64,000 nucleotides of DNA from Aquabacterium sp. (lineage in GTDB: Bacteria; Pseudomonadota; Gammaproteobacteria; Burkholderiales; Burkholderiaceae_C): NCBI RefSeq assembly GCF_016195855.1, contig NZ_JACPYU010000005.1, forward strand, positions 47,471 through 111,470. Direction: 5' to 3'. Both the position numbers and the translations under genes were made by a program. Shown one piece after another: positions 1 through 64,000 of the stretch. Numbering within the stretch: the stretch's first letter is position 1; each line of letters begins with the position of its first letter. Under the pieces are notes generated by a model, which did not search any database, was not told the DNA's origin, and saw only the letters and a program-made list of their open reading frames with translations.

Positions 1-239
1 GCGTTGGTGCCGGCCGCCTGGGCGGTCAGGCGATTGCGCCCGGTCTGAATGGGGGGCAGTCCACCTTGGAAAAGGTTGTCGCTTGCGCCGCCATATGCGA
101 CGTTGTCGTCAATGGGCGCAGGGTCCTGGACCGACGTGACGTTGGCCGAGCAGGCTGCGTGGCCTTCTGATGGCGTGAGGGCTGATGCGCCGGCGAGCGC
201 GACGCCCACGGAAATCAGCGGAATGGTAGTTTTGAACAT
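1..239 (-). CDS. Secreted protein of unknown function, N-terminal part only
   Basis: An open frame starts with ATG at 239 and runs off the left window edge without a stop, giving about 79 residues. It begins with a plausible Sec signal peptide: a short Lys-containing N-terminus (MFKTT), a hydrophobic core rich in Ile, Val, Leu and Ala, and a likely cleavage near an Ala-rich stretch around residues 25-28 (GHAAC). The mature part seen so far is polar and Gly/Asn/Gln-rich, as in extracellular or outer-membrane proteins. No family is recognised. The function cannot be called from this fragment. Confidence 0.55.
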   Translation of the reverse strand, partial: MFKTTIPLISVGVALAGASALTPSEGHAACSANVTSVQDPAPIDDNVAYGGASDNLFQGGLPPIQTGRNRLTAQAAGTN

Positions 240-467
240 AGGTGCACCAGCGAGTTTTATGGCCTGCGCGCGGTCACCAAGAGCTGGCACGCGGCCGAGC
301 CCCCTTGATACCCCCTGGTATCTCCCCTGTTTGATGTGACGCACGCGCTTGGTAGGCGGCTTTATGGTGCGGATTGTTCCACACGCGTGGTGGCGGGCAC
401 CCCCCCTTCTTGGTGGGGGCTGGCTTGGCTGACAATGCCGCCGAAGGGCTTTCGCGATGCACAAGTG

Positions 468-1250
468 ATGCACAAGATGATGTTGATTCATGGCGGCAAT
501 GGCGTGCCAGCGGGCATGGCCCTGCTGGCCGAACAGTTGCGGCCATATGCCGACGTGTGGTTGCCAACCATGCTGGGGCATGGGGGGCGGCCCTTGCCAC
601 CTGCCTTGTCCGTGCCCGCCATCGCGGCGGACTTGCTCGCCCAGATGGATGAGCGGCGCATCGAGCGCTGTTTTGTGGGCGGGTACAGCTTTGGCGGCCT
701 GCTGGCCTTGTACCTGGCCCGGCAGCACCCGGCGCGGTTCTGTGGCGTGTGGACCTTGGCGGCCAAGGTCATCTACGACGCCAAGGCGGTATCGCATGTG
801 GTGCATTTGACCTCCCCGCAGCGCGTGAGCCGGTTGAGCAAAGCGTATGCGAAGGATGTCCGTCAGCGGCATGCACCACAGGATTGGCGTGCGGTGATGT
901 TGCTCAACCAGGCGATGTTCAAGTCATTGGAGGGGGTGCCACTGCTGGGGGAGGACGCCTGGCCGGCCAGCGAGATGCCGGCCCTGGTCATCTCCGGCGA
1001 GCTTGACCCATTGGTGTCGGCCGATGAGACCAGGCGTCTGGGGGCCTGGCTGCAAAGTCCGGTGCTGATGTTCCCGGGGGCGGCCCATCCTTTGACGGCC
1101 GTGCCGGTGCAGGCCCTTGCACACGATGTGAAGGCCTGGATGGATTGGGTCAGTGCAGCGCCTGAATCAGGCCTTGGGGTCAGAGGCCAGCTTGCCGGCC
1201 AGCAGCAAGGCCATCAGGGGGATGAACTCCGCAAAGATGCGGATCTCTGA
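468..1250 (+). CDS. Alpha/beta hydrolase
   Basis: A serine hydrolase of the alpha/beta fold, about 260 residues from the ATG at 468. The sequence opens with the first strand and oxyanion loop (LIHGGNG), carries the nucleophile elbow GYSFGG, an acidic-residue loop (SGELDPL) and a C-terminal His (GAAHPLT), so the catalytic triad looks complete. The substrate is unknown; esterase or thioesterase-like enzymes are possible. The start is uncertain because no strong ribosome site is visible; ATG at 435 is an alternative. The last 80 or so bases overlap the convergent membrane-protein gene, and the low-complexity Gln-rich C-terminus is a product of that overlap. Confidence 0.7.
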   Translation: MHKMMLIHGGNGVPAGMALLAEQLRPYADVWLPTMLGHGGRPLPPALSVPAIAADLLAQMDERRIERCFVGGYSFGGLLALYLARQHPARFCGVWTLAAKVIYDAKAVSHVVHLTSPQRVSRLSKAYAKDVRQRHAPQDWRAVMLLNQAMFKSLEGVPLLGEDAWPASEMPALVISGELDPLVSADETRRLGAWLQSPVLMFPGAAHPLTAVPVQALAHDVKAWMDWVSAAPESGLGVRGQLAGQQQGHQGDELRKDADL

Positions 1251-2144
1251 CAGGTTGCCCACCACCATCATGCCCAGGAAGAAGGGGATGAAGCACAGCA
1301 TCATGTTGCGCAGGCGCGTGTCCGCCTTGCCGCGCATGAAGAGCAGCGCCCAGGCGAAGCCGAAGGCAAAGAACACATTGGCCGTGCCGCGGTACTCTGG
1401 CCCCAGCCAGGCGAAAGCGAAGTTGTAGTACAGGCGCAGGAAGCCGGGTACGTGGTAGAGCGAGACCATGTCATCGCTGGAGGCGTTGAGCAGTGTCGAG
1501 ATGATGACCTTGACGGCCACGCTCACGGCCAGCATGGCGAGGAACGGCCGCCACACGGCACGCCAGGCTGGCCAATGGAAGGCCAGGTAGAAGAAGGGCA
1601 GGAGGATGGCCGTTTCCCGGTTCATCATCGCGGGCACGCAGAACGCGAGCAGCATGAGCCAGGGTTGCTTTGACACGATCATCCACACACCGATGGCCAT
1701 GAAGGCCAGCGAGGTCATGTCATACGGGTAGTAGTAATTGTTGTAGCTCGACACAACAAAGGTCGCGAACAACTGCCACCAGAACAGGAAGAACATGGTC
1801 AGCAGGCTGCCCTTGTTCTTGCCCATGGCAGACCAGGCCTTCCACACGAAAATGAAGGCGATGACGGTCGCGGTGAAGTCCATGGCCATGAACAGGAAGG
1901 CCAGGCCCCGGTCGCCCAAAGGGTGAAGCCTGTCGACGCCATTGGCGATCATGAAGGTCAGCACGCGGGACTGGAATGGCTGTTCGCCATCGAAGTCGAC
2001 CAGGAAGCGCCACTTGAACAGTACCCGGCTCTTGGCCGCGTGGCTGAAGGTCAGCATGGCTGCGAGCAGCACGTTGACCATGGCGATCAGCAAGATGTGG
2101 ATCTTCTTGGGCTGGCTTGTTGTGCCGCTTGCTTCCATTTGCAT
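1167..2144 (-). CDS. Polytopic inner-membrane protein of unknown function
   Basis: About 325 residues from ATG 2144, with roughly eight hydrophobic segments separated by short loops, so it is an integral membrane protein. The loops contain aromatic-rich stretches (SSYNNYYYPYD) and a short conserved-looking MNRETA motif after a membrane segment, reminiscent of membrane glycosyltransferases or polyprenyl-sugar enzymes. No family signature is secure. An in-frame GTG at 2228 would add 28 non-hydrophobic residues. It ends inside the convergent hydrolase gene and is followed upstream by the nif-linked operon end, to which it may or may not belong. Confidence 0.6.
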   Translation of the reverse strand: MQMEASGTTSQPKKIHILLIAMVNVLLAAMLTFSHAAKSRVLFKWRFLVDFDGEQPFQSRVLTFMIANGVDRLHPLGDRGLAFLFMAMDFTATVIAFIFVWKAWSAMGKNKGSLLTMFFLFWWQLFATFVVSSYNNYYYPYDMTSLAFMAIGVWMIVSKQPWLMLLAFCVPAMMNRETAILLPFFYLAFHWPAWRAVWRPFLAMLAVSVAVKVIISTLLNASSDDMVSLYHVPGFLRLYYNFAFAWLGPEYRGTANVFFAFGFAWALLFMRGKADTRLRNMMLCFIPFFLGMMVVGNLSEIRIFAEFIPLMALLLAGKLASDPKA

Positions 2145-2228
2145 GACTGGGTGTGGGGTGAGCCGGATCCGGCTGAATGTAGCACCCGCTTCATGCAGGA
2201 CAGGGGCCGGGTAAATGCCCGGAGCCAC

Positions 2229-2588
2229 TCAAGTCGGGGTCATCCTGAACCACTGGGGGTGTTGCTGGCGGTAAACCCGCAGCCACATCATCAGGGCGGG
2301 CGTCAGCGCGCGTGCACCGAACACCAGGGCGTCGTCCAACTCGCGCCCACCGGGGCCCGCAAGGGCTTGCCCGGCCACGGCGGTGCCGGCCCAGTCCACC
2401 TCGGGCATGCCTTCGCGCAGCTCGGGGGGCAGGGCGGCGGCCGCTTCCGTGAGCAGACGCAACTGCCGCGCCACCTCCTGCCGGGTCAGGCGTGAGGCCA
2501 GCAACTCGCTGTCTTGCAGGCCTTCGGTGAGGGTCAGCACGGCAACGCCGGCCTCTTCGATCGTCTTGAGCAGGGCGGCGCCAAACAT
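2229..2588 (-). CDS. HepT/DUF86-like protein, last gene of the nif operon
   Basis: A 119-residue helical protein. The middle (about residues 25-75) resembles the DUF86/HepT fold: a run of helices followed by EAAAALPPELRE and MPEVDW, which matches the usual 'EAa..lp.elre..PeidW' signature. In HepT toxins this is followed by an Arg-Asn and His-x-Tyr RNase motif. Here that place reads AGQALAGPGG, so the catalytic residues are absent. It starts 8 bases after the amine-oxidase gene, so the two are surely co-transcribed. No MNT-type antitoxin gene is next to it. My inference is a structural or regulatory protein rather than a toxin; the family call rests on the signature alone. Confidence 0.6.
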   Translation of the reverse strand: MFGAALLKTIEEAGVAVLTLTEGLQDSELLASRLTRQEVARQLRLLTEAAAALPPELREGMPEVDWAGTAVAGQALAGPGGRELDDALVFGARALTPALMMWLRVYRQQHPQWFRMTPT

Positions 2589-2596
2589 GGTCTGTC

Positions 2597-4189
2597 TCAG
2601 TGGGCTTGAAGGGCGCGGCTGCACAACAGGTCGTTGGTGGCCCAGGCGAATTCCACCCAGGCGGCAGCCAGGTCGGCGGTGATGGCGCGCAGGTAGTCCC
2701 CGTCGGGCTTGTGCTCGTCGGGGAAGTTGGACAGCGCGCAGGACTTGGCGTTGAAGACAAGCGCGTCGGCCACCAGCTCCTTGCTGAAGCCGGCAAACGT
2801 GGCCAGCACCGGCGGCGTCAAGGCGTGGCGGCCTGACGCGTGCCCAGGCTCGGCGGGCTCGCTGGCGCACAGGTCCAGGCTGGCCAGTTGCTCCAGCGCG
2901 CGAGTGTAGGTCTGCTCGACGGCGGCCAGCACGGCTCGTTGGGTGAGCTGCTCGCGGTCCTGTCTGGACAACATCTGTTTGACGTGTTGCTGGTAGCGGG
3001 GCATGGCTTGTTCGCGCTCGGCTGCCACCCATTGTTGAAAGCGGGCCAGGGCTGCATCTCCCTGCAAAGACTCGGGCGCGCGGCTTGCCGGCACGGGGCG
3101 CAGAAAATCGGCCAGGCGGGCGGCGGACTCCAGCGCGCCCTCCATGTGGCCTGCGGCCTGCCTGGCCGTTTCCGTGCCGCCGAAGAAGAGGCGACCGGAC
3201 CAATGCGGGCGGCGCAAGACCGGGTCGGCTTGAGGTGGGGCACCAAGCTGGTCGGTGCGGTCCAGGTCGCTGCAGGTCAGCGGGTCAGTGGCCCAGTCCT
3301 GTGTGGTGATGGTGTCGGCCTGTGCTTCAAGACCGAACAGTTGCGCGAACTGGCTGGACACCAGCAGGGGCATGCTGCGCTCGAAGCTGGCGCGGGCGTC
3401 GGGTGGGATGGCGTGAAAGCCGGCCAGGGCCGCACCGTGTTCGTCACTGGCATCCCACACTTCGCGCAACACGGCCTGCACATGGCCCACGAAGGCGCTG
3501 CCTGACCAGCCGTGCTGGAGCCAGAAAGGCTGGTCATAGCGCGCAATGGATTTGGCCTCGCGTGCCATCCAGGTCGAGACGGCGTTCATCGCGTCCACCG
3601 TGAAGGCCGGCAGCGGGGGCTCGAACCGGATGCCCTGGGCCATCAGCCTGGGCGGCACGGCCAGCACGACACGCCTGGCCTGCACCTGGGTCAATTCGGT
3701 CACAGTGCCTTGGGTATCGGGTGTGGTGCCACTCAGGCGCAAGGCGATGTGGTCGCCCTGGTCCTGAAGCGACACCAGTCGCTGGCCCAGTTGCACCGTG
3801 CCCTCAGGCAGGTGTCCTGCAAGGGTGCGCGCCAGTTGCTGCATGCCGCCCGACAAGCGGCGGGCGCCACCATGGATGCCTTCGGCGTCCAGTGGCTCGG
3901 GGGCGCGGCTGGCGTCGGGCAGGTTCAGCACGACGCCGCTGTCTGGTTGGGGAAAGGAGCGCAGGCCCAAGGATTCGACGAGCGCGGTGATGCGGGGCTC
4001 GGTGTCGGGCCAGTACCAGCTGCCACCGAGGTCCACGGCGGCCCCGCCTTGTGTGGGCACATCGGTGAGGATGCGCCCACCCGCTCGCGAGCGGGCATCG
4101 AACACGGCCACACGCAGGCCCTGCAGGTGCAGTTGCCTGGCAAGCGCCAGCCCGGTAAGGCCGGCTCCAACAATGGCGACATCGATCAT
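2597..4189 (-). CDS. FAD-dependent amine-oxidase-like protein with extra C-terminal domain, nif-linked
   Basis: A 530-residue flavoprotein of the monoamine oxidase family. It opens with the FAD dinucleotide motif (VAIVGAGLTGLALA), continues with the RxGGR motif (RAGGRI), has the Lys that usually contacts the flavin N5 water (EAKSIARYDQPFW) and ends the FAD fold with FFGGTE...GHMEGALESA near residues 340-365. About 160 further residues (370-530) are helical and unlike the family. The substrate is unknown. It sits between a [2Fe-2S] ferredoxin gene and the HepT-like gene, with short gaps (41 and 8 bases), which suggests an electron-transfer or redox role tied to nitrogen fixation. Confidence 0.75.
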   Translation of the reverse strand: MIDVAIVGAGLTGLALARQLHLQGLRVAVFDARSRAGGRILTDVPTQGGAAVDLGGSWYWPDTEPRITALVESLGLRSFPQPDSGVVLNLPDASRAPEPLDAEGIHGGARRLSGGMQQLARTLAGHLPEGTVQLGQRLVSLQDQGDHIALRLSGTTPDTQGTVTELTQVQARRVVLAVPPRLMAQGIRFEPPLPAFTVDAMNAVSTWMAREAKSIARYDQPFWLQHGWSGSAFVGHVQAVLREVWDASDEHGAALAGFHAIPPDARASFERSMPLLVSSQFAQLFGLEAQADTITTQDWATDPLTCSDLDRTDQLGAPPQADPVLRRPHWSGRLFFGGTETARQAAGHMEGALESAARLADFLRPVPASRAPESLQGDAALARFQQWVAAEREQAMPRYQQHVKQMLSRQDREQLTQRAVLAAVEQTYTRALEQLASLDLCASEPAEPGHASGRHALTPPVLATFAGFSKELVADALVFNAKSCALSNFPDEHKPDGDYLRAITADLAAAWVEFAWATNDLLCSRALQAH

Positions 4190-4230
4190 GGCGGGCCTCC
4201 CGTGGGCTTGCTGGCCGGTTCAGCGTGGGG

Positions 4231-4527
4231 TCAGACGAAGCTCAGCAGCTCGACCGTGACGGGCTCTTCGCCCAGCGTGGCCTGACAGGCCAGACGCGAC
4301 TTGGAGCTCACGCCCACCAGGGCATCGAGCTTTTCGTTCTCGGTGCGCTGGATCTTGGACAAGCTCTTGCAGCCTTCCTGGATGAAGACATGGCAGGCGC
4401 CGCATTGGGCCTTGCCTTCGCACTTGCTCATGATGGCAGCGCCAGCGGCCTTGATGGCGGCCATCAGGGTGGTGCCGGGGGCCGCGTCGAAGGTGATGCC
4501 GGCGGGCAGGATGGTCAGGGTGGTCAT
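4231..4527 (-). CDS. [2Fe-2S] ferredoxin, nif-linked
   Basis: A 98-residue soluble ferredoxin of the adrenodoxin/plant-like fold. Cluster ligands are visible as CEGKAQCGAC followed about 36 residues later by LACQA, the CX5CX2C...C pattern of [2Fe-2S] proteins of this class. It resembles FdxD-type ferredoxins found in nif regions, but the exact orthology was not tested. A good ribosome site (AGGAG) precedes ATG 4527. It lies between the SIR2-like and amine-oxidase-like genes and is a natural electron carrier for the latter or for nitrogenase maturation. Confidence 0.85.
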   Translation of the reverse strand: MTTLTILPAGITFDAAPGTTLMAAIKAAGAAIMSKCEGKAQCGACHVFIQEGCKSLSKIQRTENEKLDALVGVSSKSRLACQATLGEEPVTVELLSFV

Positions 4528-4584
4528 GGTGCTACTCCTTTGTGGTGGTCAGCGGTTGGCGGGAAACAGAATGAACGGGATGGG

Positions 4585-5454
4585 TCAGGACGCGCACAGC
4601 AGCGCGGCCACTTCAGCCAGGCTCAGGTCGATGCGCGTCACGTTGTTTTCTTCCAGGAAGCGCGCTTCCATGCGGGTGGGCTCGTTGGGCAGCACCGCCC
4701 AATGGCGCTCGCCGGAGCGCTTCATGATCTGGCGGGCAAAGCTGCGCGTGAGCTGGTCGTTGAAGCGGCAGCCCATGAACAGGAAGCCTTTGCCTTTGCG
4801 CAACGCCTGCACTTCGGCGGGGATCGGGGTCTGGATGTCGATCTCGGTCAGCACCTCGACATAGTCCGAGTCCGACACCAGGTAGTTGCTGGCCGGCGAG
4901 CGGCCGCCGATAGGGCGGTAGACCAGGGCCTTCCACGCGGGCGAGCAGCTCTCGGCCAGTTGGCCGTCCGCATCGTAGAAGGCCGTCCAGGTGCCGAAGT
5001 GCTCGGACTGGGACAAGCCCTGCACCTGCCCCCAGTCTTTGGCGGGGCGTTGGGCGGCATAGGCCTTGACCAGGGTGTCGTCATACCAGCTCTCGACCAC
5101 CAGCGGTGGGGCCAGCCTGGCGATCCAGTCGTGCAAGGGGCTGGCCGTGGGGACCTTGGCGAACGCCTCGTCCATCTGGCCCACCACGCTCTTGCGGTGC
5201 TTGAAGTTCTCGATGTACTGCGCGGCCTGCGTGAGCCGGTTGCGGATCTTGTGGGGCACGGTGACCTTGGCGGTCAACTGCGCCACCAGGGCTTCGGGTG
5301 TGGAGGGCACGGGGCAGTCGGGGATCAGGTCCAGCAGGCCGGGGCCCAGGTAGGGCACGACGCGGCCTTCCTTGAGGCCCCCGACCAGCTCGGGCAGCCA
5401 CTCGTTCACGTTGGCGGCGGCAAGGGGCTTGTTTTGGGCTTCGATGACGGGCAT
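4585..5454 (-). CDS. SIR2-like domain protein, nif-linked
   Basis: A 289-residue protein. The N-terminal segment GRVVPYLGPGLLDL sits where SIR2-like proteins have the NAD-binding GAGxS loop, and the C-terminal FLFMGCRFNDQLTRSF matches the 'GysfnD' element of SIR2-like domains. The loop is altered (GPGLL in place of GAGxS), so NAD hydrolysis or deacylation is doubtful. ATG at 5454 is chosen because GGAG lies 7-8 bases upstream; a TTG at 5460 is also in frame. The gene is 27 bases after the DegT-like gene in the nif operon. The role is unknown. Confidence 0.65.
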   Translation of the reverse strand: MPVIEAQNKPLAAANVNEWLPELVGGLKEGRVVPYLGPGLLDLIPDCPVPSTPEALVAQLTAKVTVPHKIRNRLTQAAQYIENFKHRKSVVGQMDEAFAKVPTASPLHDWIARLAPPLVVESWYDDTLVKAYAAQRPAKDWGQVQGLSQSEHFGTWTAFYDADGQLAESCSPAWKALVYRPIGGRSPASNYLVSDSDYVEVLTEIDIQTPIPAEVQALRKGKGFLFMGCRFNDQLTRSFARQIMKRSGERHWAVLPNEPTRMEARFLEENNVTRIDLSLAEVAALLCAS

Positions 5455-5481
5455 GTTCAACTCCGATGTGTTCGGTTCGTG

Positions 5482-6675
5482 TCAGTAGATGGCGGCACCT
5501 GCGCCCACATTGACGGAGGCGTCCTTGAGCGTCTTGACGATGTACTTGACCTCGTCTTCGTCCAGGTGGGTGTGAAAGGGCAGGGTGAGCGAGCGGTCGG
5601 CGATGCGCTCGGTGTTGGGCAGCAGGCCGCGGTGCCAGCCGCTTTGCTGGTAATGGAACTGCTGGTGCAAGGGCACGCAGTAAATGGCGGACTCCACCGA
5701 GTTCGAGTCCATGTCCTCGATGATCTGGTTGCGTGCACTGCCGGTGAAGCGCTTGCCCAGATGGATCTTGTAGAGCATCCAGTGCACCTCGTCGATGTTC
5801 TCGGCGAGATAAGGCGGCTTGATGCCTTCAAAGCTTTGCATCTGCGTGTGGTACCAGGACTCGACCTGCTTGCGCTTCATCAGGATCTCGTCGATGCGCT
5901 TGAGCTGGGCCAGGCCAATGGCCGCGTCCAGATCGCTCATGCTGGCCTGCCAGGGCACGCGGCTGCCCACCGACACCGAGTTGCGGTCGCTGATGCGGCG
6001 CTCGCGCAGGTAGCCCAGCTCGCTGGCGATCTTGGGGGCGTCGGTCAGCACCATGCCGCCCTGGCCGCAGCACAGGGCCGAGGGCTGTGAGAAGTCGAAG
6101 ATGGCCACATCACCAAAGCTGCCGGTGAGCTGGCCCTGGTAGCGTGAGCCAATGGCTTCGGTGCTGTCCTCAATCAGCTTGAGACCGTGCTGGTCGGCCA
6201 GGGCGCGCAGGCCTTGCCAGTCGGCCGGGTGGCCGTTGACGTTGCTGGCCAGGATGGCCTTGGTGCGCAAGCTGATCTTGTCGGCGGCCTTGGCGGGGTC
6301 GATGCAACCGGACCAGTAGTCGATGTCGGCCAGGATGGGGGTGGCGCCCACGATGGTGATGGCGTGCGCGATCTGGTGCCAGGCGTAAGCCGAGGTGATG
6401 ACCTCGTCACCCGGGCCGATGCCCATCACCTTCAAGACCAGGCAGGCACCCAGTGTGCCGCTGGCCACGGCCGCGGCGTGCTGGCGCCCGATGTAGTTGG
6501 CCATGGCCTGCTCGAAGCCGGTGACCAGGGGGCCGGCCGACAGCTGGTTGCTGCGCAAGGTCATCACCACGGCTTCGAGTTCATCGGTGGTGATGTCGGG
6601 GTCCGAGAGGACAAGCCAGTTATCTGGCCCTTCGTCCGTGGTGTTGGCGGCTTCGGTTTGCGTTGGGGTTTCCAT
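5482..6675 (-). CDS. DegT/DnrJ/EryC1-family protein lacking the PLP lysine, nif-linked
   Basis: A 397-residue fold-type I PLP-enzyme homologue. Family landmarks are present: the phosphate-binding region ASGTLGA (71-77), ADIDY (116-120) and the Asp that contacts the pyridine nitrogen in IEDSTEA (D170). The segment FDFSQPSALCCGQGG (193-207) corresponds to the usual F-S-x-x-x-T-K-x4-GEGG, but the lysine that binds PLP is replaced by Ser199. Transamination is therefore unlikely. Known lysine-less relatives such as ColD use His, which is not seen here either. The gene is 15 bases from the upstream small nif gene and 27 from the SIR2-like gene. Confidence 0.75.
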   Translation of the reverse strand: METPTQTEAANTTDEGPDNWLVLSDPDITTDELEAVVMTLRSNQLSAGPLVTGFEQAMANYIGRQHAAAVASGTLGACLVLKVMGIGPGDEVITSAYAWHQIAHAITIVGATPILADIDYWSGCIDPAKAADKISLRTKAILASNVNGHPADWQGLRALADQHGLKLIEDSTEAIGSRYQGQLTGSFGDVAIFDFSQPSALCCGQGGMVLTDAPKIASELGYLRERRISDRNSVSVGSRVPWQASMSDLDAAIGLAQLKRIDEILMKRKQVESWYHTQMQSFEGIKPPYLAENIDEVHWMLYKIHLGKRFTGSARNQIIEDMDSNSVESAIYCVPLHQQFHYQQSGWHRGLLPNTERIADRSLTLPFHTHLDEDEVKYIVKTLKDASVNVGAGAAIY

Positions 6676-6690
6676 GGCGGGCCCTTCAGA

Positions 6691-6957
6691 TCAGGCGTTC
6701 TGCGTCAGCACGAAGGCCGAGGCCTGCTGGGGTTCGGCGGTCACCGTCCAGCAATGGCCATCGGTGGACATGAGGTAGATGGCGCGCTCGGGCGTCACCT
6801 GCATGGCGGGTTGTTCGCCGCGCATGTCGAAGGCGTCCAGCACCAGCGCACGCAGCGGCGCAAAGCGCTCGCGGATGGTGGCCGCGGCCGCGCGCACCGT
6901 GGCCGACTGGCCCAGGATGCTGGCGGCTTCACTCAACTGTTCGCTGGAGATGGCCAT
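6691..6957 (-). CDS. Small nif-linked protein of unknown function
   Basis: An 88-residue acidic, cytoplasmic protein starting at ATG 6957, one base after the nifT stop. The first half is helical and Ala-rich; the second half looks like a small beta sheet (AIYLMSTDGHCWTVTAE). It may belong to the small DUF6129-type proteins found in nif clusters, but I am not sure of that name. Position and tight spacing argue for a role in nitrogenase assembly or its regulation. Confidence 0.6.
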   Translation of the reverse strand: MAISSEQLSEAASILGQSATVRAAAATIRERFAPLRALVLDAFDMRGEQPAMQVTPERAIYLMSTDGHCWTVTAEPQQASAFVLTQNA

Positions 6958-6958
6958 G

Positions 6959-7180
6959 TCACACCTCCTCGCCGGTCGTGGTGCGCTTGGCCTCGACCGT
7001 GATGGGCAGCCGGGTGTCGTCGGGCATCTCGGGCAGGGCCAGTTGCCAGCCATTGGCCATGGTCACCAGGCCACCCCACATCGTGGGCCGCTCCATGGAC
7101 ACGATGGGCTCTTCCAAGTCCTTCTTGGGGATGTAGACAGACAGGATGCCGTCGGCGCCCTTGCGGATCATGACTTTCAT
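6959..7180 (-). CDS. nifT: NifT/FixU family protein
   Basis: A 73-residue protein with the characteristic NifT opening MKVMIRK, the central SVYIPKKDLEEPIVS and the WGG...NGWQLALP elements. NifT is a small beta-rich protein usually encoded near nifHDK; its deletion generally has little effect and its biochemical role is unknown. The start overlaps the nifS stop by four bases (ATGA), so translation is coupled. Here it follows nifS and not nifK. Confidence 0.93.
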   Translation of the reverse strand: MKVMIRKGADGILSVYIPKKDLEEPIVSMERPTMWGGLVTMANGWQLALPEMPDDTRLPITVEAKRTTTGEEV

Positions 7181-8388
7181 GCAAATACTCCAGTTGAGAC
7201 TTGGGAAGGGCTTGCCAGCGCTGCACCAGCAGCAGCGCGTTCGGCCATGAGGGGCGCGAGCTCAAGCGGCAGGCGCTCGATCACGGTCTGGATCTGTTGG
7301 GCGGTGGTGTGGGTCGACAGGCTCAGCCGCACGGCGCACAAGGCTTCTTCACGCGTGAGGCCCATGGCCATCAACACAGGCGAGGGCTCGTTGCCGCTGG
7401 CCGAACAGGCCGCACCGGACGAGGCCATCACGCCCATGCGGTCGAGCTTGTGGAGCACCACATCGGCGTGCACATGGCCGAAGCGCAGGTAGCAGGTATT
7501 GGGCAGGCGGGCGGCCTGCGCCCCGAAGATGACGGTGCCAGGCAGGGCGGCCAACAGGCCTTGTTCCAGCGTCAGGCGCAGGCGGGCTTGCGTGGCCGTG
7601 TGCGCCAGCCAGGCCTCGGGCGTCATGGTGAGCTTCTCGGCGGCGGCGCCCAGGCCCAGGATGCCGGGCAGGTTCTCGGTGCCGCCGCGTCGTGCGCGCT
7701 CCTGCGTGCCCATGAAGAGCGCGGGCCAGTTCAGGCCCTGGCGCACCAGCAGCGCCCCCACGCCTTTGGGTCCATGAAACTTGTGGGCAGACAGGGATAC
7801 CAGGTCTGCACCGGACTTGGCAAAGTCAAAGGGCAGCTTGCCGATCAGCTGGGTGGCATCCACGTGCAGCAGGGCGCCTTGTTCATGCGCGAGGCGGGCC
7901 AGCTCGCCAATGGGCATCAACACGCCCGTCTCGTTGTTGGCCGCCATCACCGATACCAGGGACACCTGGGGCGTGATGAGCTGGCGGGCTTGTTCGATGT
8001 CGAGCGTGCCGTCCGGCATGAGGCCGATCCAGTCGACCGCGACCTGCTGGCGTTGTTCCAGATGGCGGGCCAGCTTTTGCACGCCCGCATGCTCGCCTGC
8101 GCTCAAGACCAGGCGCTGGCGGCCATTGAAACCCACCGCACCGCGCAAGGCGATGTGGTTGGCCTCGGTGGCACCGCTGGTGAACACGACTTCGGCTGGC
8201 TTGCAGTTCAGGAAGCGGGCCACCTGTCCGCGTGCCATGGCCAATGCCTGCTTGGCTTCCTGGCCCATGGCGTGGGAAGACGAGGCATTGGCCCAGGTCT
8301 GGCTCAGTGCCAGTGCGATGGCCCCGACCACGCCGGTAGACGGTGCCGTGGTCGCGTTGTTGTCCAGGTAGATCCAGTCTGGGTTCAT
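7177..8388 (-). CDS. nifS: Cysteine desulfurase NifS
   Basis: A 403-residue class V PLP enzyme that removes sulfur from cysteine to feed Fe-S cluster assembly for nitrogenase. Visible landmarks are YLDNNATT at the N-terminus, the stacking His in AGEHAGV (H100), HVDATQ (176-180), the PLP Lys in SAHKFHG (K203) and the persulfide Cys in SSGAACSASG (C328). The length is normal for NifS. It is encoded 29 bases after the small unknown gene and overlaps nifT. nifU is not in the window; its neighbour IscA-like protein may serve as a carrier. Confidence 0.93.
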   Translation of the reverse strand: MNPDWIYLDNNATTAPSTGVVGAIALALSQTWANASSSHAMGQEAKQALAMARGQVARFLNCKPAEVVFTSGATEANHIALRGAVGFNGRQRLVLSAGEHAGVQKLARHLEQRQQVAVDWIGLMPDGTLDIEQARQLITPQVSLVSVMAANNETGVLMPIGELARLAHEQGALLHVDATQLIGKLPFDFAKSGADLVSLSAHKFHGPKGVGALLVRQGLNWPALFMGTQERARRGGTENLPGILGLGAAAEKLTMTPEAWLAHTATQARLRLTLEQGLLAALPGTVIFGAQAARLPNTCYLRFGHVHADVVLHKLDRMGVMASSGAACSASGNEPSPVLMAMGLTREEALCAVRLSLSTHTTAQQIQTVIERLPLELAPLMAERAAAGAALASPSQVSTGVFA

Positions 8389-8417
8389 GATTCACTCGTG
8401 ATGGACAGGGCTTGCAA

Positions 8418-8768
8418 TCAAGGCCAGAACACCCGCATGGGGTCCACGCAGATTTCGTCGAGCAGGGGCTGCAGGTGCCGGGACTCGTCATGCAACACCC
8501 AGCGGTCGTGCACGTGGTCCTTGAAGTACAGGGCCCAAGCGTCTTCCACTGGCTCCACCCAGGCAATGTCGATCACGCCGCCATTGGGATCGATGTTGCG
8601 CGAGCAGCAGGGGCTGGTGATGACCCAGCCACCCCACTCGGATCGCTCGATCTGGGGCTGCACATAGCGGTAGCGCACACGGTGACGCAGGGCACGCTCG
8701 ATGCGCACGCGGTCCATGTCGTGAATGCGGGCCGCTTGCCTGGCCTGGGGGATGGGCATGGTGTTCAC
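8418..8768 (-). CDS. Nif-linked protein of unknown function
   Basis: About 116 residues. GTG at 8768 is chosen because GGAGGG lies just upstream; a nearby ATG (8759) and a TTG (8783) are in frame. The N-terminus is rich in Arg. The core has YRYVQPQIERSEWGGWVI, a SPCCSRN Cys pair, a WALYFKDH motif and a C-terminal DPMRVFWP. The W-x-x-W/Y pattern is faintly like DUF3024, which I could not confirm. It lies between nifZ and nifS with gaps of 24 and 29 bases, so a nitrogenase-maturation role is the best inference. Confidence 0.6.
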   Translation of the reverse strand: MNTMPIPQARQAARIHDMDRVRIERALRHRVRYRYVQPQIERSEWGGWVITSPCCSRNIDPNGGVIDIAWVEPVEDAWALYFKDHVHDRWVLHDESRHLQPLLDEICVDPMRVFWP

Positions 8769-8792
8769 GGCTGGGCCCTCCAACGTTGTGGC

Positions 8793-9128
8793 TCAGGCAG
8801 TGGCCGTGTCCGGGCTGCTGTCGCTCAGCAAGCTCAGCTGACCACTTGTTTGCCCCCGTGCATCGGCGAGCATCTGGTCCAGCTCCATGCACAGCAGGAT
8901 CTCTTCTTCCAGGCAACCGATGACCAGGCCTCCTTCGAACTCGACCATGTAGACGGGCTGGTTGAGTTCATCGTGGCGGCCCACCTGCACGATTTCGCCT
9001 TCGCTGCCGGTCTCCACCAGCACCTCATCGGGCGCGCGATCGGGGTAGGTGCCGTCATTGACCAGGTCAACCAGGGCCACGACTTGCTGGCCCCACTGGT
9101 ATTGGGGTTCACGGGGTTCGATCATCAT
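8793..9128 (-). CDS. nifZ: NifZ-family protein, copy 1
   Basis: A 111-residue protein of the NifZ family, which helps assemble the second P-cluster of the MoFe protein in Azotobacter. The compact beta domain shows the signature order: QYQWGQQVVALVDLVNDGTYPD, a VETGSEGEIVQVG turn, and VYMVEFEGGLVIGCLEEEI. The C-terminal tail is low-complexity and Ser/Asp-rich. ATG 9128 is preceded by AAGGA. It is followed directly by the unknown gene and preceded by a second nifZ-like gene, 12 bases away. Confidence 0.85.
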   Translation of the reverse strand: MMIEPREPQYQWGQQVVALVDLVNDGTYPDRAPDEVLVETGSEGEIVQVGRHDELNQPVYMVEFEGGLVIGCLEEEILLCMELDQMLADARGQTSGQLSLLSDSSPDTATA

Positions 9129-9140
9129 GGTGGGTCCTTA

Positions 9141-9473
9141 TCAAAGTTCTTTGAGCGCGCCGGCGCGTTCGCCCAGCTGTGCCAGGACGTCGTCGGGCAG
9201 GTTGTCCAGGGTCATCAGCTCCTTGGCCCGCATGCCCACGCGGTAGCCGTATTCGGTGAACTCGACCGCGTAGATGTAGAACTGCTGCAAGAAGGTGCCG
9301 ATCGACACCACGTAGCCGATGTCGCCCTTCTTGACCAAGACATCGCCGATGTCCTTGCCGTTGAAGGTGCCGTCGTTGCGGATGGTGGTGCGGCTGACCA
9401 CGCGTTCGCCAAACACGAAGCGCGGTGGCTCGGCCACCTCGATCACATCGTCATCTCGGTTGATGTCAGCCAT
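9141..9473 (-). CDS. NifZ-family protein, copy 2
   Basis: A 110-residue protein with the same NifZ-type order as its downstream neighbour: RFVFGERVVSRTTIRNDGTF, KKGDIGYVVSIGTFL and YIYAVEFTEYGYRVGMRAKEL. It differs in sequence enough to be an old duplicate rather than a recent copy. The start ATG at 9473 overlaps the end of the LRV-protein gene by eight bases. Whether it is a true NifZ or a NifZ-like partner with another client cannot be decided by eye. Confidence 0.78.
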   Translation of the reverse strand: MADINRDDDVIEVAEPPRFVFGERVVSRTTIRNDGTFNGKDIGDVLVKKGDIGYVVSIGTFLQQFYIYAVEFTEYGYRVGMRAKELMTLDNLPDDVLAQLGERAGALKEL

Positions 9474-10245
9474 GAGGGATTCCGGTGTCGTTGAGGCGTT
9501 GCAGCACGGCGGCGCGGACTTCGCTGTCCTCGTCGTGGCGCATGCGCTGGAGCAGGTCGGGCAGGGCACGCTGGACGGTTTCCCAACGCACGATGAGGTC
9601 GTCGTCAAAGGCCAGCCGCTCAAGCAGGCCGACGGGCAGGCGTTGTGCGACGATGCGGCGCACCTCCGGCGCGGGGTCGTCGATCAGGCGCATCAGGGCG
9701 GGCATCTCGATGCGCTGGGCCACTTCCTGGCGCACCACGGATTCGGGGTCGCTGGCCAGCACGGCCAGCAGCGCGGTGGGCAAGCGGCGCGCCACCCATT
9801 GGCGCACGCCATAGTCCTCGTCGTGAACCATGGCGGGCAGCTTGTCCGTGTCCAGGCGCTGGGCCACACGGATGCGCACTTCGCGGTGCGGGTCCTGGAT
9901 CAGCTTTTGCAGCGCACGTTGCGGCAGGCGCAGGGCCAGTTGCAGGCGCACGGTTTCATCGGGGTCCGCCAGCATGCCGGGCAGGTGGAAAACATCGGCA
10001 TAACGGGCCGAGATGGCACGCACCTCGAAGTAGGGGTGGTGCAACTGCTCTTTGGCCAGCTCGGGGTGCCAGCGGAAGAAACGGTCGATGCGGCGCGCGT
10101 AGCCGTCCTGCATGCAGGCGTGGCCGATCTCGCAGCCGCCCTGGGCCTTCAGCGCCTGATACGGGCAGGTGCTGCAATCGATGGGCTGGCCATGCCAGTC
10201 CATGGCGACGATGTCGCCGGCAGGGGCGCGTGTGGCGGCCATCAT
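9466..10245 (-). CDS. LRV iron-sulfur protein, nif-linked
   Basis: A 259-residue protein with two parts. The N-terminal part has four Cys at C24, C27, C38 and C44 (CSTC...GGCEIGHAC), matching the 4Fe-4S domain of the leucine-rich-variant (LRV) protein known from the Azotobacter vinelandii nif region. The rest is about seven repeats of roughly 24 residues of the type VRxxVAxRLPxxLLxxLxxDPxxx, which build an alpha/3-10 superhelix. The role in nitrogen fixation is unknown. ATG 10245 is preceded by GGGGGAGC and overlaps the upstream TPR gene by four bases. Confidence 0.9.
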   Translation of the reverse strand: MMAATRAPAGDIVAMDWHGQPIDCSTCPYQALKAQGGCEIGHACMQDGYARRIDRFFRWHPELAKEQLHHPYFEVRAISARYADVFHLPGMLADPDETVRLQLALRLPQRALQKLIQDPHREVRIRVAQRLDTDKLPAMVHDEDYGVRQWVARRLPTALLAVLASDPESVVRQEVAQRIEMPALMRLIDDPAPEVRRIVAQRLPVGLLERLAFDDDLIVRWETVQRALPDLLQRMRHDEDSEVRAAVLQRLNDTGIPHG

Positions 10246-10889
10246 GCGCTCCCCCAGCCGCGGTGGGGCAGGCGGCCTTGCGAGCGGGCGCGGGCGTCGT
10301 AGTCCTCTTCGGCGTCATCACCAGGATCGTCGCCGTATTCAGATTGACCACGTTCGGCGCGGGCCAGCACCACGGCGAGCACGGCACCTCCCACGCGGTC
10401 TTGCGGATCGAGCTGGCGCAACTCTCCCAGTGCGGCACGGCCGACCTCGATGTCACCCAGGCGCAGGTTCAGGTAGGCAAAGCCTTTGAGCGTGAACAGG
10501 TAAAAGCGCACAGCGGCATCAAAGCGGGCCTGCTCGTCCGAGATGGGCGGCAGGTCCGCGGCGACCGGGTCCGGATGGCCTGCGGGCAGCAAGGCCGCAC
10601 GGGCAATGCCCAGTGACTCGCGCGCCACCTCACGGGCCTCGCGCAGGCGGTGCCCGTAGAAGTGGAAGCGGTACAGCGCGATCAGGGTGGCCGGGTGCGT
10701 GGGGGCCAGCGCCCGGGCCTTGAGCAGCAGGGGCTCGGCCTGGGCGCGGTCCTGCCTGACCAGGCCGGCTGCGGCGATCAGGGCTTCAACCTCGGTGGGC
10801 AGGCCTCGGCCCAGCACCGCGCTGTCGAAGCCCTGCTCGTCCATGAGCGTGACGCCGGGGCCAGTGTCGGGGGCGGCGGTCGCGTTCAT
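10242..10889 (-). CDS. TPR-like protein, nif-linked
   Basis: A 215-residue soluble, mainly helical protein. The region from about residue 30 to 180 contains helix pairs of tetratricopeptide character (AEPLLLKARALAPTHPATLIALYRF and later GDIEVGRAALGELRQLDPQDR), followed by an acidic, disordered tail (DDPGDDAEEDYD) and a basic end. Such proteins usually act as scaffolds. It lies between the IscA-like and LRV-protein genes, overlapping the latter by four bases, so the LRV protein is the likeliest partner. Confidence 0.75.
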   Translation of the reverse strand: MNATAAPDTGPGVTLMDEQGFDSAVLGRGLPTEVEALIAAAGLVRQDRAQAEPLLLKARALAPTHPATLIALYRFHFYGHRLREAREVARESLGIARAALLPAGHPDPVAADLPPISDEQARFDAAVRFYLFTLKGFAYLNLRLGDIEVGRAALGELRQLDPQDRVGGAVLAVVLARAERGQSEYGDDPGDDAEEDYDARARSQGRLPHRGWGSA

Positions 10890-10908
10890 GTGGGCCTGCC
10901 GGTCTGGA

Positions 10909-11331
10909 TCAAGCCAGTGGCCGTGTGGCCGGGCTCAGCTTGATCGAGCCAATGTCGATCTTGGACACCGAGGGCGGCGCCGAGCTGGCCGCGTCACCGC
11001 TGCTGCTGCACGCGCAAGGTGCCGCACCCGGGTTGACGAAGGTCAGGCCCGACTTGGTCGGGGTGTCGGCGAAGTCCACGATCACGCCATCCAGCAAGGT
11101 GCAGGTGTCTGCAGGCATGAAGACCTGGATCCCGTTCACTTCGGCGATGGTGTCCCCCGCAGCGGGCTGGGCCTCCACCGTGAACTCCGAGTTGTAGCCG
11201 GAGCATCCACCAGGCGTCACGGTGAGGCGAAAGCCTGCCGTTTCTGGCAGACCTGAAAACTTCACCATGCGCCGAATGAATTTTTCGGCAGCGGGAGACA
11301 CGGTCCAATTCACCGATGTGATGGGTAGCAT
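10909..11331 (-). CDS. IscA/HesB-type Fe-S carrier, nif-specific
   Basis: A 140-residue A-type carrier protein. Three conserved Cys are in GGCSGY and, about 65 residues later, CAC, the CX63-65CXC pattern that binds a [2Fe-2S] cluster or iron. The tail after CAC (about 30 residues) is longer than usual and low-complexity. ATG 11331 is chosen because GGAAGGA precedes it. It follows fdxN by 14 bases, as in other nifB-fdxN-iscA arrangements, and likely hands clusters from NifS-based assembly to NifB or nitrogenase. Confidence 0.88.
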   Translation of the reverse strand: MLPITSVNWTVSPAAEKFIRRMVKFSGLPETAGFRLTVTPGGCSGYNSEFTVEAQPAAGDTIAEVNGIQVFMPADTCTLLDGVIVDFADTPTKSGLTFVNPGAAPCACSSSGDAASSAPPSVSKIDIGSIKLSPATRPLA

Positions 11332-11345
11332 GATCGTGTCCTTCC

Positions 11346-11540
11346 TCAGACCTTGACGATGCAACCGTCAACCGGGCACACGGCCAGGCATTGGGGCGAA
11401 TCGAACTGGCCTTCGCACTCCGTGCACTTGGCCGGGTCGATGATGAAGGTGCCGCCCTTTTCACGGATGGCAACGTTGGGGCACTCGGGTTCACAAGCGG
11501 AGCAGCCGGTGCAGGTGGAGGCGATGATCTTCAGGGACAT
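11346..11540 (-). CDS. fdxN: Ferredoxin FdxN, two [4Fe-4S] clusters
   Basis: A 64-residue bacterial-type ferredoxin. The first motif is [12 protein letters not shown] (CX2CX2CX3CP); the second is [18 protein letters not shown] (CX2CX8CX3CP), where the eight-residue insertion is the feature of the FdxN/chromatium-like class. Such ferredoxins, encoded next to nifB, donate electrons for NifB radical-SAM chemistry or to nitrogenase reductase. GAAGGAG lies seven bases before ATG 11540. The gene follows nifB by 59 bases. Confidence 0.93.
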
Positions 11541-11599
11541 GGTGGTTCTCCTTCAAGGGCTGTAGGGCAGGGGGCGACGCCGTGAGGCGTCTGGGGGAT

Positions 11600-13186
11600 T
11601 CAAGCGGCTTCAGCGGTGTAGGCACCCTGGCGGATCGAGGCATCGCCGCGAGGCTGATGGGTGATCTCGCCGCGGGCGATGCGGCCGGTGTAGTCGGCAA
11701 ACCAGCTCAGTGCGGCCTTCTCGATGAACTCGTGGGCAAAGGCGTCTACTGGTTCGATGCCGGCGGCCTTGAGCTCGTCACGCGGGCAGGCACCGATCTT
11801 GGCCACCAGCACGGCGTGGCAGTCGTTGATGGCCTTGACGATGGAGGGCAGTTGCTCGTCTTCGCCATAACCGCCCTGGCAGTACAGGTCCACACGGCGG
11901 TGGCCGACGAACAGGGCTTCGGCAGCCGAGACCTCGAAGATCTGGAACTCGGTGGCGTGCCCGAAGTGCAGGTTGACGCGACCGTGGCCTTCGGTGGCCA
12001 CCGCCACGAGCACCTTCATGTCGGGGGCCACTTCACCCATCTGGGCCTTGGCGCTTTCCAGGGCTTCGATCTTGGCGGCGTGCTGCGACTGGCGCTCTTC
12101 TTCGACCTTGTCCTGGTAGCTCTTGCGCTTGTCCAGGTCGTAGACGATTTCCATCTCTTCGATCTTGTCGAGCGTGAACTCTTCAGAGCGGTCTTCACCC
12201 AGCAGGCCCACCGCGTCCGCGCGGCATTGCCTGCAATGGCGCATCAGATTCGCGCCGCCCATGCAGGCGTCCTGCACGGCCTTGAGCTCCTGCGCGGTCG
12301 GGCCACGCTGGCCGGTCAGGCCGAACACGGTGCCGTGCTCGGCTTCCGAGATCAGCGGCATGATGTTGTGCAGGAAGGCCCCGCGCTTCTTGACTTCGCG
12401 GTTCACCTCGATCAGGTGCTCGTCGTTGATGCCGGGGATCAGCACCGAGTTGATCTTGGTGAGCACGCCGCGTGCGGTCAGCATTTCCAGGCCAAGCATC
12501 TGGCGCTCGTGCAGGATCCGGGCGGCTTCGTAGCCCGTCACGCGCTTGTGGTCCCAGAAGATCCAGGGGTAGATCTTCTCGCCCACGGCCGGGTCCACCA
12601 TGTTGATGGTGATGGTGACGTGGTCGATGTTGTACTTGCAGATCTCGTCGACCAGGTCGGGCAGGGCCAGGCCATTGGTGGAGATGCACAGCTTGATGTC
12701 CGGGGCCGATTCCTGCAGCATGCGGAAGGTGTCGAAGGTCTTCTTGGGGTTGGCCAGGGAGTCGCCAGGGCCTGCCACGCCCAACACCGTCATCTGCGGG
12801 ATCTCGCTGGCCACGGCCAGCACCTTCTTGACGGCCTGCTCGGGCGTGAGCTTTTGCGAGACCACACCGGGGCGCGACTCGTTGGAGCAGTCGTACTTGC
12901 GGTTGCAGTAGTTGCACTGGATGTTGCAGGCCGGGGCCACGGCCACGTGCATGCGGGCATAGTGGTGGTGGGCCTCTTCGGAGTAGCAGGGATGGTTCTT
13001 GACCTTGTCCCAGATCTCTTGTGGCATGTCATCGGGCCCGCCCGACGAGCCGCAACTGGCCTTGCCTTCGCCGCCGGTGGTGCCGCAGCCTCCTCCGGAT
13101 GAAACTGGTTCGACTGGTGCGCCCAGGGGGCGGATTTGACCGATGCCGATGAAGGCCGTTGAGGCCAGTGATGACGATGCGTCCAT
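11600..13186 (-). CDS. nifB: NifB, radical-SAM FeMo-cofactor precursor (NifB-co) synthase
   Basis: A 528-residue protein that fuses two [4Fe-4S] units with an inserted SAM-derived carbon to give NifB-co. The SAM-cluster ligands are C87, C91 and C94 ([10 protein letters not shown]), followed by Cys residues for auxiliary clusters, including RHCRQCRAD. An extra Gly/Cys-rich N-terminus ([16 protein letters not shown]) precedes the barrel. A NifX-like domain follows from about residue 385 ([19 protein letters not shown]), as in most proteobacterial NifB. It is the first gene of the long operon; a sigma-54 promoter and a NifA site lie upstream. Confidence 0.97.
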
Positions 13187-13232
13187 TTGGTTTCCCCGTC
13201 AATGGGCCGAGGGCCCGGAATGAAGGGCCTTT

Positions 13233-13248
13233 TGCCATTTCCGTGCCA
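13233..13248 (-). promoter_or_regulatory. Sigma-54 promoter of nifB operon
   Basis: Read on the minus strand, the sequence is TGGCACGGAAATGGCA. The -24 box TGGCACG is perfect; the -12 box is TGGCA in place of TTGCA, keeping the essential GC. Spacing is correct. Transcription would begin near 13221, about 35 bases before the nifB ATG. Confidence 0.85.
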
Positions 13249-13343
13249 CCTTTCTCAGCACGGAAAATCAAGCACTTAGCGGGCTTTTGACGTCAATGGA
13301 TGGGATGCGTGAATGCTTTGGTACATGCCTTGTCGCAAGGCGC

Positions 13344-13359
13344 TGTCATGCTTCTGACA
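13344..13359. promoter_or_regulatory. NifA upstream activator site
   Basis: TGTCATGCTTCTGACA matches the TGT-N10-ACA consensus exactly and is the only perfect match I found between nifB and nifQ. Its centre is about 130 bases from the predicted nifB start point and about 77 bases from that of nifQ, so one site could serve both promoters. Confidence 0.85.
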
Positions 13360-13401
13360 AAGCTGACATGGCTGGCATGACGCTTTGTTGTGCATCGGGC
13401 T

Positions 13402-13417
13402 CGGCACGTGTCTTGCA
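13402..13417 (+). promoter_or_regulatory. Sigma-54 promoter of nifQ
   Basis: CGGCACGTGTCTTGCA matches TGGCACG-N4-TTGCA except for the first base. GG and GC are correctly spaced. The start point would be near 13428, about 36 bases before the nifQ ATG. Confidence 0.8.
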
Positions 13418-13463
13418 CGTTCTTCAGGTGTCTTACAGCCGCACGCACGGCCGGGAGTTGCAC

Positions 13464-13901
13464 ATGGGCGCGATCAGCATTCCACTCAGTCAGTTAGAAC
13501 CCCGCTTGACGCTGCCCGCACAGGCGCGGGAGCCGCTTTCACAGCCGGTCTTGAGCTGGCAAGCCGATGCAGGCGGCCAGCACGACGATGAAATCGAAGA
13601 CCTGGTGGCGCTGCTGATGGAGCACGCCACGTACCCGGGTGTGTTGTCGCGCCATCTGGCGCGGGCCCTGGCCGAGGCGAGCATGGGCTCCAATCACCTG
13701 TGGGAAGACCTGGGCCTGGTCAACCGCGTGCAGCTCAATGAGCTGATGCAGGAGCACTTCACTTCCCTGAGGGTGCTAAACGTGAACAACATGCGCTGGA
13801 AAAAGTTCTTCTACCGCATGCTATGCGAGCGCGCGGACATCCTGATCTGCAAGTCACCACACTGTGAGCAGTGCGAGGACCAGCCACAGTGTTTTGAGTG
13901 A
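13464..13901 (+). CDS. nifQ: NifQ, molybdenum donor for FeMo-cofactor
   Basis: A 145-residue protein. The C-terminus has the NifQ signature ICKSPHCEQCEDQPQC (CX4CX2CX5C), which binds a Mo-Fe-S cluster for delivery of molybdenum to NifEN. The preceding NHLWEDLGL and MRWKKFFYRMLCE segments are also typical. It is rather short for NifQ because the N-terminus before DDEIEDL is only about 35 residues. ATG 13464 is preceded by GGGAG. It is divergent from nifB and transcribed from its own sigma-54 promoter. Confidence 0.93.
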   Translation: MGAISIPLSQLEPRLTLPAQAREPLSQPVLSWQADAGGQHDDEIEDLVALLMEHATYPGVLSRHLARALAEASMGSNHLWEDLGLVNRVQLNELMQEHFTSLRVLNVNNMRWKKFFYRMLCERADILICKSPHCEQCEDQPQCFE

Positions 13902-13936
13902 GTCCTTGAATGAACTACTGGGTGATGATTGGGTGA

Positions 13937-14176
13937 TCAATTGGGTTTGCGCAAGGCCGCGTCCAGCTGGTCTACGACCTCGGCCCAGTCGGCATCCTCA
14001 AGCAGTTCTTCCCTCAGGAGGGCAGCCTGTGAAGGCGACCAAAAGGGGGCATCGGCCAGCGTCACAGTGGGCGCCAGCCGCGCGTGCGTGTTCAGAAAGC
14101 GCGCGATGCCGAGCTCGTCGTTGGGCAGGCCCAGTTGGGCAAACAGCTCTGAAAGTCGGTGAAACGAAGGGGTCAT
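13937..14176 (-). CDS. DUF2789 family protein
   Basis: A 79-residue cytoplasmic protein. It matches the DUF2789 pattern: LSELFAQLGL at the start, a FLNTHARL element, FWSPSQAALLREEL and the ending DADWAEVVDQLDAALR. The function of the family is unknown. It lies convergent to nifQ with 35 bases between the stops, so it is probably a separate unit and not a nif gene. Confidence 0.85.
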   Translation of the reverse strand: MTPSFHRLSELFAQLGLPNDELGIARFLNTHARLAPTVTLADAPFWSPSQAALLREELLEDADWAEVVDQLDAALRKPN

Positions 14177-14370
14177 GGCAACACCTCTTTTCTCTCGTGG
14201 ATGGGCGAGCGGCGGGCCGCATGGGCCCAGATCCCCATCATCATTGAAACGGGCGGGCTTGTCAGCCTTTGTGGGGCTTCACCCTCCTGACGTCGAAGCA
14301 GGGCGCACGGCAAGGCGGGCCAGGCGCATTGAATGCACAATGACCTGCTTCGACACAGGAGAGTCTCAAC

Positions 14371-15249
14371 ATGGATGCACGCCTGACCTTGAGCGGCCAC
14401 GTCAGCGACCTGGGTGGCGGTTTTGTGGTGCGACGCCTTTTGCCTGCTGCGCGGCGTCAGGCGGTGGGCCCCTTCATCTTCTTTGATCATTTTGGGCCGC
14501 TGGTTCAGCAGCCTGACGCGCAAACAGACGTTCGGCCGCACCCGCACATCGGCCTGGCCACCGTGACCTACCTGTTCGAGGGCGCCATGATGCACCGCGA
14601 CAGCCTGGGCTCGGTGCAGCGCATCGAACCCGGCGCCATCAACTGGATGACGGCGGGCAGCGGCATCGTGCATTCCGAGCGCACACCCGATGATCTGCGC
14701 CACGTGACGCGTGCCATGCATGGCCTGCAGCTGTGGGTGGCCCTGCCTCAGGCGCTGGAGGAGGTCTCACCCAGCTTCGCGCATACACCGGCCGACGCGA
14801 TTCCCGAGGTCACGCTGGCTGGCTGCCGCATTCGCTTGCTGGTGGGCCAGGGCTGGCAGGTGAGCTCGCCGGTCAAGGCCGCATCCCCCACCTTGTACCT
14901 GGACGTGCAACTGGAGGCCGGTTGCAGCCTGGATCTGCCGGCACTGGCCCCGGAGATGGCGGTCTATACCGTGGCACAGCCCCTGACGCTGGACGGCGAG
15001 GCTCTGCCGGCGCAAACCATGGCGATGCTGACAGGTGCCACCCGCATCACCAATGACAGCGATGCCCCGGCGCGCTTTGTGGTGATTGGCGGTGAGCCGC
15101 TCGACGGCCCGCGCTTCATCTGGTGGAACTTCGTGTCCAGCGACAAGGCGCGCATCACCCGGGCCGCGCAAGACTGGGCCGACGGGCGCTTTGCCAATGT
15201 GCCGGGCGAAACCGAGCGCATCGAGTTGCCGGCTAAGCGGCCTTGGTGA
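14371..15249 (+). CDS. Pirin-family protein
   Basis: A 292-residue bicupin. Metal ligands of pirins are seen as RPHPHIGL (two His near residues 57-59) and GIVHSER (His and Glu near 102-104). Bacterial pirins act as quercetin dioxygenases or as redox sensors or regulators; which applies here is not clear. CAGGAG lies 8-10 bases before ATG 14371. Its end overlaps the convergent TPR-glycosyltransferase gene by 17 bases. Confidence 0.9.
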   Translation: MDARLTLSGHVSDLGGGFVVRRLLPAARRQAVGPFIFFDHFGPLVQQPDAQTDVRPHPHIGLATVTYLFEGAMMHRDSLGSVQRIEPGAINWMTAGSGIVHSERTPDDLRHVTRAMHGLQLWVALPQALEEVSPSFAHTPADAIPEVTLAGCRIRLLVGQGWQVSSPVKAASPTLYLDVQLEAGCSLDLPALAPEMAVYTVAQPLTLDGEALPAQTMAMLTGATRITNDSDAPARFVVIGGEPLDGPRFIWWNFVSSDKARITRAAQDWADGRFANVPGETERIELPAKRPW

Positions 15250-16750
15250 ACAGCTGGTCGAGGTCGGCCCGCACCGTTTGCAGCATACCGGCCCAGTCAC
15301 CGGGCTTGCCTTGCCGGTAGAGCTTGAGGCTGGGGTACCAGGGGTTGTCCTGGCGGTCTTGCAGCCAGCGCCAGTCGGCGCTGTGGGCCAGCAGCATCCA
15401 GGTCGGTTTGCCCATGGTGGCGGCCAGGTGCGCCAGGCTGGTGTCCACGGCGATGATCAGGTCCAGCAATTCGCAGATGGCGGCTGCGTCGGTGAACACC
15501 TTTTGGTCGGCACCAAAATGCCGGATGGCCGGGTGTGAGGCCAGCACAGCCTGGTCGGACGCCCGCACGTCCTTGTGCAGGCTGATCCATTCGATGTCAT
15601 CGCCCAGGATCTGCGCAAAGTCCTGCAAGGGGATGCTGCGCTTGTAGTCGTCCACGTGCGAGGGATTGCCGCTCCAGACCAGGCCGACGCGGGGCTTGCG
15701 TTTCTCGCCCAGCAGGGCCTGCCAGGTGGCTCGTTGGGTGGGCTCGACACGGATCACGTCGGGCGGCGGGGGCATGTTGCTCAGATCGGTCTTGACCAAC
15801 ATGGGCAGGCTCATCAGCGGGCAGTGGAAGTCGTGTGCGGGTGGCTCGCTGCCTTGGGCGATCAGCTCGACCGAGGGCAGGTGCTGGAGCAGGTCCATCA
15901 GCGCAGGCTGGACTTCAAACACCACGCGCGCGCCCATGTCGGCCAGCAAGGGGGCGTAGCGGCAGAACTGGATGGTGTCGCCCAGGCCTTGCTCGCTGCA
16001 CACCAGCACGGTCTTGCCCGTCAGCGGCTCGGCGCCGGTCCACATGGGAGCCGCATAGCTGTCCTTCAGGCCCAGGGCCTGGGGGCGCTTGAGCCGCCAT
16101 TCGCTTTCCAGCCAGCCTTGTTCGAATTCACCCAGACGCAGCAGCAGCATGCCCAAGTTCCAGTGCGCGTCCACCGATTCGGGGTTGAGCTCGATGGCGC
16201 GGTTCAGGCTGGCACGGGCTTCTTCATAGCGCAGCAGGTCACTCAGCACGGTGGCGCGGTTGTTGTAGGCCGCGAAGTAGACCGGGTCCAACTCGATGGC
16301 CTTGTCGAAGTCCTGCAGGGCTTCGTCCAGGCGGTTGAGCTTGCCCAGCGTGTTGCCCCGGTTGTTGTAAGACTTGGGGGCCTTCGGGTCCAGTGAAATC
16401 GCCTTGTTGTAGTTCAGCAAGGCCAGGTCGTACTGGCGCAGCTCCATGTAGGCGGCGCCGCGGTTGTTGAGCGCACTGACGCTGTCGCGGTCGATCTTGA
16501 GGGCCCGGGTGATCAGGTCAACGGCCTTGTCGGCATGGCCCAGTTGCAAGGAGATCACGCCGGCCAGGTGCAGGGCGTCGAAGTGCTTGGGTTGGGCCTG
16601 GATGACCTGCTCGTACAGCTGCAAGGCCTGCGCAAGCTGGCCACCCTGATGCAGCGCCCAGGCTTGCTGGAAACGCGCTTGCGCCTGCACGGCGGCTGGT
16701 TGCGCGAACATGCCGGATGGCTTCAGGGAAAAGGGCTGGTTGGCTTTCAT
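15233..16750 (-). CDS. TPR protein with glycosyltransferase (OGT/GT9-like) domain
   Basis: A 505-residue cytoplasmic protein. Residues about 20-225 hold six TPR repeats (for example ALNNRGAAYMELRQYDLALLNYNKAISLDP). The rest is a glycosyltransferase B-type domain with GLGDTIQFCRYAPLL, GLVWSGNP and VDTSLAHLAATMGKPTW, as in bacterial OGT/GT41 or heptosyltransferase-like proteins. It may glycosylate protein targets; flagellins are a common substrate class, but nothing here proves it. It is 62 bases downstream of nifA on the same strand and could be co-transcribed. Confidence 0.8.
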   Translation of the reverse strand: MKANQPFSLKPSGMFAQPAAVQAQARFQQAWALHQGGQLAQALQLYEQVIQAQPKHFDALHLAGVISLQLGHADKAVDLITRALKIDRDSVSALNNRGAAYMELRQYDLALLNYNKAISLDPKAPKSYNNRGNTLGKLNRLDEALQDFDKAIELDPVYFAAYNNRATVLSDLLRYEEARASLNRAIELNPESVDAHWNLGMLLLRLGEFEQGWLESEWRLKRPQALGLKDSYAAPMWTGAEPLTGKTVLVCSEQGLGDTIQFCRYAPLLADMGARVVFEVQPALMDLLQHLPSVELIAQGSEPPAHDFHCPLMSLPMLVKTDLSNMPPPPDVIRVEPTQRATWQALLGEKRKPRVGLVWSGNPSHVDDYKRSIPLQDFAQILGDDIEWISLHKDVRASDQAVLASHPAIRHFGADQKVFTDAAAICELLDLIIAVDTSLAHLAATMGKPTWMLLAHSADWRWLQDRQDNPWYPSLKLYRQGKPGDWAGMLQTVRADLDQLFTKAA

Positions 16751-16812
16751 CGTGGGCCTACTTTAACCGAGGCCCACCCCACGCCCTCCCAGCAAATCCC
16801 CCGGTCTGCGGG

Positions 16813-18471
16813 TCAGAACTTGCGCACTTCGATGTCGTATTTTTGCAGGGCATAACCCATCTGGCGGGGGGTGATGTTGAGCAGGCGGGCTGCCTTGGCC
16901 TGCACCCAGCCACACTTCTCCATGGCCCAGATCAGGCGGTCGCGCTCGCCTTCTGGCTTGTCGTCGGAGGCGACGGCCACACCACCATCCTGAGGCTGCC
17001 CGTACTCCGACGCGCCGTAGGCCGAAGCGGGATCGCGGGGCGGGGCTTCGGTGATCGGGATGGAGATCGGGCGCCCAGGCTTGACCGCATCCTCGCGGTC
17101 GATGTAGTGCAGCACCTGGGTCAGGCAGCGGTTGTCGTGGCAGGGGAAGCTCAGGTCCGTCAGGTCCTCGTTCAATGCCATGGTGGCCGTGCGTTCGACG
17201 CAGTTTTCCAGCTCGCGCACATTGCCGGGCCAGTAGCAACTGGTCAGCACCTTCAGCGCACGCGGCGTGACCTTGACCTTGCGGCTGTTCTCGCGATTGA
17301 AGCGCGACAGGAAGTGCTCCACCATCAGCGGGATGTCTTCACGGCGCTCGCGCAGTGGCGGCAGGAAGATGCTGACCACGTTGATGCGGTAATACAGATC
17401 AGCCCGGAATTCGCCCGCGGCCACCATTTTTTCCAGATTGCGGTTGGTGGCCATCACCAGGCGCACGTCCACCTTGATGGGGTTGCTGCCGCCCACGCGT
17501 TCGAATTCCTTCTCCTGCAAGACACGCAGCAACTTGGCCTGGAAGGAGGGCGAGATGTCGCCGATTTCGTCCAGGAAGAGGGTGCCGCCGTGGGCCATCT
17601 CGAAACGGCCCTTGCGCGAGCCGACCGCGCCGGTGAACGCGCCTTTTTCATGCCCGAACAATTCGGATTCCAGCAAGGATTCGGTCAGCGCGGCGCAGTT
17701 CACGCGCACGAACGCTTCGTCTTTGCGGGGCGAGAGGTTGTGCACCGCGCGCGCGATCACCTCCTTGCCGGTGCCACTTTCGCCACGCAGCAAGACGGTG
17801 GTCTTGGTGGGGGCCACCTGGTGCACTTCGGCAAACACTTCCTGCATGCGCGGCGAGCTGCCAATGGCCATGTCCAGCTGCAACACAGGCTTGAGGGCCT
17901 TGGACAGGCGGCGGGCCTCTTCGTACAGGCGGCCTTGTTCGGCACTCACACCACGGTGCAGCAGCAGGTTCTGGCCCATGAGGCTGGCCACCATGGACAG
18001 CAGGCGCAGATCTTCATCGAACACGCCGGAGCGGGTGGTGACGGTGCGGTCGATCGCCAGCACGCCAAGGGTGTGGCGGTTGGCCTTGATCGGGGTGGCG
18101 ATGTAGGCGATGGTTTCCTCGGGTGACTGATCGGCCGCGCCCGTGCGATTGAGAAACATCGGCTCGGCCGAGATATCGGGCACCACCATGGGCACGCCCG
18201 AGCTGAACACCCGCCCGACGATGCCTTCACCCACCGAAAAAGTCAGCTTGGCGGATTCTTCGCGCGACAAGCCGACCGAGCACATGCCGCACAGCGGGCC
18301 TTCTTCTGTTTGCAGGATCACGGATGCCCGGCGCCAGCCCATCGTGGACACCAGCACATTGAGGGCTTCACGGAAGGTTTTGTGAACGTCGAGCGACGAG
18401 CCCAGGATCTTGCTGACCTGGTAGACCGTCAACAATTCGATACTTGCGCGTTCGTGGTGCATGCTGACCAT
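16813..18471 (-). CDS. nifA: NifA, sigma-54-dependent activator of nif genes
   Basis: A 552-residue regulator. It has a GAF domain (about 10-170), an AAA+ domain with Walker A GESGTGKE (230-237), the sigma-54 contact GAFTGA (277-282) and Walker B TLFLDE, then a C-terminal Fis-type helix-turn-helix ([18 protein letters not shown]). Cysteines C412, C424, C444 and C449 form CX11CX19CX4C, the metal/redox motif of NifL-independent, oxygen-sensitive NifA of rhizobia, Azospirillum and Herbaspirillum. ATG 18471 is chosen because GAGGAAG precedes it. Its target sites are seen before nifB and nifQ. Confidence 0.97.
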
Positions 18472-18620
18472 GGTTGTTCTTCCTCGCAGTGTGGTGGTGC
18501 AGACCCGCTGACGCATTCACCGACTTGGGTCGACTTTTGATCGACAAACGGGAACACAACCCTGCATGGGGCCATACGCTGGCAGGATCTGCAAAAAGCA
18601 GGCCTGATAAAGTGGCTGGC

Positions 18621-20036
18621 ATGCCTGCAGCACAGTTTCAACCCATGGTCTTTGTCGACCTGGAAACCACCGGATCCACGGGCACCGTAGACCGCATCAC
18701 CGAAATCGGCATCGTCGAGCTCCATGAAGACGGCGAAGCCCGCGAGTGGTCCAGTCTGGTCAACCCCCAGACGACCATCCCCAGTTTCATCCAGTCCCTC
18801 ACCGGCATCACCAACGAGATGGTGGCAGGTGCCCCCACGTTTGCCGAGCTGGCCGACGAGGTGCTCTCACGCCTGCATGGGCGGCTGTTCGTGGCCCATA
18901 ACGCACGGTTTGACTATGGCTTTCTGAAAAGCGAGTTCAAGCGCCTGGGCCTGGACTTCAAGGCGCCGGTGCTGTGCACGGTCAAGCTGTCACGCAAGCT
19001 GTTTCCGCAATACAGCAAACACAATCTGGATGCCCTGGTTGACCGGCATGGCCTGCACATGCCGGCACGCCACCGCGCGCTGGCCGACGCCGACGTGCTG
19101 CGCCAGTTCTGGCAGGTGTTGCAGACGCAGATGCCCGCCGAGGCCTTGCAAGAAGCCGTTGACGGCCTGACCGGCCGCAGCAGCTGGCCCACGCACTTGG
19201 ACCCAGCCTTGTTGGACGCGTTGCCTGAGCGCCATGGCGTCTACCTGTTTTATGGCGACAACGACTTGCCGCTGTACATTGGCAAAGCCAACAACCTGCG
19301 CCAGCGGGTGCTGTCGCATTTCAGCGCGGACCACCGCATCGCCAAGGAAATGAGCCTGTCACAACAGGTGCGGCGTGTGGACTGGATCGAGACCACCGGC
19401 GAGATGGGCGCCTTGCTGAAAGAAGCGCAGCTCATCAAGCAATGGCAGCCTACGCACAACCGGCGCTTGCGCCGCACCAACGAGTTGTGCACCTGGAAGC
19501 TGGCGCCCTTGTCTGAAGCCGAAGAAGATGGGCCCGTGAAACCTGAGCTGGCCTGGGCGCGCGATCTGGACTGGGGCCAACAAGATCAGGTCTACGGCCT
19601 GTTTGGCAGCCACAAGGACGCGCTCAAGACCCTGCGCGAGATCGCCGAATCAGCCCAGCTGTGCCTGGTAACGCTGGGGCTGGAGAAGGTGCCGGCTGGC
19701 CGCCCTTGCTTTGGTTACCAACTGCACCAGTGCAGCGGCGTGTGCATTGGCCAAGAGAGCCTGGCTGATCACAGCAAGCGGCTGCGCAATGTGATGGCTG
19801 ACTGGCGGGTGCAGACCTGGCCCTATGGCGGGCCGGTCGCGGTGCAGGAAGGGCAGGGCTGGCATGTGCTGGACGCGTGGTGCTACCTGGGCACGGCCAC
19901 CAGCGAGGCTGAGGTGAAGACACTACTGAGCCAGGGGCGCCCGACCTTTGACAAGGACACCTACAAGATCCTGGTCAGCTGGTTGCCCAGGTTGCGGGTC
20001 GAGCCCCTCAGTGGCACACGGCGTGATCCGTCGTGA
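18621..20036 (+). CDS. DnaQ-like exonuclease fused to a GIY-YIG (UvrC/Cho-like) nuclease
   Basis: A 471-residue two-domain nuclease. The N-terminal part (about 8-175) is a DEDDh exonuclease: VFVDLETTG, then HNARFDYGFL, and HRALADADVL. The second part (about 190-290) is a GIY-YIG domain beginning GVYLFYGDNDLPLYIGKANNLRQRV, followed by a UvrC/Cho-like region. Similar exonuclease-Cho fusions occur in other bacteria and are thought to act in DNA repair; the exact role is unknown. ATG 18621 is chosen because the exonuclease motif follows immediately. The gene is divergent from nifA. Confidence 0.9.
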   Translation: MPAAQFQPMVFVDLETTGSTGTVDRITEIGIVELHEDGEAREWSSLVNPQTTIPSFIQSLTGITNEMVAGAPTFAELADEVLSRLHGRLFVAHNARFDYGFLKSEFKRLGLDFKAPVLCTVKLSRKLFPQYSKHNLDALVDRHGLHMPARHRALADADVLRQFWQVLQTQMPAEALQEAVDGLTGRSSWPTHLDPALLDALPERHGVYLFYGDNDLPLYIGKANNLRQRVLSHFSADHRIAKEMSLSQQVRRVDWIETTGEMGALLKEAQLIKQWQPTHNRRLRRTNELCTWKLAPLSEAEEDGPVKPELAWARDLDWGQQDQVYGLFGSHKDALKTLREIAESAQLCLVTLGLEKVPAGRPCFGYQLHQCSGVCIGQESLADHSKRLRNVMADWRVQTWPYGGPVAVQEGQGWHVLDAWCYLGTATSEAEVKTLLSQGRPTFDKDTYKILVSWLPRLRVEPLSGTRRDPS

Positions 20037-20484
20037 GGAAGGCAGTCTGATTGCCATCGCGCGCCTGCGCCGAGGCGCAGCGGATGTTGCGCCCTTCGAT
20101 GACGTTCTGGTCGTTCATGCGACAAGCGTCTGTCTGCAGGCACTGGCGGTTGGTCTGGGTGTCGTACCAGTCATTGCGCCAGCTCAGGCGCAGGGATTCG
20201 ACCGGGCGGCGCGCGCCGCCGGTGTCACTGCAGCGGCCGTCCGTGATCCAGGTCTCGGTGCGCGAATCGCTGTATGCCACGTAAAACTCGTTGCTGTAGC
20301 GCAGGTGCAGGCAAAAAGGCTTGCCCGTCACGCCCTGGGCCAGGTCTGGCGCAAGGGTGACACTGTCGATCATCAGCTCTTCGCTGCTGGCGGGCGGCCG
20401 CAAGGTGCACGCGGTGAAAGACAGCAAGGCCGGGATGGCCAGTGCACACATCACAAGGGCAGGACGGAGCTTCATGCGCGACAT
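20008..20484 (-). CDS. Small lipoprotein or secreted protein of unknown function
   Basis: About 158 residues from ATG 20484 (or 149 from ATG 20475). The start is a signal sequence with a hydrophobic core ending in SFTAC, a weak lipobox, so a lipoprotein is likely. The mature part has paired Cys residues (CLHL, RCSD, QCLQTDAC, RCAS, AVCH) that could form disulfides in the periplasm. No family is recognised. The 3' end overlaps the exonuclease gene by 29 bases in convergent orientation. Confidence 0.65.
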   Translation of the reverse strand: MSRMKLRPALVMCALAIPALLSFTACTLRPPASSEELMIDSVTLAPDLAQGVTGKPFCLHLRYSNEFYVAYSDSRTETWITDGRCSDTGGARRPVESLRLSWRNDWYDTQTNRQCLQTDACRMNDQNVIEGRNIRCASAQARDGNQTAFLTTDHAVCH

Positions 20485-20585
20485 GCTGCCATGTTGCCGC
20501 CTTGAGCGATAGGTTTTGATGCGCCTGCGACCAGCCCTTGTTTGCGGGATCATGGGGGGCCGGCCGCACGGGGCCAGCCCTGCTT

Positions 20586-21500
20586 TCAATCGGGCAGCAA
20601 AAACGCACGCACGTGCTGCGCGGCCATGTCCGGCTGCTCTTGCATGAAACAGTGGCCGCCAGGCACCTGCAAGGCTTGCACCGCATCGTTCATGGCCTGC
20701 CACCGCGCGACTGACTCGGTGACGAAAGGGAAGGTTTTTTCAGCGTACAACACCATCGTGGGCGTGCGCACCTTGCCCAGCAAGCCCCACAGCCTGTCTG
20801 GTGCCGAGCTGAAAATGTCGGCTTCGCGGCTGGGGCGGCATTTGAGTTCCACCCCGCCGTCTGCCGAATCCTTGAGTGCGTGCGTCACGAAGGCCTGCAA
20901 GGCATCGTCCGCCCAACCTTTGTAGACCCCTCTGCTGTGCAGCAGCGTGAAGGCCTCTTCACGGCTGGACCAGTGCTTGCGGCGGGCGCGGGCTTGTCGG
21001 GCCAGGGGCGTGTGCCTGGTGACCCCGGTCAATTCACCGACCGACATGCCCATGATCATGGCGGGCGTGAAGATCACAGGGTCCAGCAGCACGGCCCGCA
21101 TGAAACGCTGGCGTTGCTCGCCCAGGATCAGGGCCGTCAGCACGCCACCAAAGCTGTGGCCGGCCGCGTAGTGCGGCACGCCGGCAAACGCAGCCCCCTG
21201 GGCATCCAGGGCCTCCATGGCCAGTGCGGCATTGCGGTTCCAACCCAGAAAGCGACCGCCGTGGTCACTGTCGCCATGGCCTTGCACGTCGCACAGCCAC
21301 AGGTCGAAGTCATTGCTCAGCTGGCGCAGCATGGGCTCGTACATGCGTCCGCAAAACCCATTGCCATGGAGAAAGTGCAGCAGGGGTTTGCCGCTGGGCG
21401 GCGTGTGCCAGCCTCGGAGGGTGAAGCCTTCGCGCGTGGCGTGGCACCAGGGTAACAACTGCATGAGAGAAGGGGCGCTTGAGCGCGCATCTGTTGACAT
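20586..21500 (-). CDS. Alpha/beta hydrolase
   Basis: About 304 residues from ATG 21500; ATG 21464 is a possible shorter start and neither has a clear ribosome site. The fold markers are LHGNGFCGRMY (oxyanion region), DVQGHGDSD, the nucleophile elbow AAGHSFGGVL and a C-terminal His in GGHCFMQEQ. The usual acid position reads YAEKTFPF, where Glu may replace Asp. The substrate is unknown. It faces away from the neighbouring lipase-like gene. Confidence 0.8.
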   Translation of the reverse strand: MSTDARSSAPSLMQLLPWCHATREGFTLRGWHTPPSGKPLLHFLHGNGFCGRMYEPMLRQLSNDFDLWLCDVQGHGDSDHGGRFLGWNRNAALAMEALDAQGAAFAGVPHYAAGHSFGGVLTALILGEQRQRFMRAVLLDPVIFTPAMIMGMSVGELTGVTRHTPLARQARARRKHWSSREEAFTLLHSRGVYKGWADDALQAFVTHALKDSADGGVELKCRPSREADIFSSAPDRLWGLLGKVRTPTMVLYAEKTFPFVTESVARWQAMNDAVQALQVPGGHCFMQEQPDMAAQHVRAFLLPD

Positions 21501-21573
21501 TAGGGGGTGTGCCGTCAAAAGCCATTGTGCCAACATCAATTCATCAGATGTCAAGGTCACGGAGGAGGCCTGT

Positions 21574-23022
21574 ATGCCAAGAAGCAAGAACCCCATTGTC
21601 ATTGTCCATGGTTGGTCAGATACGTCCGACTCCTTCAAGCCTTTGGCCCAGTGGCTGAAGGGGCAGGGGTTCAAGACCGTCAACCTGTTTCTGGGGGACT
21701 ATCGTTCGATGGACGACGACGTCACCATCGATGATGCCGCCAGGGCCATGGAGGCCGCGGTGAGGGCGCAGATCAAGGCCGGCAAGCTCACCCTGCCGTT
21801 TGACTTGATCGTGCATTCAACGGGCGGGCTGGTTTGCCGGACATGGTTGTCTGCCTATTACACCGGTGTCCAGCCCGCTGGCATGCCGGTTCAGCGCCTG
21901 GTGATGCTGGCGCCGGCCAACTTCGGCTCGGTGCTGGCCACAGCGGGCCAGACCGTCTTGGGTCGCGTGGTCAAAGGCTGGGGGCATGGCTTTCACACCG
22001 GCAAGCAGATGCTGAATGGCCTGGAGCTGGGCTCGCCATTTCAGTGGGACCTGGCCTTGCGCGACCTGTTCCAGCTTGAGCACGCAGGCACGGGCACGAT
22101 CTACGGGCAGGATCTGGTGTGGCCATTCGTGCTGGTGGGCTCCATGCCGTATCAGCATGGCCTGCGGCAAATGGTCAACGAGCACGGCAGCGATGGCACG
22201 GTGCGCGTAGCGGCGGCCAACCTGAACGCGTATGGCGCCACGCTGAACTTCACCAACCCCGCTTCGCCCACTGTGCTGGGCATGACGCTGGCCAACAACC
22301 AGGCTGCGGTGCACACAGGTGCGTTCACGCCATGGCTGCGCCGGTATGACGAGGCCATGGCCTTCCCGCTGGGCGTGATGAACCGACGTGACCACGCCAG
22401 CATCACCGACCCCTCCGTCAAAGGCGATGAAGAGTCAGATGCCGAGCAAAAGCTTTTTCAGGACTATCTGCTGCAAGCGCTGAGCTGCCCCAGCTACGCC
22501 GACTACCAGGCCATGGAGCAGGCCTGGCGCGCACACTCCGATGAGGTCCAGGAGCATGCAGCGGCCGACGACGACCATCACATGCACCTGCAACTCAACG
22601 TCTTCGTGGTGGACGAGTACCAGAAGCCGGTGACGGACTACCTCATCGAGTTCCTGGCACCCAATTACAAGCAGACGACCGACCTCACGGGCATCTTTCA
22701 TGACAAGGTGATCCAGGACGTTCACCCCTGCACGCAAAACGCCGCCTTGAAGACCATCTTCATCAACCGGCAGCACCTGTTTGACCTGTTTTATGAGCGG
22801 ATTCCCGATGGGCAACCCAAGGAGTTGCGTCTGAGCATCAGTGCCTCGGCTCCCGGTGACAACGTGCATTACTTCAGTGAGGCCTATGGGGCTGAAGGCG
22901 AGTTCGTCGTGCACTCGGTGGACGAGGCCTCGCGTTGGTTGCGGCGTAATGCAACCCATTTTCTGAAGATCGTCATTCCTCGTCAGCCGGCGAGCAAAGT
23001 GTTCACACTCAAACCCGCCTGA
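21574..23022 (+). CDS. Lipase-like alpha/beta hydrolase
   Basis: A 482-residue protein starting at ATG 21574, preceded by a strong GGAGGAGG ribosome site. IVIVHGWSDTSDSF is the oxyanion region and LIVHSTGGLVCRTWL the nucleophile elbow, where the first Gly of GxSxG is Val. This is the form seen in PGAP1-like and some cytoplasmic lipase-like proteins. No signal peptide is seen. A second part (about 330-480) is a beta-rich domain without a recognised family (LNVFVVDEYQKPVTDYLIEF). It could act on lipids or esters; secretion by another route is possible. Confidence 0.8.
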   Translation: MPRSKNPIVIVHGWSDTSDSFKPLAQWLKGQGFKTVNLFLGDYRSMDDDVTIDDAARAMEAAVRAQIKAGKLTLPFDLIVHSTGGLVCRTWLSAYYTGVQPAGMPVQRLVMLAPANFGSVLATAGQTVLGRVVKGWGHGFHTGKQMLNGLELGSPFQWDLALRDLFQLEHAGTGTIYGQDLVWPFVLVGSMPYQHGLRQMVNEHGSDGTVRVAAANLNAYGATLNFTNPASPTVLGMTLANNQAAVHTGAFTPWLRRYDEAMAFPLGVMNRRDHASITDPSVKGDEESDAEQKLFQDYLLQALSCPSYADYQAMEQAWRAHSDEVQEHAAADDDHHMHLQLNVFVVDEYQKPVTDYLIEFLAPNYKQTTDLTGIFHDKVIQDVHPCTQNAALKTIFINRQHLFDLFYERIPDGQPKELRLSISASAPGDNVHYFSEAYGAEGEFVVHSVDEASRWLRRNATHFLKIVIPRQPASKVFTLKPA

Positions 23023-23054
23023 GGTGTAAAAACCGCCCCCTCCCTGAAAGTGGT

Positions 23055-23088
23055 GCCCGGCTTCTGGTAGAAACCGGGCAGTGCTTTT
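23055..23088 (+). terminator. Probable terminator after the lipase-like gene
   Basis: GCCCGG and CCGGGC (23056-23061 and 23074-23079) frame an inner TTCT/AGAA pairing, giving a stable hairpin. A short TTTT follows at 23085-23088. It lies 33 bases after the lipase stop and before the adaptor gene. Confidence 0.5.
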
Positions 23089-23126
23089 AATGCACCTGGT
23101 TGATACACACAGACAGGAGGGGCGTC

Positions 23127-24269
23127 ATGCCCGCAAGGATCGTTCGTCAAGGTCGCTGGCTCGCGCTGGCGGTGGTTGCGCTGGCAAGCGCAGGCTGGCT
23201 GCATTCCCGGGCTGATGGTGGCAAAGGCAAGCCTGTCATGGTGGCGGCGGCAGAGCCTGTGTCCTCCGCGGCCAAGGCGGCCTTGAGTGTCCAGATCGTG
23301 CGCCCGCAGACCGGGCAATGGCCCATGGCGCTGACGGCCAATGGCGCGATCGCCCCCTGGCAGGAGGCGGTCATTGGCGCCGAGTTGTCCGGGCTGCGCC
23401 TGTCGACCGTGGCGGCCAATGTGGGCGACAAGGTGTCGCGCGGGCAAGTGCTGGCCACCCTGCAGGCCGATTCCGTTTCAGCGGATGCGAACAACGCACG
23501 TGCCGCCTTGCAGGAGGCCGAGGCCTTGATGACCGAGGCGCGCGCCAATGCCGATCGTGCCCGCACCCTGCATGGCAGTGGCGCATTGAGCCTGCAGGAT
23601 TCGCAGCGCGCCCTGACCGCCGAGCAGACGGGCAAGGCCCGTGTGGACGCCGCCAAGGCCATGCTGGCCACCCAGGCGTTGCGCCTGCGCCAGACCCGCA
23701 TCGTGGCGTCTGATGACGGGGTGATTTCGGCCAGGCTGGCCACGGTGGGCGCTGTGGTGCAACCGGGGCAGGAACTGTTTCGCCTGATCCGCCAGAGCCG
23801 TCTGGAATGGCGCGCAGAAGTGCCTTCGGCTGACCTGCAGCGCATCAAGCCCGGCATGGTGGCCGTGGCCACGCCGCCCGGTGGCGCCGCCGTGCAAGGC
23901 CGCGTGCGCATGGTCGCCCCGACGGTGGACGCCACCACGCGCAATGGCCTGGTCTATGTGGACCTGCCCGCCTCGGCCTTGGGCGCCGGTGTGCGCGCCG
24001 GCATGTTCGCGTCAGGCCGCATCGAGCTGGGTCAGTCGCAAGGCCTGACCTTGCCCCAGACCGCCGTGTTGTTGCGCGATGGCTTCAGCTACGTCTTCAA
24101 GGTCAGCCCGCAAGGCGTGGTCTCGCAGGTCAAGGTGAGCGTGGGCCGCCGCGTGGGTGACCGCGTCGAGATCCTGCAGGGGCTGGACGCCCAGGCCGAT
24201 GTCGTGGCTTCTGGCGTGGGCTTCCTCACCGATGGCGACAGCGTGCGCATCGTGAAGGGCCAGTCATGA
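23127..24269 (+). CDS. RND efflux membrane-fusion (adaptor) protein
   Basis: A 380-residue periplasmic adaptor. An N-terminal hydrophobic anchor (about 8-25) is followed by a lipoyl/barrel-sandwich half (ANGAIAPWQEAVIGAELSGLRL), an alpha hairpin (about 115-200) and the second lipoyl half (RIVASDDGVISARLATVGAVV). The beta-barrel and membrane-proximal regions follow. ATG 23127 is preceded by AGGAGGGG. The stop overlaps the pump gene start by four bases, so the pair is one transport system. No outer-membrane factor gene is in the window. Confidence 0.92.
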   Translation: MPARIVRQGRWLALAVVALASAGWLHSRADGGKGKPVMVAAAEPVSSAAKAALSVQIVRPQTGQWPMALTANGAIAPWQEAVIGAELSGLRLSTVAANVGDKVSRGQVLATLQADSVSADANNARAALQEAEALMTEARANADRARTLHGSGALSLQDSQRALTAEQTGKARVDAAKAMLATQALRLRQTRIVASDDGVISARLATVGAVVQPGQELFRLIRQSRLEWRAEVPSADLQRIKPGMVAVATPPGGAAVQGRVRMVAPTVDATTRNGLVYVDLPASALGAGVRAGMFASGRIELGQSQGLTLPQTAVLLRDGFSYVFKVSPQGVVSQVKVSVGRRVGDRVEILQGLDAQADVVASGVGFLTDGDSVRIVKGQS

Positions 24270-27200
24270 ACGTCTCGGCCTGGTCGATCAAGAACCCGAT
24301 CCCTGCCGTCCTGCTGTTCATCATGCTCACGCTGTGGGGCCTGATGGGCTTTGGCGGGATGAAGATCCAGAACTTCCCGGACATCGATCTGCCCACGGTG
24401 ACGGTCACGGCCAGCCTGCCAGGGGCATCGCCCGCGCAGCTGGAGACCGAGGTCGCGCGCAAGCTGGAGAACTCGATCGCCACCTTGCAGGGCATCAAGC
24501 ACATCTACACCAAGGTGCAGGATGGCAGCGTGCTCGTGTCGGTGGAGTTCCGCCTGGAAAAGCCGACACAAGAGGCCGTGGACGATGTGCGCGATGCCGT
24601 ATCCCGCGTGCGGGCCGATCTGCCCGGGGACCTGCGTGATCCGGTCATCTCCAAGATGAACCTGTCCGGGGCGCCCATCCTCACGTACACGGTGGCGTCC
24701 AAACGCATGGACGACGAGGCCTTGTCCTGGTTCGTGGACAATGCCGTCACCAAGACCATGCTGGCCGTCAAGGGCGTGGGGGCGGTGGCGCGTGTCGGCG
24801 GGGTGAGCCGCGAGGTGCGCATCGAGCTGGACCCGGCGCGCCTGCTGGCGCTCAATGCGTCCGCCGCCGATGTGTCGCGCCAGCTGCGCAGCCTGCAGCA
24901 AGAGGCTTCGGGCGGGCGCATGGACCTGGGCGGTGGTGAGCAGTCGGTGCGCACGGTGGCCACGGTCAAGTCGGCCGAGGAGCTGGCGGCCATGGACGTG
25001 ACCTTGTCGGATGGCCGCCATGTGCGGCTGGACCAGATCGCGCATGTGAGCGACACGGTGGCCGAGCGCCGCAGCGCGGCCTTGCTCAATGGCCAGCCGG
25101 TGGTGGGCTTCGAGATCACGCGCTCGCGTGGGGCCGGTGAGGTCGAAGTGGCCCAGGGCGTGCGCGCCAAGCTGGCAGAACTCAAGGCGAAGCACCCGGA
25201 CATCGAGATCACCGAGGCCTTCAATTTCGTGGACCCGGTGGAGGAGAACTACCACGGCTCCATGTACCTGCTGTATGAAGGTGCCATCCTCGCGGTGATC
25301 GTGGTGTTCTTCTTCCTGCGCGACTGGCGTGCCACGCTGGTGTCGGCGGCGGCCCTGCCTTTGTCGGTGATCCCGGCCTTCGGCTTCATGCACCTGCTGG
25401 GCTTTTCAGTCAATGTGGTGACGCTGCTGTCCCTGTCCCTCGTGGTGGGCATCCTGGTGGACGACGCCATCGTGGAGATCGAGAACATCATGCGCCACCT
25501 GGCCATGGGCAAGACGCCCATGCAGGCGGCCATGGAGGCCGCCGACGAGATCGGGCTGGCCGTGATCGCCACCACCTTCACGCTGATTGCGGTGTTCCTG
25601 CCCACGGCCTTCATGGGCGGGGTGCCGGGCAAGTTCTTCGTGCAGTTCGGCTGGACGGCGGCCATTGCCGTGTTCTTCTCGCTGGTCGTGGCCCGCATGT
25701 TGACGCCCATGATGGCGGCCTACATCCTCAAGCCACCCAAGGGCGAGCATGGCGAGCCGGGCTGGATGCGGGTCTACCTGGGCTGGGCGCGCTGGTGTCT
25801 CAAGCACCGGGTCTGGACTTTGCTCATCGTGCTGCTGTTTCTGATCGGCTCCTTTTTCCTGTTGTTCCGGTTGCCCACGGGCTTCATTCCACCCGATGAC
25901 CTGTCGCAGACACAGGTGTCCCTGTCCTTGCCGCCTGGCAGCACCTTGCAGCAGACCTACAAGATCGCCGAGCAGGCGCGCGAGCTGGTGCAGCGCAACC
26001 CGCATGTGAAGCTGGTCTACACGGCCATTGGCGGTGGTGCAGCGGGCAGCGACCCGTTCATGCCGCAAGGCTCGGCGGAGGTCCGCAAGGCCACGCTGAC
26101 CATCAACATGACGCATCGCAATGACCGCCCTGGCATCAGCAAGCAGGCCATCGAAGGCCAGTTGCGCCAGGCCCTGGAGGTGCTGCCCGGTGTGCGCGTG
26201 AACGTGGGCTTTGGCGGTTCTGCCGAGAAGTACATCCTGGTGCTCTCCAGTGAAGACGGTCAGGCCTTGTCGGCCCATGCCGAGGTGGTGGCGCGCGAGT
26301 TGCGCAGCATCCCCGGTATTGGCAATGTCGTGTCCACATCCAGCCTGGTGCGGCCCGAGTTGATCATCCGCCCTGACACGGCCCGTGCGGCCGACCTGGG
26401 GGTCAACACGGCCACCATTGCCGACACGCTGCGCATTGCCACCGTGGGTGACTACGAGCAAGGCCTGCCCAAGCTGAACCTGTCGCAACGCCAGGTGCCG
26501 GTGGTGGTGCGCCTGCCCGATGCGGCGCGCACGGACCTGGATCTGCTGGCACGCTTGCCCGTGCCCGGCGCCCGTGGATCGGTGCCGCTGGGCAACGTGG
26601 CCTCACTCTCGCTGGACAGCGGCCCGGCGCAGATCGACCGTTACGACCGCCAGCGCAACATCAACTTCGAGATCGAGTTGAACCAGCAACCGCTGGGTGA
26701 AGTGCAGAAGCAGGCCCTGGCGCTGCCCAGCCTGCGCAACCTGCCTCCGGGCATTGCGCAGTCGACGGTGGGTGATGCCGAGGCCATGGGCGAGCTGTTT
26801 GCCAGTTTTGGCCTGGCCATGCTGACGGGTGTGCTGTGCATCTACATCGTGCTGGTGCTGCTGTTCAAGGGCTTTGTGCAGCCGATGACGATCCTGGTGG
26901 CCCTGGTGTTGTCCATCCCGGGGGCGTTCGTGGCCTTGTATGTGACGCAGACGGCCTTGTCCATGCCGTCGATGATCGGCCTGATCATGCTGATGGGCAT
27001 TGCCACCAAGAACTCGATCCTGCTGGTGGACTATGTGCTGATCGCGCGCAACGAGCATGGCTTGCCGCGCTGGGAGGCCGTGGTGGACGGTTGCCGCAAG
27101 CGGGCGAGGCCCATCATCATGACGACGATTGCGATGGGGGCGGGCATGATGCCGATTGCCCTGGGCATTGGCGTGGACCCGAGTTTCCGGGCACCGATGG

Positions 27201-27355
27201 CGATCGTGGTGATCGGTGGGTTGATCACGTCGACCTTCCTGAGCTTGCTGGTGATCCCGGTGGTGTTCACGTTTGTGGATGACCTGATCCAGTGGACGGG
27301 GCGCTTGGTGAGGCGCCAGCCTCCTGTGGTGGTGGATGAGGGGCTGGAGGCTTGA
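24266..27355 (+). CDS. RND multidrug efflux pump (HAE1-type inner-membrane transporter)
   Basis: A 1029-residue inner-membrane transporter with the normal size and layout: TM1, a large periplasmic loop, TM2-6, a second loop and TM8-12. TM4 has the proton-relay pair in VVGILVDDAIVEIENI. The N-terminus (SIKNPIPAVLLFIMLTLWG) and the PDIDLPTVTVTASLPGASP segment are typical of MdtB/AcrB-like pumps rather than metal exporters. The substrate cannot be read from the sequence. It pairs with the adaptor gene upstream. Confidence 0.94.
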   Translation: MNVSAWSIKNPIPAVLLFIMLTLWGLMGFGGMKIQNFPDIDLPTVTVTASLPGASPAQLETEVARKLENSIATLQGIKHIYTKVQDGSVLVSVEFRLEKPTQEAVDDVRDAVSRVRADLPGDLRDPVISKMNLSGAPILTYTVASKRMDDEALSWFVDNAVTKTMLAVKGVGAVARVGGVSREVRIELDPARLLALNASAADVSRQLRSLQQEASGGRMDLGGGEQSVRTVATVKSAEELAAMDVTLSDGRHVRLDQIAHVSDTVAERRSAALLNGQPVVGFEITRSRGAGEVEVAQGVRAKLAELKAKHPDIEITEAFNFVDPVEENYHGSMYLLYEGAILAVIVVFFFLRDWRATLVSAAALPLSVIPAFGFMHLLGFSVNVVTLLSLSLVVGILVDDAIVEIENIMRHLAMGKTPMQAAMEAADEIGLAVIATTFTLIAVFLPTAFMGGVPGKFFVQFGWTAAIAVFFSLVVARMLTPMMAAYILKPPKGEHGEPGWMRVYLGWARWCLKHRVWTLLIVLLFLIGSFFLLFRLPTGFIPPDDLSQTQVSLSLPPGSTLQQTYKIAEQARELVQRNPHVKLVYTAIGGGAAGSDPFMPQGSAEVRKATLTINMTHRNDRPGISKQAIEGQLRQALEVLPGVRVNVGFGGSAEKYILVLSSEDGQALSAHAEVVARELRSIPGIGNVVSTSSLVRPELIIRPDTARAADLGVNTATIADTLRIATVGDYEQGLPKLNLSQRQVPVVVRLPDAARTDLDLLARLPVPGARGSVPLGNVASLSLDSGPAQIDRYDRQRNINFEIELNQQPLGEVQKQALALPSLRNLPPGIAQSTVGDAEAMGELFASFGLAMLTGVLCIYIVLVLLFKGFVQPMTILVALVLSIPGAFVALYVTQTALSMPSMIGLIMLMGIATKNSILLVDYVLIARNEHGLPRWEAVVDGCRKRARPIIMTTIAMGAGMMPIALGIGVDPSFRAPMAIVVIGGLITSTFLSLLVIPVVFTFVDDLIQWTGRLVRRQPPVVVDEGLEA

Positions 27356-27375
27356 TGCTTGAGGCGCGCCTTGTC

Positions 27376-27625
27376 GGTGCACCGCAGGGCGGGGCTGAGT
27401 CGGTAACCGGTTGGGCTCATATGTTGGCGGTCCCGCTGTGCGGGACTGCACTGCGGTACTCGCGGCAAGCTTGCGCTGGAAAACTCCCTGCGCGGCCTGC
27501 AGCCGCTACGGTCAAACAGTTCCAGCGGGTCAGTTAAGGAAGCGTGCTGCGCACGCCAAGCTTGCCGCTGCGTTCCTCGTCGCCAACAAAATCGCCCAGC
27601 CGGCCACCGAGTCAGCCTTGTCCCA
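27376..27625 (+). repeat. Left copy of an intergenic repeat, inverted relative to the right copy
   Basis: The stretch 27376-27461 aligns without gaps to the reverse complement of 27952-28037, with about 67 of 86 bases identical by hand count, including an exact GGGCTCATATG and a CGGTCCCGC/GCGGGACTGC hairpin. Homology resumes at AAAATCGCCCAGC (27588-27600). It is non-coding, GC-rich and palindrome-rich, like dispersed intergenic repeats seen in Burkholderiales. The inner boundary is approximate. Confidence 0.7.
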
Positions 27626-27708
27626 CCCTGCTCGATGCATGCCATCGCCGAGTCCTGGTGTGCCTCGGGCTTTGCGCATTGGGCGGTAGGTAAGGTCGCG
27701 CTATCGTG

Positions 27709-27738
27709 AGTGCCAGTGCCAGTGCCAGTGCCAGTGCC
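27709..27738 (+). repeat. Tandem hexamer repeat
   Basis: Five perfect copies of AGTGCC lie in a row. They are between the two inverted repeat copies, in DNA with no credible gene. The copy number is likely variable by slippage. Confidence 0.9.
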
Positions 27739-27799
27739 AATCGAAAGCGATCCTCCCTGTGCACGGCAGCGCGATGCCGTCGAAGTACGGCGAGCGGGG

Positions 27800-28037
27800 C
27801 GGATAAGGGATGTGGCGGTGGCGGCTGGGCGATTTTGGTGGCGTCGCAGGCGCGCAGGGAGGCTCAGGTTTGCCCCTTGTCGCAGACAAGGGGATGGCGA
27901 GGATGTTTGAGCTGCCGAAGGCAGCGAGTTCCGCAGCCACCTGAGCCGGACGAGCACCGTAGAGCAGTCCCGCGTAGCGGGACCGTTACCATATGAGCCC
28001 AGCGGCCGCCGCCACGTCCCCCGCCTCGCGGTGTACC
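27800..28037 (-). repeat. Right copy of the inverted intergenic repeat
   Basis: On the minus strand this copy starts at 28037 with GGTACACCGC and contains the same GGGCTCATATG, CGGTCCCGC...GCGGGACTGC hairpin and AAAATCGCCCAGC (27824-27836) blocks as the left copy. The two copies are diverged by small substitutions and indels. The inner end near 27800 is approximate. Confidence 0.7.
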
Positions 28038-28078
28038 GGGAAAGCGCTCACATCATCAAACGCCAAGTACAGCCCATG

Positions 28079-28108
28079 AAAAAAGGGCCCCATCACTGGA
28101 GCCCCTTC
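28079..28108 (-). terminator. Rho-independent terminator of the thiolase gene
   Basis: Read on the minus strand, AAGGGGCTCC, a short loop, then GGGGCCC and a run of seven T. The stem has one mismatch. It is about 40 bases after the thiolase stop. Confidence 0.7.
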
Positions 28109-28149
28109 GTCATCACCGGCCCAAGCCGGCTGTGCTGAAGATCAAGCGA

Positions 28150-29334
28150 TCAAACGCGCTCGATGACCATGGCAATACCCTGACCGCCACCAATACACAT
28201 CGTGATCAGGGCATAACGGCCACCCGTGCGTTGCAGCTCATAGATGGCCTTGGTCACCAGGATGGCGCCCGTGCCGCCCACAGGGTGGCCCAGCGAAATA
28301 CCCGAACCATTGGGGTTGACCTTCTCGTTGTCCAGCCCCAGCTCCTTGGCCACGGCGCAGGCTTGTGCCGCAAACGCTTCGTTGGCTTCGATCAGGTCCA
28401 TGTCGGCCACCGTCAGGCCAGCCTTGGCCAGCGCATTGCGCGAAGCAGGCACAGGGCCGATGCCCATGTACTCGGGCTCCACGCCAGCATGGCCGTAAGA
28501 CACCAGGCGGGCCAGCGGCTTCAGGCCCAGGGCCTTGGCCTTTTCAGCCGAGGCCATCACCACGGCACCGGCGCCGTCGTTCAGGGTCGAGGCATTGCCA
28601 GCGGTGACCGTGCCCTCTTCCTTCTTGAAAGCCGGCTTCATCTTGGACAGGGCGTCGACCGTGGTGTCAGCCTTCACGCCTTCGTCGGTGTCAAACAGCA
28701 CCACGCCCTTGCGCGTCTTGATCTCCACAGGGACGATCTGGTCCTTGAAGATGCCGGCGGCGATGGCCTTGGCAGCGCGCTGTTGCGACTGCACGGCGTA
28801 AGCATCTTGCTGGGCGCGGGTGATGTCGTAGCGGTTGGCCACGTTCTCGGCCGTGATGCCCATGTGGATGTTCAGGCGCGGGTCGTGCAGGGCACCCAGC
28901 ATGAAGTCCAGCATCTTGACGTCACCCATGCGGGCACCCCAGCGGTTGCTGGTGACCAGGTAAGCACCACGGCTCATGGACTCGGCACCGGCACCCACGG
29001 CGACTTCGCAGTCTCCCAGCAGGATGGACTGGGCAGCCGACACGATGGCCTGCAGGCCCGAACCGCACAGGCGGTTCACGTTGAAGGCGGGGGTTTCTTG
29101 CGGCACGCCGGCGTTCAGGGCAGCCACGCGGCTGATGTAGGCGTCTTGCGGCACGGAGGGGATCACGTTACCCAGCACCACATGGCCCACTTCCTTGGGC
29201 GCGACACCAGCGCGCTCCAGGGCGGTTTTGATCACAAGTGCGCCCAGATCGGCAGGGGGAATGTCCTTGAGCGAGCCACCGAAGCTGCCGATGGCGGTAC
29301 GGGCGGCGCCCACGAAGACGACTTCACGAGTCAT
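28150..29334 (-). CDS. Acetyl-CoA acetyltransferase (thiolase)
   Basis: A 394-residue thiolase II. The nucleophilic Cys is in NRLCGSGLQAI (about C89), the His in NPNGSGISLGHPVGGTG, and the second active Cys in CIGGGQG near the C-terminus. It joins two acetyl-CoA to acetoacetyl-CoA or does the reverse, in polyhydroxybutyrate or fatty-acid metabolism (PhaA or AtoB type). ATG 29334 is preceded by GGAAGGAA. No phaB or phaC is adjacent. An inverted repeat just upstream may be an operator. Confidence 0.92.
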   Translation of the reverse strand: MTREVVFVGAARTAIGSFGGSLKDIPPADLGALVIKTALERAGVAPKEVGHVVLGNVIPSVPQDAYISRVAALNAGVPQETPAFNVNRLCGSGLQAIVSAAQSILLGDCEVAVGAGAESMSRGAYLVTSNRWGARMGDVKMLDFMLGALHDPRLNIHMGITAENVANRYDITRAQQDAYAVQSQQRAAKAIAAGIFKDQIVPVEIKTRKGVVLFDTDEGVKADTTVDALSKMKPAFKKEEGTVTAGNASTLNDGAGAVVMASAEKAKALGLKPLARLVSYGHAGVEPEYMGIGPVPASRNALAKAGLTVADMDLIEANEAFAAQACAVAKELGLDNEKVNPNGSGISLGHPVGGTGAILVTKAIYELQRTGGRYALITMCIGGGQGIAMVIERV

Positions 29335-29383
29335 GTTGTGTTCCTTCCAGGGGGGATGGGGGTAAACGAATCTGATAGGTCCG

Positions 29384-29409
29384 AATCTGACGGGTTCAAT
29401 TGTCAGATT
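29384..29409. promoter_or_regulatory. Inverted repeat upstream of the thiolase gene, possible operator
   Basis: AATCTGAC and GTCAGATT form perfect 8-base arms around a 10-base loop, 50 to 75 bases before the thiolase start codon. A third half-site, AATCTGAT, lies at 29369-29376. The spacing fits a dimeric repressor of TetR or similar type. It has no T-run, so it is not a terminator. Confidence 0.45.
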
Positions 29410-29499
29410 ATGCGCCAACGGCGCCAATCCGAGGTCAATCCATCATGATGCGCTCATTTTGGCCGATCAGCCGTCACCCGGCTGTCGCTCATCTGTCGT

Positions 29500-30612
29500 T
29501 CAGCCATTGCCCAGGGCCAGCAGGCGGTCAACCCGCTCGCGGCTGACACCCAGCACGGCCGGCCCGATGCTGCGCCATTGTTCGTAGGCTGGCTGCTGAC
29601 CCAGGCGGGCGAAGTCCTGCACAAAGCTTTGCGCCCACTGCCCATCTACCGGTGCCTGATTCTGGTTCAACGTGTCGCTGATGGTGGTCAGTGCCCGGGC
29701 CACGCTGCTTTGCGACTGTTTGACGACTTGCTGGGCCTGCACCACGTTTTGCAGCGTCTGGCGCAGCTCGTTGCTGTCTCCGACGCGCCATGAATCGGGG
29801 CGCAAGGCGGCCTGTTCGGGCTCCAGTTTCACGCGGTGGAACTGGCTGGCGGGGAAGCGGATGCCGCCACCGCGAACGCCGAAGCCACTTTCGGTCGATG
29901 ACCAGTTGGCCTCCGGGACGGACAAGGTCGGCTCGCCCTGGGCATCCAGGCTGACACGGATGCCGGCCACGCCCAGGGTCTGGTCGAGCTTGTGGATGCG
30001 GGCCTGGAGCGGCTGGTCGGCTTCCAGCACGGCGGTCACGATGCGCCGGTCGGGCTGGTCGGCGCCGGTGGTGAAGGACAGGGTCTCTTTTTCATGGCGC
30101 TGCAGCGTGGCGGCGTCCAGGCCCCTGACTTTGAAGGTCTGTCGGCTTTGTCCGTCGGCCTGGAAGCGCAACTGGCTGTCGAGGCTGCCGCTGCTGGCCT
30201 GCGGGCGCTGTTGCCACAGGCGGTTGAAGTCGGCGAGCTTGTTGTTGAGCTGGCTGAGCTGTTGGGCGGCGGGGGCCTCAGGCGCAGCTTGGCTCAAGGT
30301 GGCGCTGAGCTCGCGCTTGAGGGACTCCAACTGGGTCTGAAGCTGGCCGAGGTAACTCAGCGCCTGCTGGCTTCGGCCGACTTGCTGGTTGAGCTGGGGG
30401 GCGAGCGCGCGCAGGCCTGACTGCGTGCTACCGGGCAGGGCGCGCAGTGGCGCGGTGGCATTGGGCCCCGAGGGCGTGGCGGTGTCCAGCCCCCTCACGC
30501 CCTGGCCAGGCGCGAGCGGCTCCGGGCGGCCTTGGGTGCCGTCCATCTGGCCGAGGCTGCCAAGACTGCTATTGCTGCCCATACTGCCCAGAGGCAGCGT
30601 CGTGATCTGCAT
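29500..30612 (-). CDS. Flagellum-linked protein of unknown function, downstream of flgL
   Basis: A 370-residue soluble protein without signal peptide or membrane segment. The N-terminus is Gly/Ser/Pro-rich and disordered-looking; residues about 75-135 are predicted coiled coil (QLQTQLESLKRELSATLSQ); the middle is beta-rich (VRGLDAATLQRHEKETLSFTTG); the end is helical. It follows flgL by 20 bases, so it is the last gene of the flgB-to-flgL operon. In Flag-2 systems hook-associated lafW stands at a similar place, but I see no clear similarity. An exported structural or chaperone role is a guess. Confidence 0.65.
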   Translation of the reverse strand: MQITTLPLGSMGSNSSLGSLGQMDGTQGRPEPLAPGQGVRGLDTATPSGPNATAPLRALPGSTQSGLRALAPQLNQQVGRSQQALSYLGQLQTQLESLKRELSATLSQAAPEAPAAQQLSQLNNKLADFNRLWQQRPQASSGSLDSQLRFQADGQSRQTFKVRGLDAATLQRHEKETLSFTTGADQPDRRIVTAVLEADQPLQARIHKLDQTLGVAGIRVSLDAQGEPTLSVPEANWSSTESGFGVRGGGIRFPASQFHRVKLEPEQAALRPDSWRVGDSNELRQTLQNVVQAQQVVKQSQSSVARALTTISDTLNQNQAPVDGQWAQSFVQDFARLGQQPAYEQWRSIGPAVLGVSRERVDRLLALGNG

Positions 30613-30632
30613 GTTCGGGTGTCAGCCTGTGG

Positions 30633-31544
30633 TCACAACACGTTGAAGAGCGACAATGCACTCACCTTGCTGTAGGCCTTTTGCGTGGCCTGTACCGCGG
30701 TGGTGTAGCCGTTGAGCTTGACCGCCGCGTCACCGTAGTCGAGCTGGCCCAGCGACAGGTAAGCCTGCTTGTTGGACAGGCTGACATTGGCATGGTTGGT
30801 GTCGAGCGTGTCCAGGATGTTCTGGGCGCCGCCCAGTCGGGCGACCTTGCTGCTGATGGCGCCCATGGTCGTGTCGATCATGGTCAGCGTGGTGGCCAGC
30901 TGGGTGTGCACCGCCGGCGCGCTCACATTCACACCGGGTGTCTGCAAGGTGGCAATGGTGCTGTCGAGCTGGTTGAGCATGCCCGCCATTTCCTGCAAGG
31001 TGACGTTGGCCACCTGGGTGACGCCGTTGCCCACCACGACCTTCTGGTCTGCAAGGTTGCCGTTGAAGCTGTAGCGCGAGCCGGGCACCGCAGCGGCGTT
31101 GAAACCGACGGTGGCAGTGGACGTGAGCGTGCCAGAGAACAAATAGCGGCCTTCCTGGTCCTGGCTGTTGGCGGCGAAGTAGAGGCTGTCGCGCAGGGCT
31201 TCCAGCGAGCTGGCCATGGCGGCCACGTCGGCCGAGTTGTTGCCCCCGTCGGCGGCCCAGACCATGAGGTCGCGTGCCTGCTGCATGTCGCCATTCATGC
31301 TGGTCAGCAGGGATTCGTTTTGCTGCAGCCGGCTCTTGAGCGCGCCGATGTTGTCGCGGAACTGGCTCAAGGCGGCGTCCTCACGGGTCAGGCGGGACAG
31401 GCGCACGCTGGTGATCGGGTCGTCCGAGGGTTTGAGCAGCTTTTGCCCGGAGGCAATCTGCTGCATCACGTCTTCCAGCTTGGACGATGCGTTCTGCATC
31501 GCCGTGTTCATGGTCGAGTGGTACTGGGTGCTGGCAATGCGCAT
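30633..31544 (-). CDS. flgL: Flagellar hook-filament junction protein FlgL (HAP3)
   Basis: A 303-residue protein with the flagellin-like N- and C-terminal helices: MRIASTQYHSTMNTAMQNASSKLEDVMQQIASGQK at the start (first residues given only as guide) and the Leu/Ser-rich end ATQKAYSKVSALSLFNVL. It links the hook-associated FlgK ring to the filament. The stop of flgK lies three bases upstream, so the two are translated from one transcript. Confidence 0.92.
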   Translation of the reverse strand: MRIASTQYHSTMNTAMQNASSKLEDVMQQIASGQKLLKPSDDPITSVRLSRLTREDAALSQFRDNIGALKSRLQQNESLLTSMNGDMQQARDLMVWAADGGNNSADVAAMASSLEALRDSLYFAANSQDQEGRYLFSGTLTSTATVGFNAAAVPGSRYSFNGNLADQKVVVGNGVTQVANVTLQEMAGMLNQLDSTIATLQTPGVNVSAPAVHTQLATTLTMIDTTMGAISSKVARLGGAQNILDTLDTNHANVSLSNKQAYLSLGQLDYGDAAVKLNGYTTAVQATQKAYSKVSALSLFNVL

Positions 31545-31547
31545 GGC

Positions 31548-32933
31548 TTAGCCTCCGCTCATCATGGACAGGGTGCTGTTGAACAGGTCATTGGCGACCG
31601 AGATCACCTTCATATTGGCCTGGTACATCTGCTGGTACTGCATGATGTTCATGGCCTCTTCGTCGGTGTTCACGCCGCTGGTGGACTTCCAGCTGGCCTC
31701 GGACTGGTCCCGCACCGTCTGGGCCGTGCTCAGGGCCGCCTGGTTTTGCTGGCTTTGCATGGCCAGGCCGCTGGTCAGCTGGGTGTAGACATCGCCCATC
31801 AGCACATTGCCCAACGAGGTCACGGTCACCGGCTGCTTTTTGAGGTCGATCAGGGCGAGCAGGTTGTCGTTGTTGCCGGGCAGGGTGGGGTCTGATGAGA
31901 AGGCCAGGTCCTGCGAGACGACGCCGGGGCGCACCGCCAACATATTGGTCGAGCTGGTGGCGTCGAACACGAACAAGGGCGTGCCGGGGGTGCCATCCAG
32001 GGCGTAGCCGCTGCCCAGCTGGTTGTTGACCTTGGTGGCAATCGCGTTGGCCGTGTCGGTGATGGATTGCATCAAGGGGCTCAGGACGCGGTGCTCGAAG
32101 TCATCAAGGCCACCGAGCTGCCCCCCCAGGTTCTGGCTGATCAGCGCAAACGATTCCTTGGCGAAGTTCAGCTTGAGCGTCTGCGAGCCATCGGGGTTGC
32201 TCTGGATGCTCATGTTCGAGGCCACGCCGCCCACCACCAATGGCTGGCCGCTGCGCAAGGAGACGCTGCGCGTGCCATCGGCCTGGTCCACCACGCCCAC
32301 GCCCACCAGGCCGGCCAGGGTGTCGATCTTCTGGTCGCGCTCGTCGATCAGGCCGGAAGCGTTGATGCCGGTGGCCTGTGTGGCCGCGATCTTCTGGTTG
32401 AGCGTGGCAATGCTGCCGGCCAGGCCATTGATCTGGGAGACGGCCGCTGTGCGTTGCTGGTAGACGGCCTGACGCTGGTTGGACAGCACGGTGTTGAGGC
32501 TGTTGAAGCGCTGGGACAAGGCCTCTGCCGAAGTCAGCACCTGCTGGCGAAGGGGGCTGGAGGTGGGCTCCACGCTGGCGGCATTGAGCGCGCCGAAGAA
32601 GGCGTCCAGGCCGTTGTTGATGCTGGAGGCGTCGTCCCCCATCACCTGTTCGAGCTGGGTGAGGTAGGGCTGGGCGGTGCTGCGCTGCCCCAGGGTGGAG
32701 GCCGACTGCCACATCTGCAGGCTCTTGTAGCTGTCGCTGAAGCGGATCAGGGCGGGGACCGTGACCCCGGCACCGGCCGACAGGCTGCCACTTTGTTGCG
32801 GTTGCACCGTGGCGATCACCACGCCCTGGCGGGTGTAGCCGGGTGTCATCACGTTGGCGATGTTCTGGCTGGCCGTGCTCAAGGCGGCCTGGGCGGCCAG
32901 GGCACCGGACAAGGCATTCTGGATGACGGTCAT
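31548..32933 (-). CDS. flgK: Flagellar hook-associated protein FlgK (HAP1)
   Basis: A 461-residue protein. The rod-type N-terminus (LSGALAAQAALSTASQNIANVMTPGYTRQ) and the C-terminal SGVNTDEEAMNIMQYQQMYQANMKVISV are the family hallmarks. It forms the first junction layer on the hook. Length is somewhat below the enteric protein (about 550), from a reduced central domain. A bipartite motif shared with fliD and flagellin lies 39-68 bases before the start codon, so flgK-flgL and the following gene probably have their own late promoter. Confidence 0.93.
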   Translation of the reverse strand: MTVIQNALSGALAAQAALSTASQNIANVMTPGYTRQGVVIATVQPQQSGSLSAGAGVTVPALIRFSDSYKSLQMWQSASTLGQRSTAQPYLTQLEQVMGDDASSINNGLDAFFGALNAASVEPTSSPLRQQVLTSAEALSQRFNSLNTVLSNQRQAVYQQRTAAVSQINGLAGSIATLNQKIAATQATGINASGLIDERDQKIDTLAGLVGVGVVDQADGTRSVSLRSGQPLVVGGVASNMSIQSNPDGSQTLKLNFAKESFALISQNLGGQLGGLDDFEHRVLSPLMQSITDTANAIATKVNNQLGSGYALDGTPGTPLFVFDATSSTNMLAVRPGVVSQDLAFSSDPTLPGNNDNLLALIDLKKQPVTVTSLGNVLMGDVYTQLTSGLAMQSQQNQAALSTAQTVRDQSEASWKSTSGVNTDEEAMNIMQYQQMYQANMKVISVANDLFNSTLSMMSGG

Positions 32934-32971
32934 GGCGGTGTGGATCCTGGCGGTGGTGTTGTTGTTGGTTC

Positions 32972-33001
32972 AAGGCGACCGTTTCAGCATGAACATGAAA
33001 T
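32972..33001 (-). promoter_or_regulatory. Bipartite late-flagellar promoter motif before flgK
   Basis: On the minus strand it reads ATTT-N17-GGTCGCCTT. The same two boxes with the same spacing occur before fliD and the flagellin gene. It lies in the 94-base gap between flgJ and flgK, its downstream edge 39 bases before the flgK start. Promoter function is inferred. Confidence 0.6.
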
Positions 33002-33027
33002 GCCATGCCGCCGCTGGTGTGAAGGAT

Positions 33028-33381
33028 TCAACGCTTTTCGATCGCCTTGGTGCCTGATGCCGCATCGGGCAGCAGCTGTTTGAGGATGGCATCGGCCACG
33101 CCAAAGGCGCGTTGCCCGGCCAGGGCGTCGGCCACGGCCGTGTCGGCGATGTCCAGCATGTCGCTGTTGACCTTGTTCTTGAAGACGCTGTCTTCGTCGG
33201 CCAGCTCGTTGGTGGTGCGCCGCATCTGCTTGAGCACCTCGCCAATGAACATGCTTTCGAACTTCACGGCGGCCTTTTCGACCTTGCTGCGGTCGGCGGC
33301 GCTCATGGCGGGTGCGACAGGGGCGTCCTGGTCAGCCTTGTCGGGTGTGAGGGCGGGCAGGCGAGGGTCGAGGGTGGTCAT
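33028..33381 (-). CDS. flgJ: Rod-binding protein, FlgJ N-terminal domain only
   Basis: A 117-residue protein that corresponds to the rod-cap half of enteric FlgJ: KFESMFIGEVLKQMRRT and the AVADALAGQRAFGVADAILKQL end. The muramidase half is missing and is encoded separately at 40260-41030. The short form alone is common in many bacteria. It helps the rod to assemble through the periplasm. It lies 10 bases after flgI and 94 before flgK. Confidence 0.88.
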   Translation of the reverse strand: MTTLDPRLPALTPDKADQDAPVAPAMSAADRSKVEKAAVKFESMFIGEVLKQMRRTTNELADEDSVFKNKVNSDMLDIADTAVADALAGQRAFGVADAILKQLLPDAASGTKAIEKR

Positions 33382-33391
33382 GGTGGCGTCC

Positions 33392-34570
33392 TCAGATCAC
33401 GATCAGTTCGCCGTCGATGGCGCCAGCCTGGTCCAGCGCCTGCAGGATGGACATGATGTCGTCCGGCGTGGCGCCCGTGCTGTTGATGGTGTCGATGATG
33501 GTCTGCAAGTCGACCCCACCCGGCCACTTGAACATGTGAGCGGCACCCTGGTCGACCGACACGCTGGACTGCGGCGTGGCCATGGTCTGGCCGCGGCTGA
33601 AGGGGGCAGGCTGGCTGACGTTCTGGCTTTCCGAGATCACCACCTTGAGTGAGCCGTGCGTGATGGCCGCAGGCCGCACGGTCACGCCTTGGGCGATCAC
33701 CACGGTGCCGGTGCGCGAGTTGAAGATGACCTTGGGGATCTCTTCACCCACGTTGATGCGCAGGGCTTCGAGTTGCGCCACGAAGGCCACGCGCTGGGTG
33801 CGGTTCTCGGGGGCGACCACCTCGACGCTGGTGGCGTCATCCGTGGTGGCGATGGGGCCGAAGCGGCGGTTCACGGCCTCCACGATGTTGGTGGCCGTCT
33901 GGAAGTTGGGGCGCTTGAGGCTCAGGCGCACGGTGGGGCGCGTGCTGAAATCGGTCTCGATTTCGCGCTCGATGGTGGCGCCATTGGGGATGCGGCCGGA
34001 TGTGGGTGTGTTGACCGTCACGCTGGAGCCGCTGTTGCCTTGCGCGGCCAGGCCGCCGACCACCAGGTTGCCCTGGGCCAGCGCGTAGATTTCCCCGTCA
34101 GCGGCCTTCAGGGGGGTGAGCAACAGCGTGCCGCCGCGCAGGCTCTTGGCATCGCCCAGCGAGGACACGGTGATGTCGATGGTCTGGCCCTTGCGGTAGC
34201 CGGGCGGGAAGCTGGCGCTGATCATGACGGCGGCCACGTTCTTCATCTTGGCCTCGTTGCGCTCGGGCAACTTGACGCCAAATTCCTTGAGCAGGTTGGT
34301 GACCGACTGGCCCGAGTACTTGGCCTGGCTGCTGTCACCCGTGCCTTGCAGGCCCACGATGAGGCCGTAGCCGATCAACTGGTTCTCGCGCACGCCTTCG
34401 ATGCTCACCAGTTGCTTGAGGCTGTGCGCGCCGCCGCTGCCGGGCATGGCCATGGCGGTGCGCGCACCAGCGGCTGCAGCGGGTGCGGCTTGCGCGCTGA
34501 GGCCGTGCAGGGCGAGGCTGCAACCCAGGGTCAGGGCCGCCAAACGTGTCGATACAGAGAAGGTGATCAT
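33392..34570 (-). CDS. flgI: Flagellar P-ring protein FlgI
   Basis: A 392-residue periplasmic protein with a signal peptide at the start (hydrophobic core [10 protein letters not shown], cleavage near SAQA). Family motifs: [53 protein letters not shown] and the end [25 protein letters not shown]. It forms the peptidoglycan bushing of the rod. It follows flgH by 18 bases. Confidence 0.95.
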
Positions 34571-34588
34571 GATCAGGCCAAGCTCCCG

Positions 34589-35254
34589 TCAGAAGGGCAT
34601 CCAGGGGCTGTTGAAAAAGCGCGTGAGCCAGCCCGCGGTGTTGGCGTCGGCCAGCGAGCCCTTGCCGGTGTAGGCGATGCGGGCGTTGGCGATGCGCTGC
34701 GAGGACAGGCGGTTGTCGGTGTCCACGTCGGCAGCGCGCACATAGCCACTGAGCCGGATGATTTCTTCACCCTGGTTCAGCGTCAGGCTCTTGTCACCGC
34801 GGATCTGCAGCAGGCCGTTGGGCAGCACATCCTGCACGACCACGGTGATGGCGCCTTGCAGCGCGTTCTGCTGTGTGCTGGTGGCGCTGCCGTTGAAGTC
34901 GCGCTGTGCAGACACGCCCACATTGGTCTTGAAGGTGTTGTTGCCGATGGTGGTGGGGGCGATGTCCGCGCTGCTGCTCTTGCCGAACTTGGTGTCGGCC
35001 TTCTTGCTGGCCTGCGTGGTCTCTTCCAGCAGGATGGTCAGCACATCACCAGGGCGGAAGGGGCGGTGGTCGGCGGTGAGCGAGCCGGCCATCTCCGGCA
35101 CGAACACGCCGCCGGACTTGCCTTTGCGCATCGGGGCCGTGTTCGTGGGTGGAGGCTCGTCGGGTGTGGGCTCGGGGGGCAGGGGCATGCTGCCGCAACC
35201 CACCAGCAGCGACAGCAACACAGCCCCGAGGGCAGCCAGCAGCGGGTGTGTCAT
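34589..35254 (-). CDS. flgH: Flagellar L-ring lipoprotein FlgH
   Basis: A 221-residue outer-membrane lipoprotein with a clear lipobox (LLVGC). Family motifs: LLEETTQASKKADTKF and the end LSSQRIANARIAYTGKG. It builds the outer-membrane ring of the basal body. Its start overlaps the flgG stop by four bases (ATGA). The final segment (WLTRFFNSPWMPF) matches the usual C-terminus. Confidence 0.95.
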   Translation of the reverse strand: MTHPLLAALGAVLLSLLVGCGSMPLPPEPTPDEPPPTNTAPMRKGKSGGVFVPEMAGSLTADHRPFRPGDVLTILLEETTQASKKADTKFGKSSSADIAPTTIGNNTFKTNVGVSAQRDFNGSATSTQQNALQGAITVVVQDVLPNGLLQIRGDKSLTLNQGEEIIRLSGYVRAADVDTDNRLSSQRIANARIAYTGKGSLADANTAGWLTRFFNSPWMPF

Positions 35255-36039
35255 CGTGAGGCTTGCGACAGGTATTGCAGCATGTTGTCCGCGGCGGACA
35301 GCACCTTGGTGTTCATCTCGTAGGTGCGCTGCGCGGCGATCATGTCCACCATCTCTTCAACCACCTGCACATTGGAGCCTTCCAGCGCGCCTTGCTTGAG
35401 CTTGCCCAGGGCATCGGTGCCGGGGTCGCCTTCAGTGGGGGCGCCGCTGGCAGCGGTCTCTTGATAGAGGTTGTCGCCCATGGCGCGCAGGCCGGCTGGG
35501 TTGAGAAAGCCCGCCAGCTTGATCTGACCCAGCTCCTGTGGAGCGCTGGCACCGGCCACCGTGGCCGACACGACGCCGTTGTCACCGATGGTCACGGCGG
35601 TGGCGTTGGCTGGCACGGTGATCTCGGGCTTGATGGCCAGGCCCTGGGCGTTGACCAGCTTGCCGTCCGCATTGAGCTGCAGCTGGCCGGCGCGGGTGTA
35701 GGCCACGTCACCGCTGGGCATGCTCACCTGCAGGAAGCCGTTGCCGACGATGGCCAGGTCCAGCGACTGGCCGGTGCTTTGCAGGCTGCCGGTGGTGAAC
35801 ACCTTCTGCGTGCCCAGCAGGCGGGTGCCGTTGCCCAACTGGATGCCGGAGGGGGCAACGGTGTTGTCGTCGCGCTGGGTGCCGGGCTGCTGTTCGATCT
35901 GGTAGAACAGGTCGCTGAAGACGGCACGGTCACGCTTGAAGCCGACGGTGTTGACGTTGGCCAGGTTGTTGGCGATGGCTTGCAGCTTGGCGTCTTGGGC
36001 TTGCACGCCGGTCTTGCTGATCCACATGGCTGGGTTCAT
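35251..36039 (-). CDS. flgG: Flagellar distal rod protein FlgG
   Basis: A 262-residue rod protein with the MWISKTGVQAQDAKLQAIANNLANVNTVGFKRD-type opening (shared by all rod and hook proteins), a beta-rich middle with the typical FLQV..GDVAYTRAG turn and the ending VVEEMVDMIAAQRTYEMNTKVLSAADNMLQYLSQ. Length is as usual. It lies between flgF and flgH in the basal-body operon. Confidence 0.95.
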   Translation of the reverse strand: MNPAMWISKTGVQAQDAKLQAIANNLANVNTVGFKRDRAVFSDLFYQIEQQPGTQRDDNTVAPSGIQLGNGTRLLGTQKVFTTGSLQSTGQSLDLAIVGNGFLQVSMPSGDVAYTRAGQLQLNADGKLVNAQGLAIKPEITVPANATAVTIGDNGVVSATVAGASAPQELGQIKLAGFLNPAGLRAMGDNLYQETAASGAPTEGDPGTDALGKLKQGALEGSNVQVVEEMVDMIAAQRTYEMNTKVLSAADNMLQYLSQASR

Positions 36040-36101
36040 GAGCTGCTCCTGGTGAGAGGTCTGGGTATGTTCGGTGAAGTACGGCTTGAACGTGAACGAA
36101 C

Positions 36102-36827
36102 TTATTCACGGATCAGGCGATTGCCTGTGTCGGCCATGGAGTCCGCGGCCTTGTAGAGCTTCATTTGCAGCTCGAAGTCACGGTTGAGCGTCATGGTGGC
36201 GACCATCTCGTCAATGGCCGACACGTTGCTGCCTTCCAGGTGGCCGCTTTGCACGCGCACGGACTCGTTGCTGGGCAGCGGGTCACCACTGCGCGAGACG
36301 ATGAGGCCCGCTTCGTTCTTGGTCAGCGAGCCCGGCGGGGCGGTGACGAGCTTGAGCTTGTCTACCGGCTGCATGGTCTCCTGGCCGGGGGGCTGGATGG
36401 AGATGGTGCCGTCTTGCGAGATGGCCACGCGGGTGAAAGGAGGCAGGGTGATGGGGCCGCCATCGCCCATGACCGGGTGGCCATTGGCCAGCAGGCCACC
36501 TTCGGCATCCAGCGAGAACGCACCGGCGCGGGTGTAGGCCTCGCCTTGCTGCCATTGCACGGCAAAGAAGCCGGGGCCGGTGATGGCCACGTCCAGTTCA
36601 CGGCCGGTTTCGCGGTTGGCGCCTTCGCGCGAGGTCACGGCGTTGGTCTGCATGCCGCTCACATGGCGGGCATCGAAGCCATAGCCGGGCACGGCCTGGC
36701 TGCTGGCCAGCTCCAGGTCGGCGCGAAAGCCGCCGGTTTCCAGGTTGGCCAGGTTGTTGGCGTGCACCTGCTGGGCCCGCATGGCGCGCTCGGCGCCACT
36801 CATCACGGTGTAGATCAGTGCGTCCAT
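36102..36827 (-). CDS. flgF: Flagellar proximal rod protein FlgF
   Basis: A 241-residue rod protein. It has MDALIYTVMSGAERAMRAQQVHANNLANLETGGFRAD-type N-terminus, a middle with GPGFFAVQ...AYTRAGAFSLDAEG, and the ending SAIDEMVATMTLNRDFELQMKLYKAADSMADTGNRLI. It forms part of the proximal rod. The gap to flgG is 62 bases and to flgE 10. Confidence 0.94.
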   Translation of the reverse strand: MDALIYTVMSGAERAMRAQQVHANNLANLETGGFRADLELASSQAVPGYGFDARHVSGMQTNAVTSREGANRETGRELDVAITGPGFFAVQWQQGEAYTRAGAFSLDAEGGLLANGHPVMGDGGPITLPPFTRVAISQDGTISIQPPGQETMQPVDKLKLVTAPPGSLTKNEAGLIVSRSGDPLPSNESVRVQSGHLEGSNVSAIDEMVATMTLNRDFELQMKLYKAADSMADTGNRLIRE

Positions 36828-36837
36828 GGGCGGGTCC

Positions 36838-38025
36838 TTACACGGCTTGCATCAGTGCCTTGACCAGGTCGTTCTCGGTAGAGATGACTTTGGTGTTGGC
36901 CTGGTAGTTGCGTTGGGCAGACATGAGGTTGACCAGCTGGGCGGTCATGTCCACATTGGATTGCTCCAACGCGCCGGTGGTGAGCTTGCCGGCCATGCCG
37001 CTGCCGGGCGTGAAGTACAGCGGCGCGCCGGAGTCCACCGAGGTGGTCCAGCTCGTGTCGCTCACCGAGACCAGGGCGTTCTCGTTGGGGAAGGTGGCCA
37101 GGGCGATCTTGCCCACGCTTTGCTTCTGGCCGTTGCTGTACTGGGCCATGACGGAGCCGTCTTCCGACAACTGCACGCCGATCATGGTGCCGGAGGCATA
37201 GCCATCGGTGGCGTTGACCGAGGTGGTGGCTTCGCCAGCGAACTGCGTGGTGCCGGTGTAGTTCAGGTCGATGGACAGGGCCGCTGCGCCTGCCGGGGTG
37301 CCCAGTGCGATGGTGGCCGGGCCCGTGGGCGAGGTCAGCTGCCCGTTGGTGCCGAAGTCCAGCACGGTGGTGCTGGGCAGGTCGGTGCCGTCGAAGGTGT
37401 AGTGCGTGGTGACCTGGTTGCTGGCGGTCTTGACGAAGTACTGCGTGACGCTGTGCTGCGAGCCCAGCGAGTCATACACCACCGAGACCATGGAGCCATT
37501 GAAGCTCAGCGGGTCGGCCTTGTTGAAGGGGGTGACGCTGGGCGTGGTCCAGTCGGCCGAGAGGTTGCCCACGTATTGCAGCTTGGTGCTGGCTTGCGCG
37601 GCCACCTGGCCGGTGGGCACCGTCAGGTCGTTCATGCCGCCCAGCGCGGTGCTGCCGGGGATGGTGGGGTAGCCCTGCACCTTGCGGCCAAAGCTGTCGA
37701 TGATGTTGCCACTCTTGTCGCTGGAGAAGATGCCCACGCGGCTGTAGAGCATGGCCCCCGACGTGTCCTTGGTGACGAAGAAGCCGCGCCCCTGGATGGA
37801 GGCGTCCATGCCCCGGCCGGTGGTGAGCACGCCACCACCGATGTCGATGCTCTGCGTCATCGAGCCGACCTCGGCGCCCGTGGGCTGCGTGCCGGCATAC
37901 ATGGAGGCGAAGTTGGCACGGGTGGACTTGAAGCCGTAGGTGCTGGAGTTGGCGATGTTGTTGCTGATCTGGTTCAGCTCGGCGTTGATGGCGTTGATGC
38001 CGGAGAGGGCGATTTCAAAGCTCAT
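36838..38025 (-). CDS. flgE: Flagellar hook protein FlgE
   Basis: A 395-residue hook subunit starting at ATG 38025. The N-terminus SFEIALSGINAINAELNQISNNIANSSTYGFK and the C-terminus DMTAQLVNLMSAQRNYQANTKVISTENDLVKALM flank a large variable D1/D2 region. It polymerises into the hook under FlgD and FliK control. The start is fixed by the family motif. The length is close to that of enteric FlgE (about 400). Confidence 0.95.
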   Translation of the reverse strand: MSFEIALSGINAINAELNQISNNIANSSTYGFKSTRANFASMYAGTQPTGAEVGSMTQSIDIGGGVLTTGRGMDASIQGRGFFVTKDTSGAMLYSRVGIFSSDKSGNIIDSFGRKVQGYPTIPGSTALGGMNDLTVPTGQVAAQASTKLQYVGNLSADWTTPSVTPFNKADPLSFNGSMVSVVYDSLGSQHSVTQYFVKTASNQVTTHYTFDGTDLPSTTVLDFGTNGQLTSPTGPATIALGTPAGAAALSIDLNYTGTTQFAGEATTSVNATDGYASGTMIGVQLSEDGSVMAQYSNGQKQSVGKIALATFPNENALVSVSDTSWTTSVDSGAPLYFTPGSGMAGKLTTGALEQSNVDMTAQLVNLMSAQRNYQANTKVISTENDLVKALMQAV

Positions 38026-38044
38026 GGTGGCTCCTATTGAAGGG

Positions 38045-38704
38045 TCAGGTGGCCGAGCGGCCGTTGAAACGGGTGATGGCAGCGGGTGCCACTTCACCGA
38101 TGTGGGACACGTCCAGCACGACGCCGCCGGAGGCCGACAGCTTCACGCTTTGCAGGGTGCCGGCCACTTCGATGGCGGCAGATTCGCCCGAGGCGCTGTC
38201 AACCGCCAGGGTGTAGCGGCCTTGCGGCAGGCCCAGCTTGACGGGGTCGATGGCAAAGGTGGTTTCGCCAGCCGGGCGTGCGCCCAGGTTGACGCGGTAG
38301 TTGGCGCCCGAGGCATCGGTGAGCACGACGGCGGTGTTAGCGGAGGGGCTGCTCAAGTTGAAGGCGCCGTTGACCACGTCCTGGCCCAACTGCACTTCGC
38401 TGGCCTTGACCATGACCTGCGAGCCGACCTGCGCACCCATGCCCAAGGCCTGCAGGCTCTCCAGCATGGCGACATTGGTGCTGCTCTGGCTGGACAGGTT
38501 CTGCAGCGACTCCATCTGGCTCAGTTGTGTGAGCTGGTTGACGAAGGCGCTGGGGTCGGTGGGCTCCAGCGGGTTCTGGTTCTTGATCTGGGCCACCAGC
38601 AAGGTGGTGAACAGGTCCTTGGGTGAGCCACCGCCCGTTGCTGCCGTGATGGCAGAGCTGTTGCTCTTGGCCGCCTGGCCATCGGTGAAAAAGCTGGTCT
38701 GCAT
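38045..38704 (-). CDS. flgD: Flagellar hook-cap protein FlgD
   Basis: A 219-residue hook scaffold protein. The N-terminal LFTTLLVAQIKNQNPLEPTDPSAFVNQLTQLSQMESLQNL is the family signature (quoted in part as landmark); the rest is a Tudor/fibronectin-like domain (GRYTLAVDSASGESAAIEVAGTL). It caps the growing hook and is lost after completion. It follows flgC by two bases. Confidence 0.93.
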   Translation of the reverse strand: MQTSFFTDGQAAKSNSSAITAATGGGSPKDLFTTLLVAQIKNQNPLEPTDPSAFVNQLTQLSQMESLQNLSSQSSTNVAMLESLQALGMGAQVGSQVMVKASEVQLGQDVVNGAFNLSSPSANTAVVLTDASGANYRVNLGARPAGETTFAIDPVKLGLPQGRYTLAVDSASGESAAIEVAGTLQSVKLSASGGVVLDVSHIGEVAPAAITRFNGRSAT

Positions 38705-38706
38705 GA

Positions 38707-39132
38707 TCAGGCATCTCCCAGTTTCAGCAGCGACTGCTGCATGGATTTAACCCGCCCCAGCACCTCGACATTGGTCTCGAAGGCGCGGGAGGCGGACATC
38801 ATGTCGGTCATCTCGGCCACCGAGTTGACGTTGGGGTAGAAAACCTCGCCCTGTTCGTTGGCCAGGGGGTTGTCTGGCTCGTAGACCTTGCGCAGAGGCT
38901 CGGTGCTCTGCACCACGTCCAGCACGCGAACCTGCGCGCCGTGGCCGTCGCCAGCCCGAAAGCCGCCCTGGTCCATGACAGAGGCAAACACCGGCTTGCG
39001 TGCGTGGTAGGTGCCGTCTTCCGTGCTGGAGGCGGACTGCGCGTTGGCCAGGTTGCTGGCCACGGTGTTGAGCCGCACGGTCTGTGCGGTCATGGCCGAG
39101 CCGGCGATGGCGGCGATGTCTCGAAATGACAT
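38707..39132 (-). CDS. flgC: Flagellar proximal rod protein FlgC
   Basis: A 141-residue rod protein with IAAIAGSAMTAQTVRLNTVASNLANAQSASS at the start (the usual NLANA rod motif) and the end NVNSVAEMTDMMSASRAFETNVEVLGRVKSMQQSLL. It sits between flgB and flgD in the operon, with 26 bases to flgB. Confidence 0.94.
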   Translation of the reverse strand: MSFRDIAAIAGSAMTAQTVRLNTVASNLANAQSASSTEDGTYHARKPVFASVMDQGGFRAGDGHGAQVRVLDVVQSTEPLRKVYEPDNPLANEQGEVFYPNVNSVAEMTDMMSASRAFETNVEVLGRVKSMQQSLLKLGDA

Positions 39133-39158
39133 GGTTCGGTGCTCCTTGCTGGCGCTGC

Positions 39159-39524
39159 TTACTGACCGGCGATGGCTTTGGCCAGGCCTTTGAGCTTCAT
39201 GTTAAGGAAGGTGAGGCTGGTCTGGAAATCAGATGCGTTCTGCGAGAACGTGGCCTGCTCGACACCCAGCTCCACCGTGTTGCCGTCCTGGCTGGGGTGG
39301 TTGGGGACGCGGTACTTGGCGTCCACATCGTCGGTGCTCAGGTGCAGGCCGCCGCCCGAATCAGACAGGGACGATTGCAGACTTGCGCTAAAGTCAATGT
39401 CGCGCGCCTGGTAGCCGGGCGTGTTTTCATTGGCGATGTTGGACGCCAGAATCTTCGTGCGCTCGGCACGCAATTTGAGGGCCTCCGGATGCACGTCCAT
39501 GGCCTTGTCGAAGTGGATACCCAT
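39159..39524 (-). CDS. flgB: Flagellar proximal rod protein FlgB
   Basis: A 121-residue rod protein. It contains EALKLRAERTKILASNIANENTPGYQARDIDF, the family motif, at the usual distance from the start. ATG 39524 is supported by an AAAGGAG ribosome site. That site and the start codon lie inside the divergent flgA gene: the two start codons share the four bases CATG. It is the first gene of the flgBCDEFGHIJ run, so its promoter must lie within flgA. Confidence 0.94.
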   Translation of the reverse strand: MGIHFDKAMDVHPEALKLRAERTKILASNIANENTPGYQARDIDFSASLQSSLSDSGGGLHLSTDDVDAKYRVPNHPSQDGNTVELGVEQATFSQNASDFQTSLTFLNMKLKGLAKAIAGQ

Positions 39525-40275
39525 GAGACTCCTTTGGTCGTTGACGGTGATCGTGGTGAGTGGCGTGGCCTGCCTGCCTGCGATGGCGGGGCCAGCCTCC
39601 AGGGAAGTGACAGCCCAGGTGGAGGCCGCAGCGGGCGCATACCTGGACGATGTGGCTGCCAAAGCGAACTGGCTGGAGCCACAGTGGACCTTGTCCGTGC
39701 TGGACAGCACGCCCATGCGGCGAGGTGAAGCGCCAGCCAGTTGCAGCAAGCCCCTGGCCGTGGAAGCCGTGGACACGCGGCATGTGTCGCGCATGCGCTT
39801 TGCCGTGCGCTGCCCGGCCGATGAGGGCTGGAAGCGCGATGTGGTGGTGCGGGCCCAGGTGTCGGCCAAGGTGGTGGTCATGGCCGGTGACGTGGCAGCC
39901 GGGCAGGCCATCAAGGACGACGACCTGACGCTGGAGCGGCGCGATGTGACGCTGGTGCCCGATGCCATCTCCGACACGCAGGTGGCGGTGGGCTTCACCG
40001 GCAGCCGGTCGCTGCGGGCCGGGCAGGTGTTATCCAAACGTGCCTTGCTGACACCCTTGCTGGTCTTGCGGGGGCACAGCGTCAGCATCGTGGCGCGCAA
40101 CCAGGGCATTGCCGTGACGGTGGCCGGCGAGGCGATGGATTCCGGGCGAGAGGGCGAGGTCGTGCGGGTGCGCAACATCGCCTCCGGCAAGGTCATCCGT
40201 GCCCGGGTGATCGAAGCTGGCAAGGTGGAGCCTGAGGCCATACCGGTGTCTGCTCCTGCTCAGTCGCGTGAGTGA
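39523..40275 (+). CDS. flgA: P-ring assembly chaperone FlgA
   Basis: A 250-residue periplasmic protein. MRLLWSLTVIVVSG and PAMAG form a signal peptide, which argues for ATG 39523; the other in-frame starts (ATG 39499 upstream, TTG and GTG codons downstream) either run further into flgB or lose the N-terminal charge. The C-terminal SAF domain is clear (VVVMAGDVAAGQAIKDDDLTLERRDV; SIVARNQGIAVTVAGEAMDSGREGEVVRVRN). It is divergent from flgB and overlaps the muramidase gene by 16 bases at its end. Confidence 0.9.
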   Translation: MRLLWSLTVIVVSGVACLPAMAGPASREVTAQVEAAAGAYLDDVAAKANWLEPQWTLSVLDSTPMRRGEAPASCSKPLAVEAVDTRHVSRMRFAVRCPADEGWKRDVVVRAQVSAKVVVMAGDVAAGQAIKDDDLTLERRDVTLVPDAISDTQVAVGFTGSRSLRAGQVLSKRALLTPLLVLRGHSVSIVARNQGIAVTVAGEAMDSGREGEVVRVRNIASGKVIRARVIEAGKVEPEAIPVSAPAQSRE

Positions 40276-41030
40276 AGGGCGGCGCGCGCCTTCACGGTGG
40301 CGGCCACGCTGGTGAGCTTGTCCGCATAGTGGGGGTCGGTGGCGTAACCGCCGCGGGCCAGGCCCTGGGCAAAGGCCTGGGCATCACTGCCCACATGGAG
40401 TGCCCCCTGGTAACGCGGGCTGTTGCTCAAGAGGCGCGTGTAGTCGCGAAAGGCCGATGCGTCATCGGCATAAGCGCGGAATGTCTCGACGCGCTGCACG
40501 GCAGCGCCCTGTTCGTACTCGGTGGTCAGGGCCGAGGTGATCTGGCCGGACCAACCCGCTTGCGCCTTGATGCCAAACAGGTTGCCGCTGTCTTGCCCAT
40601 TGGCCAGACGCAGGGGCTTTTGCCCCCAACCTGATTCGAGCGCGGCGTGCGCGGCCACCAGATGAGGGTCCACGCCCAATGCGGCACCTGAGGCTTGCGC
40701 CCAGGGCGCGATGCGGGCCAGGAAGGCCTGCTGTGTGGTGGGTGAGGCCTGGTCCGGCTCCATGGCGGACAGCGCTGTCTTGCCTTGCACGCGCTGCTGT
40801 TGCAACCAGCCTTCAGGGCTGACCGACAGCGCGGGGCTGGGCGCATCTGCCGAGCCGCGGGCGATGAAGTCCGTGACCTCGTCGTTCAACTGGTGGTACA
40901 GCGCGTTGAAGGACGAGCCCTGGCCGGCCTCTGCCTGGGGCGCAACGCGTGCGATGTCTTGTGCGAGCGCCTTCGGGCTCAGCGGCGCGAAGTCGACATC
41001 AGGCATCTGCATAGAGGCCTCCATCGCCAT
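40260..41030 (-). CDS. Flagellar glucosaminidase/muramidase, stand-alone FlgJ C-terminal domain
   Basis: A 256-residue protein with a glucosaminidase domain at about residues 100-250: FLARIAPWAQASGAALGVDPHLVAAHAALESGWGQKPL, with Glu in AALESGWG as the catalytic acid, NLFGIKA, and FRAYADDASAFRDY. This is the muramidase half of enteric FlgJ, needed to let the rod pass the cell wall. No signal peptide is seen; export by the flagellar apparatus, as for FlgJ, is likely. It overlaps flgN by 32 bases. Confidence 0.88.
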   Translation of the reverse strand: MAMEASMQMPDVDFAPLSPKALAQDIARVAPQAEAGQGSSFNALYHQLNDEVTDFIARGSADAPSPALSVSPEGWLQQQRVQGKTALSAMEPDQASPTTQQAFLARIAPWAQASGAALGVDPHLVAAHAALESGWGQKPLRLANGQDSGNLFGIKAQAGWSGQITSALTTEYEQGAAVQRVETFRAYADDASAFRDYTRLLSNSPRYQGALHVGSDAQAFAQGLARGGYATDPHYADKLTSVAATVKARAALHSRD

Positions 41031-41424
41031 GCAGCACCTGCTGCATGATGGTGTTCTGCTCGACGATGAGCTCGCAGTTGCGCGTGTTGCGCTGCTTGCA
41101 GTCGTGCACCTTGGACTCCAGCTCCTGCCATTTCACGCTCAGGGAGGCGCGTGCCATCGGGTTCAATTGCGCCAGCACGCCATCGATGTTGCGGGGGGCT
41201 TGGTCGCCGGTCAGCGCGTGGATCAAGGTCAGGCGTTCTTCGCGGCGCTGGTCCATGATGTCCACCAGTTCGACGATGTCGTCTGCCAGCAGGCACAGTT
41301 GGTCCGTGTCGTGGCGCAGTGCGGCGTGAAACTGTTCTTCCAGCATGCCCGCGAGCGTGTCGTAGCCCTGGATGTCGGCCAGCACGTCGAGGATCAGCTT
41401 GGCGATGGCGTCCTGGCGGGTCAT
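40999..41424 (-). CDS. flgN: Flagellar export chaperone FlgN
   Basis: A 141-residue helical protein of the FlgN family, which holds FlgK and FlgL before export. It is mostly alpha-helical with heptad-like segments (LEEQFHAALRHDTDQLCLLADDIVELVDIMDQRREERLTL). The C-terminal part overlaps the muramidase gene. It starts within the flgM stop (TGATG), so translation is coupled. Confidence 0.85.
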   Translation of the reverse strand: MTRQDAIAKLILDVLADIQGYDTLAGMLEEQFHAALRHDTDQLCLLADDIVELVDIMDQRREERLTLIHALTGDQAPRNIDGVLAQLNPMARASLSVKWQELESKVHDCKQRNTRNCELIVEQNTIMQQVLHGDGGLYADA

Positions 41425-41708
41425 CAGCGGCCTCCGTGGTAGCGGGCGATCAGGCCGGCCAGCTTCTTGGCATCAAAGTTGATCTCGCCTTTGGCCAGGG
41501 CGTCGCGCACGGCTTCGACCTTGGCCTGATCGATCTCGGGCATGCCTTGCAGCGCCGTCATCGCGGGCTCCAGTGTGGCCGATTGCAGGGGGCTCGATGA
41601 GGTGGTCGGCGCATGAGGCGAGGCCGCGGCCGGGCCTTCCACGCGAGGCGTTTCCTGGACAGGGGCGCTTGCGCCAATCGTGGGCAGACTGGTGTTGTTG
41701 ATCTTCAT
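41424..41708 (-). CDS. flgM: Anti-sigma-28 factor FlgM
   Basis: A 94-residue protein. MKINNT at the start and IDQAKVEAVRDALAKGEINFDAKKLAGLIARYH at the end match FlgM, with a disordered middle. It binds FliA until the hook is complete and is then exported. It lies 59 bases from motB, in the same direction, and is coupled to flgN. Confidence 0.92.
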   Translation of the reverse strand: MKINNTSLPTIGASAPVQETPRVEGPAAASPHAPTTSSSPLQSATLEPAMTALQGMPEIDQAKVEAVRDALAKGEINFDAKKLAGLIARYHGGR

Positions 41709-41767
41709 ACGGCGGCCTCTCAGTCGGGTGTCCATGGCTCAAATGGGTCTGTGCTCAAGGTCTGAAT

Positions 41768-42751
41768 TCACTGCGGGGTGGTCTTGATGTCGCTTCGGTG
41801 GCGAATCAGCCTGGCACGCAGTGCGCTCAGATCGGCGCGATCGGGGATTTCGGTGTCCACGCCACCGTTGCTTGACAGGCCATTGCCTGGCATGCCGAAC
41901 ATGGCGGCGATGTTGTCGGCCTGGCCTGCCGTCAGCACCAGCAGTTCGATGCGGCGGTTCACGCCAGCGGTGGGGTCCTTGAGGTCCAGCGGGGCGCGGT
42001 CGGCCATGCCAACCACTTGCAGCACGCTGCTGGACGCCATGCCGCCACCCAGGAGCTGGGCGCGTGCGGCCATGGCGCGGTTGCTCGACAGCGCCCAGTT
42101 GGAGAAGGCCGCGCGCTCCTGGCCGGCATACTGAACCGAGTCCGTGTGGCCCACGACCAGCATCTGGTTTTCGATGCGGGCAAACAGCGGGCCCATCTGG
42201 CGCAGCAGCTTGCGAAAGCGCTCATTGGGGATGGCACTGCCGCGCTCGAACATGCCTTGCTTGTCGGTGTCGTGCAGCATCACGCGCAGGCCGTAGGGGG
42301 TGACCACGCTTTGCAGGTTGCTGGCCAGGCCGGCGTCTTCGCTCATCTCGGCCAGCACCTTGGCCAGCGAGGCCAGATCGGCCGCGGACTCATAGCGCAC
42401 CTTGTGCTGGGGCTTGTTGTCGTCGCTGTTGTCGGTCTGCTTGTGCTGTGCCTCGGGGTCGCGGGGCAGGGGCTCGCGCGAGATCAGGCTGCCGCGCGGG
42501 CCGCCCATGCTCTCGGGCATGATGCCGCGGCCTTCGTCCATGGTGTGACCGCCAACAGCACGCATGATTTCTTCGGCGCGCTCCTGGTTGCGCGCAGCCA
42601 GCACCCACATCACCAGGAACAGGCACATCAGCGCCAGGCAGAAGTCGGCGAACGCGACTTTCCAGGCACCGCCGTGGCCTTCGTCATCATGGCGGCGCGA
42701 GACCCGCTTGATGACCGCGGCCTCGTGTTTGTCGGCTTTGCTGTGCTGCAC
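41768..42751 (-). CDS. motB: Flagellar motor stator protein MotB (LafU-like)
   Basis: A 327-residue stator subunit. WKVAFADFCLALMCLFLVMWVLAARN is the single membrane segment, with the ion-binding Asp at about residue 36. The C-terminal OmpA-like peptidoglycan-binding domain has MLVVGHTDSVQYAGQ, NWALSSNRAMAARAQLL and GVNRRIELLVL. GTG 42751 with GAGG upstream is the likely start. The gene overlaps nothing and follows motA by seven bases. Proton use is likely from the general type, not proven. Confidence 0.93.
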   Translation of the reverse strand: MQHSKADKHEAAVIKRVSRRHDDEGHGGAWKVAFADFCLALMCLFLVMWVLAARNQERAEEIMRAVGGHTMDEGRGIMPESMGGPRGSLISREPLPRDPEAQHKQTDNSDDNKPQHKVRYESAADLASLAKVLAEMSEDAGLASNLQSVVTPYGLRVMLHDTDKQGMFERGSAIPNERFRKLLRQMGPLFARIENQMLVVGHTDSVQYAGQERAAFSNWALSSNRAMAARAQLLGGGMASSSVLQVVGMADRAPLDLKDPTAGVNRRIELLVLTAGQADNIAAMFGMPGNGLSSNGGVDTEIPDRADLSALRARLIRHRSDIKTTPQ

Positions 42752-42758
42752 GATGACC

Positions 42759-43709
42759 TCAGGCCTGACGTTGCAGGTTGCTCACGCCAGCCGGGCGGTC
42801 GGTCGCACGGCGGCGAGGGCTGTTGTCGGTGTTGTCCGGCGCGGCGTTCTGGTCGTTCATGCCGTTGATCCAGGCTTCCAGTTGCGCAAAGCTGGGCTTG
42901 ATGTTGAGTTGCACAAGGCGGCGACCGGCGTCGATCGCCAGCAAGGGAGGTTTACCAGAAAGGTGCGTGCACAGCACAACCTTGACGCACTCCAGTGTGG
43001 ACAATTCCTTGTTAACCAGCTGCTTCATCATGTTGCTCAGCGGGTCGAAGATGCCGTAGCAAAGGAAGATGCCGATGAAGGTGCCCACCATGGCCGCGGC
43101 CACCTGCGTGGCGATGTCACCGGCCGTGGCGCCTTCACCCACGGTGTTCATGGCCATCACGATGCCCAGCACCGCGGCCAGGATGCCGAAACCCGGCATG
43201 GCCTCGCCGATCTTGGCCAGTGATTTGGACGGTTGCAGCAGCTCGTCGTGGATGGCTTCGAGCTCTTGCTCCAGCACGCCTTCCAGCTCGTGGCCACTGA
43301 TCTTGCCCATGGCCATCAGGCGGAAGTTGTCGACGATGAAGTGCAGCAGTTTGGGCTCTTCCAGGATCATCGGGTAGCGCTGAAAGATCGCGCTTTCAGC
43401 AGGGGATTCGACGTGTTCGTCCAGTGCCTTGAGGCCGCGTGCGGCGGTCTGCAGCAGCTCGTACATCAACAGCAGCAACTGGCGCTGGAACTCCTGGCCT
43501 TGCTGGCGGCGGCTCACCGTCTTGCGCAGCTGGATCAGCATTTCATTGAGCACATGGCGAGGGTTGCCCAGCACGATGGCGCCCATGCCGGCGCCCGCGA
43601 TGATCAGCAATTCAACCGGGTGCCAGATGGCATGGAAGGTGCCCCCGTTGAGCATGAAGCCCCCGAAGACGCAGGCCACGACGATGGCGATACCGAGTAG
43701 TTGTTGCAT
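42759..43709 (-). CDS. motA: Flagellar motor stator protein MotA (LafT-like)
   Basis: A 316-residue protein with four membrane segments: two at the N-terminus (LLGIAIVVACVFGGFML; LLIIAGAGMGAIVLG) and two near residues 165-205 (PGFGILAAVLGIVMAMN; GTFIGIFLCYGIFDPL). The cytoplasmic loop has the usual Arg and Glu residues that contact FliG. It joins MotB as a stator. It follows fliA by 24 bases. Confidence 0.94.
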   Translation of the reverse strand: MQQLLGIAIVVACVFGGFMLNGGTFHAIWHPVELLIIAGAGMGAIVLGNPRHVLNEMLIQLRKTVSRRQQGQEFQRQLLLLMYELLQTAARGLKALDEHVESPAESAIFQRYPMILEEPKLLHFIVDNFRLMAMGKISGHELEGVLEQELEAIHDELLQPSKSLAKIGEAMPGFGILAAVLGIVMAMNTVGEGATAGDIATQVAAAMVGTFIGIFLCYGIFDPLSNMMKQLVNKELSTLECVKVVLCTHLSGKPPLLAIDAGRRLVQLNIKPSFAQLEAWINGMNDQNAAPDNTDNSPRRRATDRPAGVSNLQRQA

Positions 43710-43733
43710 GGCGTGTCGCTTTCGTTGGTGGGC

Positions 43734-44456
43734 TCAATCGGGCTGGAGAACGTCGCGCATCTTTTGCAGCGCGCCCTTGTTGATCTGGCAGATTCGCGCG
43801 TCGGTCAAGCCGAGCACGGCCGCGATTTCCTTGAAGCTCAACTCGTATTCGTAATACAGCTGGATCACGCGCTGTTCACGTTCGTCCAGGGCCATCAGCG
43901 CCTGCTCCAGGCTGCGGCGGCGGATGAACTGGGCTTCGGGCGACGGCGCACCGCTGGCCTGGTTGCTCAGCTCGGTGATCAACTCGTCGAAACTGGCCAG
44001 GCTCTCGGCGTTTTCATTGATGCGGTGGGCCTGGTAGTCGGCATCGCTGATGCCGGTGGCGGCGATGATCTCGGCGTCACTGGGCTCGCGGCCCAGGCGG
44101 CGGGTGAGGGCGCGCACTGCATCACGCAGCTTGTGGCTTTCCTGGCGGACGGTGCGCGGGCGCCAGTCCTGGCGGCGCAGCTCATCAAGGATGGCCCCTC
44201 GCACGCGCAGCGAGGCATAGGAGCCGAACTTGTCGTCGGGCACGCCATAGCGGCGCAGCGCATCGAGCAGGCCCATCAAGCCGATCTGCTCCATGTCCTC
44301 GCGGTCCATCGCACCACCCACTTGCGAGGTGAGCTGCCGCGTGATGCGCTTGACCAGCGGTGCATAGGCCAGCAGATGGCGCTGCTCCTGAGCGGTATCG
44401 CTCTGGGCAGCGGTCGCGCAGACCTCTTGATAGCCGGTGTGGAGGTCCATGCTCAT
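43734..44456 (-). CDS. fliA: Flagellar sigma-28 factor FliA (LafS-like)
   Basis: A 240-residue sigma factor of the FliA class. Region 2: LVKRITRQLTSQVGGAMDREDMEQIGLMGLLDALRRY; region 3: LRRQDWRPRTVRQESHKLRDAVRALTRRLGREPSD; region 4: LDEREQRVIQLYYEYELSFKEIAAVLGLTDARICQINKGAL. It directs late flagellar genes and is restrained by FlgM. Being inside the stator/cap operon, next to motAB and fliL, is the lateral-flagella arrangement. It overlaps fliL by four bases. Confidence 0.95.
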   Translation of the reverse strand: MSMDLHTGYQEVCATAAQSDTAQEQRHLLAYAPLVKRITRQLTSQVGGAMDREDMEQIGLMGLLDALRRYGVPDDKFGSYASLRVRGAILDELRRQDWRPRTVRQESHKLRDAVRALTRRLGREPSDAEIIAATGISDADYQAHRINENAESLASFDELITELSNQASGAPSPEAQFIRRRSLEQALMALDEREQRVIQLYYEYELSFKEIAAVLGLTDARICQINKGALQKMRDVLQPD

Positions 44457-44929
44457 TCGATGATGAGTTTGCTGATCATGGCTTCGGCGAAGGGCTTCTC
44501 GCGCTGTTCGCGCTTGTAGCTCTCGTTGAAGGCCTTGTTGATGTCGGCGGTGAACTGGTCGATGGACATCAACCCCGCTTTGTCCAGCGTGTAGTTGGAC
44601 AGCGAGCGCACGGCCACGCTGCGCAACAGGGGCAGGTGGTCCTTGACGGCCCGCTCCTGCTCTTCACGTGTCTTGATGACCAGGTCCATGGCCAGGTAGT
44701 GAGAGGCCGGCTCACCAGCCTTGCCCCGCAGCATCACGATCACCTTGTCCAGGTTGATGTACTTGTAGCTGTTGGAGTCGGGCTTGGGCTGCTCGACGGC
44801 GGCGGCCTTGTGCGGGACTGCGGGTTGGGCGCGTTGCTGACGCAGCATGAACACGCCGCCTGCGATCAGGGCCGCGACGGCCATGGCCAGGAAAGCGCTC
44901 AGCAACAGGACGGTGTGTTTGCTTTTCAT
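44453..44929 (-). CDS. fliL: Flagellar basal-body protein FliL (LafF-like)
   Basis: A 158-residue protein with one N-terminal membrane segment (VLLLSAFLAMAVAALIAGGVFML) and a periplasmic domain with the FliL pattern YKYINLDKVIVMLRG...LAMDLVIKTREEQERAVKDHLPLLRSVAVRSLS. It supports stator function. It starts six bases after fliK and overlaps fliA by four. Confidence 0.88.
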   Translation of the reverse strand: MKSKHTVLLLSAFLAMAVAALIAGGVFMLRQQRAQPAVPHKAAAVEQPKPDSNSYKYINLDKVIVMLRGKAGEPASHYLAMDLVIKTREEQERAVKDHLPLLRSVAVRSLSNYTLDKAGLMSIDQFTADINKAFNESYKREQREKPFAEAMISKLIIE

Positions 44930-44935
44930 CTTGAA

Positions 44936-46135
44936 TCAGCCCTGATCTGCTTGCATGGAAAAACCCGACTTGGTGCCAGCCTGGTCGTCCGGGCCATTCA
45001 AGGCGCGGCCCGGCTCGCGCGCAGGTGCATCCTGCTGGCTCTGCCGCTGGCCCTGGCCCTTGTAGCCTTGGGTGGACTGGTCAGACACCTGGACCTGGAC
45101 ATCGGCGGCCTGGCGCAGGGACAACTCCTGGCGCAGGCCATCACTGATGCTTTGCAGTTGTTGTGCGACCTCTCGGTGCGTGGCGCTCAGGTGAACCTGC
45201 ATCTGGCCGGCTTCCTGGCGGATGACGATGTCGATCTGGCCCAGATGATGCGGCTCCAGGCGGATGAGGGCCTGTTCGCTGCCGCGCTGGATCTGCCATT
45301 GCACACGCTCGCCCAGGGTGTTGAGCAGAGGCTCTTTCCAGTGCTCGGGGCTGGGCGAGGGCAGGGCCAAGGCAGCACCAGCCTGGCCTGAGGCGCCGGC
45401 AGGGCGTTCGTTCAGGTTGGTCATGACGGCAGCCCAGTTGGCGGGGGCACCCGATGCCGGTGCACTGGATGGGGTGTCGGCCCGGTTGGCGTCACCCGAG
45501 TGCGATGCATCGTTGAAAGAAGACAAGGCGCTCTGCAATGAGGCAGTGGGCTGTGCTGAAGAGAGCTTGCCCTGCTCGGTGTTGAAGGCGGTGGACAAGC
45601 CTGCCATCGATGGACCGGGCTGGTTGGCGGGCACGGCTTGCTGGCCTTTGTCCAGCGCGCGTGCGGCGGGCGACAGGCCGGCCAGCAGGCCCGATGAGGC
45701 CATGCGCAGGGTCTGGACTGGAGACAGGGCTGCGTTCATGCCGCTCAGCGCATTGGCCCCGTCGAGTGTCGTGCTGGCCCCATTTGCATCGGCGTCGGCG
45801 TGGGCATCGGCGAGCGTGGTGCCCGCTTGCTGCATGCCCAGTGGCATGGCGGGCATGTTGGCCGCGGTGTTGGAAGGCTGGGCCAGGAACTGGGCCAGCA
45901 AGGCCGCCACAGTGGGGTCGCCAGCAGGTGCACTGTCGATGGGTTGGTCGGCATCCGTGCCTGGCGCGGCTTTGCGGGCGTCCGGCCTGGCTGTTGGCGC
46001 AGGCGCGTCGGCCTGCCGGGCATCGTTCATGGCGTGGTTGAACGAGCCATCCGGCGCGTTGCTCGCCGGAGCGGCTTCGCGCGTTGCGGGTGCGTCCGTC
46101 AAGGGTGTGCTCAGTGTGGCCAGACGCATGCTCAT
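44936..46135 (-). CDS. fliK: Hook-length control protein FliK (LafE-like)
   Basis: A 399-residue protein. The N-terminal 280 or so residues are low-complexity, rich in Ala, Ser, Gly, Pro and Asp. The C-terminal export-switch domain is recognisable: ERVQWQIQRGSEQALIRLEPHHLGQIDIVIRQEAGQMQVHLSATHREVAQQLQSISDGLRQEL. It measures hook length and switches export to late substrates through FlhB. ATG 46135 overlaps fliT by four bases. A second FliK-like gene lies at 61578. Confidence 0.88.
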   Translation of the reverse strand: MSMRLATLSTPLTDAPATREAAPASNAPDGSFNHAMNDARQADAPAPTARPDARKAAPGTDADQPIDSAPAGDPTVAALLAQFLAQPSNTAANMPAMPLGMQQAGTTLADAHADADANGASTTLDGANALSGMNAALSPVQTLRMASSGLLAGLSPAARALDKGQQAVPANQPGPSMAGLSTAFNTEQGKLSSAQPTASLQSALSSFNDASHSGDANRADTPSSAPASGAPANWAAVMTNLNERPAGASGQAGAALALPSPSPEHWKEPLLNTLGERVQWQIQRGSEQALIRLEPHHLGQIDIVIRQEAGQMQVHLSATHREVAQQLQSISDGLRQELSLRQAADVQVQVSDQSTQGYKGQGQRQSQQDAPAREPGRALNGPDDQAGTKSGFSMQADQG

Positions 46136-46467
46136 GCTTGACTCCCATTCCAGTCGCTGTTGGCCGCATAGGCCATCCAGCCTTCCTTGTTGCTCAAGGT
46201 CGTCGTCAGGTGCGTGGCCATCTCTTCGGAGGCCATGGCGCACTGGAGCATGGCTTCAAGGTGCGCGCTGCGCAGCGCCGTCATGGCCTGGTGCAGCTCC
46301 GGGCTCCAGCGTTGGTCTGCGCGGACGGCGGTCAACAAGGCGGCCAGCTCACAGTCAATCACGTGCATGCCCTGCCAGTCCCGAACACGGGTGGCTTGGG
46401 CCAGGCGCGAGGTCATGTCCATCACCTGGGCGATCTGCAAGGGTTGGGGCGGGGCGGGTGCGCGCAT
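46132..46467 (-). CDS. fliT: FliT-like flagellar chaperone (LafX-like)
   Basis: A 111-residue helical protein placed directly between fliS and fliK, the place of FliT/LafX in lateral systems. The sequence has heptad-type helices (IAQVMDMTSRLAQATRVRDW; DCELAALLTAVRAD). FliT binds FliD before export. The family is poorly conserved and I rely mainly on position. ATG 46467 is used; GTG 46470 is also possible. Confidence 0.7.
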   Translation of the reverse strand: MRAPAPPQPLQIAQVMDMTSRLAQATRVRDWQGMHVIDCELAALLTAVRADQRWSPELHQAMTALRSAHLEAMLQCAMASEEMATHLTTTLSNKEGWMAYAANSDWNGSQA

Positions 46468-46470
46468 CAC

Positions 46471-46857
46471 TCAGTTCCCTTGGGCCTGCACGCTTTGCCA
46501 GCCGCCGCGCAGTGTGGTGATCAGCTTGCTGACCTCGTCGACCAGGGCCGCATCGAGCCGCACGCCGGCCTGGTAGAGCTGCTGCGCGCAGTAGTCATAC
46601 AGCTGGCCCAGGTTGTTGACCACCTCGTTGGGTGTGTCCGCGTTGAGCGCACTGGACAAGCCATTGAGGATGTTGATGCACTTGTCCAGGCTGTTGGCCT
46701 TGAGCTCGTAGCGCTTGGCTTCGATATGGGCTCTGGCGCGGGCCAGCTCTTCGAGCAGGCCGTCCATCAGGACGATGACCAACTGCACCGGCGAAGCCTG
46801 GGCCGTCTGGGCGCTCAGGTTGATGGCGTGGTAGCTGCGGTAGGCGTCTTGGTCCAA
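46471..46857 (-). CDS. fliS: Flagellin export chaperone FliS (LafC-like)
   Basis: A 128-residue protein. YRSYHAINLSAQTAQASPVQLVIVLMDGLLEELARARAHIEAK is the FliS motif, followed by KCINILNGLSSALN and LYDYCAQQLYQAG. It keeps flagellin unfolded before export. The start is TTG 46857, since no ATG is available and AGAGG lies upstream. The gene is 37 bases from fliD. Confidence 0.92.
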   Translation of the reverse strand: MDQDAYRSYHAINLSAQTAQASPVQLVIVLMDGLLEELARARAHIEAKRYELKANSLDKCINILNGLSSALNADTPNEVVNNLGQLYDYCAQQLYQAGVRLDAALVDEVSKLITTLRGGWQSVQAQGN

Positions 46858-46894
46858 GGTGAGGCCTCTTTGAGTGGGTTGATCTCCAGCCGCA

Positions 46895-48259
46895 TCAGGC
46901 CGAAGGGAACAGGTTGCTCATGAGCCCGGAGGTCTGGCTCATCTGAGACTGCAGCGTCTGCAGCTGGCTGAACTGCTGGAGATAACGTTGGTAGAAGTTG
47001 TTGTACTGAGCGTCCAGTCGGGTCTGGCGGTCGGTCAGGCTTTTTTGCGTTTGCTGGACACTGGTCTGCCTGTTCTTGATCTGGCCGGTGGCGCTGTTGA
47101 GCCAGACGTCCATGTACTTGTCCAGGCTGCCCATCACGCCGCTGCTGGTGGTCAGGCTGGCTTTGCCAAATACCTGGTCCAGCCCACCCGGGTGGGCGGC
47201 CATGGCGTTGTTGAGCTTGGTGGTGTCCAGCGAGAGCACACCATAGCGGTCGGCGCTCACGCCGAAGTCCATCAGGCGCAGGCCGCCGAAGCTCTGGCGG
47301 ATCGTGCTGCTGAGGCGGTCGCGCAGGGCACGCACACCCGAGTCCGACGCAAACACGGCGGCGTCGGTGCCGGTCTTGGCATCGCCCGCCTTGGTCAGGT
47401 CGTCCAGGGCCTTCTCCAGCGTGTTGTAGGCATCGACAAAGGTCTTGACGTTGGCGGCCGTGCCGCTGCTATCGCTGGCAACCGTGAGGGTGAGGGGCGT
47501 GTCACCCGTGTTCATCTTCTGGGTGAAGGTCATGCTCACCCCCGGGATGGAGGTGAAGGTGTTCGACCCCTGCTGAACCTTGATGCCCGTGTTCTGCGCA
47601 CCCAGCCAGATCACCGCGTCTTGCGCCGCCACGAGCTGCGTCGGGGTGCTCAGCGAGGTCTTGAGCGTGCTGGCGGGCAAGCCGCTGGCATCCAGGGTGA
47701 TGGCCCCGTTCTGGCCGCTCTGGCCCGAGGACATGACCAGCTGGCTGCTGCCCCCAACGGTCACGATCATCGCCGTGACCTTGCCGCCATTGCCCGCTGC
47801 CTGGTTGATGGAGCGGGCGATTTCAGCTTGTGACAAGGTGCCGTCGCCATCCTGGTCGGCGGCACTGAGGTTGACGCTGAAGCTGGAGCCATCGGCCAGG
47901 TTCACGTTGATCGGGCCACCGGTTGCGACGGGCACGGCGGGCAGGTCCGCATAGGCGACCTGGTTGCTTGTGGCCAGTTGCTCGACGAAGACCGAATAGT
48001 TGCCAGGCTGGGCCGTGCTGGACGCCGTGGCCGTGCCGTAGGCGGTCGAGCTGAAGCTGGCGGCGTACTGCTGCAGGCTGCTCTTGCCCGACAAACCGGT
48101 CAGTGACGATTCAAACGCACGCAAGGCCGATTGCAGCTTGGTCAGCGCGGTGCTGCTGGTCTGCGCCGTCTTGGTTTGCGTGGTGATGAGCGACTGCGCA
48201 CTCTGGGTGTATGCGGTGGCCAATTGGGTGGCCATCGAGGTGGGGTTGATGTCAGCCAT
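46895..48259 (-). CDS. fliD: Flagellar filament cap protein FliD (LafB-like, HAP2)
   Basis: A 454-residue filament-cap protein. Family features: an N-terminal helical part (QLATAYTQSAQSLITTQTKT) ending in LSGKSSLQQYAASFSSTAYG, a central domain with GNYSVFVEQLATSNQV, and the C-terminal LNNAMAAHPGGLDQVFG and coiled-coil end. An AAGGAGT ribosome site precedes ATG 48259. A shared late-promoter motif lies upstream in the 105-base gap to fliJ, marking the start of the fliD-fliS-fliT-fliK-fliL-fliA-motA-motB operon. Confidence 0.93.
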   Translation of the reverse strand: MADINPTSMATQLATAYTQSAQSLITTQTKTAQTSSTALTKLQSALRAFESSLTGLSGKSSLQQYAASFSSTAYGTATASSTAQPGNYSVFVEQLATSNQVAYADLPAVPVATGGPINVNLADGSSFSVNLSAADQDGDGTLSQAEIARSINQAAGNGGKVTAMIVTVGGSSQLVMSSGQSGQNGAITLDASGLPASTLKTSLSTPTQLVAAQDAVIWLGAQNTGIKVQQGSNTFTSIPGVSMTFTQKMNTGDTPLTLTVASDSSGTAANVKTFVDAYNTLEKALDDLTKAGDAKTGTDAAVFASDSGVRALRDRLSSTIRQSFGGLRLMDFGVSADRYGVLSLDTTKLNNAMAAHPGGLDQVFGKASLTTSSGVMGSLDKYMDVWLNSATGQIKNRQTSVQQTQKSLTDRQTRLDAQYNNFYQRYLQQFSQLQTLQSQMSQTSGLMSNLFPSA

Positions 48260-48318
48260 GCCAGACTCCTTGTCGATGCGGTAGCGAGAACGTGCCCGTT
48301 GACGAGCTGTCCTGAGGT

Positions 48319-48348
48319 AAGGCGACCGTGTTCTGGCAAAACTGAAAT
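48319..48348 (-). promoter_or_regulatory. Bipartite late-flagellar promoter motif before fliD
   Basis: Reads ATTT-N17-GGTCGCCTT on the minus strand, the same boxes and spacing as before flgK and flagellin. Its downstream edge is 60 bases before the fliD start codon. Confidence 0.6.
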
Positions 48349-48364
48349 GGCTGGCGTGAATTTG

Positions 48365-48799
48365 TCATGTTTGCCTCCGCAACCAGACTTGCGTGGCCAT
48401 GTCGTCCTGGCGTTTTTGCTCCTGGCCTGACTTGGCCTTGAGCAAGTCCAACTGCTGGCGTGACAGCACCTGCTCCAGCACCTCCTTGCTCAGCGCTGCC
48501 TTTTGCAGCGCCTGCTGCGACACCGCCATATCGGCTTCGTGCAGGGCCAGGTCCTGGCGGTGCAGATCGGCCATGTGCATGACCGAGGCCTTGAAGTGCC
48601 CGTTGTTGAGCGCCTGTACCGGCGAGGTGCAGCCCTGGGCTGCGGGGCTGGCGCACAAGCTGGCCATGCGCTCCAGGTTGCGCTGGAAGCGATCGCGCAC
48701 GGCCTGCTTGGCGGCCATGTCGGCCATCCGGCTGTCAACCTCGCGGTCGCGCATGGCCACCAGGGTGTTCAGGCTCTTGACGGTGCGCGCTTGCTTCAT
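48365..48799 (-). CDS. fliJ: FliJ-like flagellar export chaperone
   Basis: A 144-residue coiled-coil protein with charged helical segments (RDREVDSRMADMAAKQAVRDRFQRNLERMASL; LHEADMAVSQQALQKAALSKEVLEQVLSRQQLDLLKAK). Position right after fliI identifies it as FliJ, the central stalk of the export ATPase complex. It overlaps fliI by four bases. The sequence alone is not diagnostic. Confidence 0.8.
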   Translation of the reverse strand: MKQARTVKSLNTLVAMRDREVDSRMADMAAKQAVRDRFQRNLERMASLCASPAAQGCTSPVQALNNGHFKASVMHMADLHRQDLALHEADMAVSQQALQKAALSKEVLEQVLSRQQLDLLKAKSGQEQKRQDDMATQVWLRRQT

Positions 48800-50106
48800 G
48801 CCATCAACGCCTCAAGTTGGGTCACACAATCCGACAGCGGGGCGGCCTCGTTGGTGCCCTGGTTCAGGAAGGCCTCGATGCGGGGGTACAGCGAGACAGC
48901 CTTGTCAGTCTGGGGATCGGCGCCCGGGACATAGGCACCCAGCGGCAGCAGGTCACGCACCTGGGCGTGGCGTGCGGTCATGGTCTTGAGATCGCGGGCT
49001 GCATGCAGGTGGGGCTTGCTGACCACCAGGGCCATGCAGCGGCTGATGGATTGCGAGATGTCGATGGCGGGGTAGTGGCCACGTTCGGCCAGCTCGCGCG
49101 TCAGCACGATGTGGCCGTCCAGGATGGCGCGGGCGGTGTCCACGACAGGGTCCTGCTGGTCGTCGCCTTCGGCCAGCACGGTGTAGATGGCGCTCATGCT
49201 GCCTTGTTCGTTCTCGCCGTTGCCCGCGCTTTCAACCAGCTGGGGCAACACGCTGAACACCGAAGGCGGGTAGCCGCGGGTGGCGGGGGGCTCGCCCAGC
49301 GCCAGCGCGAGCTCGCGGCGGGCCATGGCGTAGCGGGTGAGGGAGTCCACCAGCAGCAGCACGTCCTGGCCCTGGTCGCGGAAGTGCGCGGCAATGGCAT
49401 GGCACAGCTCGGTGGCCATCAGGCGCATCAGCGGGGATTCGTCGGCAGGGGCCACCACCACGATGGCGCGGCGCAAGCCCTCTTCACCCAGCGACAGCTC
49501 GATGAACTCGCGCACTTCGCGGCCGCGTTCGCCAATCAGGCCCACCACCACCACATCGGCCACGGTCTGGCGTGTGATCAGGCCCAGCAGCACGCTCTTG
49601 CCCACGCCGCTGCCGGCCATCAGGCCCACGCGCTGGCCCTTGCCCAGCGTGAGCATGGCGTTGATGGCACGCACGCCCACGTCCAGCGGTTCGCGCACGG
49701 GCTTCTTTTTCAAGGGATGGACGCGGGGTGGGTGCGGGTCGATTTCATGTTCGCCACTCAGGCGCCCCAGGTCATCAATGGGCTCGCCCAGGCCATTGAC
49801 GATGCGGCCCAGCCAGGAGGGGCCGATCATCAGCTTGTTGCTGTCCGCACCTGGCAGCACGCGGGCACCCGTGGTCAGGCCCATGGTCTGCTTGAAGGGC
49901 ATCAGGTAGGAGACCTTGTCGCGAAAGCCCACGACCTGCGCGTCCAGCCATTCGCCAGAGGCGGTCTCGATCAGGCAGCGCTGGCCGGTGTGCAGGGCGC
50001 AGCCCACGCTTTCCAGCAGCAGCCCGGAGGCACCCGCCAGACGGCCCGTGGGCGTGGCCACGGGTACATCACCGAGTTCAAGCTTGCGCAGTGCGGCACC
50101 GATCAT
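48796..50106 (-). CDS. fliI: Flagellar export ATPase FliI
   Basis: A 436-residue F1-beta-like ATPase. Walker A is GLMAGSGVGKSVLLG, Walker B QDVLLLVDSLTRYA, with the GERGREVREFIE segment between them. It energises the flagellar type III export gate. Length is as usual. It overlaps fliH and fliJ by four bases each. Confidence 0.96.
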   Translation of the reverse strand: MIGAALRKLELGDVPVATPTGRLAGASGLLLESVGCALHTGQRCLIETASGEWLDAQVVGFRDKVSYLMPFKQTMGLTTGARVLPGADSNKLMIGPSWLGRIVNGLGEPIDDLGRLSGEHEIDPHPPRVHPLKKKPVREPLDVGVRAINAMLTLGKGQRVGLMAGSGVGKSVLLGLITRQTVADVVVVGLIGERGREVREFIELSLGEEGLRRAIVVVAPADESPLMRLMATELCHAIAAHFRDQGQDVLLLVDSLTRYAMARRELALALGEPPATRGYPPSVFSVLPQLVESAGNGENEQGSMSAIYTVLAEGDDQQDPVVDTARAILDGHIVLTRELAERGHYPAIDISQSISRCMALVVSKPHLHAARDLKTMTARHAQVRDLLPLGAYVPGADPQTDKAVSLYPRIEAFLNQGTNEAAPLSDCVTQLEALMA

Positions 50107-50957
50107 GTGGCGCTGTCCTCTGTCTGCTTGGCCTTGGCCGGGGTGGCGCGGCGCTTGGTGGCCTTGGGCTTGGCGGGGGGCTCTGCCACGGCGGTTGCCT
50201 CTGGTGCCGCGGCCGGCGCAGCGTCAGAAGGTGCCGCCTGGGCCACAGGGGCAGCGATGGCCTCAGGCTCGGCGACGGGCGCCACCTCGGCATCCAGCAA
50301 CTGCGAGCGCACCTGGTCCATGCAGGCGTTCAGGCGCTGGTTGCAGCCGGCATCGGCCTCGCGCTCACCGACCTTGACGCGGCATTCACCCAGTGCCAGC
50401 CGGGCATCGGGGATCAGCGTCCAGGACTGGGTGCGCACCGGGGCCAGTTCGCGGATGCGCTGGCACTCTTCGGGGTTGAGGTAGATCTCGATGCCATCGG
50501 GGGCAGGAGGCATGGCCGCCAGCGTTTCGTCGATCAGGGCCAGCAACTGGGTGGGCTGCAGCGTCAGCTCGCAGCGGATCACCTGGCGGGCCACCTTGGC
50601 CACGATGTCCACCACTTCCTTGCGCAGCACCGATTGGTAGTCGGCCTGCAGGCGGGTCAGCTCGGCCAGGGCCTTGTCCAGCGGTTGGGCCAGGCCTTCA
50701 AAGCGCGCCTGGGCTTCCTGTCTGGCTTCCTGCCAGCCGCGTTGATGGCCTTCTTCGTAACCCGCACTCAAGCCCGCCTGGTGACCACGTTCCTGCCCTG
50801 CGTCATAGCCTTCCTGATAGCCCTTGTCCATGCCTTGCTGGAAGCCTTCTGCGGCAGAGGCGTGCAGGGCCGCGCCTTCCATGCCTTCGCCGCCGGCCGC
50901 GGTTTTCGCGGCCAGTTGCGTCAGCGTCGGGAAGCGGTGAGGGCGGAACATCTTCAT
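50103..50957 (-). CDS. fliH: Flagellar export ATPase regulator FliH
   Basis: A 284-residue protein. The middle has the GxxxG-type repeats (GYQEGYDAGQERGHQAGLSAGYEEGHQRG) that are typical of FliH, then a helical stalk and the ATPase-binding domain. An unusual Ala/Pro-rich C-terminal tail of about 60 residues follows. It binds FliI. It overlaps fliG and fliI by four bases. Confidence 0.88.
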   Translation of the reverse strand: MKMFRPHRFPTLTQLAAKTAAGGEGMEGAALHASAAEGFQQGMDKGYQEGYDAGQERGHQAGLSAGYEEGHQRGWQEARQEAQARFEGLAQPLDKALAELTRLQADYQSVLRKEVVDIVAKVARQVIRCELTLQPTQLLALIDETLAAMPPAPDGIEIYLNPEECQRIRELAPVRTQSWTLIPDARLALGECRVKVGEREADAGCNQRLNACMDQVRSQLLDAEVAPVAEPEAIAAPVAQAAPSDAAPAAAPEATAVAEPPAKPKATKRRATPAKAKQTEDSAT

Positions 50958-52006
50958 TCGACGACCTCTTCGGCAAACAGGCGCACGTCGATCTCGCCCT
51001 GCTCGGCCAGTGCCTTGACCTGGCCCATGATGTCCTGGCGAACCTGCTCGATGCGGCTCATGGGCACGGGGCCGGTGCGGCGCATCATCTCTTCAAAGCT
51101 CTGGGCCTGGCGGCGCGGCATGGTCTGCAAGATGGCGTTGCGGATCGCAGGCTCGGCGCCCTTGAGCGCGATGGCCCATTGATCCGGAGCGACCACCTCG
51201 ATGATGCGCATCAGCGTCTCTTCGGTCTGGCGCGACAGGATGAAGAAGTCGTACATGCTGACTTCCAGTGCCGAGACCACTTCGGGGTCGTGTGCGCGCA
51301 GCAACTCGACCATCTGCTGCTTGTTGCCGGGCAGGCGGTTGAGGATCTCGGCAGCCTGCTTGATGCCTTCGATGCTGGCGCTTTGCGAGCCCAGGCTGTC
51401 CAGGCAACGGCTGACGACCTCGTCCAGCTCGTTGAGCAGCTCGCGGTCGATCTCCTTGAGGCGGGCCACGTTGAGCAGCAGCATGTCGCGGCTGTCGGCG
51501 GGCAGGGCGTCGATCACCGAGCTGGCCAGGGTGGGCGGCAGGAAGGCCACGAACACGGCCTGCATGCGCACATGCTCATGGGCGATGCGCTCGGCCAGCC
51601 ACTTGGGCGAGGCCCATTGCAGGCGGGCCATCTTGGGGCGGATGGCGTCACCGTAGATGCTGTTGAGCACGCTGCCAGCGATCTCCTTGCCCAGGGCCAG
51701 GTCCAGCGAGCGCTTGAGGAAGGCACGCGAGGCACCGTGCACGCCGCTTTGCTCGCGGTAGTCGTCAAAGAAGTGCTGCAAGGCGTTCTTGACCGACTCC
51801 ACCTTGATGCCGCTCAGGCGCGACATCACCTGGGTGATCTCCAGCAGCTCCTCACGCGACAGGCAGCGCAGCACGGCGGCCGCGGGTTCTTCACCCATGC
51901 TCAGCAGCACGATGGCGGCTTGCTCGACCGGCGAGGGCGCGGCCTTGGGCGTCAGCGGATCCATGCCCAGCTCGCCTACCTCGGCGAGGTTATTGCGTTC
52001 GTTCAT
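50954..52006 (-). CDS. fliG: Flagellar motor switch protein FliG
   Basis: A 350-residue rotor protein. The N-terminal domain begins QAAIVLLSMGEEPAAAVLRCLSREEL, the middle contains ASIEGIKQAAEILNRLPGNKQQMVELLRAHDPEV, and the C-terminal torque domain ends MPRRQAQSFEEMMRRTGPVPMSRIEQVRQDIMGQVKALAEQGEI. It links the MS ring, FliM/FliN and the stator. Its start overlaps fliF by 17 bases. Confidence 0.95.
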   Translation of the reverse strand: MNERNNLAEVGELGMDPLTPKAAPSPVEQAAIVLLSMGEEPAAAVLRCLSREELLEITQVMSRLSGIKVESVKNALQHFFDDYREQSGVHGASRAFLKRSLDLALGKEIAGSVLNSIYGDAIRPKMARLQWASPKWLAERIAHEHVRMQAVFVAFLPPTLASSVIDALPADSRDMLLLNVARLKEIDRELLNELDEVVSRCLDSLGSQSASIEGIKQAAEILNRLPGNKQQMVELLRAHDPEVVSALEVSMYDFFILSRQTEETLMRIIEVVAPDQWAIALKGAEPAIRNAILQTMPRRQAQSFEEMMRRTGPVPMSRIEQVRQDIMGQVKALAEQGEIDVRLFAEEVVE

Positions 52007-53696
52007 GCTTTTGCACCCATTGTTTGACGACTTCAGCCACGCGTTCCGGCTCCTTGCCAGCGAGCACCTTCAGGTGATCGACCATCACGTCCACCGGCGA
52101 GCCGGGCGGTGGCAGGTCGTAGTTCTCCATCAAGGGCACCACGGGGGCCTGCGCTGCAGCGGGTGCAGGTGGCAGCGCCAGGGTGGACTCCGTGTTGCCC
52201 AGAGAGGCCGCGCTCATGCCCGCGTCGAGATGCACCTGCTGGTGCCGGCCCGTGGCCAGCTCGGTCAGGGCGGTGGTGCCCAGCTCCTGCTTGGCAACCG
52301 CGCTGGTGGCCAGCCTGTGCTTGAGCATCTGCATGGTCGGGCGCACGACGAACACGAAACCCAGCACGGTGCCCAGCAGGTAGACCACGTTGCTGCCCAG
52401 GTCGATCACCGTATTGCGCTCTTGCCACCAGGGCTGTGCGATGGGCTTGGCCGGGAAGGGCAGGGCCGACACCACCAACTGGTCGCCACGCGTGGCATCG
52501 ATGCCCAGGCCATTGCGCAGCAGCTTGTCGATCTGCGCGATCTCGGTGGGCGTCCAGGCTGCGGCGCGCCCGGTGCTGTTCAGGGCCACGGCCACGCTGA
52601 GCTTGTTGAGGCGGCCGCGGCTGCGCTTGATCTGCGTGATGTGGCGGTCATAGGCGTACTGGCGCGTGGTGGCGTTCTTGTGTGCGGTGCCGGCGGCAGC
52701 GGGGCCCGAGGCGGCCACGGCCACCGGGCGGTTGCTGAGCGAGCCGGGCACACCCAGTGCCATGGTGTCGCGGTCCTGCTCTTCGCGGGTGGCCTCGGTG
52801 GTCACCTTGGGTGTCTCGCCGTATTGCTCGCGGGTCTCTTCGACGCGGTCGTTGTCGACATCGGCTGTGACACTGGTCTTGAAGTTGTCTTCACCCAGCA
52901 CGGGTGCCAGCAGCTCGCGCACATTGCGCTGCGTCTCTTCCTGGTAGCGGCGTGCGGCTTCGTTGCCCTGGCCGGTGGCAGCATCAAAGCCTTCGCTGAG
53001 GTCCACGTGCGCTGACAGCAGGTTGCCGGCCTGGTCCACCAGGCTCACGCGCTTGGGGTCCAGGCTGGCCACGCTGCCGGCCACGAGGTTGACGATGGCG
53101 GCGATCTGCTCGGTGCCCAGCTTGCGGCCGGGCTTCAAGGTCAGCACGACCGAGGCCGAACTCTTTTCGCCATCGTTGACGATGAAGGACGAGGACTTGG
53201 CGATCGACAGGTGCACGCGCGCCACCTCGATGGCGTCCAGGCTCTGGATGCTCTGCGACAGCTCGCCTTCCAGGCCCCGGCGGAAGCGCACGTCCTGCAC
53301 GAACTGGCTCACGCCCAACGGGTCATTGCGGTCCATCAGCTCCAGGCCGGCGGGCAGCTTGGCGGTCACGCCCTTGGCCGCCAGCAGCATGCGCACCTTG
53401 CCCAGTTGCGCATCGGGCACCAGCACCTGCCCGCTGTCGGGGTGCACGCGGTAGGGGATCTTCTCGGCGTCCAGCACGCTCATCATGTCGGCGGCGGCCA
53501 CCTTCTCGCGGGCACCGAACACAGGCTTGTATTCGGACTGGTCTCGCCAGACGAACATCATCACCAGCGCCGTGATGGCCAGGGCCAGCAGCGCCAGCGG
53601 CATCAGGCTCTTGAAGAAGGCCGAAGGCATGGCAGGCAGCGTCTCCTGGCGTTTGCGCCAGAGTGCCAGACCGGATTTGAGGGCGGATGCGACCAC
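51990..53696 (-). CDS. fliF: Flagellar MS-ring protein FliF
   Basis: A 568-residue protein with membrane segments near the N-terminus (FFKSLMPLALLALAITALVMMFVW) and near residue 440 (VVYLLGTVLGFVFVV). Ring-building motifs include YKPVFG, IPYRVHPDSGQVLVPDAQLGKVRMLLAAKG and ELSQSIQSLDAIEVARVHLSIAKSS. The start is GTG 53696 with AGAGG upstream. It forms the base of the flagellum and follows fliE by 24 bases. Confidence 0.95.
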   Translation of the reverse strand: MVASALKSGLALWRKRQETLPAMPSAFFKSLMPLALLALAITALVMMFVWRDQSEYKPVFGAREKVAAADMMSVLDAEKIPYRVHPDSGQVLVPDAQLGKVRMLLAAKGVTAKLPAGLELMDRNDPLGVSQFVQDVRFRRGLEGELSQSIQSLDAIEVARVHLSIAKSSSFIVNDGEKSSASVVLTLKPGRKLGTEQIAAIVNLVAGSVASLDPKRVSLVDQAGNLLSAHVDLSEGFDAATGQGNEAARRYQEETQRNVRELLAPVLGEDNFKTSVTADVDNDRVEETREQYGETPKVTTEATREEQDRDTMALGVPGSLSNRPVAVAASGPAAAGTAHKNATTRQYAYDRHITQIKRSRGRLNKLSVAVALNSTGRAAAWTPTEIAQIDKLLRNGLGIDATRGDQLVVSALPFPAKPIAQPWWQERNTVIDLGSNVVYLLGTVLGFVFVVRPTMQMLKHRLATSAVAKQELGTTALTELATGRHQQVHLDAGMSAASLGNTESTLALPPAPAAAQAPVVPLMENYDLPPPGSPVDVMVDHLKVLAGKEPERVAEVVKQWVQKHERTQ

Positions 53697-53720
53697 GTGT
53701 GTTGCCTCTGGTGTGGGTGC

Positions 53721-54059
53721 TTAAACCGGCAACTTGATGAGCTCGTCCATGGCGCCCATCACCTTGTTGCGCACCTGCATGAGCATGGAGAACGAGAGGC
53801 TGGCTTCCTGGCTGGCGAGCATGGCGCCCACCAGGTCGTCGCTGCGGCCACTGTCCACATCGGCCATCTTTTGGGTGGCCAGTTGTTCCTGCTGGTCCAC
53901 GCCTTGAACCGCTGCTTTCAGGCTGTCGGCGAAATGCATGCCGCTGCCACCAGCGTCGTTGGCAGCCAATATGGGCGCGGGCGCGCCGTCAAGAGATTTG
54001 GCGTCTTGCTGAATCTGGCTTCGGTCAGCCAGAACAAGGGCATGCAGATCAAGTGCCAT
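53721..54059 (-). CDS. fliE: Flagellar basal-body adaptor FliE
   Basis: A 112-residue protein connecting the MS ring and the rod. FADSLKAAVQGVDQQEQLATQKMADVDSGRSDDLVGAMLASQEASLSFSMLMQVRNKVMGAMDELIKLPV is the usual FliE ending (quoted as family landmark by its parts VDQQE, LASQEASLSFSMLMQVRNK). ATG 54059 is chosen by family length. It is the first gene of the fliEFGHIJ run and faces the AT-rich control region. Confidence 0.92.
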   Translation of the reverse strand: MALDLHALVLADRSQIQQDAKSLDGAPAPILAANDAGGSGMHFADSLKAAVQGVDQQEQLATQKMADVDSGRSDDLVGAMLASQEASLSFSMLMQVRNKVMGAMDELIKLPV

Positions 54060-54141
54060 ATTGGTTTCCTTGAAAATTTTGGCAAACAAATGGCCCTCAT
54101 CCAATATCGCTGGATGATTGAAGTTGAATAAGCTGAAAAAA

Positions 54142-54160
54142 TGAAACTGATTCAGTTTCA
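54142..54160. promoter_or_regulatory. Perfect palindrome upstream of fliE
   Basis: TGAAACTGATTCAGTTTCA has nine-base perfect arms around one central base, 83 bases before the fliE start. It is followed by no T-run and lies in a promoter region, so a dimeric regulator site is more likely than a terminator. Confidence 0.5.
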
Positions 54161-54849
54161 GGTAAACGGATGCATATTCTTGTCTGAATATTTTCTGATG
54201 GCCTGGCTCTTATTTATGATCGCAACTTCATGGCGGGGGCATTGGCATTTCAAACTCGCACCGTATATCGGATGGGGTGAGTATGTGCTGAAGTTGATTT
54301 GTGTATAAGACGTGTATCCAGTAGGGGTTTGCGGCCCACGAAAACGGACAGAAGGCGCGCGTAGACCAACGCTTCCCAGAGGGGCATGGCGGGTCGCTTC
54401 TGTTACAACTTGAGCCACCATGCGGTGTTGCCTGCGGCCTGCCAAGGTGTCTTGAACAGGCGCGCCGACCCGGTCCAGGGCCACCAGGCCGAGGCGCAGA
54501 TCCTTGTCGTCAAAGCCGGTCAAATCGGACATGTTCACCTTCCAGATCAAGCAGTCGCCGCACTCAGGGCGGAGCGTTGAAAGGAAGGCCGCCCCACACG
54601 TCTCGCTGGGAGAAGTGTGGTGACGCAGACTGTGCGCGCTGGCGTTTGGGCGCAATGACCCACGGTACGCATTGGCGTGAACCGGACAGCGGCTCAGTCT
54701 GGCAACCCCGCTATCTTGATCCAGAACAGGCTGGATGGTAGACCGGAGGCTTTGCGACCCCGCCTTTCGTGCGGGTGTGCCCTGAGGTGATTGGATGCTA
54801 AGTTTTGTTGCGAGTTGTTGCAACGTGTCTTAAGTGCCCAGTTGGCAAA

Positions 54850-54869
54850 CCTGTGTATCAGTACACAGG
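54850..54869. promoter_or_regulatory. Palindrome in the fliE-fliM control region
   Basis: CCTGTGTATCAGTACACAGG has eight-base perfect arms and a four-base loop. No coding function is seen nearby. It may be an operator or an RNA hairpin. Confidence 0.4.
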
Positions 54870-55220
54870 AATCTCGACTTCCCGATACTCCGCCTTGTGC
54901 ACCTTCGTCATTAATGATCGATGGTGGCGTTGGGGCTGTTATATAGCATTGCATGGATCATTGCTGATGTATGGTGCGTGAGGTGATGCGGTATTTGAGG
55001 TGACTTTGTTCTTTCCTTGTGAACTAGTCCCGTTGCGGCCCCTTAACAATATGGGGTGATGTGCCGTTTAAATGGCGCCTGCATAGAATGCGACGTCCGG
55101 GTTTGTTGTTGGGATTGAATATTTTTCAATTTGATCAATTCGCAACCATATTCGGTTTGTTCATTTTTTCGTTTTTGAATCACCTTGAGTTTGTTCAGGG
55201 TTTCTTTCACACCGTACGCC

Positions 55221-56114
55221 ATGAACTTGCCACACCCATCCAAGCGCGCGCCCGTGCACCAGGTGCTGGATCCCCGATTGCTGGGGCGTCCGGTGCACCT
55301 CTTGCAGCACTTCGCCGATCGGCTCAAGGCAGACCTGACCGAGGTCTTCATTGGCAGCCTGAACCGCCGCTACCGGGCCACCTTCCAGATCGGCGAGGTG
55401 TCCATGGCCCGCACCGAGCCTGATGCGTCCCAGTTCGAGGACATCCGCTGGCTCACGCTGTCGGCCAACGCCGGGCGCATCGGCTTCAGCATGGACCGCA
55501 ATGTGCTCATGACCGTGCTGCACTACCGCTATGGCCTGCAGGACGTGCGCGCCAAGGGTGATGCGGCGGTGGACAACAACAGCCTGCCTGCCACGGCCAC
55601 CGAAGAGCGCCTGGCCACCACGCTGGGGCTGCAGCTGGTCAACATCCTGGCGCTGCGCATCGACACGCCCGACACGGGCTTCGAGCCTGAGATCAACCTG
55701 CCTCATGACTTTGCGCCCGTGCCCTCGGTGGTGCCCAAGGCCGGCAGCTGGACGCTCAGCGTGGTCATCCGTGAACTCACCAATGAAGTCGAAGGCGTGG
55801 TGCGGTTTCGGCTGGACGAAGCCTGGATGGACCGCCTGCTGCGCAAGCTGGCGCCTCAGCGGGACAAAGGCGCGAGCGTGAGCAGCAGCGCCGGCATGCA
55901 GCCCCTGGGTGGCCAGCTGCCATTGACGATCGTGGCGCGCCTGCTGGAGCAGGACATGCCCCTGGGCGCGCTGATGGACTTGCGTGTGGGCGATGTGATC
56001 CCGGTTCGACTGGGCAGCGCCGATGTGCTGGTGGAAGACGCACGCCTGTTCGAGGCGACTGTGGCGGAGCATCAAGGCAAGTTGTGCCTGAGCTCCTTTG
56101 AAGACATTGAATGA
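55221..56114 (+). CDS. fliM: Flagellar motor switch protein FliM, lateral type
   Basis: A 297-residue switch protein. Central-domain features: FADRLKADLTEVFIGSLNRRYRATFQIGEVSMARTEPDASQFEDIRWL and the SpoA-type end LPLTIVARLLEQDMPLGALMDLRVGDVIPVRLGSADVLVEDARLFEATVAEHQGKLCL. The N-terminal CheY-binding motif of ordinary FliM (LSQDEIDALL) is missing: the protein begins MNLPHPSKRAPVHQVLDPRLL. ATG 55221 is used, although a TTG at 55185 is in frame. The fliN start overlaps the stop (ATGA). Confidence 0.88.
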   Translation: MNLPHPSKRAPVHQVLDPRLLGRPVHLLQHFADRLKADLTEVFIGSLNRRYRATFQIGEVSMARTEPDASQFEDIRWLTLSANAGRIGFSMDRNVLMTVLHYRYGLQDVRAKGDAAVDNNSLPATATEERLATTLGLQLVNILALRIDTPDTGFEPEINLPHDFAPVPSVVPKAGSWTLSVVIRELTNEVEGVVRFRLDEAWMDRLLRKLAPQRDKGASVSSSAGMQPLGGQLPLTIVARLLEQDMPLGALMDLRVGDVIPVRLGSADVLVEDARLFEATVAEHQGKLCLSSFEDIE

Positions 56115-56482
56115 GGGCCCCTGACATGAGCGACAAACTGGACCTTGACAACCTGTTGGCCGATTTTTCTCAGGCCGATGCCCAAGCCGATGCCGCCAGC
56201 CAGCGCGCCGCGGCCCGCCCCAGCCGGGACTTCGCGCAGATGATGCGCAAGATCCCCGTCACCCTGACGCTGGAAGTTGGCTCGGCCCGCATTTCCTTGC
56301 AGGACCTGGCCGCGATCAAGCCCGACAGCGTGGTCGAGCTCGATACCCTGGCCGGTGCGCCGCTCATCATCAAGGTCAATGGCACGGCCATCGGGCGCGC
56401 CGAGGTCGTGGTCTCGGGTGAGAACCATGGCCTCAAGGTGGTCGAGCTGGCCAACCTCGATCTGGACGCGCTGACGAACTGA
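56111..56482 (+). CDS. fliN: Flagellar motor switch protein FliN
   Basis: A 123-residue protein (118 from the second ATG at 56126). The C-terminal SpoA domain is clear: KIPVTLTLEVGSARISLQDLAAIKPDSVVELDTLAGAPLIIKVNGTAIGRAEVVVSGENHGLKV. It forms the lower C ring with FliM. The N-terminus KLDLDNLLADF is acidic and amphipathic. It overlaps fliM by four bases and precedes fliP by three. Confidence 0.92.
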   Translation: MRAPDMSDKLDLDNLLADFSQADAQADAASQRAAARPSRDFAQMMRKIPVTLTLEVGSARISLQDLAAIKPDSVVELDTLAGAPLIIKVNGTAIGRAEVVVSGENHGLKVVELANLDLDALTN

Positions 56483-56485
56483 TCC

Positions 56486-57271
56486 ATGCGTATCCTGTCT
56501 TCGATGCCCGGGCGGCGTCTGGCCTGGGCCGGCACGCTGTTGATGGCGTGCCTGGCGCTGATGCTGGCCTGCGGTGTGACACCGGCCCATGCGGCCTCGG
56601 TGCCACTGGCCGTGTCCACCACCCATGGCGGCAGCACCGATTTCACGGTCAAGACCCAGGTCCTGATCATCATGACCTTGCTCGGGATGCTGCCCGTCAT
56701 GGTCCTGATGATGACCAGCTTCACCCGCTACGTGATCGTGCTGTCGCTGCTGCGCCAGGCGCTCGGCCTGCAGCAGGGCCTGCCAAACCGCATCATCACC
56801 GGCGTGGCGCTCATCCTCACCATCCTGGTGATGCGGCCCGTGGGTGAGCAGATCTGGGAGAAGGCCTTCGTGCCTTACGACCAGGACCAGATCGGCCTGC
56901 AGGATGCACTCAAGATCGCCGAGGTGCCGCTGTCGCGCTTCATGCTGGCGCAAACCAGCAAGAGTGCACTGGCGCAAATCTCCAAGCTGGCGGGCGAGAA
57001 AAACGTGGCCAAGCCTCAAGACCACGCTTTCACCGTCAAGCTCGCGGCCTTTGTGCTCAGCGAGCTCAAGACGGCCTTCCAGATCGGCTGCCTGTTGTTC
57101 ATCCCCTTCCTGGTCATCGACCTGGTCGTGTCATCCGTGCTGATGGCCATGGGCATGATGATGCTGTCGCCGCTGGTGATCTCCTTGCCCTTCAAATTGC
57201 TGATGTTCGTGCTGGTGGACGGCTGGACATTGACCGTCAACACGCTGGTCACCAGCATCCAGGGAAGCTGA
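56486..57271 (+). CDS. fliP: Flagellar export gate protein FliP
   Basis: A 261-residue core export-gate protein. A signal peptide comes first (TLLMACLALMLACGVTPAHA), then the typical TQVLIIMTLLGMLPVMVLMMTSFTRYVIVLSLLRQALGLQQGLPNR and FIPFLVIDLVVSSVLMAMGMMMLSPLVISLPFKLLMFVLVDGW. With FliQ and FliR it makes the export channel. No fliO gene is found between fliN and fliP. Confidence 0.96.
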   Translation: MRILSSMPGRRLAWAGTLLMACLALMLACGVTPAHAASVPLAVSTTHGGSTDFTVKTQVLIIMTLLGMLPVMVLMMTSFTRYVIVLSLLRQALGLQQGLPNRIITGVALILTILVMRPVGEQIWEKAFVPYDQDQIGLQDALKIAEVPLSRFMLAQTSKSALAQISKLAGEKNVAKPQDHAFTVKLAAFVLSELKTAFQIGCLLFIPFLVIDLVVSSVLMAMGMMMLSPLVISLPFKLLMFVLVDGWTLTVNTLVTSIQGS

Positions 57272-57283
57272 AGGGATGCACCG

Positions 57284-57556
57284 ATGCTGACACCCGACAT
57301 CGCCGCCGACCTCATCAGCGAAAGCCTGCACCTGGTCATGGTGCTGGTCTCGGTGCTGGTGCTGCCGGGCCTGGCCGTGGGCCTGCTGGTGAGCCTGTTC
57401 CAGGCGGCCACCCAGATCAACGAGCAGACGCTGAGCTTTCTGCCGCGCCTGCTGGTGACCCTGCTGGTGATGAGCCTCATGGGCAACTGGCTGTTCACCG
57501 CCTTGATGGATTTTTGCGTGTCCGTGTTCCAGCGCGCGGCCACCCTGGTGGGGTAG
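57284..57556 (+). CDS. fliQ: Flagellar export gate protein FliQ
   Basis: A 90-residue protein with two membrane segments (LVMVLVSVLVLPGLAVGLLVSLFQAATQINEQTLSFLPRLL and LLVTLLVMSLMGNWLF). The QAATQINEQTL motif is diagnostic. It builds the export gate with FliP and FliR. It lies 12 bases after fliP. Confidence 0.95.
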   Translation: MLTPDIAADLISESLHLVMVLVSVLVLPGLAVGLLVSLFQAATQINEQTLSFLPRLLVTLLVMSLMGNWLFTALMDFCVSVFQRAATLVG

Positions 57557-57563
57557 CACCCGG

Positions 57564-58346
57564 ATGGAAGGCCTGTTCCCGACCATGCTCGCCACGCTGA
57601 CGGCCCTGTGGTGGCCGTTTTGCCGCGTCATGGCCATGCTGTCCGCGGCACCGGTGATCGGCGAGGCCAGCGTGCCCGTCACGGTCAAGGTGCTGCTGTC
57701 GCTGGTGCTGGCCGTCATCCTCATGCCCACGGTGCACCCCGTTACCGCTATCGACCCCATGTCGGCGCACGGCATCGTGGTGGCCGTCGAGCAAGCCATC
57801 ATCGGCGGTGTGCTGGGCCTGGCCTTTCACCTGAGCATGTCGGCCATCCTGGTGCTGGGCTTTCTGGTGTCTTCGCAGATCGGCCTGTCGATGGCGGTGA
57901 TGAACGACCCGCTCAATGGTTCCTCGTCCGATGTCATCTCCAGCCTTCTGTCCATCCTGAGCATCCTGGCCTTCTTCTCGATGGATGGCCACCTGGTGCT
58001 GACCGGCGTGGTGGGGGCGAGCTTTCAAGCCTGGCCGGTGGGCGGGGGGCTGAACTACCTGGCCTTGCAGACCCTGGTCTACAACGTGGCCTGGGTGTTC
58101 TCGGCGGCCCTGCTGCTGGCCATTCCGGTGGCCTTTGCCACCTTGGTGGTGCAGGTGGGCTTTGGCTTTCTGACGCGGGTGGCGCCCTCGCTCAACCTGT
58201 TCTCGCTGGGTTTTTCCGTCATCACCTTGTTCGGCGTGTTCATGCTGTCGCAGGTGGTGACCTTCGTGCCGGCCCACTACCTGCGCATGACCAACCGGAT
58301 CCTGGAGATGCTGCAGGGCATGATGGTGGGAGGCACGCATGGCTGA
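57564..58346 (+). CDS. fliR: Flagellar export gate protein FliR
   Basis: A 260-residue membrane protein with about six membrane segments. Features: FCRVMAMLSAAPVIGEASVPVTVKVLLSLVLAV near the start, LGFLVSSQIGLSMAVMNDPLNGSSS in the middle and TRVAPSLNLFSLGFSVITLFGVFMLS near the end. It completes the FliPQR channel. It lies seven bases after fliQ and overlaps flhB by eight. Confidence 0.94.
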   Translation: MEGLFPTMLATLTALWWPFCRVMAMLSAAPVIGEASVPVTVKVLLSLVLAVILMPTVHPVTAIDPMSAHGIVVAVEQAIIGGVLGLAFHLSMSAILVLGFLVSSQIGLSMAVMNDPLNGSSSDVISSLLSILSILAFFSMDGHLVLTGVVGASFQAWPVGGGLNYLALQTLVYNVAWVFSAALLLAIPVAFATLVVQVGFGFLTRVAPSLNLFSLGFSVITLFGVFMLSQVVTFVPAHYLRMTNRILEMLQGMMVGGTHG

Positions 58347-59475
58347 GCAGCAAAGCGGTGGCGATCAGACCGAAAAGCCCTCGGCACAGAAGCTGCGCAA
58401 GGCCAAAGAGCAGGGCCAGGTGCCTCGCTCCAAGGACCTGGCCACGGCCATCGGGCTGCTGGTGGCACTCAAGCTCACGGTGGCGCTGATGCCAGGCTAC
58501 CTGGAAGACTTCCGCATCATCTTTGCCCAAAGCTTTGCCGATCTGGGCGGTGAAGGCACGCTGGACAACGTGGGGGCCACGGTCATGCAATCGGCCTTGT
58601 GGCTCCTGCTCAAGATGCTGCTGCCGCTGGCGGTGGTGCCCATGGCCGTGATCGTGGCGTCGGTGGTGCCGGGTGGCTTTACCGTGAACGCCAGCCACTT
58701 CACGCCGCAGCTGGGGCGTTTGAGCCCGCTGTCCAACCTGGGTCGCCTGGTGTCCGGCAAACATTGGACCGATGTGGGCATCTCGGTGTTCAAGGCCGGT
58801 GTGCTGGGCACCTTGCTCTACCACCTGAGCCAGTCGAGCGTGGACGCCTATGTGCGGCTGCAAGGCCTGCCTTTGGGGCCGGCCTTGCTGGGCGGCACCG
58901 ACTTGCTGCTGGATGGCGTGATGGCCATGTGCGCCGTGTTCATCCTGTTTGCGTTGATCGACGTGCCGGTGCAGCACTTCATCTTCATGCGGGGCCAGCG
59001 CATGAGCAAGCAAGAGCTCAAGGAAGAGTACAAGTCTCAGGAAGGGCGCCCCGAAGTGCGCCAGCGCATCCGCCAGTTGCAGCGGGCCTTGTCACGCCGC
59101 AGCATCCACAAGACGGTGCCCACCGCCGACGTGGTGATCGTCAACCCCGAGCATTACGCCGTGGCACTCAAGTACGACGACAAGCGCGCCGAAGCGCCCT
59201 TCGTCGTGGCCAAGGGCGTGGACGAAATGGCGCTCTACATCCGGCAGGTGGCCGCCGAGCACGCGATCGAAGTCGTGCCGCTGCCCCCGCTGGCCCGTGC
59301 GCTCTACAACACCAGCCAGGTCAACCAGCAGATCCCGGCCACGCTGTACAAGGCCGTGGCACTGGTGCTGACCTATGTCCTTCAACTCGATGCCTTCCGC
59401 AGCGGGCGCCGGCCTCATCAGCCGGCCTTGCCGACGGACCTGGCCGTGCCGGCGCAACTCGCCGAGCGCATCTGA
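58339..59475 (+). CDS. flhB: Flagellar export specificity switch FlhB
   Basis: A 378-residue protein with four membrane segments followed by a cytoplasmic domain. The autocleavage motif is N269-P270-E271-H272 (IVNPEHYAVALKYDD) where most proteins have NPTH. The usual KEEYKSQEGRPEVRQRIRQLQR precedes it. FlhB switches export from rod/hook to filament proteins after FliK action. It overlaps fliR and is 28 bases from flhA. Confidence 0.95.
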   Translation: MAEQQSGGDQTEKPSAQKLRKAKEQGQVPRSKDLATAIGLLVALKLTVALMPGYLEDFRIIFAQSFADLGGEGTLDNVGATVMQSALWLLLKMLLPLAVVPMAVIVASVVPGGFTVNASHFTPQLGRLSPLSNLGRLVSGKHWTDVGISVFKAGVLGTLLYHLSQSSVDAYVRLQGLPLGPALLGGTDLLLDGVMAMCAVFILFALIDVPVQHFIFMRGQRMSKQELKEEYKSQEGRPEVRQRIRQLQRALSRRSIHKTVPTADVVIVNPEHYAVALKYDDKRAEAPFVVAKGVDEMALYIRQVAAEHAIEVVPLPPLARALYNTSQVNQQIPATLYKAVALVLTYVLQLDAFRSGRRPHQPALPTDLAVPAQLAERI

Positions 59476-59503
59476 TGCAGCCTGAGCGAACGAGAGCCGC
59501 AAC

Positions 59504-61597
59504 ATGAACCTCCTCCAACGACTGGGCGCCGAGATGCGCCGCCACCAGGTGGCCGCGCCGATCTTCCTGATGGCGCTGCTGGGCATGATCATCCTGCCGC
59601 TGCCGCCGGTGGTGCTGGACGTGCTGTTCACGTTCAACATCGTGCTGGCCATCATCGTCATCCTGGTGAGCGTGTCGATCCGCCGCCCGCTGGACTTCGC
59701 GGCCTTCCCGACCATCATCCTGGCCACGACCTTGTTGCGGCTGGCGTTGAACGTGGCCTCCACCCGCGTGGTGCTGCTGCACGGCCACGAAGGCACGCAC
59801 GCGGCGGGCAAGGTCATCGAGTCCTTCGGCAATGTGGTGATCGGCGGCAACTTCGTGGTCGGCATGGTGGTGTTCATCATCCTGATGATCATCAACTTCG
59901 TGGTGGTCACCAAGGGTGCCGAGCGCATCTCCGAGGTGTCGGCGCGCTTCACGCTGGACGCCTTGCCCGGCAAGCAGATGGCCATCGATGCCGACCTCAA
60001 TGCCGGCCTGATCAACCAGGAAAAAGCCCAGCAGCGCCGCCGTGAAGTGGCCTCCGAGGCGGACTTCCACGGCTCCATGGACGGCGCGTCCAAGTTCGTG
60101 CGCGGTGATGCCATCGCCGGCATCCTGATCCTGCTGATCAACATGATCGGCGGCGTGGCCATTGGCGCGCTGATGCACGATCTGGCCATGGGCGACGCCT
60201 TCCGCCAGTACGCCTTGCTGACCATCGGCGACGGCCTGGTCGCCCAGATCCCCTCGCTGTTGCTGTCTGCCGCGGCGGCCATCATCGTGACCCGCATGAG
60301 CGACGCGGGTGACTTCCAGGAGCAGATCGGCTCGCAACTGCTGGCCTCGCCCAGCGTGCTGTACAGCGCCGCCGCCTTGATGGGCGTGCTGGCCGTGATC
60401 CCCGGCATGCCCTGGCTGACCTTCATGGGCTTTGCCGCGGTGCTGGCCTTCGCGGGCTGGCGCATGGACCTGCGCCAAAAGGACAAGCCTGCAGAGAACG
60501 ATGCCGACAAGTTCGGCGTGGCCTTGCTGACTTCTGAAGTCGAGCCCGAACTGAGCTGGCGCAGCCTGCCGGTGGTCGAACCCATCTCGGTGTCGCTGGG
60601 CTACAAGCTGGTGGGCTTGATCGATCAGGCGCAGGGTGCACCGCTGGTCAAGCGCATCAAGGGGGTACGCCAGAGCCTGAGCGAGTCCCTGGGCGTGTTG
60701 CTGCCGGCCATCGGCGTGCGCGACGACCTGGGCATCAAGCCTTCGCAATACGCGGTGCTGGTGGGCGGTGTGGCGGTGGCCCAGGCCGAGGTGTATGCCG
60801 ACCGGCTGATGGCCGTGCCTTCGCCCCAGGTCTATGGTGAGCTGGATGGCGTGCCCGGTATCGAGCCCGCCTATGGCTTGCCGGTGACCTGGATCGAGCC
60901 CGACCAGAAGGCCCATGCCCTGGGCATGGGCTACCAGGTGGTGGACCTGCCCAGCGTGATCGCCACGCATGTCTCCAAGCTGGTGCGCGACCACCTGCCC
61001 GAGCTGTTCCAGCACGAGGATGTGAGTGCCTTGCTGGAGCGCCTGGGCGCCTTGTCACCCAAGCTGGGTGGGGCGCTGGAAAAAGCCATGCCGCCCACGC
61101 TGCTGCTCAAGGTGTTTCGTGCGCTGCTGACCGAGAACGTGTCGCTCAAGGACATCGTGCCCATTGCCACCACCTTGCTGGAAAACGCCGAGGCCGTGAA
61201 AGACCCGATCCTGCTGGCGGCCGAAGTGCGTTGCACGCTGCGGCGCCAGATCGTGTCCACCTTGTGCGGGCAGCGCACCGAGATGATGAGCTTCAACCTC
61301 AGCAACGACCTGGAAAACATGTTGCTGGGCTCGCTCAACCAGGCCCGGCAAACCGGCAAGGTCTCGCTGGACAGCTACCCCATCGACCCCAATTTGCTGG
61401 CGCAGTTGCAGACCAATATGCCCATTGCCCGCGAGCAGATGAAGCAGCAGGCGACCGCGCCCGTGCTGCTGGTCATGCCCCAGATCAGGCCCTTGCTGGC
61501 GCGTTATGCACGCTTGTTCGCGCCCGGCCTGCACGTGTTGTCCTACAACGAGATCCCCGAGACCCGCAACGTCAACATCATCGGAACCTTGGGGTGA
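59504..61597 (+). CDS. flhA: Flagellar export gate protein FlhA
   Basis: A 697-residue protein: an N-terminal membrane part of about eight segments with the FHIPEP region (RISEVSARFTLDALPGKQMAIDADLNAGLI) and a cytoplasmic substrate-docking domain (about 330-697). The length is normal. It forms a nonameric ring for export. Its last 20 bases overlap the convergent FliK-like gene. No flhF or flhG follows, unlike polar systems. Confidence 0.97.
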   Translation: MNLLQRLGAEMRRHQVAAPIFLMALLGMIILPLPPVVLDVLFTFNIVLAIIVILVSVSIRRPLDFAAFPTIILATTLLRLALNVASTRVVLLHGHEGTHAAGKVIESFGNVVIGGNFVVGMVVFIILMIINFVVVTKGAERISEVSARFTLDALPGKQMAIDADLNAGLINQEKAQQRRREVASEADFHGSMDGASKFVRGDAIAGILILLINMIGGVAIGALMHDLAMGDAFRQYALLTIGDGLVAQIPSLLLSAAAAIIVTRMSDAGDFQEQIGSQLLASPSVLYSAAALMGVLAVIPGMPWLTFMGFAAVLAFAGWRMDLRQKDKPAENDADKFGVALLTSEVEPELSWRSLPVVEPISVSLGYKLVGLIDQAQGAPLVKRIKGVRQSLSESLGVLLPAIGVRDDLGIKPSQYAVLVGGVAVAQAEVYADRLMAVPSPQVYGELDGVPGIEPAYGLPVTWIEPDQKAHALGMGYQVVDLPSVIATHVSKLVRDHLPELFQHEDVSALLERLGALSPKLGGALEKAMPPTLLLKVFRALLTENVSLKDIVPIATTLLENAEAVKDPILLAAEVRCTLRRQIVSTLCGQRTEMMSFNLSNDLENMLLGSLNQARQTGKVSLDSYPIDPNLLAQLQTNMPIAREQMKQQATAPVLLVMPQIRPLLARYARLFAPGLHVLSYNEIPETRNVNIIGTLG

Positions 61598-62648
61598 CGC
61601 CCGTGCCCATGGCGCCCAGGGTGATGAGCACCTCTGCCGTCACCCGAAACAGCGCCTGGGGCAGGGCGGTGGCATTGGTGCTGGTGGCGGGCAGGACAGT
61701 CAGGCTGCCCTGAGTTTCACTGGCTGCGTCTGGCGTGGCGTCTTCCACGGGCGGCTCGCGCAGGATCTGGCAGGTGCGCAGGCGCCAGCCGGCACGGGTC
61801 ACGGCGCGGCTCATGGCGTGCGAAGCGTCCTGCAGGCGCTGCCAGGTTCGTTCGTCATCGGCGAGGATCAAGAGGCACGCCCCTTCGCTGGACAGTTGCG
61901 CCTGAAGTTCGATGCGCCCCAGACCCGGCAGGAAGCCACTGACACGCAGCCCCCAACCCGGGCAACGTTTGCGGCCCTTGCCCTGGCGAGGGCTGTGCCT
62001 GGGCGACAGCAGGTGCAGCGACATGGGCAGGCCGGCCCAGGCCTGAACCTGGAACAACCAGCGCTCAAGGGGGGCCCACATGGCGGGCGTGGCACAGGTC
62101 TGGGTGCTGGCCTGTTCGGTGCCTGGTTGCGCGGACCAGGCCAGGCCGCCAGCTTCGTGCAAGGTGCCTGTGGCCATCTGGCGCAGGTGCTCCAGCACCA
62201 GCACGCGCCAGCTCGTGGCCAGGCTGGCGGCGTCGGGCGGGGCCCAGGCCATGCGCAACATGGCCGTTTGATCGGTCGTCATGGCCGCGCTGTTGCCATG
62301 GGTGGGCGTGTTTCTGCCCAATGAGGCCGGTGCGGGTGCGGTGGCCTGGGTTGCTTGCCCCAGCCGCTCCAGTGACAAGCGGGGCGTGGTGCTCAGCACC
62401 TTGACCAGCAGCACATCGCCAGGGTTGAGGTCATCGGCCAGCAAGTCGCTGCCGACCGCGCCAGGCGCCAGGGACACGACCATGTCCTCGTGGTCCATGA
62501 CGAACACCTGGCCCACCTCTCGCCCGGCGCTGCGCTCTGCGACATCACCAAGCAGGCTGGGGCGAGCGCCCTGCGCCGCGGGTGTGCGGGGGCTGATCGA
62601 AGGTGCGGGGAGCAGGGCGTGGACCGCCGAAACGCGAGAGGGGCTCAT
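61578..62648 (-). CDS. Second FliK-like protein
   Basis: A 356-residue protein. The N-terminal part has a beta-rich segment (GQVFVMDHEDMVVSLAPGAVG...LNPGDVLLVKVL) and the C-terminal part resembles the FliK Flg_hook domain: FLPGLGRIELQAQLSSEGACLLILADDERTWQRLQDASHAMSRAVTRAGWRL. The region between is low-complexity. It may be a paralogue of FliK or an accessory hook-length protein. It is downstream of the flagellin terminator in the same direction and overlaps the flhA end by 20 bases. Confidence 0.65.
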   Translation of the reverse strand: MSPSRVSAVHALLPAPSISPRTPAAQGARPSLLGDVAERSAGREVGQVFVMDHEDMVVSLAPGAVGSDLLADDLNPGDVLLVKVLSTTPRLSLERLGQATQATAPAPASLGRNTPTHGNSAAMTTDQTAMLRMAWAPPDAASLATSWRVLVLEHLRQMATGTLHEAGGLAWSAQPGTEQASTQTCATPAMWAPLERWLFQVQAWAGLPMSLHLLSPRHSPRQGKGRKRCPGWGLRVSGFLPGLGRIELQAQLSSEGACLLILADDERTWQRLQDASHAMSRAVTRAGWRLRTCQILREPPVEDATPDAASETQGSLTVLPATSTNATALPQALFRVTAEVLITLGAMGTGVTPRFR

Positions 62649-62671
62649 ACGGCCACTCCTTTCCCGGTGTC

Positions 62672-62702
62672 AAAAAAAGGGCCAACCGCGTGCGGTTGGC
62701 CC
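62672..62702 (-). terminator. Rho-independent terminator of the complete flagellin gene
   Basis: Read on the minus strand: GGGCCAACCGC, a two-base loop, GCGGTTGGCCC and seven T. It is 28 bases after the flagellin stop and separates it from the FliK-like gene. Confidence 0.9.
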
Positions 62703-62730
62703 ATCGTCGTCACAGGCGCAAGGGCACCGC

Positions 62731-63606
62731 TTACTGCATCAGCGACATGACCATCTGCGACATGCTGTTGCTTTGCTTGAGCATCGAGGTGCTGGCCTGC
62801 ATCAGCATCTGCTTGGACGTCATGTTGGCGGTTTCAGAAGCGTAGTCCACGTCCATGATGCGGCCCTTGGCGGCATCCGTGTTGGTGCGGATGTTGGACA
62901 AGTTGTTGTAGACGTGGTCCAGGCGGTTGGCCGCTGCGCCCAGTTGCGATCGCACGGTACCCACGGCATCGATGGCAGCGTTAACGGTGTCAATCGTGGC
63001 GTTCGGGCCGATTTCGGCGCCAGCCGCACCAGTCACAGCCTTGTAGTGGTTCGCGCTGACGGCCTTCAATGCGGCGTCCAGCGTGCCGCCGGTCTTGAGG
63101 CTGGCCGAGAAGTCCACCTTCATGGTTTCAGCCGAGCTGGCCCCGATCTGGAAGGTGACGCCTGCCACGGCCGACAATGTGCCGGTGGCGGCGTCCATCA
63201 GCTTCTGCCCGCCGAAGCTGGTGTTGCTCATGATGTTGTAGAGCTCTTCACCCAGCGCGTCGTATTCGGACTGCATGGCGGTCTTGTCATTGGTCGTCGA
63301 CGTGCCGTTGGCGCCCTCGGTGGCCAGGTCCTTCATGCGGGTCAGGATGTCGGTGACTTCGTTGAAGGCACCTTCAGCCGTTTGCATCATCGAGATGCCG
63401 TTCTGCGTGTTGCGCTGGGCCACGGCCATGCCGCGGCTCTGGGCGTTCATGCGGGTGGCGATCTGCAGGCCGGCAGCGTCGTCCATCGCGGAGTTCACGC
63501 GAAAGCCGGAGCCCAGGCGGGCCATCGACGTGGACAGGGCCTTCTGCGTGGCACCCAGCGAATTCTGGGTGGACAGGGAGGCGACGTTGGTTTGCAAGCT
63601 GAGCAT
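62731..63606 (-). CDS. fliC: Flagellin, lateral type
   Basis: A 291-residue flagellin. Conserved N-terminal LQTNVASLSTQNSLGATQKALSTSMARLGSGFRVNSAMDDAAGLQIATRMNAQ and C-terminal NIRTNTDAAKGRIMDVDYASETANMTSKQMLMQASTSMLKQSN flank a short central region. It is much shorter than enteric flagellin because the surface domains are almost absent. ATG 63606 has TAGGAG upstream. The gene has its own terminator and a shared late-promoter motif upstream. It would be called lafA in a lateral system. Confidence 0.95.
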   Translation of the reverse strand: MLSLQTNVASLSTQNSLGATQKALSTSMARLGSGFRVNSAMDDAAGLQIATRMNAQSRGMAVAQRNTQNGISMMQTAEGAFNEVTDILTRMKDLATEGANGTSTTNDKTAMQSEYDALGEELYNIMSNTSFGGQKLMDAATGTLSAVAGVTFQIGASSAETMKVDFSASLKTGGTLDAALKAVSANHYKAVTGAAGAEIGPNATIDTVNAAIDAVGTVRSQLGAAANRLDHVYNNLSNIRTNTDAAKGRIMDVDYASETANMTSKQMLMQASTSMLKQSNSMSQMVMSLMQ

Positions 63607-63683
63607 GGTGTGGGCTCCTACTTAGGTGATCTGGCTGGGTGATCTGGCGTGTCGGGCATCGCCTTTGATGCCCTTAACCACAC

Positions 63684-63713
63684 AAGGCGACCCTGCCGCG
63701 GCCGGCATTAAAT
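63684..63713 (-). promoter_or_regulatory. Bipartite late-flagellar promoter motif before flagellin
   Basis: Reads ATTT-N17-GGTCGCCTT on the minus strand. Its downstream edge is 78 bases before the flagellin start. The same motif and spacing precede flgK and fliD. Confidence 0.6.
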
Positions 63714-63732
63714 CGGGCAGTCAAATAAATGC

Positions 63733-63757
63733 AAAAAGCCAACCCCGTGGGGTTGGC
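63733..63757 (-). terminator. Rho-independent terminator of the second flagellin gene
   Basis: On the minus strand: GCCAACCCC, a two-base loop, GGGGTTGGC and TTTTT. It is 39 bases after the stop of the second flagellin gene. Confidence 0.9.
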
Positions 63758-63795
63758 TTGCAGGCCTTGGTGGCGCTTGAATGCAACCGAGATGC

Positions 63796-64000
63796 TTACT
63801 GCATCAGCGACATGACCATCTGCGACATGCTGTTGCTTTGCTTGAGCATGGAAGTGCTCGCCTGCATCAGCATCTGCTTGGAGGTCATGTTGGCGGTTTC
63901 CGAGGCGTAGTCCACGTCCATGATGCGGCCCTTGGCGGCATCGGTGTTGGTGCGGATGTTGGCCAGGTTGTTGTAGACGTGGTCCAGGCGGTTGGCATAC
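63796..64000 (-). CDS. Second flagellin gene, C-terminal part only
   Basis: About 67 residues and the stop codon at 63796-63798 are visible; the rest is beyond the right edge. The protein end is the same as in the neighbouring flagellin (DVYASETANMTSKQ-type helix and QMVMSLMQ end), with the visible difference NNLAN in place of NNLSN. It is a tandem duplicate with its own terminator. Confidence 0.92.
   Translation of the reverse strand, partial: YANRLDHVYNNLANIRTNTDAAKGRIMDVDYASETANMTSKQMLMQASTSMLKQSNSMSQMVMSLMQ

What the first reader, a model, noticed from the sequence alone, without database searches (positions are those of the whole stretch)
2229..6675. Nif-operon tail built from five atypical families: an undescribed nitrogen-fixation module
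Five genes at the end of the nifB operon encode a DegT-like protein without its PLP lysine, a SIR2-like protein with a changed NAD loop, a [2Fe-2S] ferredoxin, an FAD amine-oxidase-like protein with an added C-terminal domain and a HepT-like protein without its RNase residues. Three of the five lack the hallmark residues of their family, and all are co-transcribed with nifB. Seen: sequences, order, short gaps. Inferred: that they form one redox or scaffold module.
Basis: partly seen in the sequence, partly recalled or inferred. Interest (0 to 1): 0.75.

Follow-up and report, generated by a model that had tools for sequence, protein, structure and literature searches.

The report
Retired-enzyme helpers of nitrogenase
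The tail of a nitrogen-fixation operon carries a SIR2-like and a DegT-like protein that lack catalytic residues of their families, next to a small [2Fe-2S] ferredoxin; the set recurs in related nitrogen-fixation operons and is likely a helper that keeps nitrogenase working while the cell respires.

Summary
Among 80 loci closest to the window's SIR2, DegT is in 78 and the ferredoxin in 70; an overlooked small gene, orf88, is in 53 of 56 long loci. The amine-oxidase-like gene (19 of 56) and the 'HepT-like' gene (10 of 56) are add-ons, and the HepT label is below Pfam's cut-off. More widely, SIR2 is the common part: nif-type DegT is in 12 of 42 SIR2+ genomes.

DegT lacks the PLP lysine in 75 of 75 rows; 18 of 18 paralogues have it. 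No nif SIR2 row (0 of 37) has both catalytic Asn and His; 6 of 6 other SIR2 proteins do.

The SIR2 part is not undescribed. Pseudomonas stutzeri PnfA (PST1325), by synteny and annotation its distant sister, is NifA-dependent; its mutant has 23% activity at 0.5% O2 but wild-type-like activity without oxygen (PMC2820453). The Mesorhizobium loti homologue is dispensable in nodules (PMC3538637). I infer a module that maintains nitrogenase under respiration. New here: the residue losses, the unification of the SIR2 types, and the DegT-ferredoxin pair.

The parts
11600..13186 (-). nifB, first gene of the 16-gene run
   Evidence: TIGR01290 match at G000:C10:59175-60491, 677 bits, over cut-off
13233..13248 (-). 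putative sigma-54 -24/-12 site upstream of nifB (one mismatch)
   Evidence: the pattern is not enriched in the window as a whole
13344..13359 (+). putative NifA upstream activator site TGT-N10-ACA (2 in the window, 10.7 expected)
6959..7180 (-). nifT
   Evidence: TIGR02934 111.5 bits against cut-off 41
   Evidence: no family over cut-off in Pfam or NCBIfam; in 53 of 56 long related loci
5482..6675 (-). DegT-like protein without Schiff-base lysine; C-terminal GAGAAIY tail
   Evidence: PF01041 6e-90; K in 0 of 75; one side of a branch, SH-aLRT 100; top fold matches GDP-perosamine synthase and ArnB
4585..5460 (-). SIR2-like pseudo-sirtuin (nif type I)
4231..4527 (-). [2Fe-2S] ferredoxin, nearest to Isc ferredoxins
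   Evidence: PF00111 4e-11; TIGR02007 71.5 bits, below its cut-off of 132; best PDB 1i7h, 3ah7; four Cys kept
2597..4189 (-). FAD amine-oxidase-like protein with about 165 extra C-terminal residues; lineage-restricted
   Evidence: PF01593 3e-38; at least 200 bits in 19 of 56 long loci
2229..2588 (-). small protein, HepT label not supported; lineage-restricted
   Evidence: PF01934 15.5 bits against cut-off 23.5; at least 60 bits in 10 of 56 long loci

Best explanation
The tail encodes a nitrogenase helper set in which a SIR2-like and a DegT-like protein lack catalytic residues of their families and stand beside a [2Fe-2S] ferredoxin, and it likely acts after transcription to keep nitrogenase active when the cell respires oxygen or nitrate. 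Proposed working (inferred): the pseudo-sirtuin (PnfA family) is the widespread core and binds a nitrogenase component or an assembly factor. Its loop T205-P214, invariant in 26 type I rows, is partly predicted as disordered on its own (pLDDT under 50 at 203-209), as expected of a docking surface. The DegT-like protein is a scaffold that docks the [2Fe-2S] ferredoxin; the ferredoxin passes electrons to, or senses oxidation of, the Fe-S and cofactor machinery made by the same operon (NifB, NifZ, NifS, IscA, LRV-FeS protein). Shown by calls: linkage, co-occurrence of SIR2 with NifB, residue loss, predicted fold. Shown in print for relatives: NifA control and the O2- and nitrate-conditional mutant defect. 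Inferred: that this window's type I protein does the same as PnfA, that DegT and ferredoxin bind each other, and the docking.
For: Linkage: of 80 loci fetched by SIR2, 52 have degT-sir2-fdx, 18 degT-fdx-sir2, 8 degT-sir2 and 2 sir2 alone. Of the 56 long ones, 56 have nifB and 55 nifT. Co-occurrence: in 369 genomes of the class, SIR2 profile 29, NifB over cut-off 32, both 27. In 398 of the phylum, the 17 strong SIR2 hits are all among the 43 NifB genomes. DegT and ferredoxin stay together where SIR2 lies elsewhere (L187, L188), and are neighbours in Bradyrhizobium ORS278 (BRADO5410-5411, PMC3899966). Residue loss. Phenotype: the pnfA mutant has 23% activity at 0.5% O2, wild-type-like activity without oxygen (where the wild type itself is much lower) and a loss with nitrate; nifH transcription is unchanged; complemented, data not shown (PMC2820453). 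The M. loti msi351 mutant is fully effective in nodules (PMC3538637), which fits if the need arises only under respiration outside the low-oxygen nodule.
Against: PST1325's sequence was not in hand: its identity with type II rests on synteny (divergent from nifH), size and the 'SIR2 family' label. Type II is only 24-28% identical to the window (45-80% within type I), so function may differ. No mutant of DegT, the ferredoxin or orf88 was found. DegT is in only 12 of 42 SIR2+ genomes, and 4 of 56 long loci have DegT without ferredoxin. 26 of 43 NifB genomes of the phylum sample have no strong SIR2 hit. The Bradyrhizobium authors note that the related cluster is up-regulated in Azorhizobium bacteroids and suggest a symbiotic role (PMC3899966), which goes against a nodule-dispensable module. 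Contact between the proteins is untested. The pnfA authors leave electron transfer and oxygen protection open.
Confidence: 0.4

Rival explanations
1. The SIR2-like protein belongs to the NAD-dependent control of the Fe protein: it reads NAD+ or ADP-ribose, or assists DraT/DraG.
For: The SIR2 fold is an NAD-binding fold. In 5 of 22 type II genomes draT lies within 0.7 kb of sir2 on the same strand; in the 4 of these where nifH was in the stretch it is divergent.
Against: DraT is absent from 11 of 22 type II genomes and from 25 of 42 SIR2+ genomes, and present in 8 of 11 NifB+ genomes without SIR2. Residues around the NAD site are the ones lost. The pnfA phenotype is on oxygen and nitrate; an ammonium effect is not reported in the section I read.
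Confidence: 0.15
2. The SIR2-like protein is an active protein deacetylase acting on nitrogenase, as suggested in print for Zymomonas ZMO1821.
For: SIR2 annotation; ZMO1821 lies in the nif island, is up-regulated, and the authors propose deacetylation (PMC8600466, passages). Five of 7 rows of the alpha group keep the His.
Confidence: 0.05
3. DegT is a live lysine-less enzyme of the E1 (CDP-6-deoxy-hexulose-3-dehydrase) or ColD kind, with the ferredoxin as its reductant.
For: E1 is among the fold matches (3bcx rank 44; the title of 3bb8, 'E1 Dehydrase H220K Mutant', shows a natural His there). The ferredoxin neighbour is [2Fe-2S]. Asp170 and the aromatic at 99 are kept.
Against: No His at the lysine column: S53 G18 A3 C1 of 75. 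No Cys among the invariant columns of 24 rows for a built-in cluster. The Ser of the F-S-F motif, which I recall as a phosphate ligand, is Asp in 17 of 17 nif-type rows. No sugar-nucleotide gene was seen in the operon.
Confidence: 0.1
4. The genes are passengers of nif islands with little effect on fixation.
For: M. loti msi351 (SIR2) is dispensable in nodules. The last two genes are patchy, and pieces of the amine-oxidase-like gene remain in 5 Paraburkholderia loci. DegT is missing from 30 of 42 SIR2+ genomes.
Against: The DegT group spans more than one class (kinship column) with one branch of support 100. Many residues away from the old active sites are invariant. pnfA phenotype and complementation.
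Confidence: 0.15

Closest known systems
PnfA (PST1325) of Pseudomonas stutzeri A1501
   Same: SIR2-labelled protein (PMC11332353), nif-linked, NifA/sigma-54 dependent, reported only from diazotrophs; its authors already split it into two subfamilies about 20% identical, which may be my types II and I
   Different: PnfA is divergent from nifH; the window's protein is in a nifB operon with DegT and ferredoxin. Sequence of PST1325 not compared
Msi351 (Mesorhizobium loti R7A), RHE_RS30545 (Rhizobium etli CFN42), Rcc03262 (Rhodobacter capsulatus)
   Same: SIR2-like gene behind nifT/fixU in the nifB operon; NifA control reported for Msi351's operon and Rcc03262; the R. etli protein is 47.7% identical to the window's over 90%
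   Different: No DegT or [2Fe-2S] ferredoxin follows in the R. etli region read; the M. loti mutant has no nodule phenotype
BRADO5410-5411 of photosynthetic Bradyrhizobium ORS278
   Same: [2Fe-2S] ferredoxin next to DegT, near NifZ, LRV, TPR and SufA-like genes (PMC3899966)
   Different: Only listed among strain-group-specific genes; no function assigned to them; lysine of BRADO5411 not examined
SIR2 domains of ThsA, DSR2 and KomC (phage defence)
   Different: ThsA keeps the Asn and His in the alignment; nif SIR2 lacks at least one and sits in nif clusters
GDP-perosamine synthase / ArnB sugar aminotransferases
   Same: Fold and 29-33% identity in the top 18 rows
   Different: PLP lysine and F-S-F serine lost; GAGAAIY tail gained
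FdxD / Shethna protein FeSII
   Same: A ferredoxin tied to protection of nitrogenase from oxygen: FdxD as stated in PMC6925177; FeSII and the [2Fe-2S] type of both recalled
   Different: The window's ferredoxin is nearest to Isc ferredoxins; no FeSII entry among the 5 PDB sequences at E up to 1e-6

Membership tests
DegT/DnrJ/EryC1/StrS aminotransferase | profile and fold | tested here: met
   PF01041 6e-90; Foldseek TM 0.82-0.85 in the top 18 rows
DegT/DnrJ/EryC1/StrS aminotransferase | Schiff-base lysine | tested here: not met
   0 of 75 rows; 18 of 18 paralogues have it
E1/ColD lysine-less dehydratases | His at the lysine position | tested here: not met
   S53 G18 A3 C1 of 75
E1/ColD lysine-less dehydratases | built-in [2Fe-2S] Cys site (E1 only; recalled) | tested here: not met
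   no Cys among the invariant or nearly invariant columns of 24 rows
SIR2 NADase or deacylase | SIR2 fold | tested here: met
SIR2 NADase or deacylase | catalytic Asn and His | tested here: not met
   window W125 and I184; 0 of 37 nif rows have both, 6 of 6 controls do; alignment to ThsA
PnfA family | nif linkage with NifA/sigma-54 control | tested here: inconclusive
   linkage shown; activator-like and sigma-54-like sites lie before nifB at the head of the same run; expression not measured
PnfA family | sequence similarity to PST1325 | not testable with these tools
   record not found under its name; no Pseudomonas name in the 120 rows listed by each type II search, most of which carry no name
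Shethna FeSII | similarity to FeSII sequence | tested here: inconclusive
   not among PDB matches at E up to 1e-6; looser threshold not run
HepT | PF01934 over cut-off | tested here: not met
   15.5 bits against 23.5
Flavin amine oxidase | PF01593 domain and N-terminal dinucleotide-binding domain | tested here: met
   PF01593 3.4e-38, PF13450 9e-15; activity not tested

The most novel reading that the evidence does not exclude
Diazotrophs have a second, ferredoxin-gated nitrogenase protection machine built from two retired enzymes: a pseudo-sirtuin that grips a nitrogenase or cofactor-assembly protein and a pseudo-transaminase that docks a [2Fe-2S] ferredoxin as redox switch, kept by lineages that must fix N2 while respiring on their own.
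Probability: 0.13. Interest if true: 0.85.

Novelty: new variant of a known kind. Interest (0 to 1): 0.58.

Why it matters
Oxygen tolerance limits nitrogenase engineering, and PnfA, whose loss costs three quarters of microaerobic activity in P. stutzeri, has no biochemical frame in the papers I saw. Reading the family as pseudo-sirtuins argues against the deacetylase idea in print, puts versions from several proteobacterial groups in one family, and adds a partner set (orf88, DegT, ferredoxin) that can be deleted and pulled down. It also offers one rule for conflicting phenotypes: needed under respiration, dispensable in nodules.

Tried and rejected
Considered and rejected: a defence or toxin-antitoxin reading (SIR2 plus HEPN). 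PADLOC matches are weak or off-target (flavoprotein to a desaturase model 2.5e-10; SIR2 to LmuA 0.005; last gene to Cmr5 0.002), HepT is below cut-off, and the setting is nif. DraT partnership as the general rule: not supported by distribution. An E1-like dehydratase: see membership test. SIR2 profile hits at face value: G164's hit is an ordinary SIR2 with GAGAS, TTNYD and HG; G268's is nif-type II at a contig end, in a genome without a full NifB hit.

Led nowhere: PST1325 by name. Three protein searches (120 rows listed of 4483-4982, most unnamed) and the genus counts of two plasmid searches showed no Pseudomonas. NCBIfam had no family for the SIR2 protein. A 2025 methanotroph paper (PMC12727197) held none of six terms sought. 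The fdx-order line used stop-to-stop frames and is wrong; one search replaces it. The SIR2 tree has long branches; grouping types I and II has SH-aLRT 91 and the root is weak.

Dropped rows: 24 of the 80 loci are short and left out of the 56-locus counts, among them L058 and L078, the two that lack DegT. Of 73 distinct NifB+ genomes in the two samples I gave 53 to the DegT and DraT searches. The loci are the best 80 of 146. The 'alpha' group is my label: only L201 is named (Rhizobium etli); L190 and L193 group with it and the other four rows are unnamed. Type II was assigned by score alone for G163, G079, G343 and G425. Changed on re-check: confidence 0.42 to 0.40 and novel case 0.15 to 0.13, because DegT is in only 12 of 42 SIR2+ genomes and because of the symbiotic role suggested in PMC3899966; the passenger rival rose from 0.13 to 0.15.

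Literature: the 10 searches are. Read as passages only: PMC6925177, PMC11332353, PMC9412634, PMC3093359, PMC3916325, PMC6053447, PMC3538637, PMC3899966, PMC9164220, PMC5249018, PMC8600466. PMC12727197: a term search without passages. PMC2820453: passages and the whole of section 9. Others were seen only as search listings.
Full report
WHAT IS IN THE WINDOW. On the minus strand, 16 ORFs run from nifB (11600-13186) to a small gene ending at 2229, with gaps of at most 59 bp. In order: nifB, fdxN, iscA-like, TPR-like, LRV with an FeS4 domain, two nifZ-like genes, DUF3024, nifS-like, nifT, orf88, DegT-like, SIR2-like, [2Fe-2S] ferredoxin, amine-oxidase-like and a last 119-codon gene. Families are where scanned; fdxN, iscA, nifZ and nifS are my reading of sequence and position, in agreement with the annotation of a related plasmid. 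Upstream of nifB lie a TGT-N10-ACA site (13344-13359) and a TGGCACGGAAATGGCA site (13233-13248), the signs of NifA/sigma-54 control. NifQ (PF04891) lies beyond on the plus strand and a NifA-type sigma-54 activator at 16813-18516. nifH is on another contig of the same genome.

ARE THE FIVE GENES A UNIT? SIR2 was used to fetch related loci from named genomes (146 relatives, best 80 kept; SIR2 is present by construction). Gene order by stop codon: degT-sir2-fdx in 52 of 80, degT-fdx-sir2 in 18, degT-sir2 in 8 (some of these contigs end soon after sir2), sir2 alone in 2 (L058, L078). In the 56 loci with at least 7 kb before and 4 kb after sir2: nifB 56, nifT 55, orf88 53, degT 56, fdx 52, amine-oxidase-like 24 (19 at 200 bits or more), last gene 15 (10 at 60 bits or more). 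The same order, without the last two genes, is annotated in Paraburkholderia aromaticivorans plasmid pBN1.

GENOME-WIDE LINKAGE. In 369 genomes sampled from the class, the SIR2 profile A1 hits 29 and NifB passes its curated cut-off in 32; 27 have both (Fisher p 1e-33, not corrected for kinship). Of the two others, G164 carries an ordinary SIR2 protein and G268's gene is nif-type at a contig end. In 398 genomes sampled from the phylum, the mixed profile A3 hits 20; the 17 hits of 267 bits or more are all among the 43 NifB genomes, and the 3 weak ones (under 30 bits) are not. Against universality, 5 of 32 and 26 of 43 NifB genomes show no such SIR2. DegT of nif type was sought in 80 genomes (53 of the 73 NifB+, and 27 without NifB): 12 hits of 485 bits or more, then a gap to 245 bits; all 12 are NifB+ and SIR2+. 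That is 12 of the 42 SIR2+ genomes among the 53: DegT is the narrower part, SIR2 the wider.

SIR2 TYPES. Type II lies near nifH on the opposite strand in the stretches that hold nifH and is 24-28% identical to the window. The tree groups I with the alpha rows (SH-aLRT 98) and both with II (91, long branches).

WHAT PRINT SAYS. P. stutzeri PST1325 = pnfA, later labelled SIR2 family (PMC11332353): NifA/sigma-54 dependent, divergent from nifH, reported only from diazotrophs in 2010. A non-polar mutant has 23% activity at 0.5% O2, wild-type-like activity without oxygen (where the wild type is itself much lower), loses activity with nitrate, has unchanged nifH transcript, and was complemented (data not shown) (PMC2820453). 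M. loti msi351, sirtuin-like, end of a NifA-driven nifB operon: mutant fully effective in nodules (PMC3538637). R. capsulatus Rcc03262: not found in the nifA mutant's proteome (PMC6925177). Zymomonas ZMO1821: proposed deacetylase (PMC8600466). The DegT-ferredoxin pair appears as BRADO5410-5411 in a table of genes specific to nod-independent Bradyrhizobium. The authors say that related genes (BRADO5414, 5416, 5418, 5424) form an operon shared with Azorhizobium but not with three rhizobia that do not fix N2 free-living; they also note its up-regulation in Azorhizobium bacteroids and suggest a symbiotic role, which goes against my reading (PMC3899966). Of 167 plasmid records hit by DegT, the best four (52-62% identity; the fifth has 32%) are nif-type by identity: two Paraburkholderia, one Methylococcus, one Bradyrhizobium; 75 plasmids carry SIR2, 55 of them Rhizobium. 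One of the four hosts is from a root nodule and one from peanut root material, so a free-living rule is not strict. No paper giving a role to the DegT or naming the residue losses turned up in the listings of searches.

HOW IT MOST LIKELY WORKS. The conditional pnfA phenotype and the nodule-dispensable msi351 fit one reading: a post-transcriptional helper that matters when the cell respires while fixing nitrogen. A pseudo-sirtuin and a pseudo-transaminase would serve as binding platforms, with the ferredoxin as electron donor or oxidation sensor. The steps from residue loss to platform, and from PnfA to this type I protein, are inferences. draT beside type II sir2 in 5 of 22 genomes leaves a link to Fe-protein control open, but the distribution of DraT does not support it as the general function.

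VERDICT. New, as far as my searches show, are the family-wide loss of catalytic residues, the unification of the SIR2 types, and the conserved orf88-DegT-ferredoxin partner set.

Noticed in passing
G084, G125, G184, G318, G343 (L112:8432-9319, L113:8866-9720, L118:8691-9557, L124:8502-9404, L103): draT lies within about 0.7 kb of type II sir2 on the same strand in 5 of 22 type II genomes; 11 of the 22 have no DraT.
   Followed up: partly
window 6691-6957 (minus): Conserved 88-residue protein of no known family, with a GHCW motif, next to DegT; 53 of 56 long loci.
   Followed up: partly
window 5482-6675, C-terminus: The last residues NVGAGAAIY are nearly invariant in nif-type DegT and absent from the 18 paralogues compared; such a tail might insert into a partner.
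   Followed up: no
L028, L031, L043, L052, L054 (Paraburkholderia): Short pieces of the amine-oxidase-like gene (36-66 bits) downstream of sir2 look like remains of a lost gene.
   Followed up: no
window 13402-13417 (plus): A second sigma-54-like site (one mismatch) on the strand of NifQ, inside the called ORF 13287-13901; the true nifQ start may lie further downstream.
   Followed up: no
window 24266-27355 and about 28000-38100: Beyond the nif genes the window holds an AcrB-type transporter, a thiolase and flagellar genes (FlgK, FlgE).
   Followed up: no
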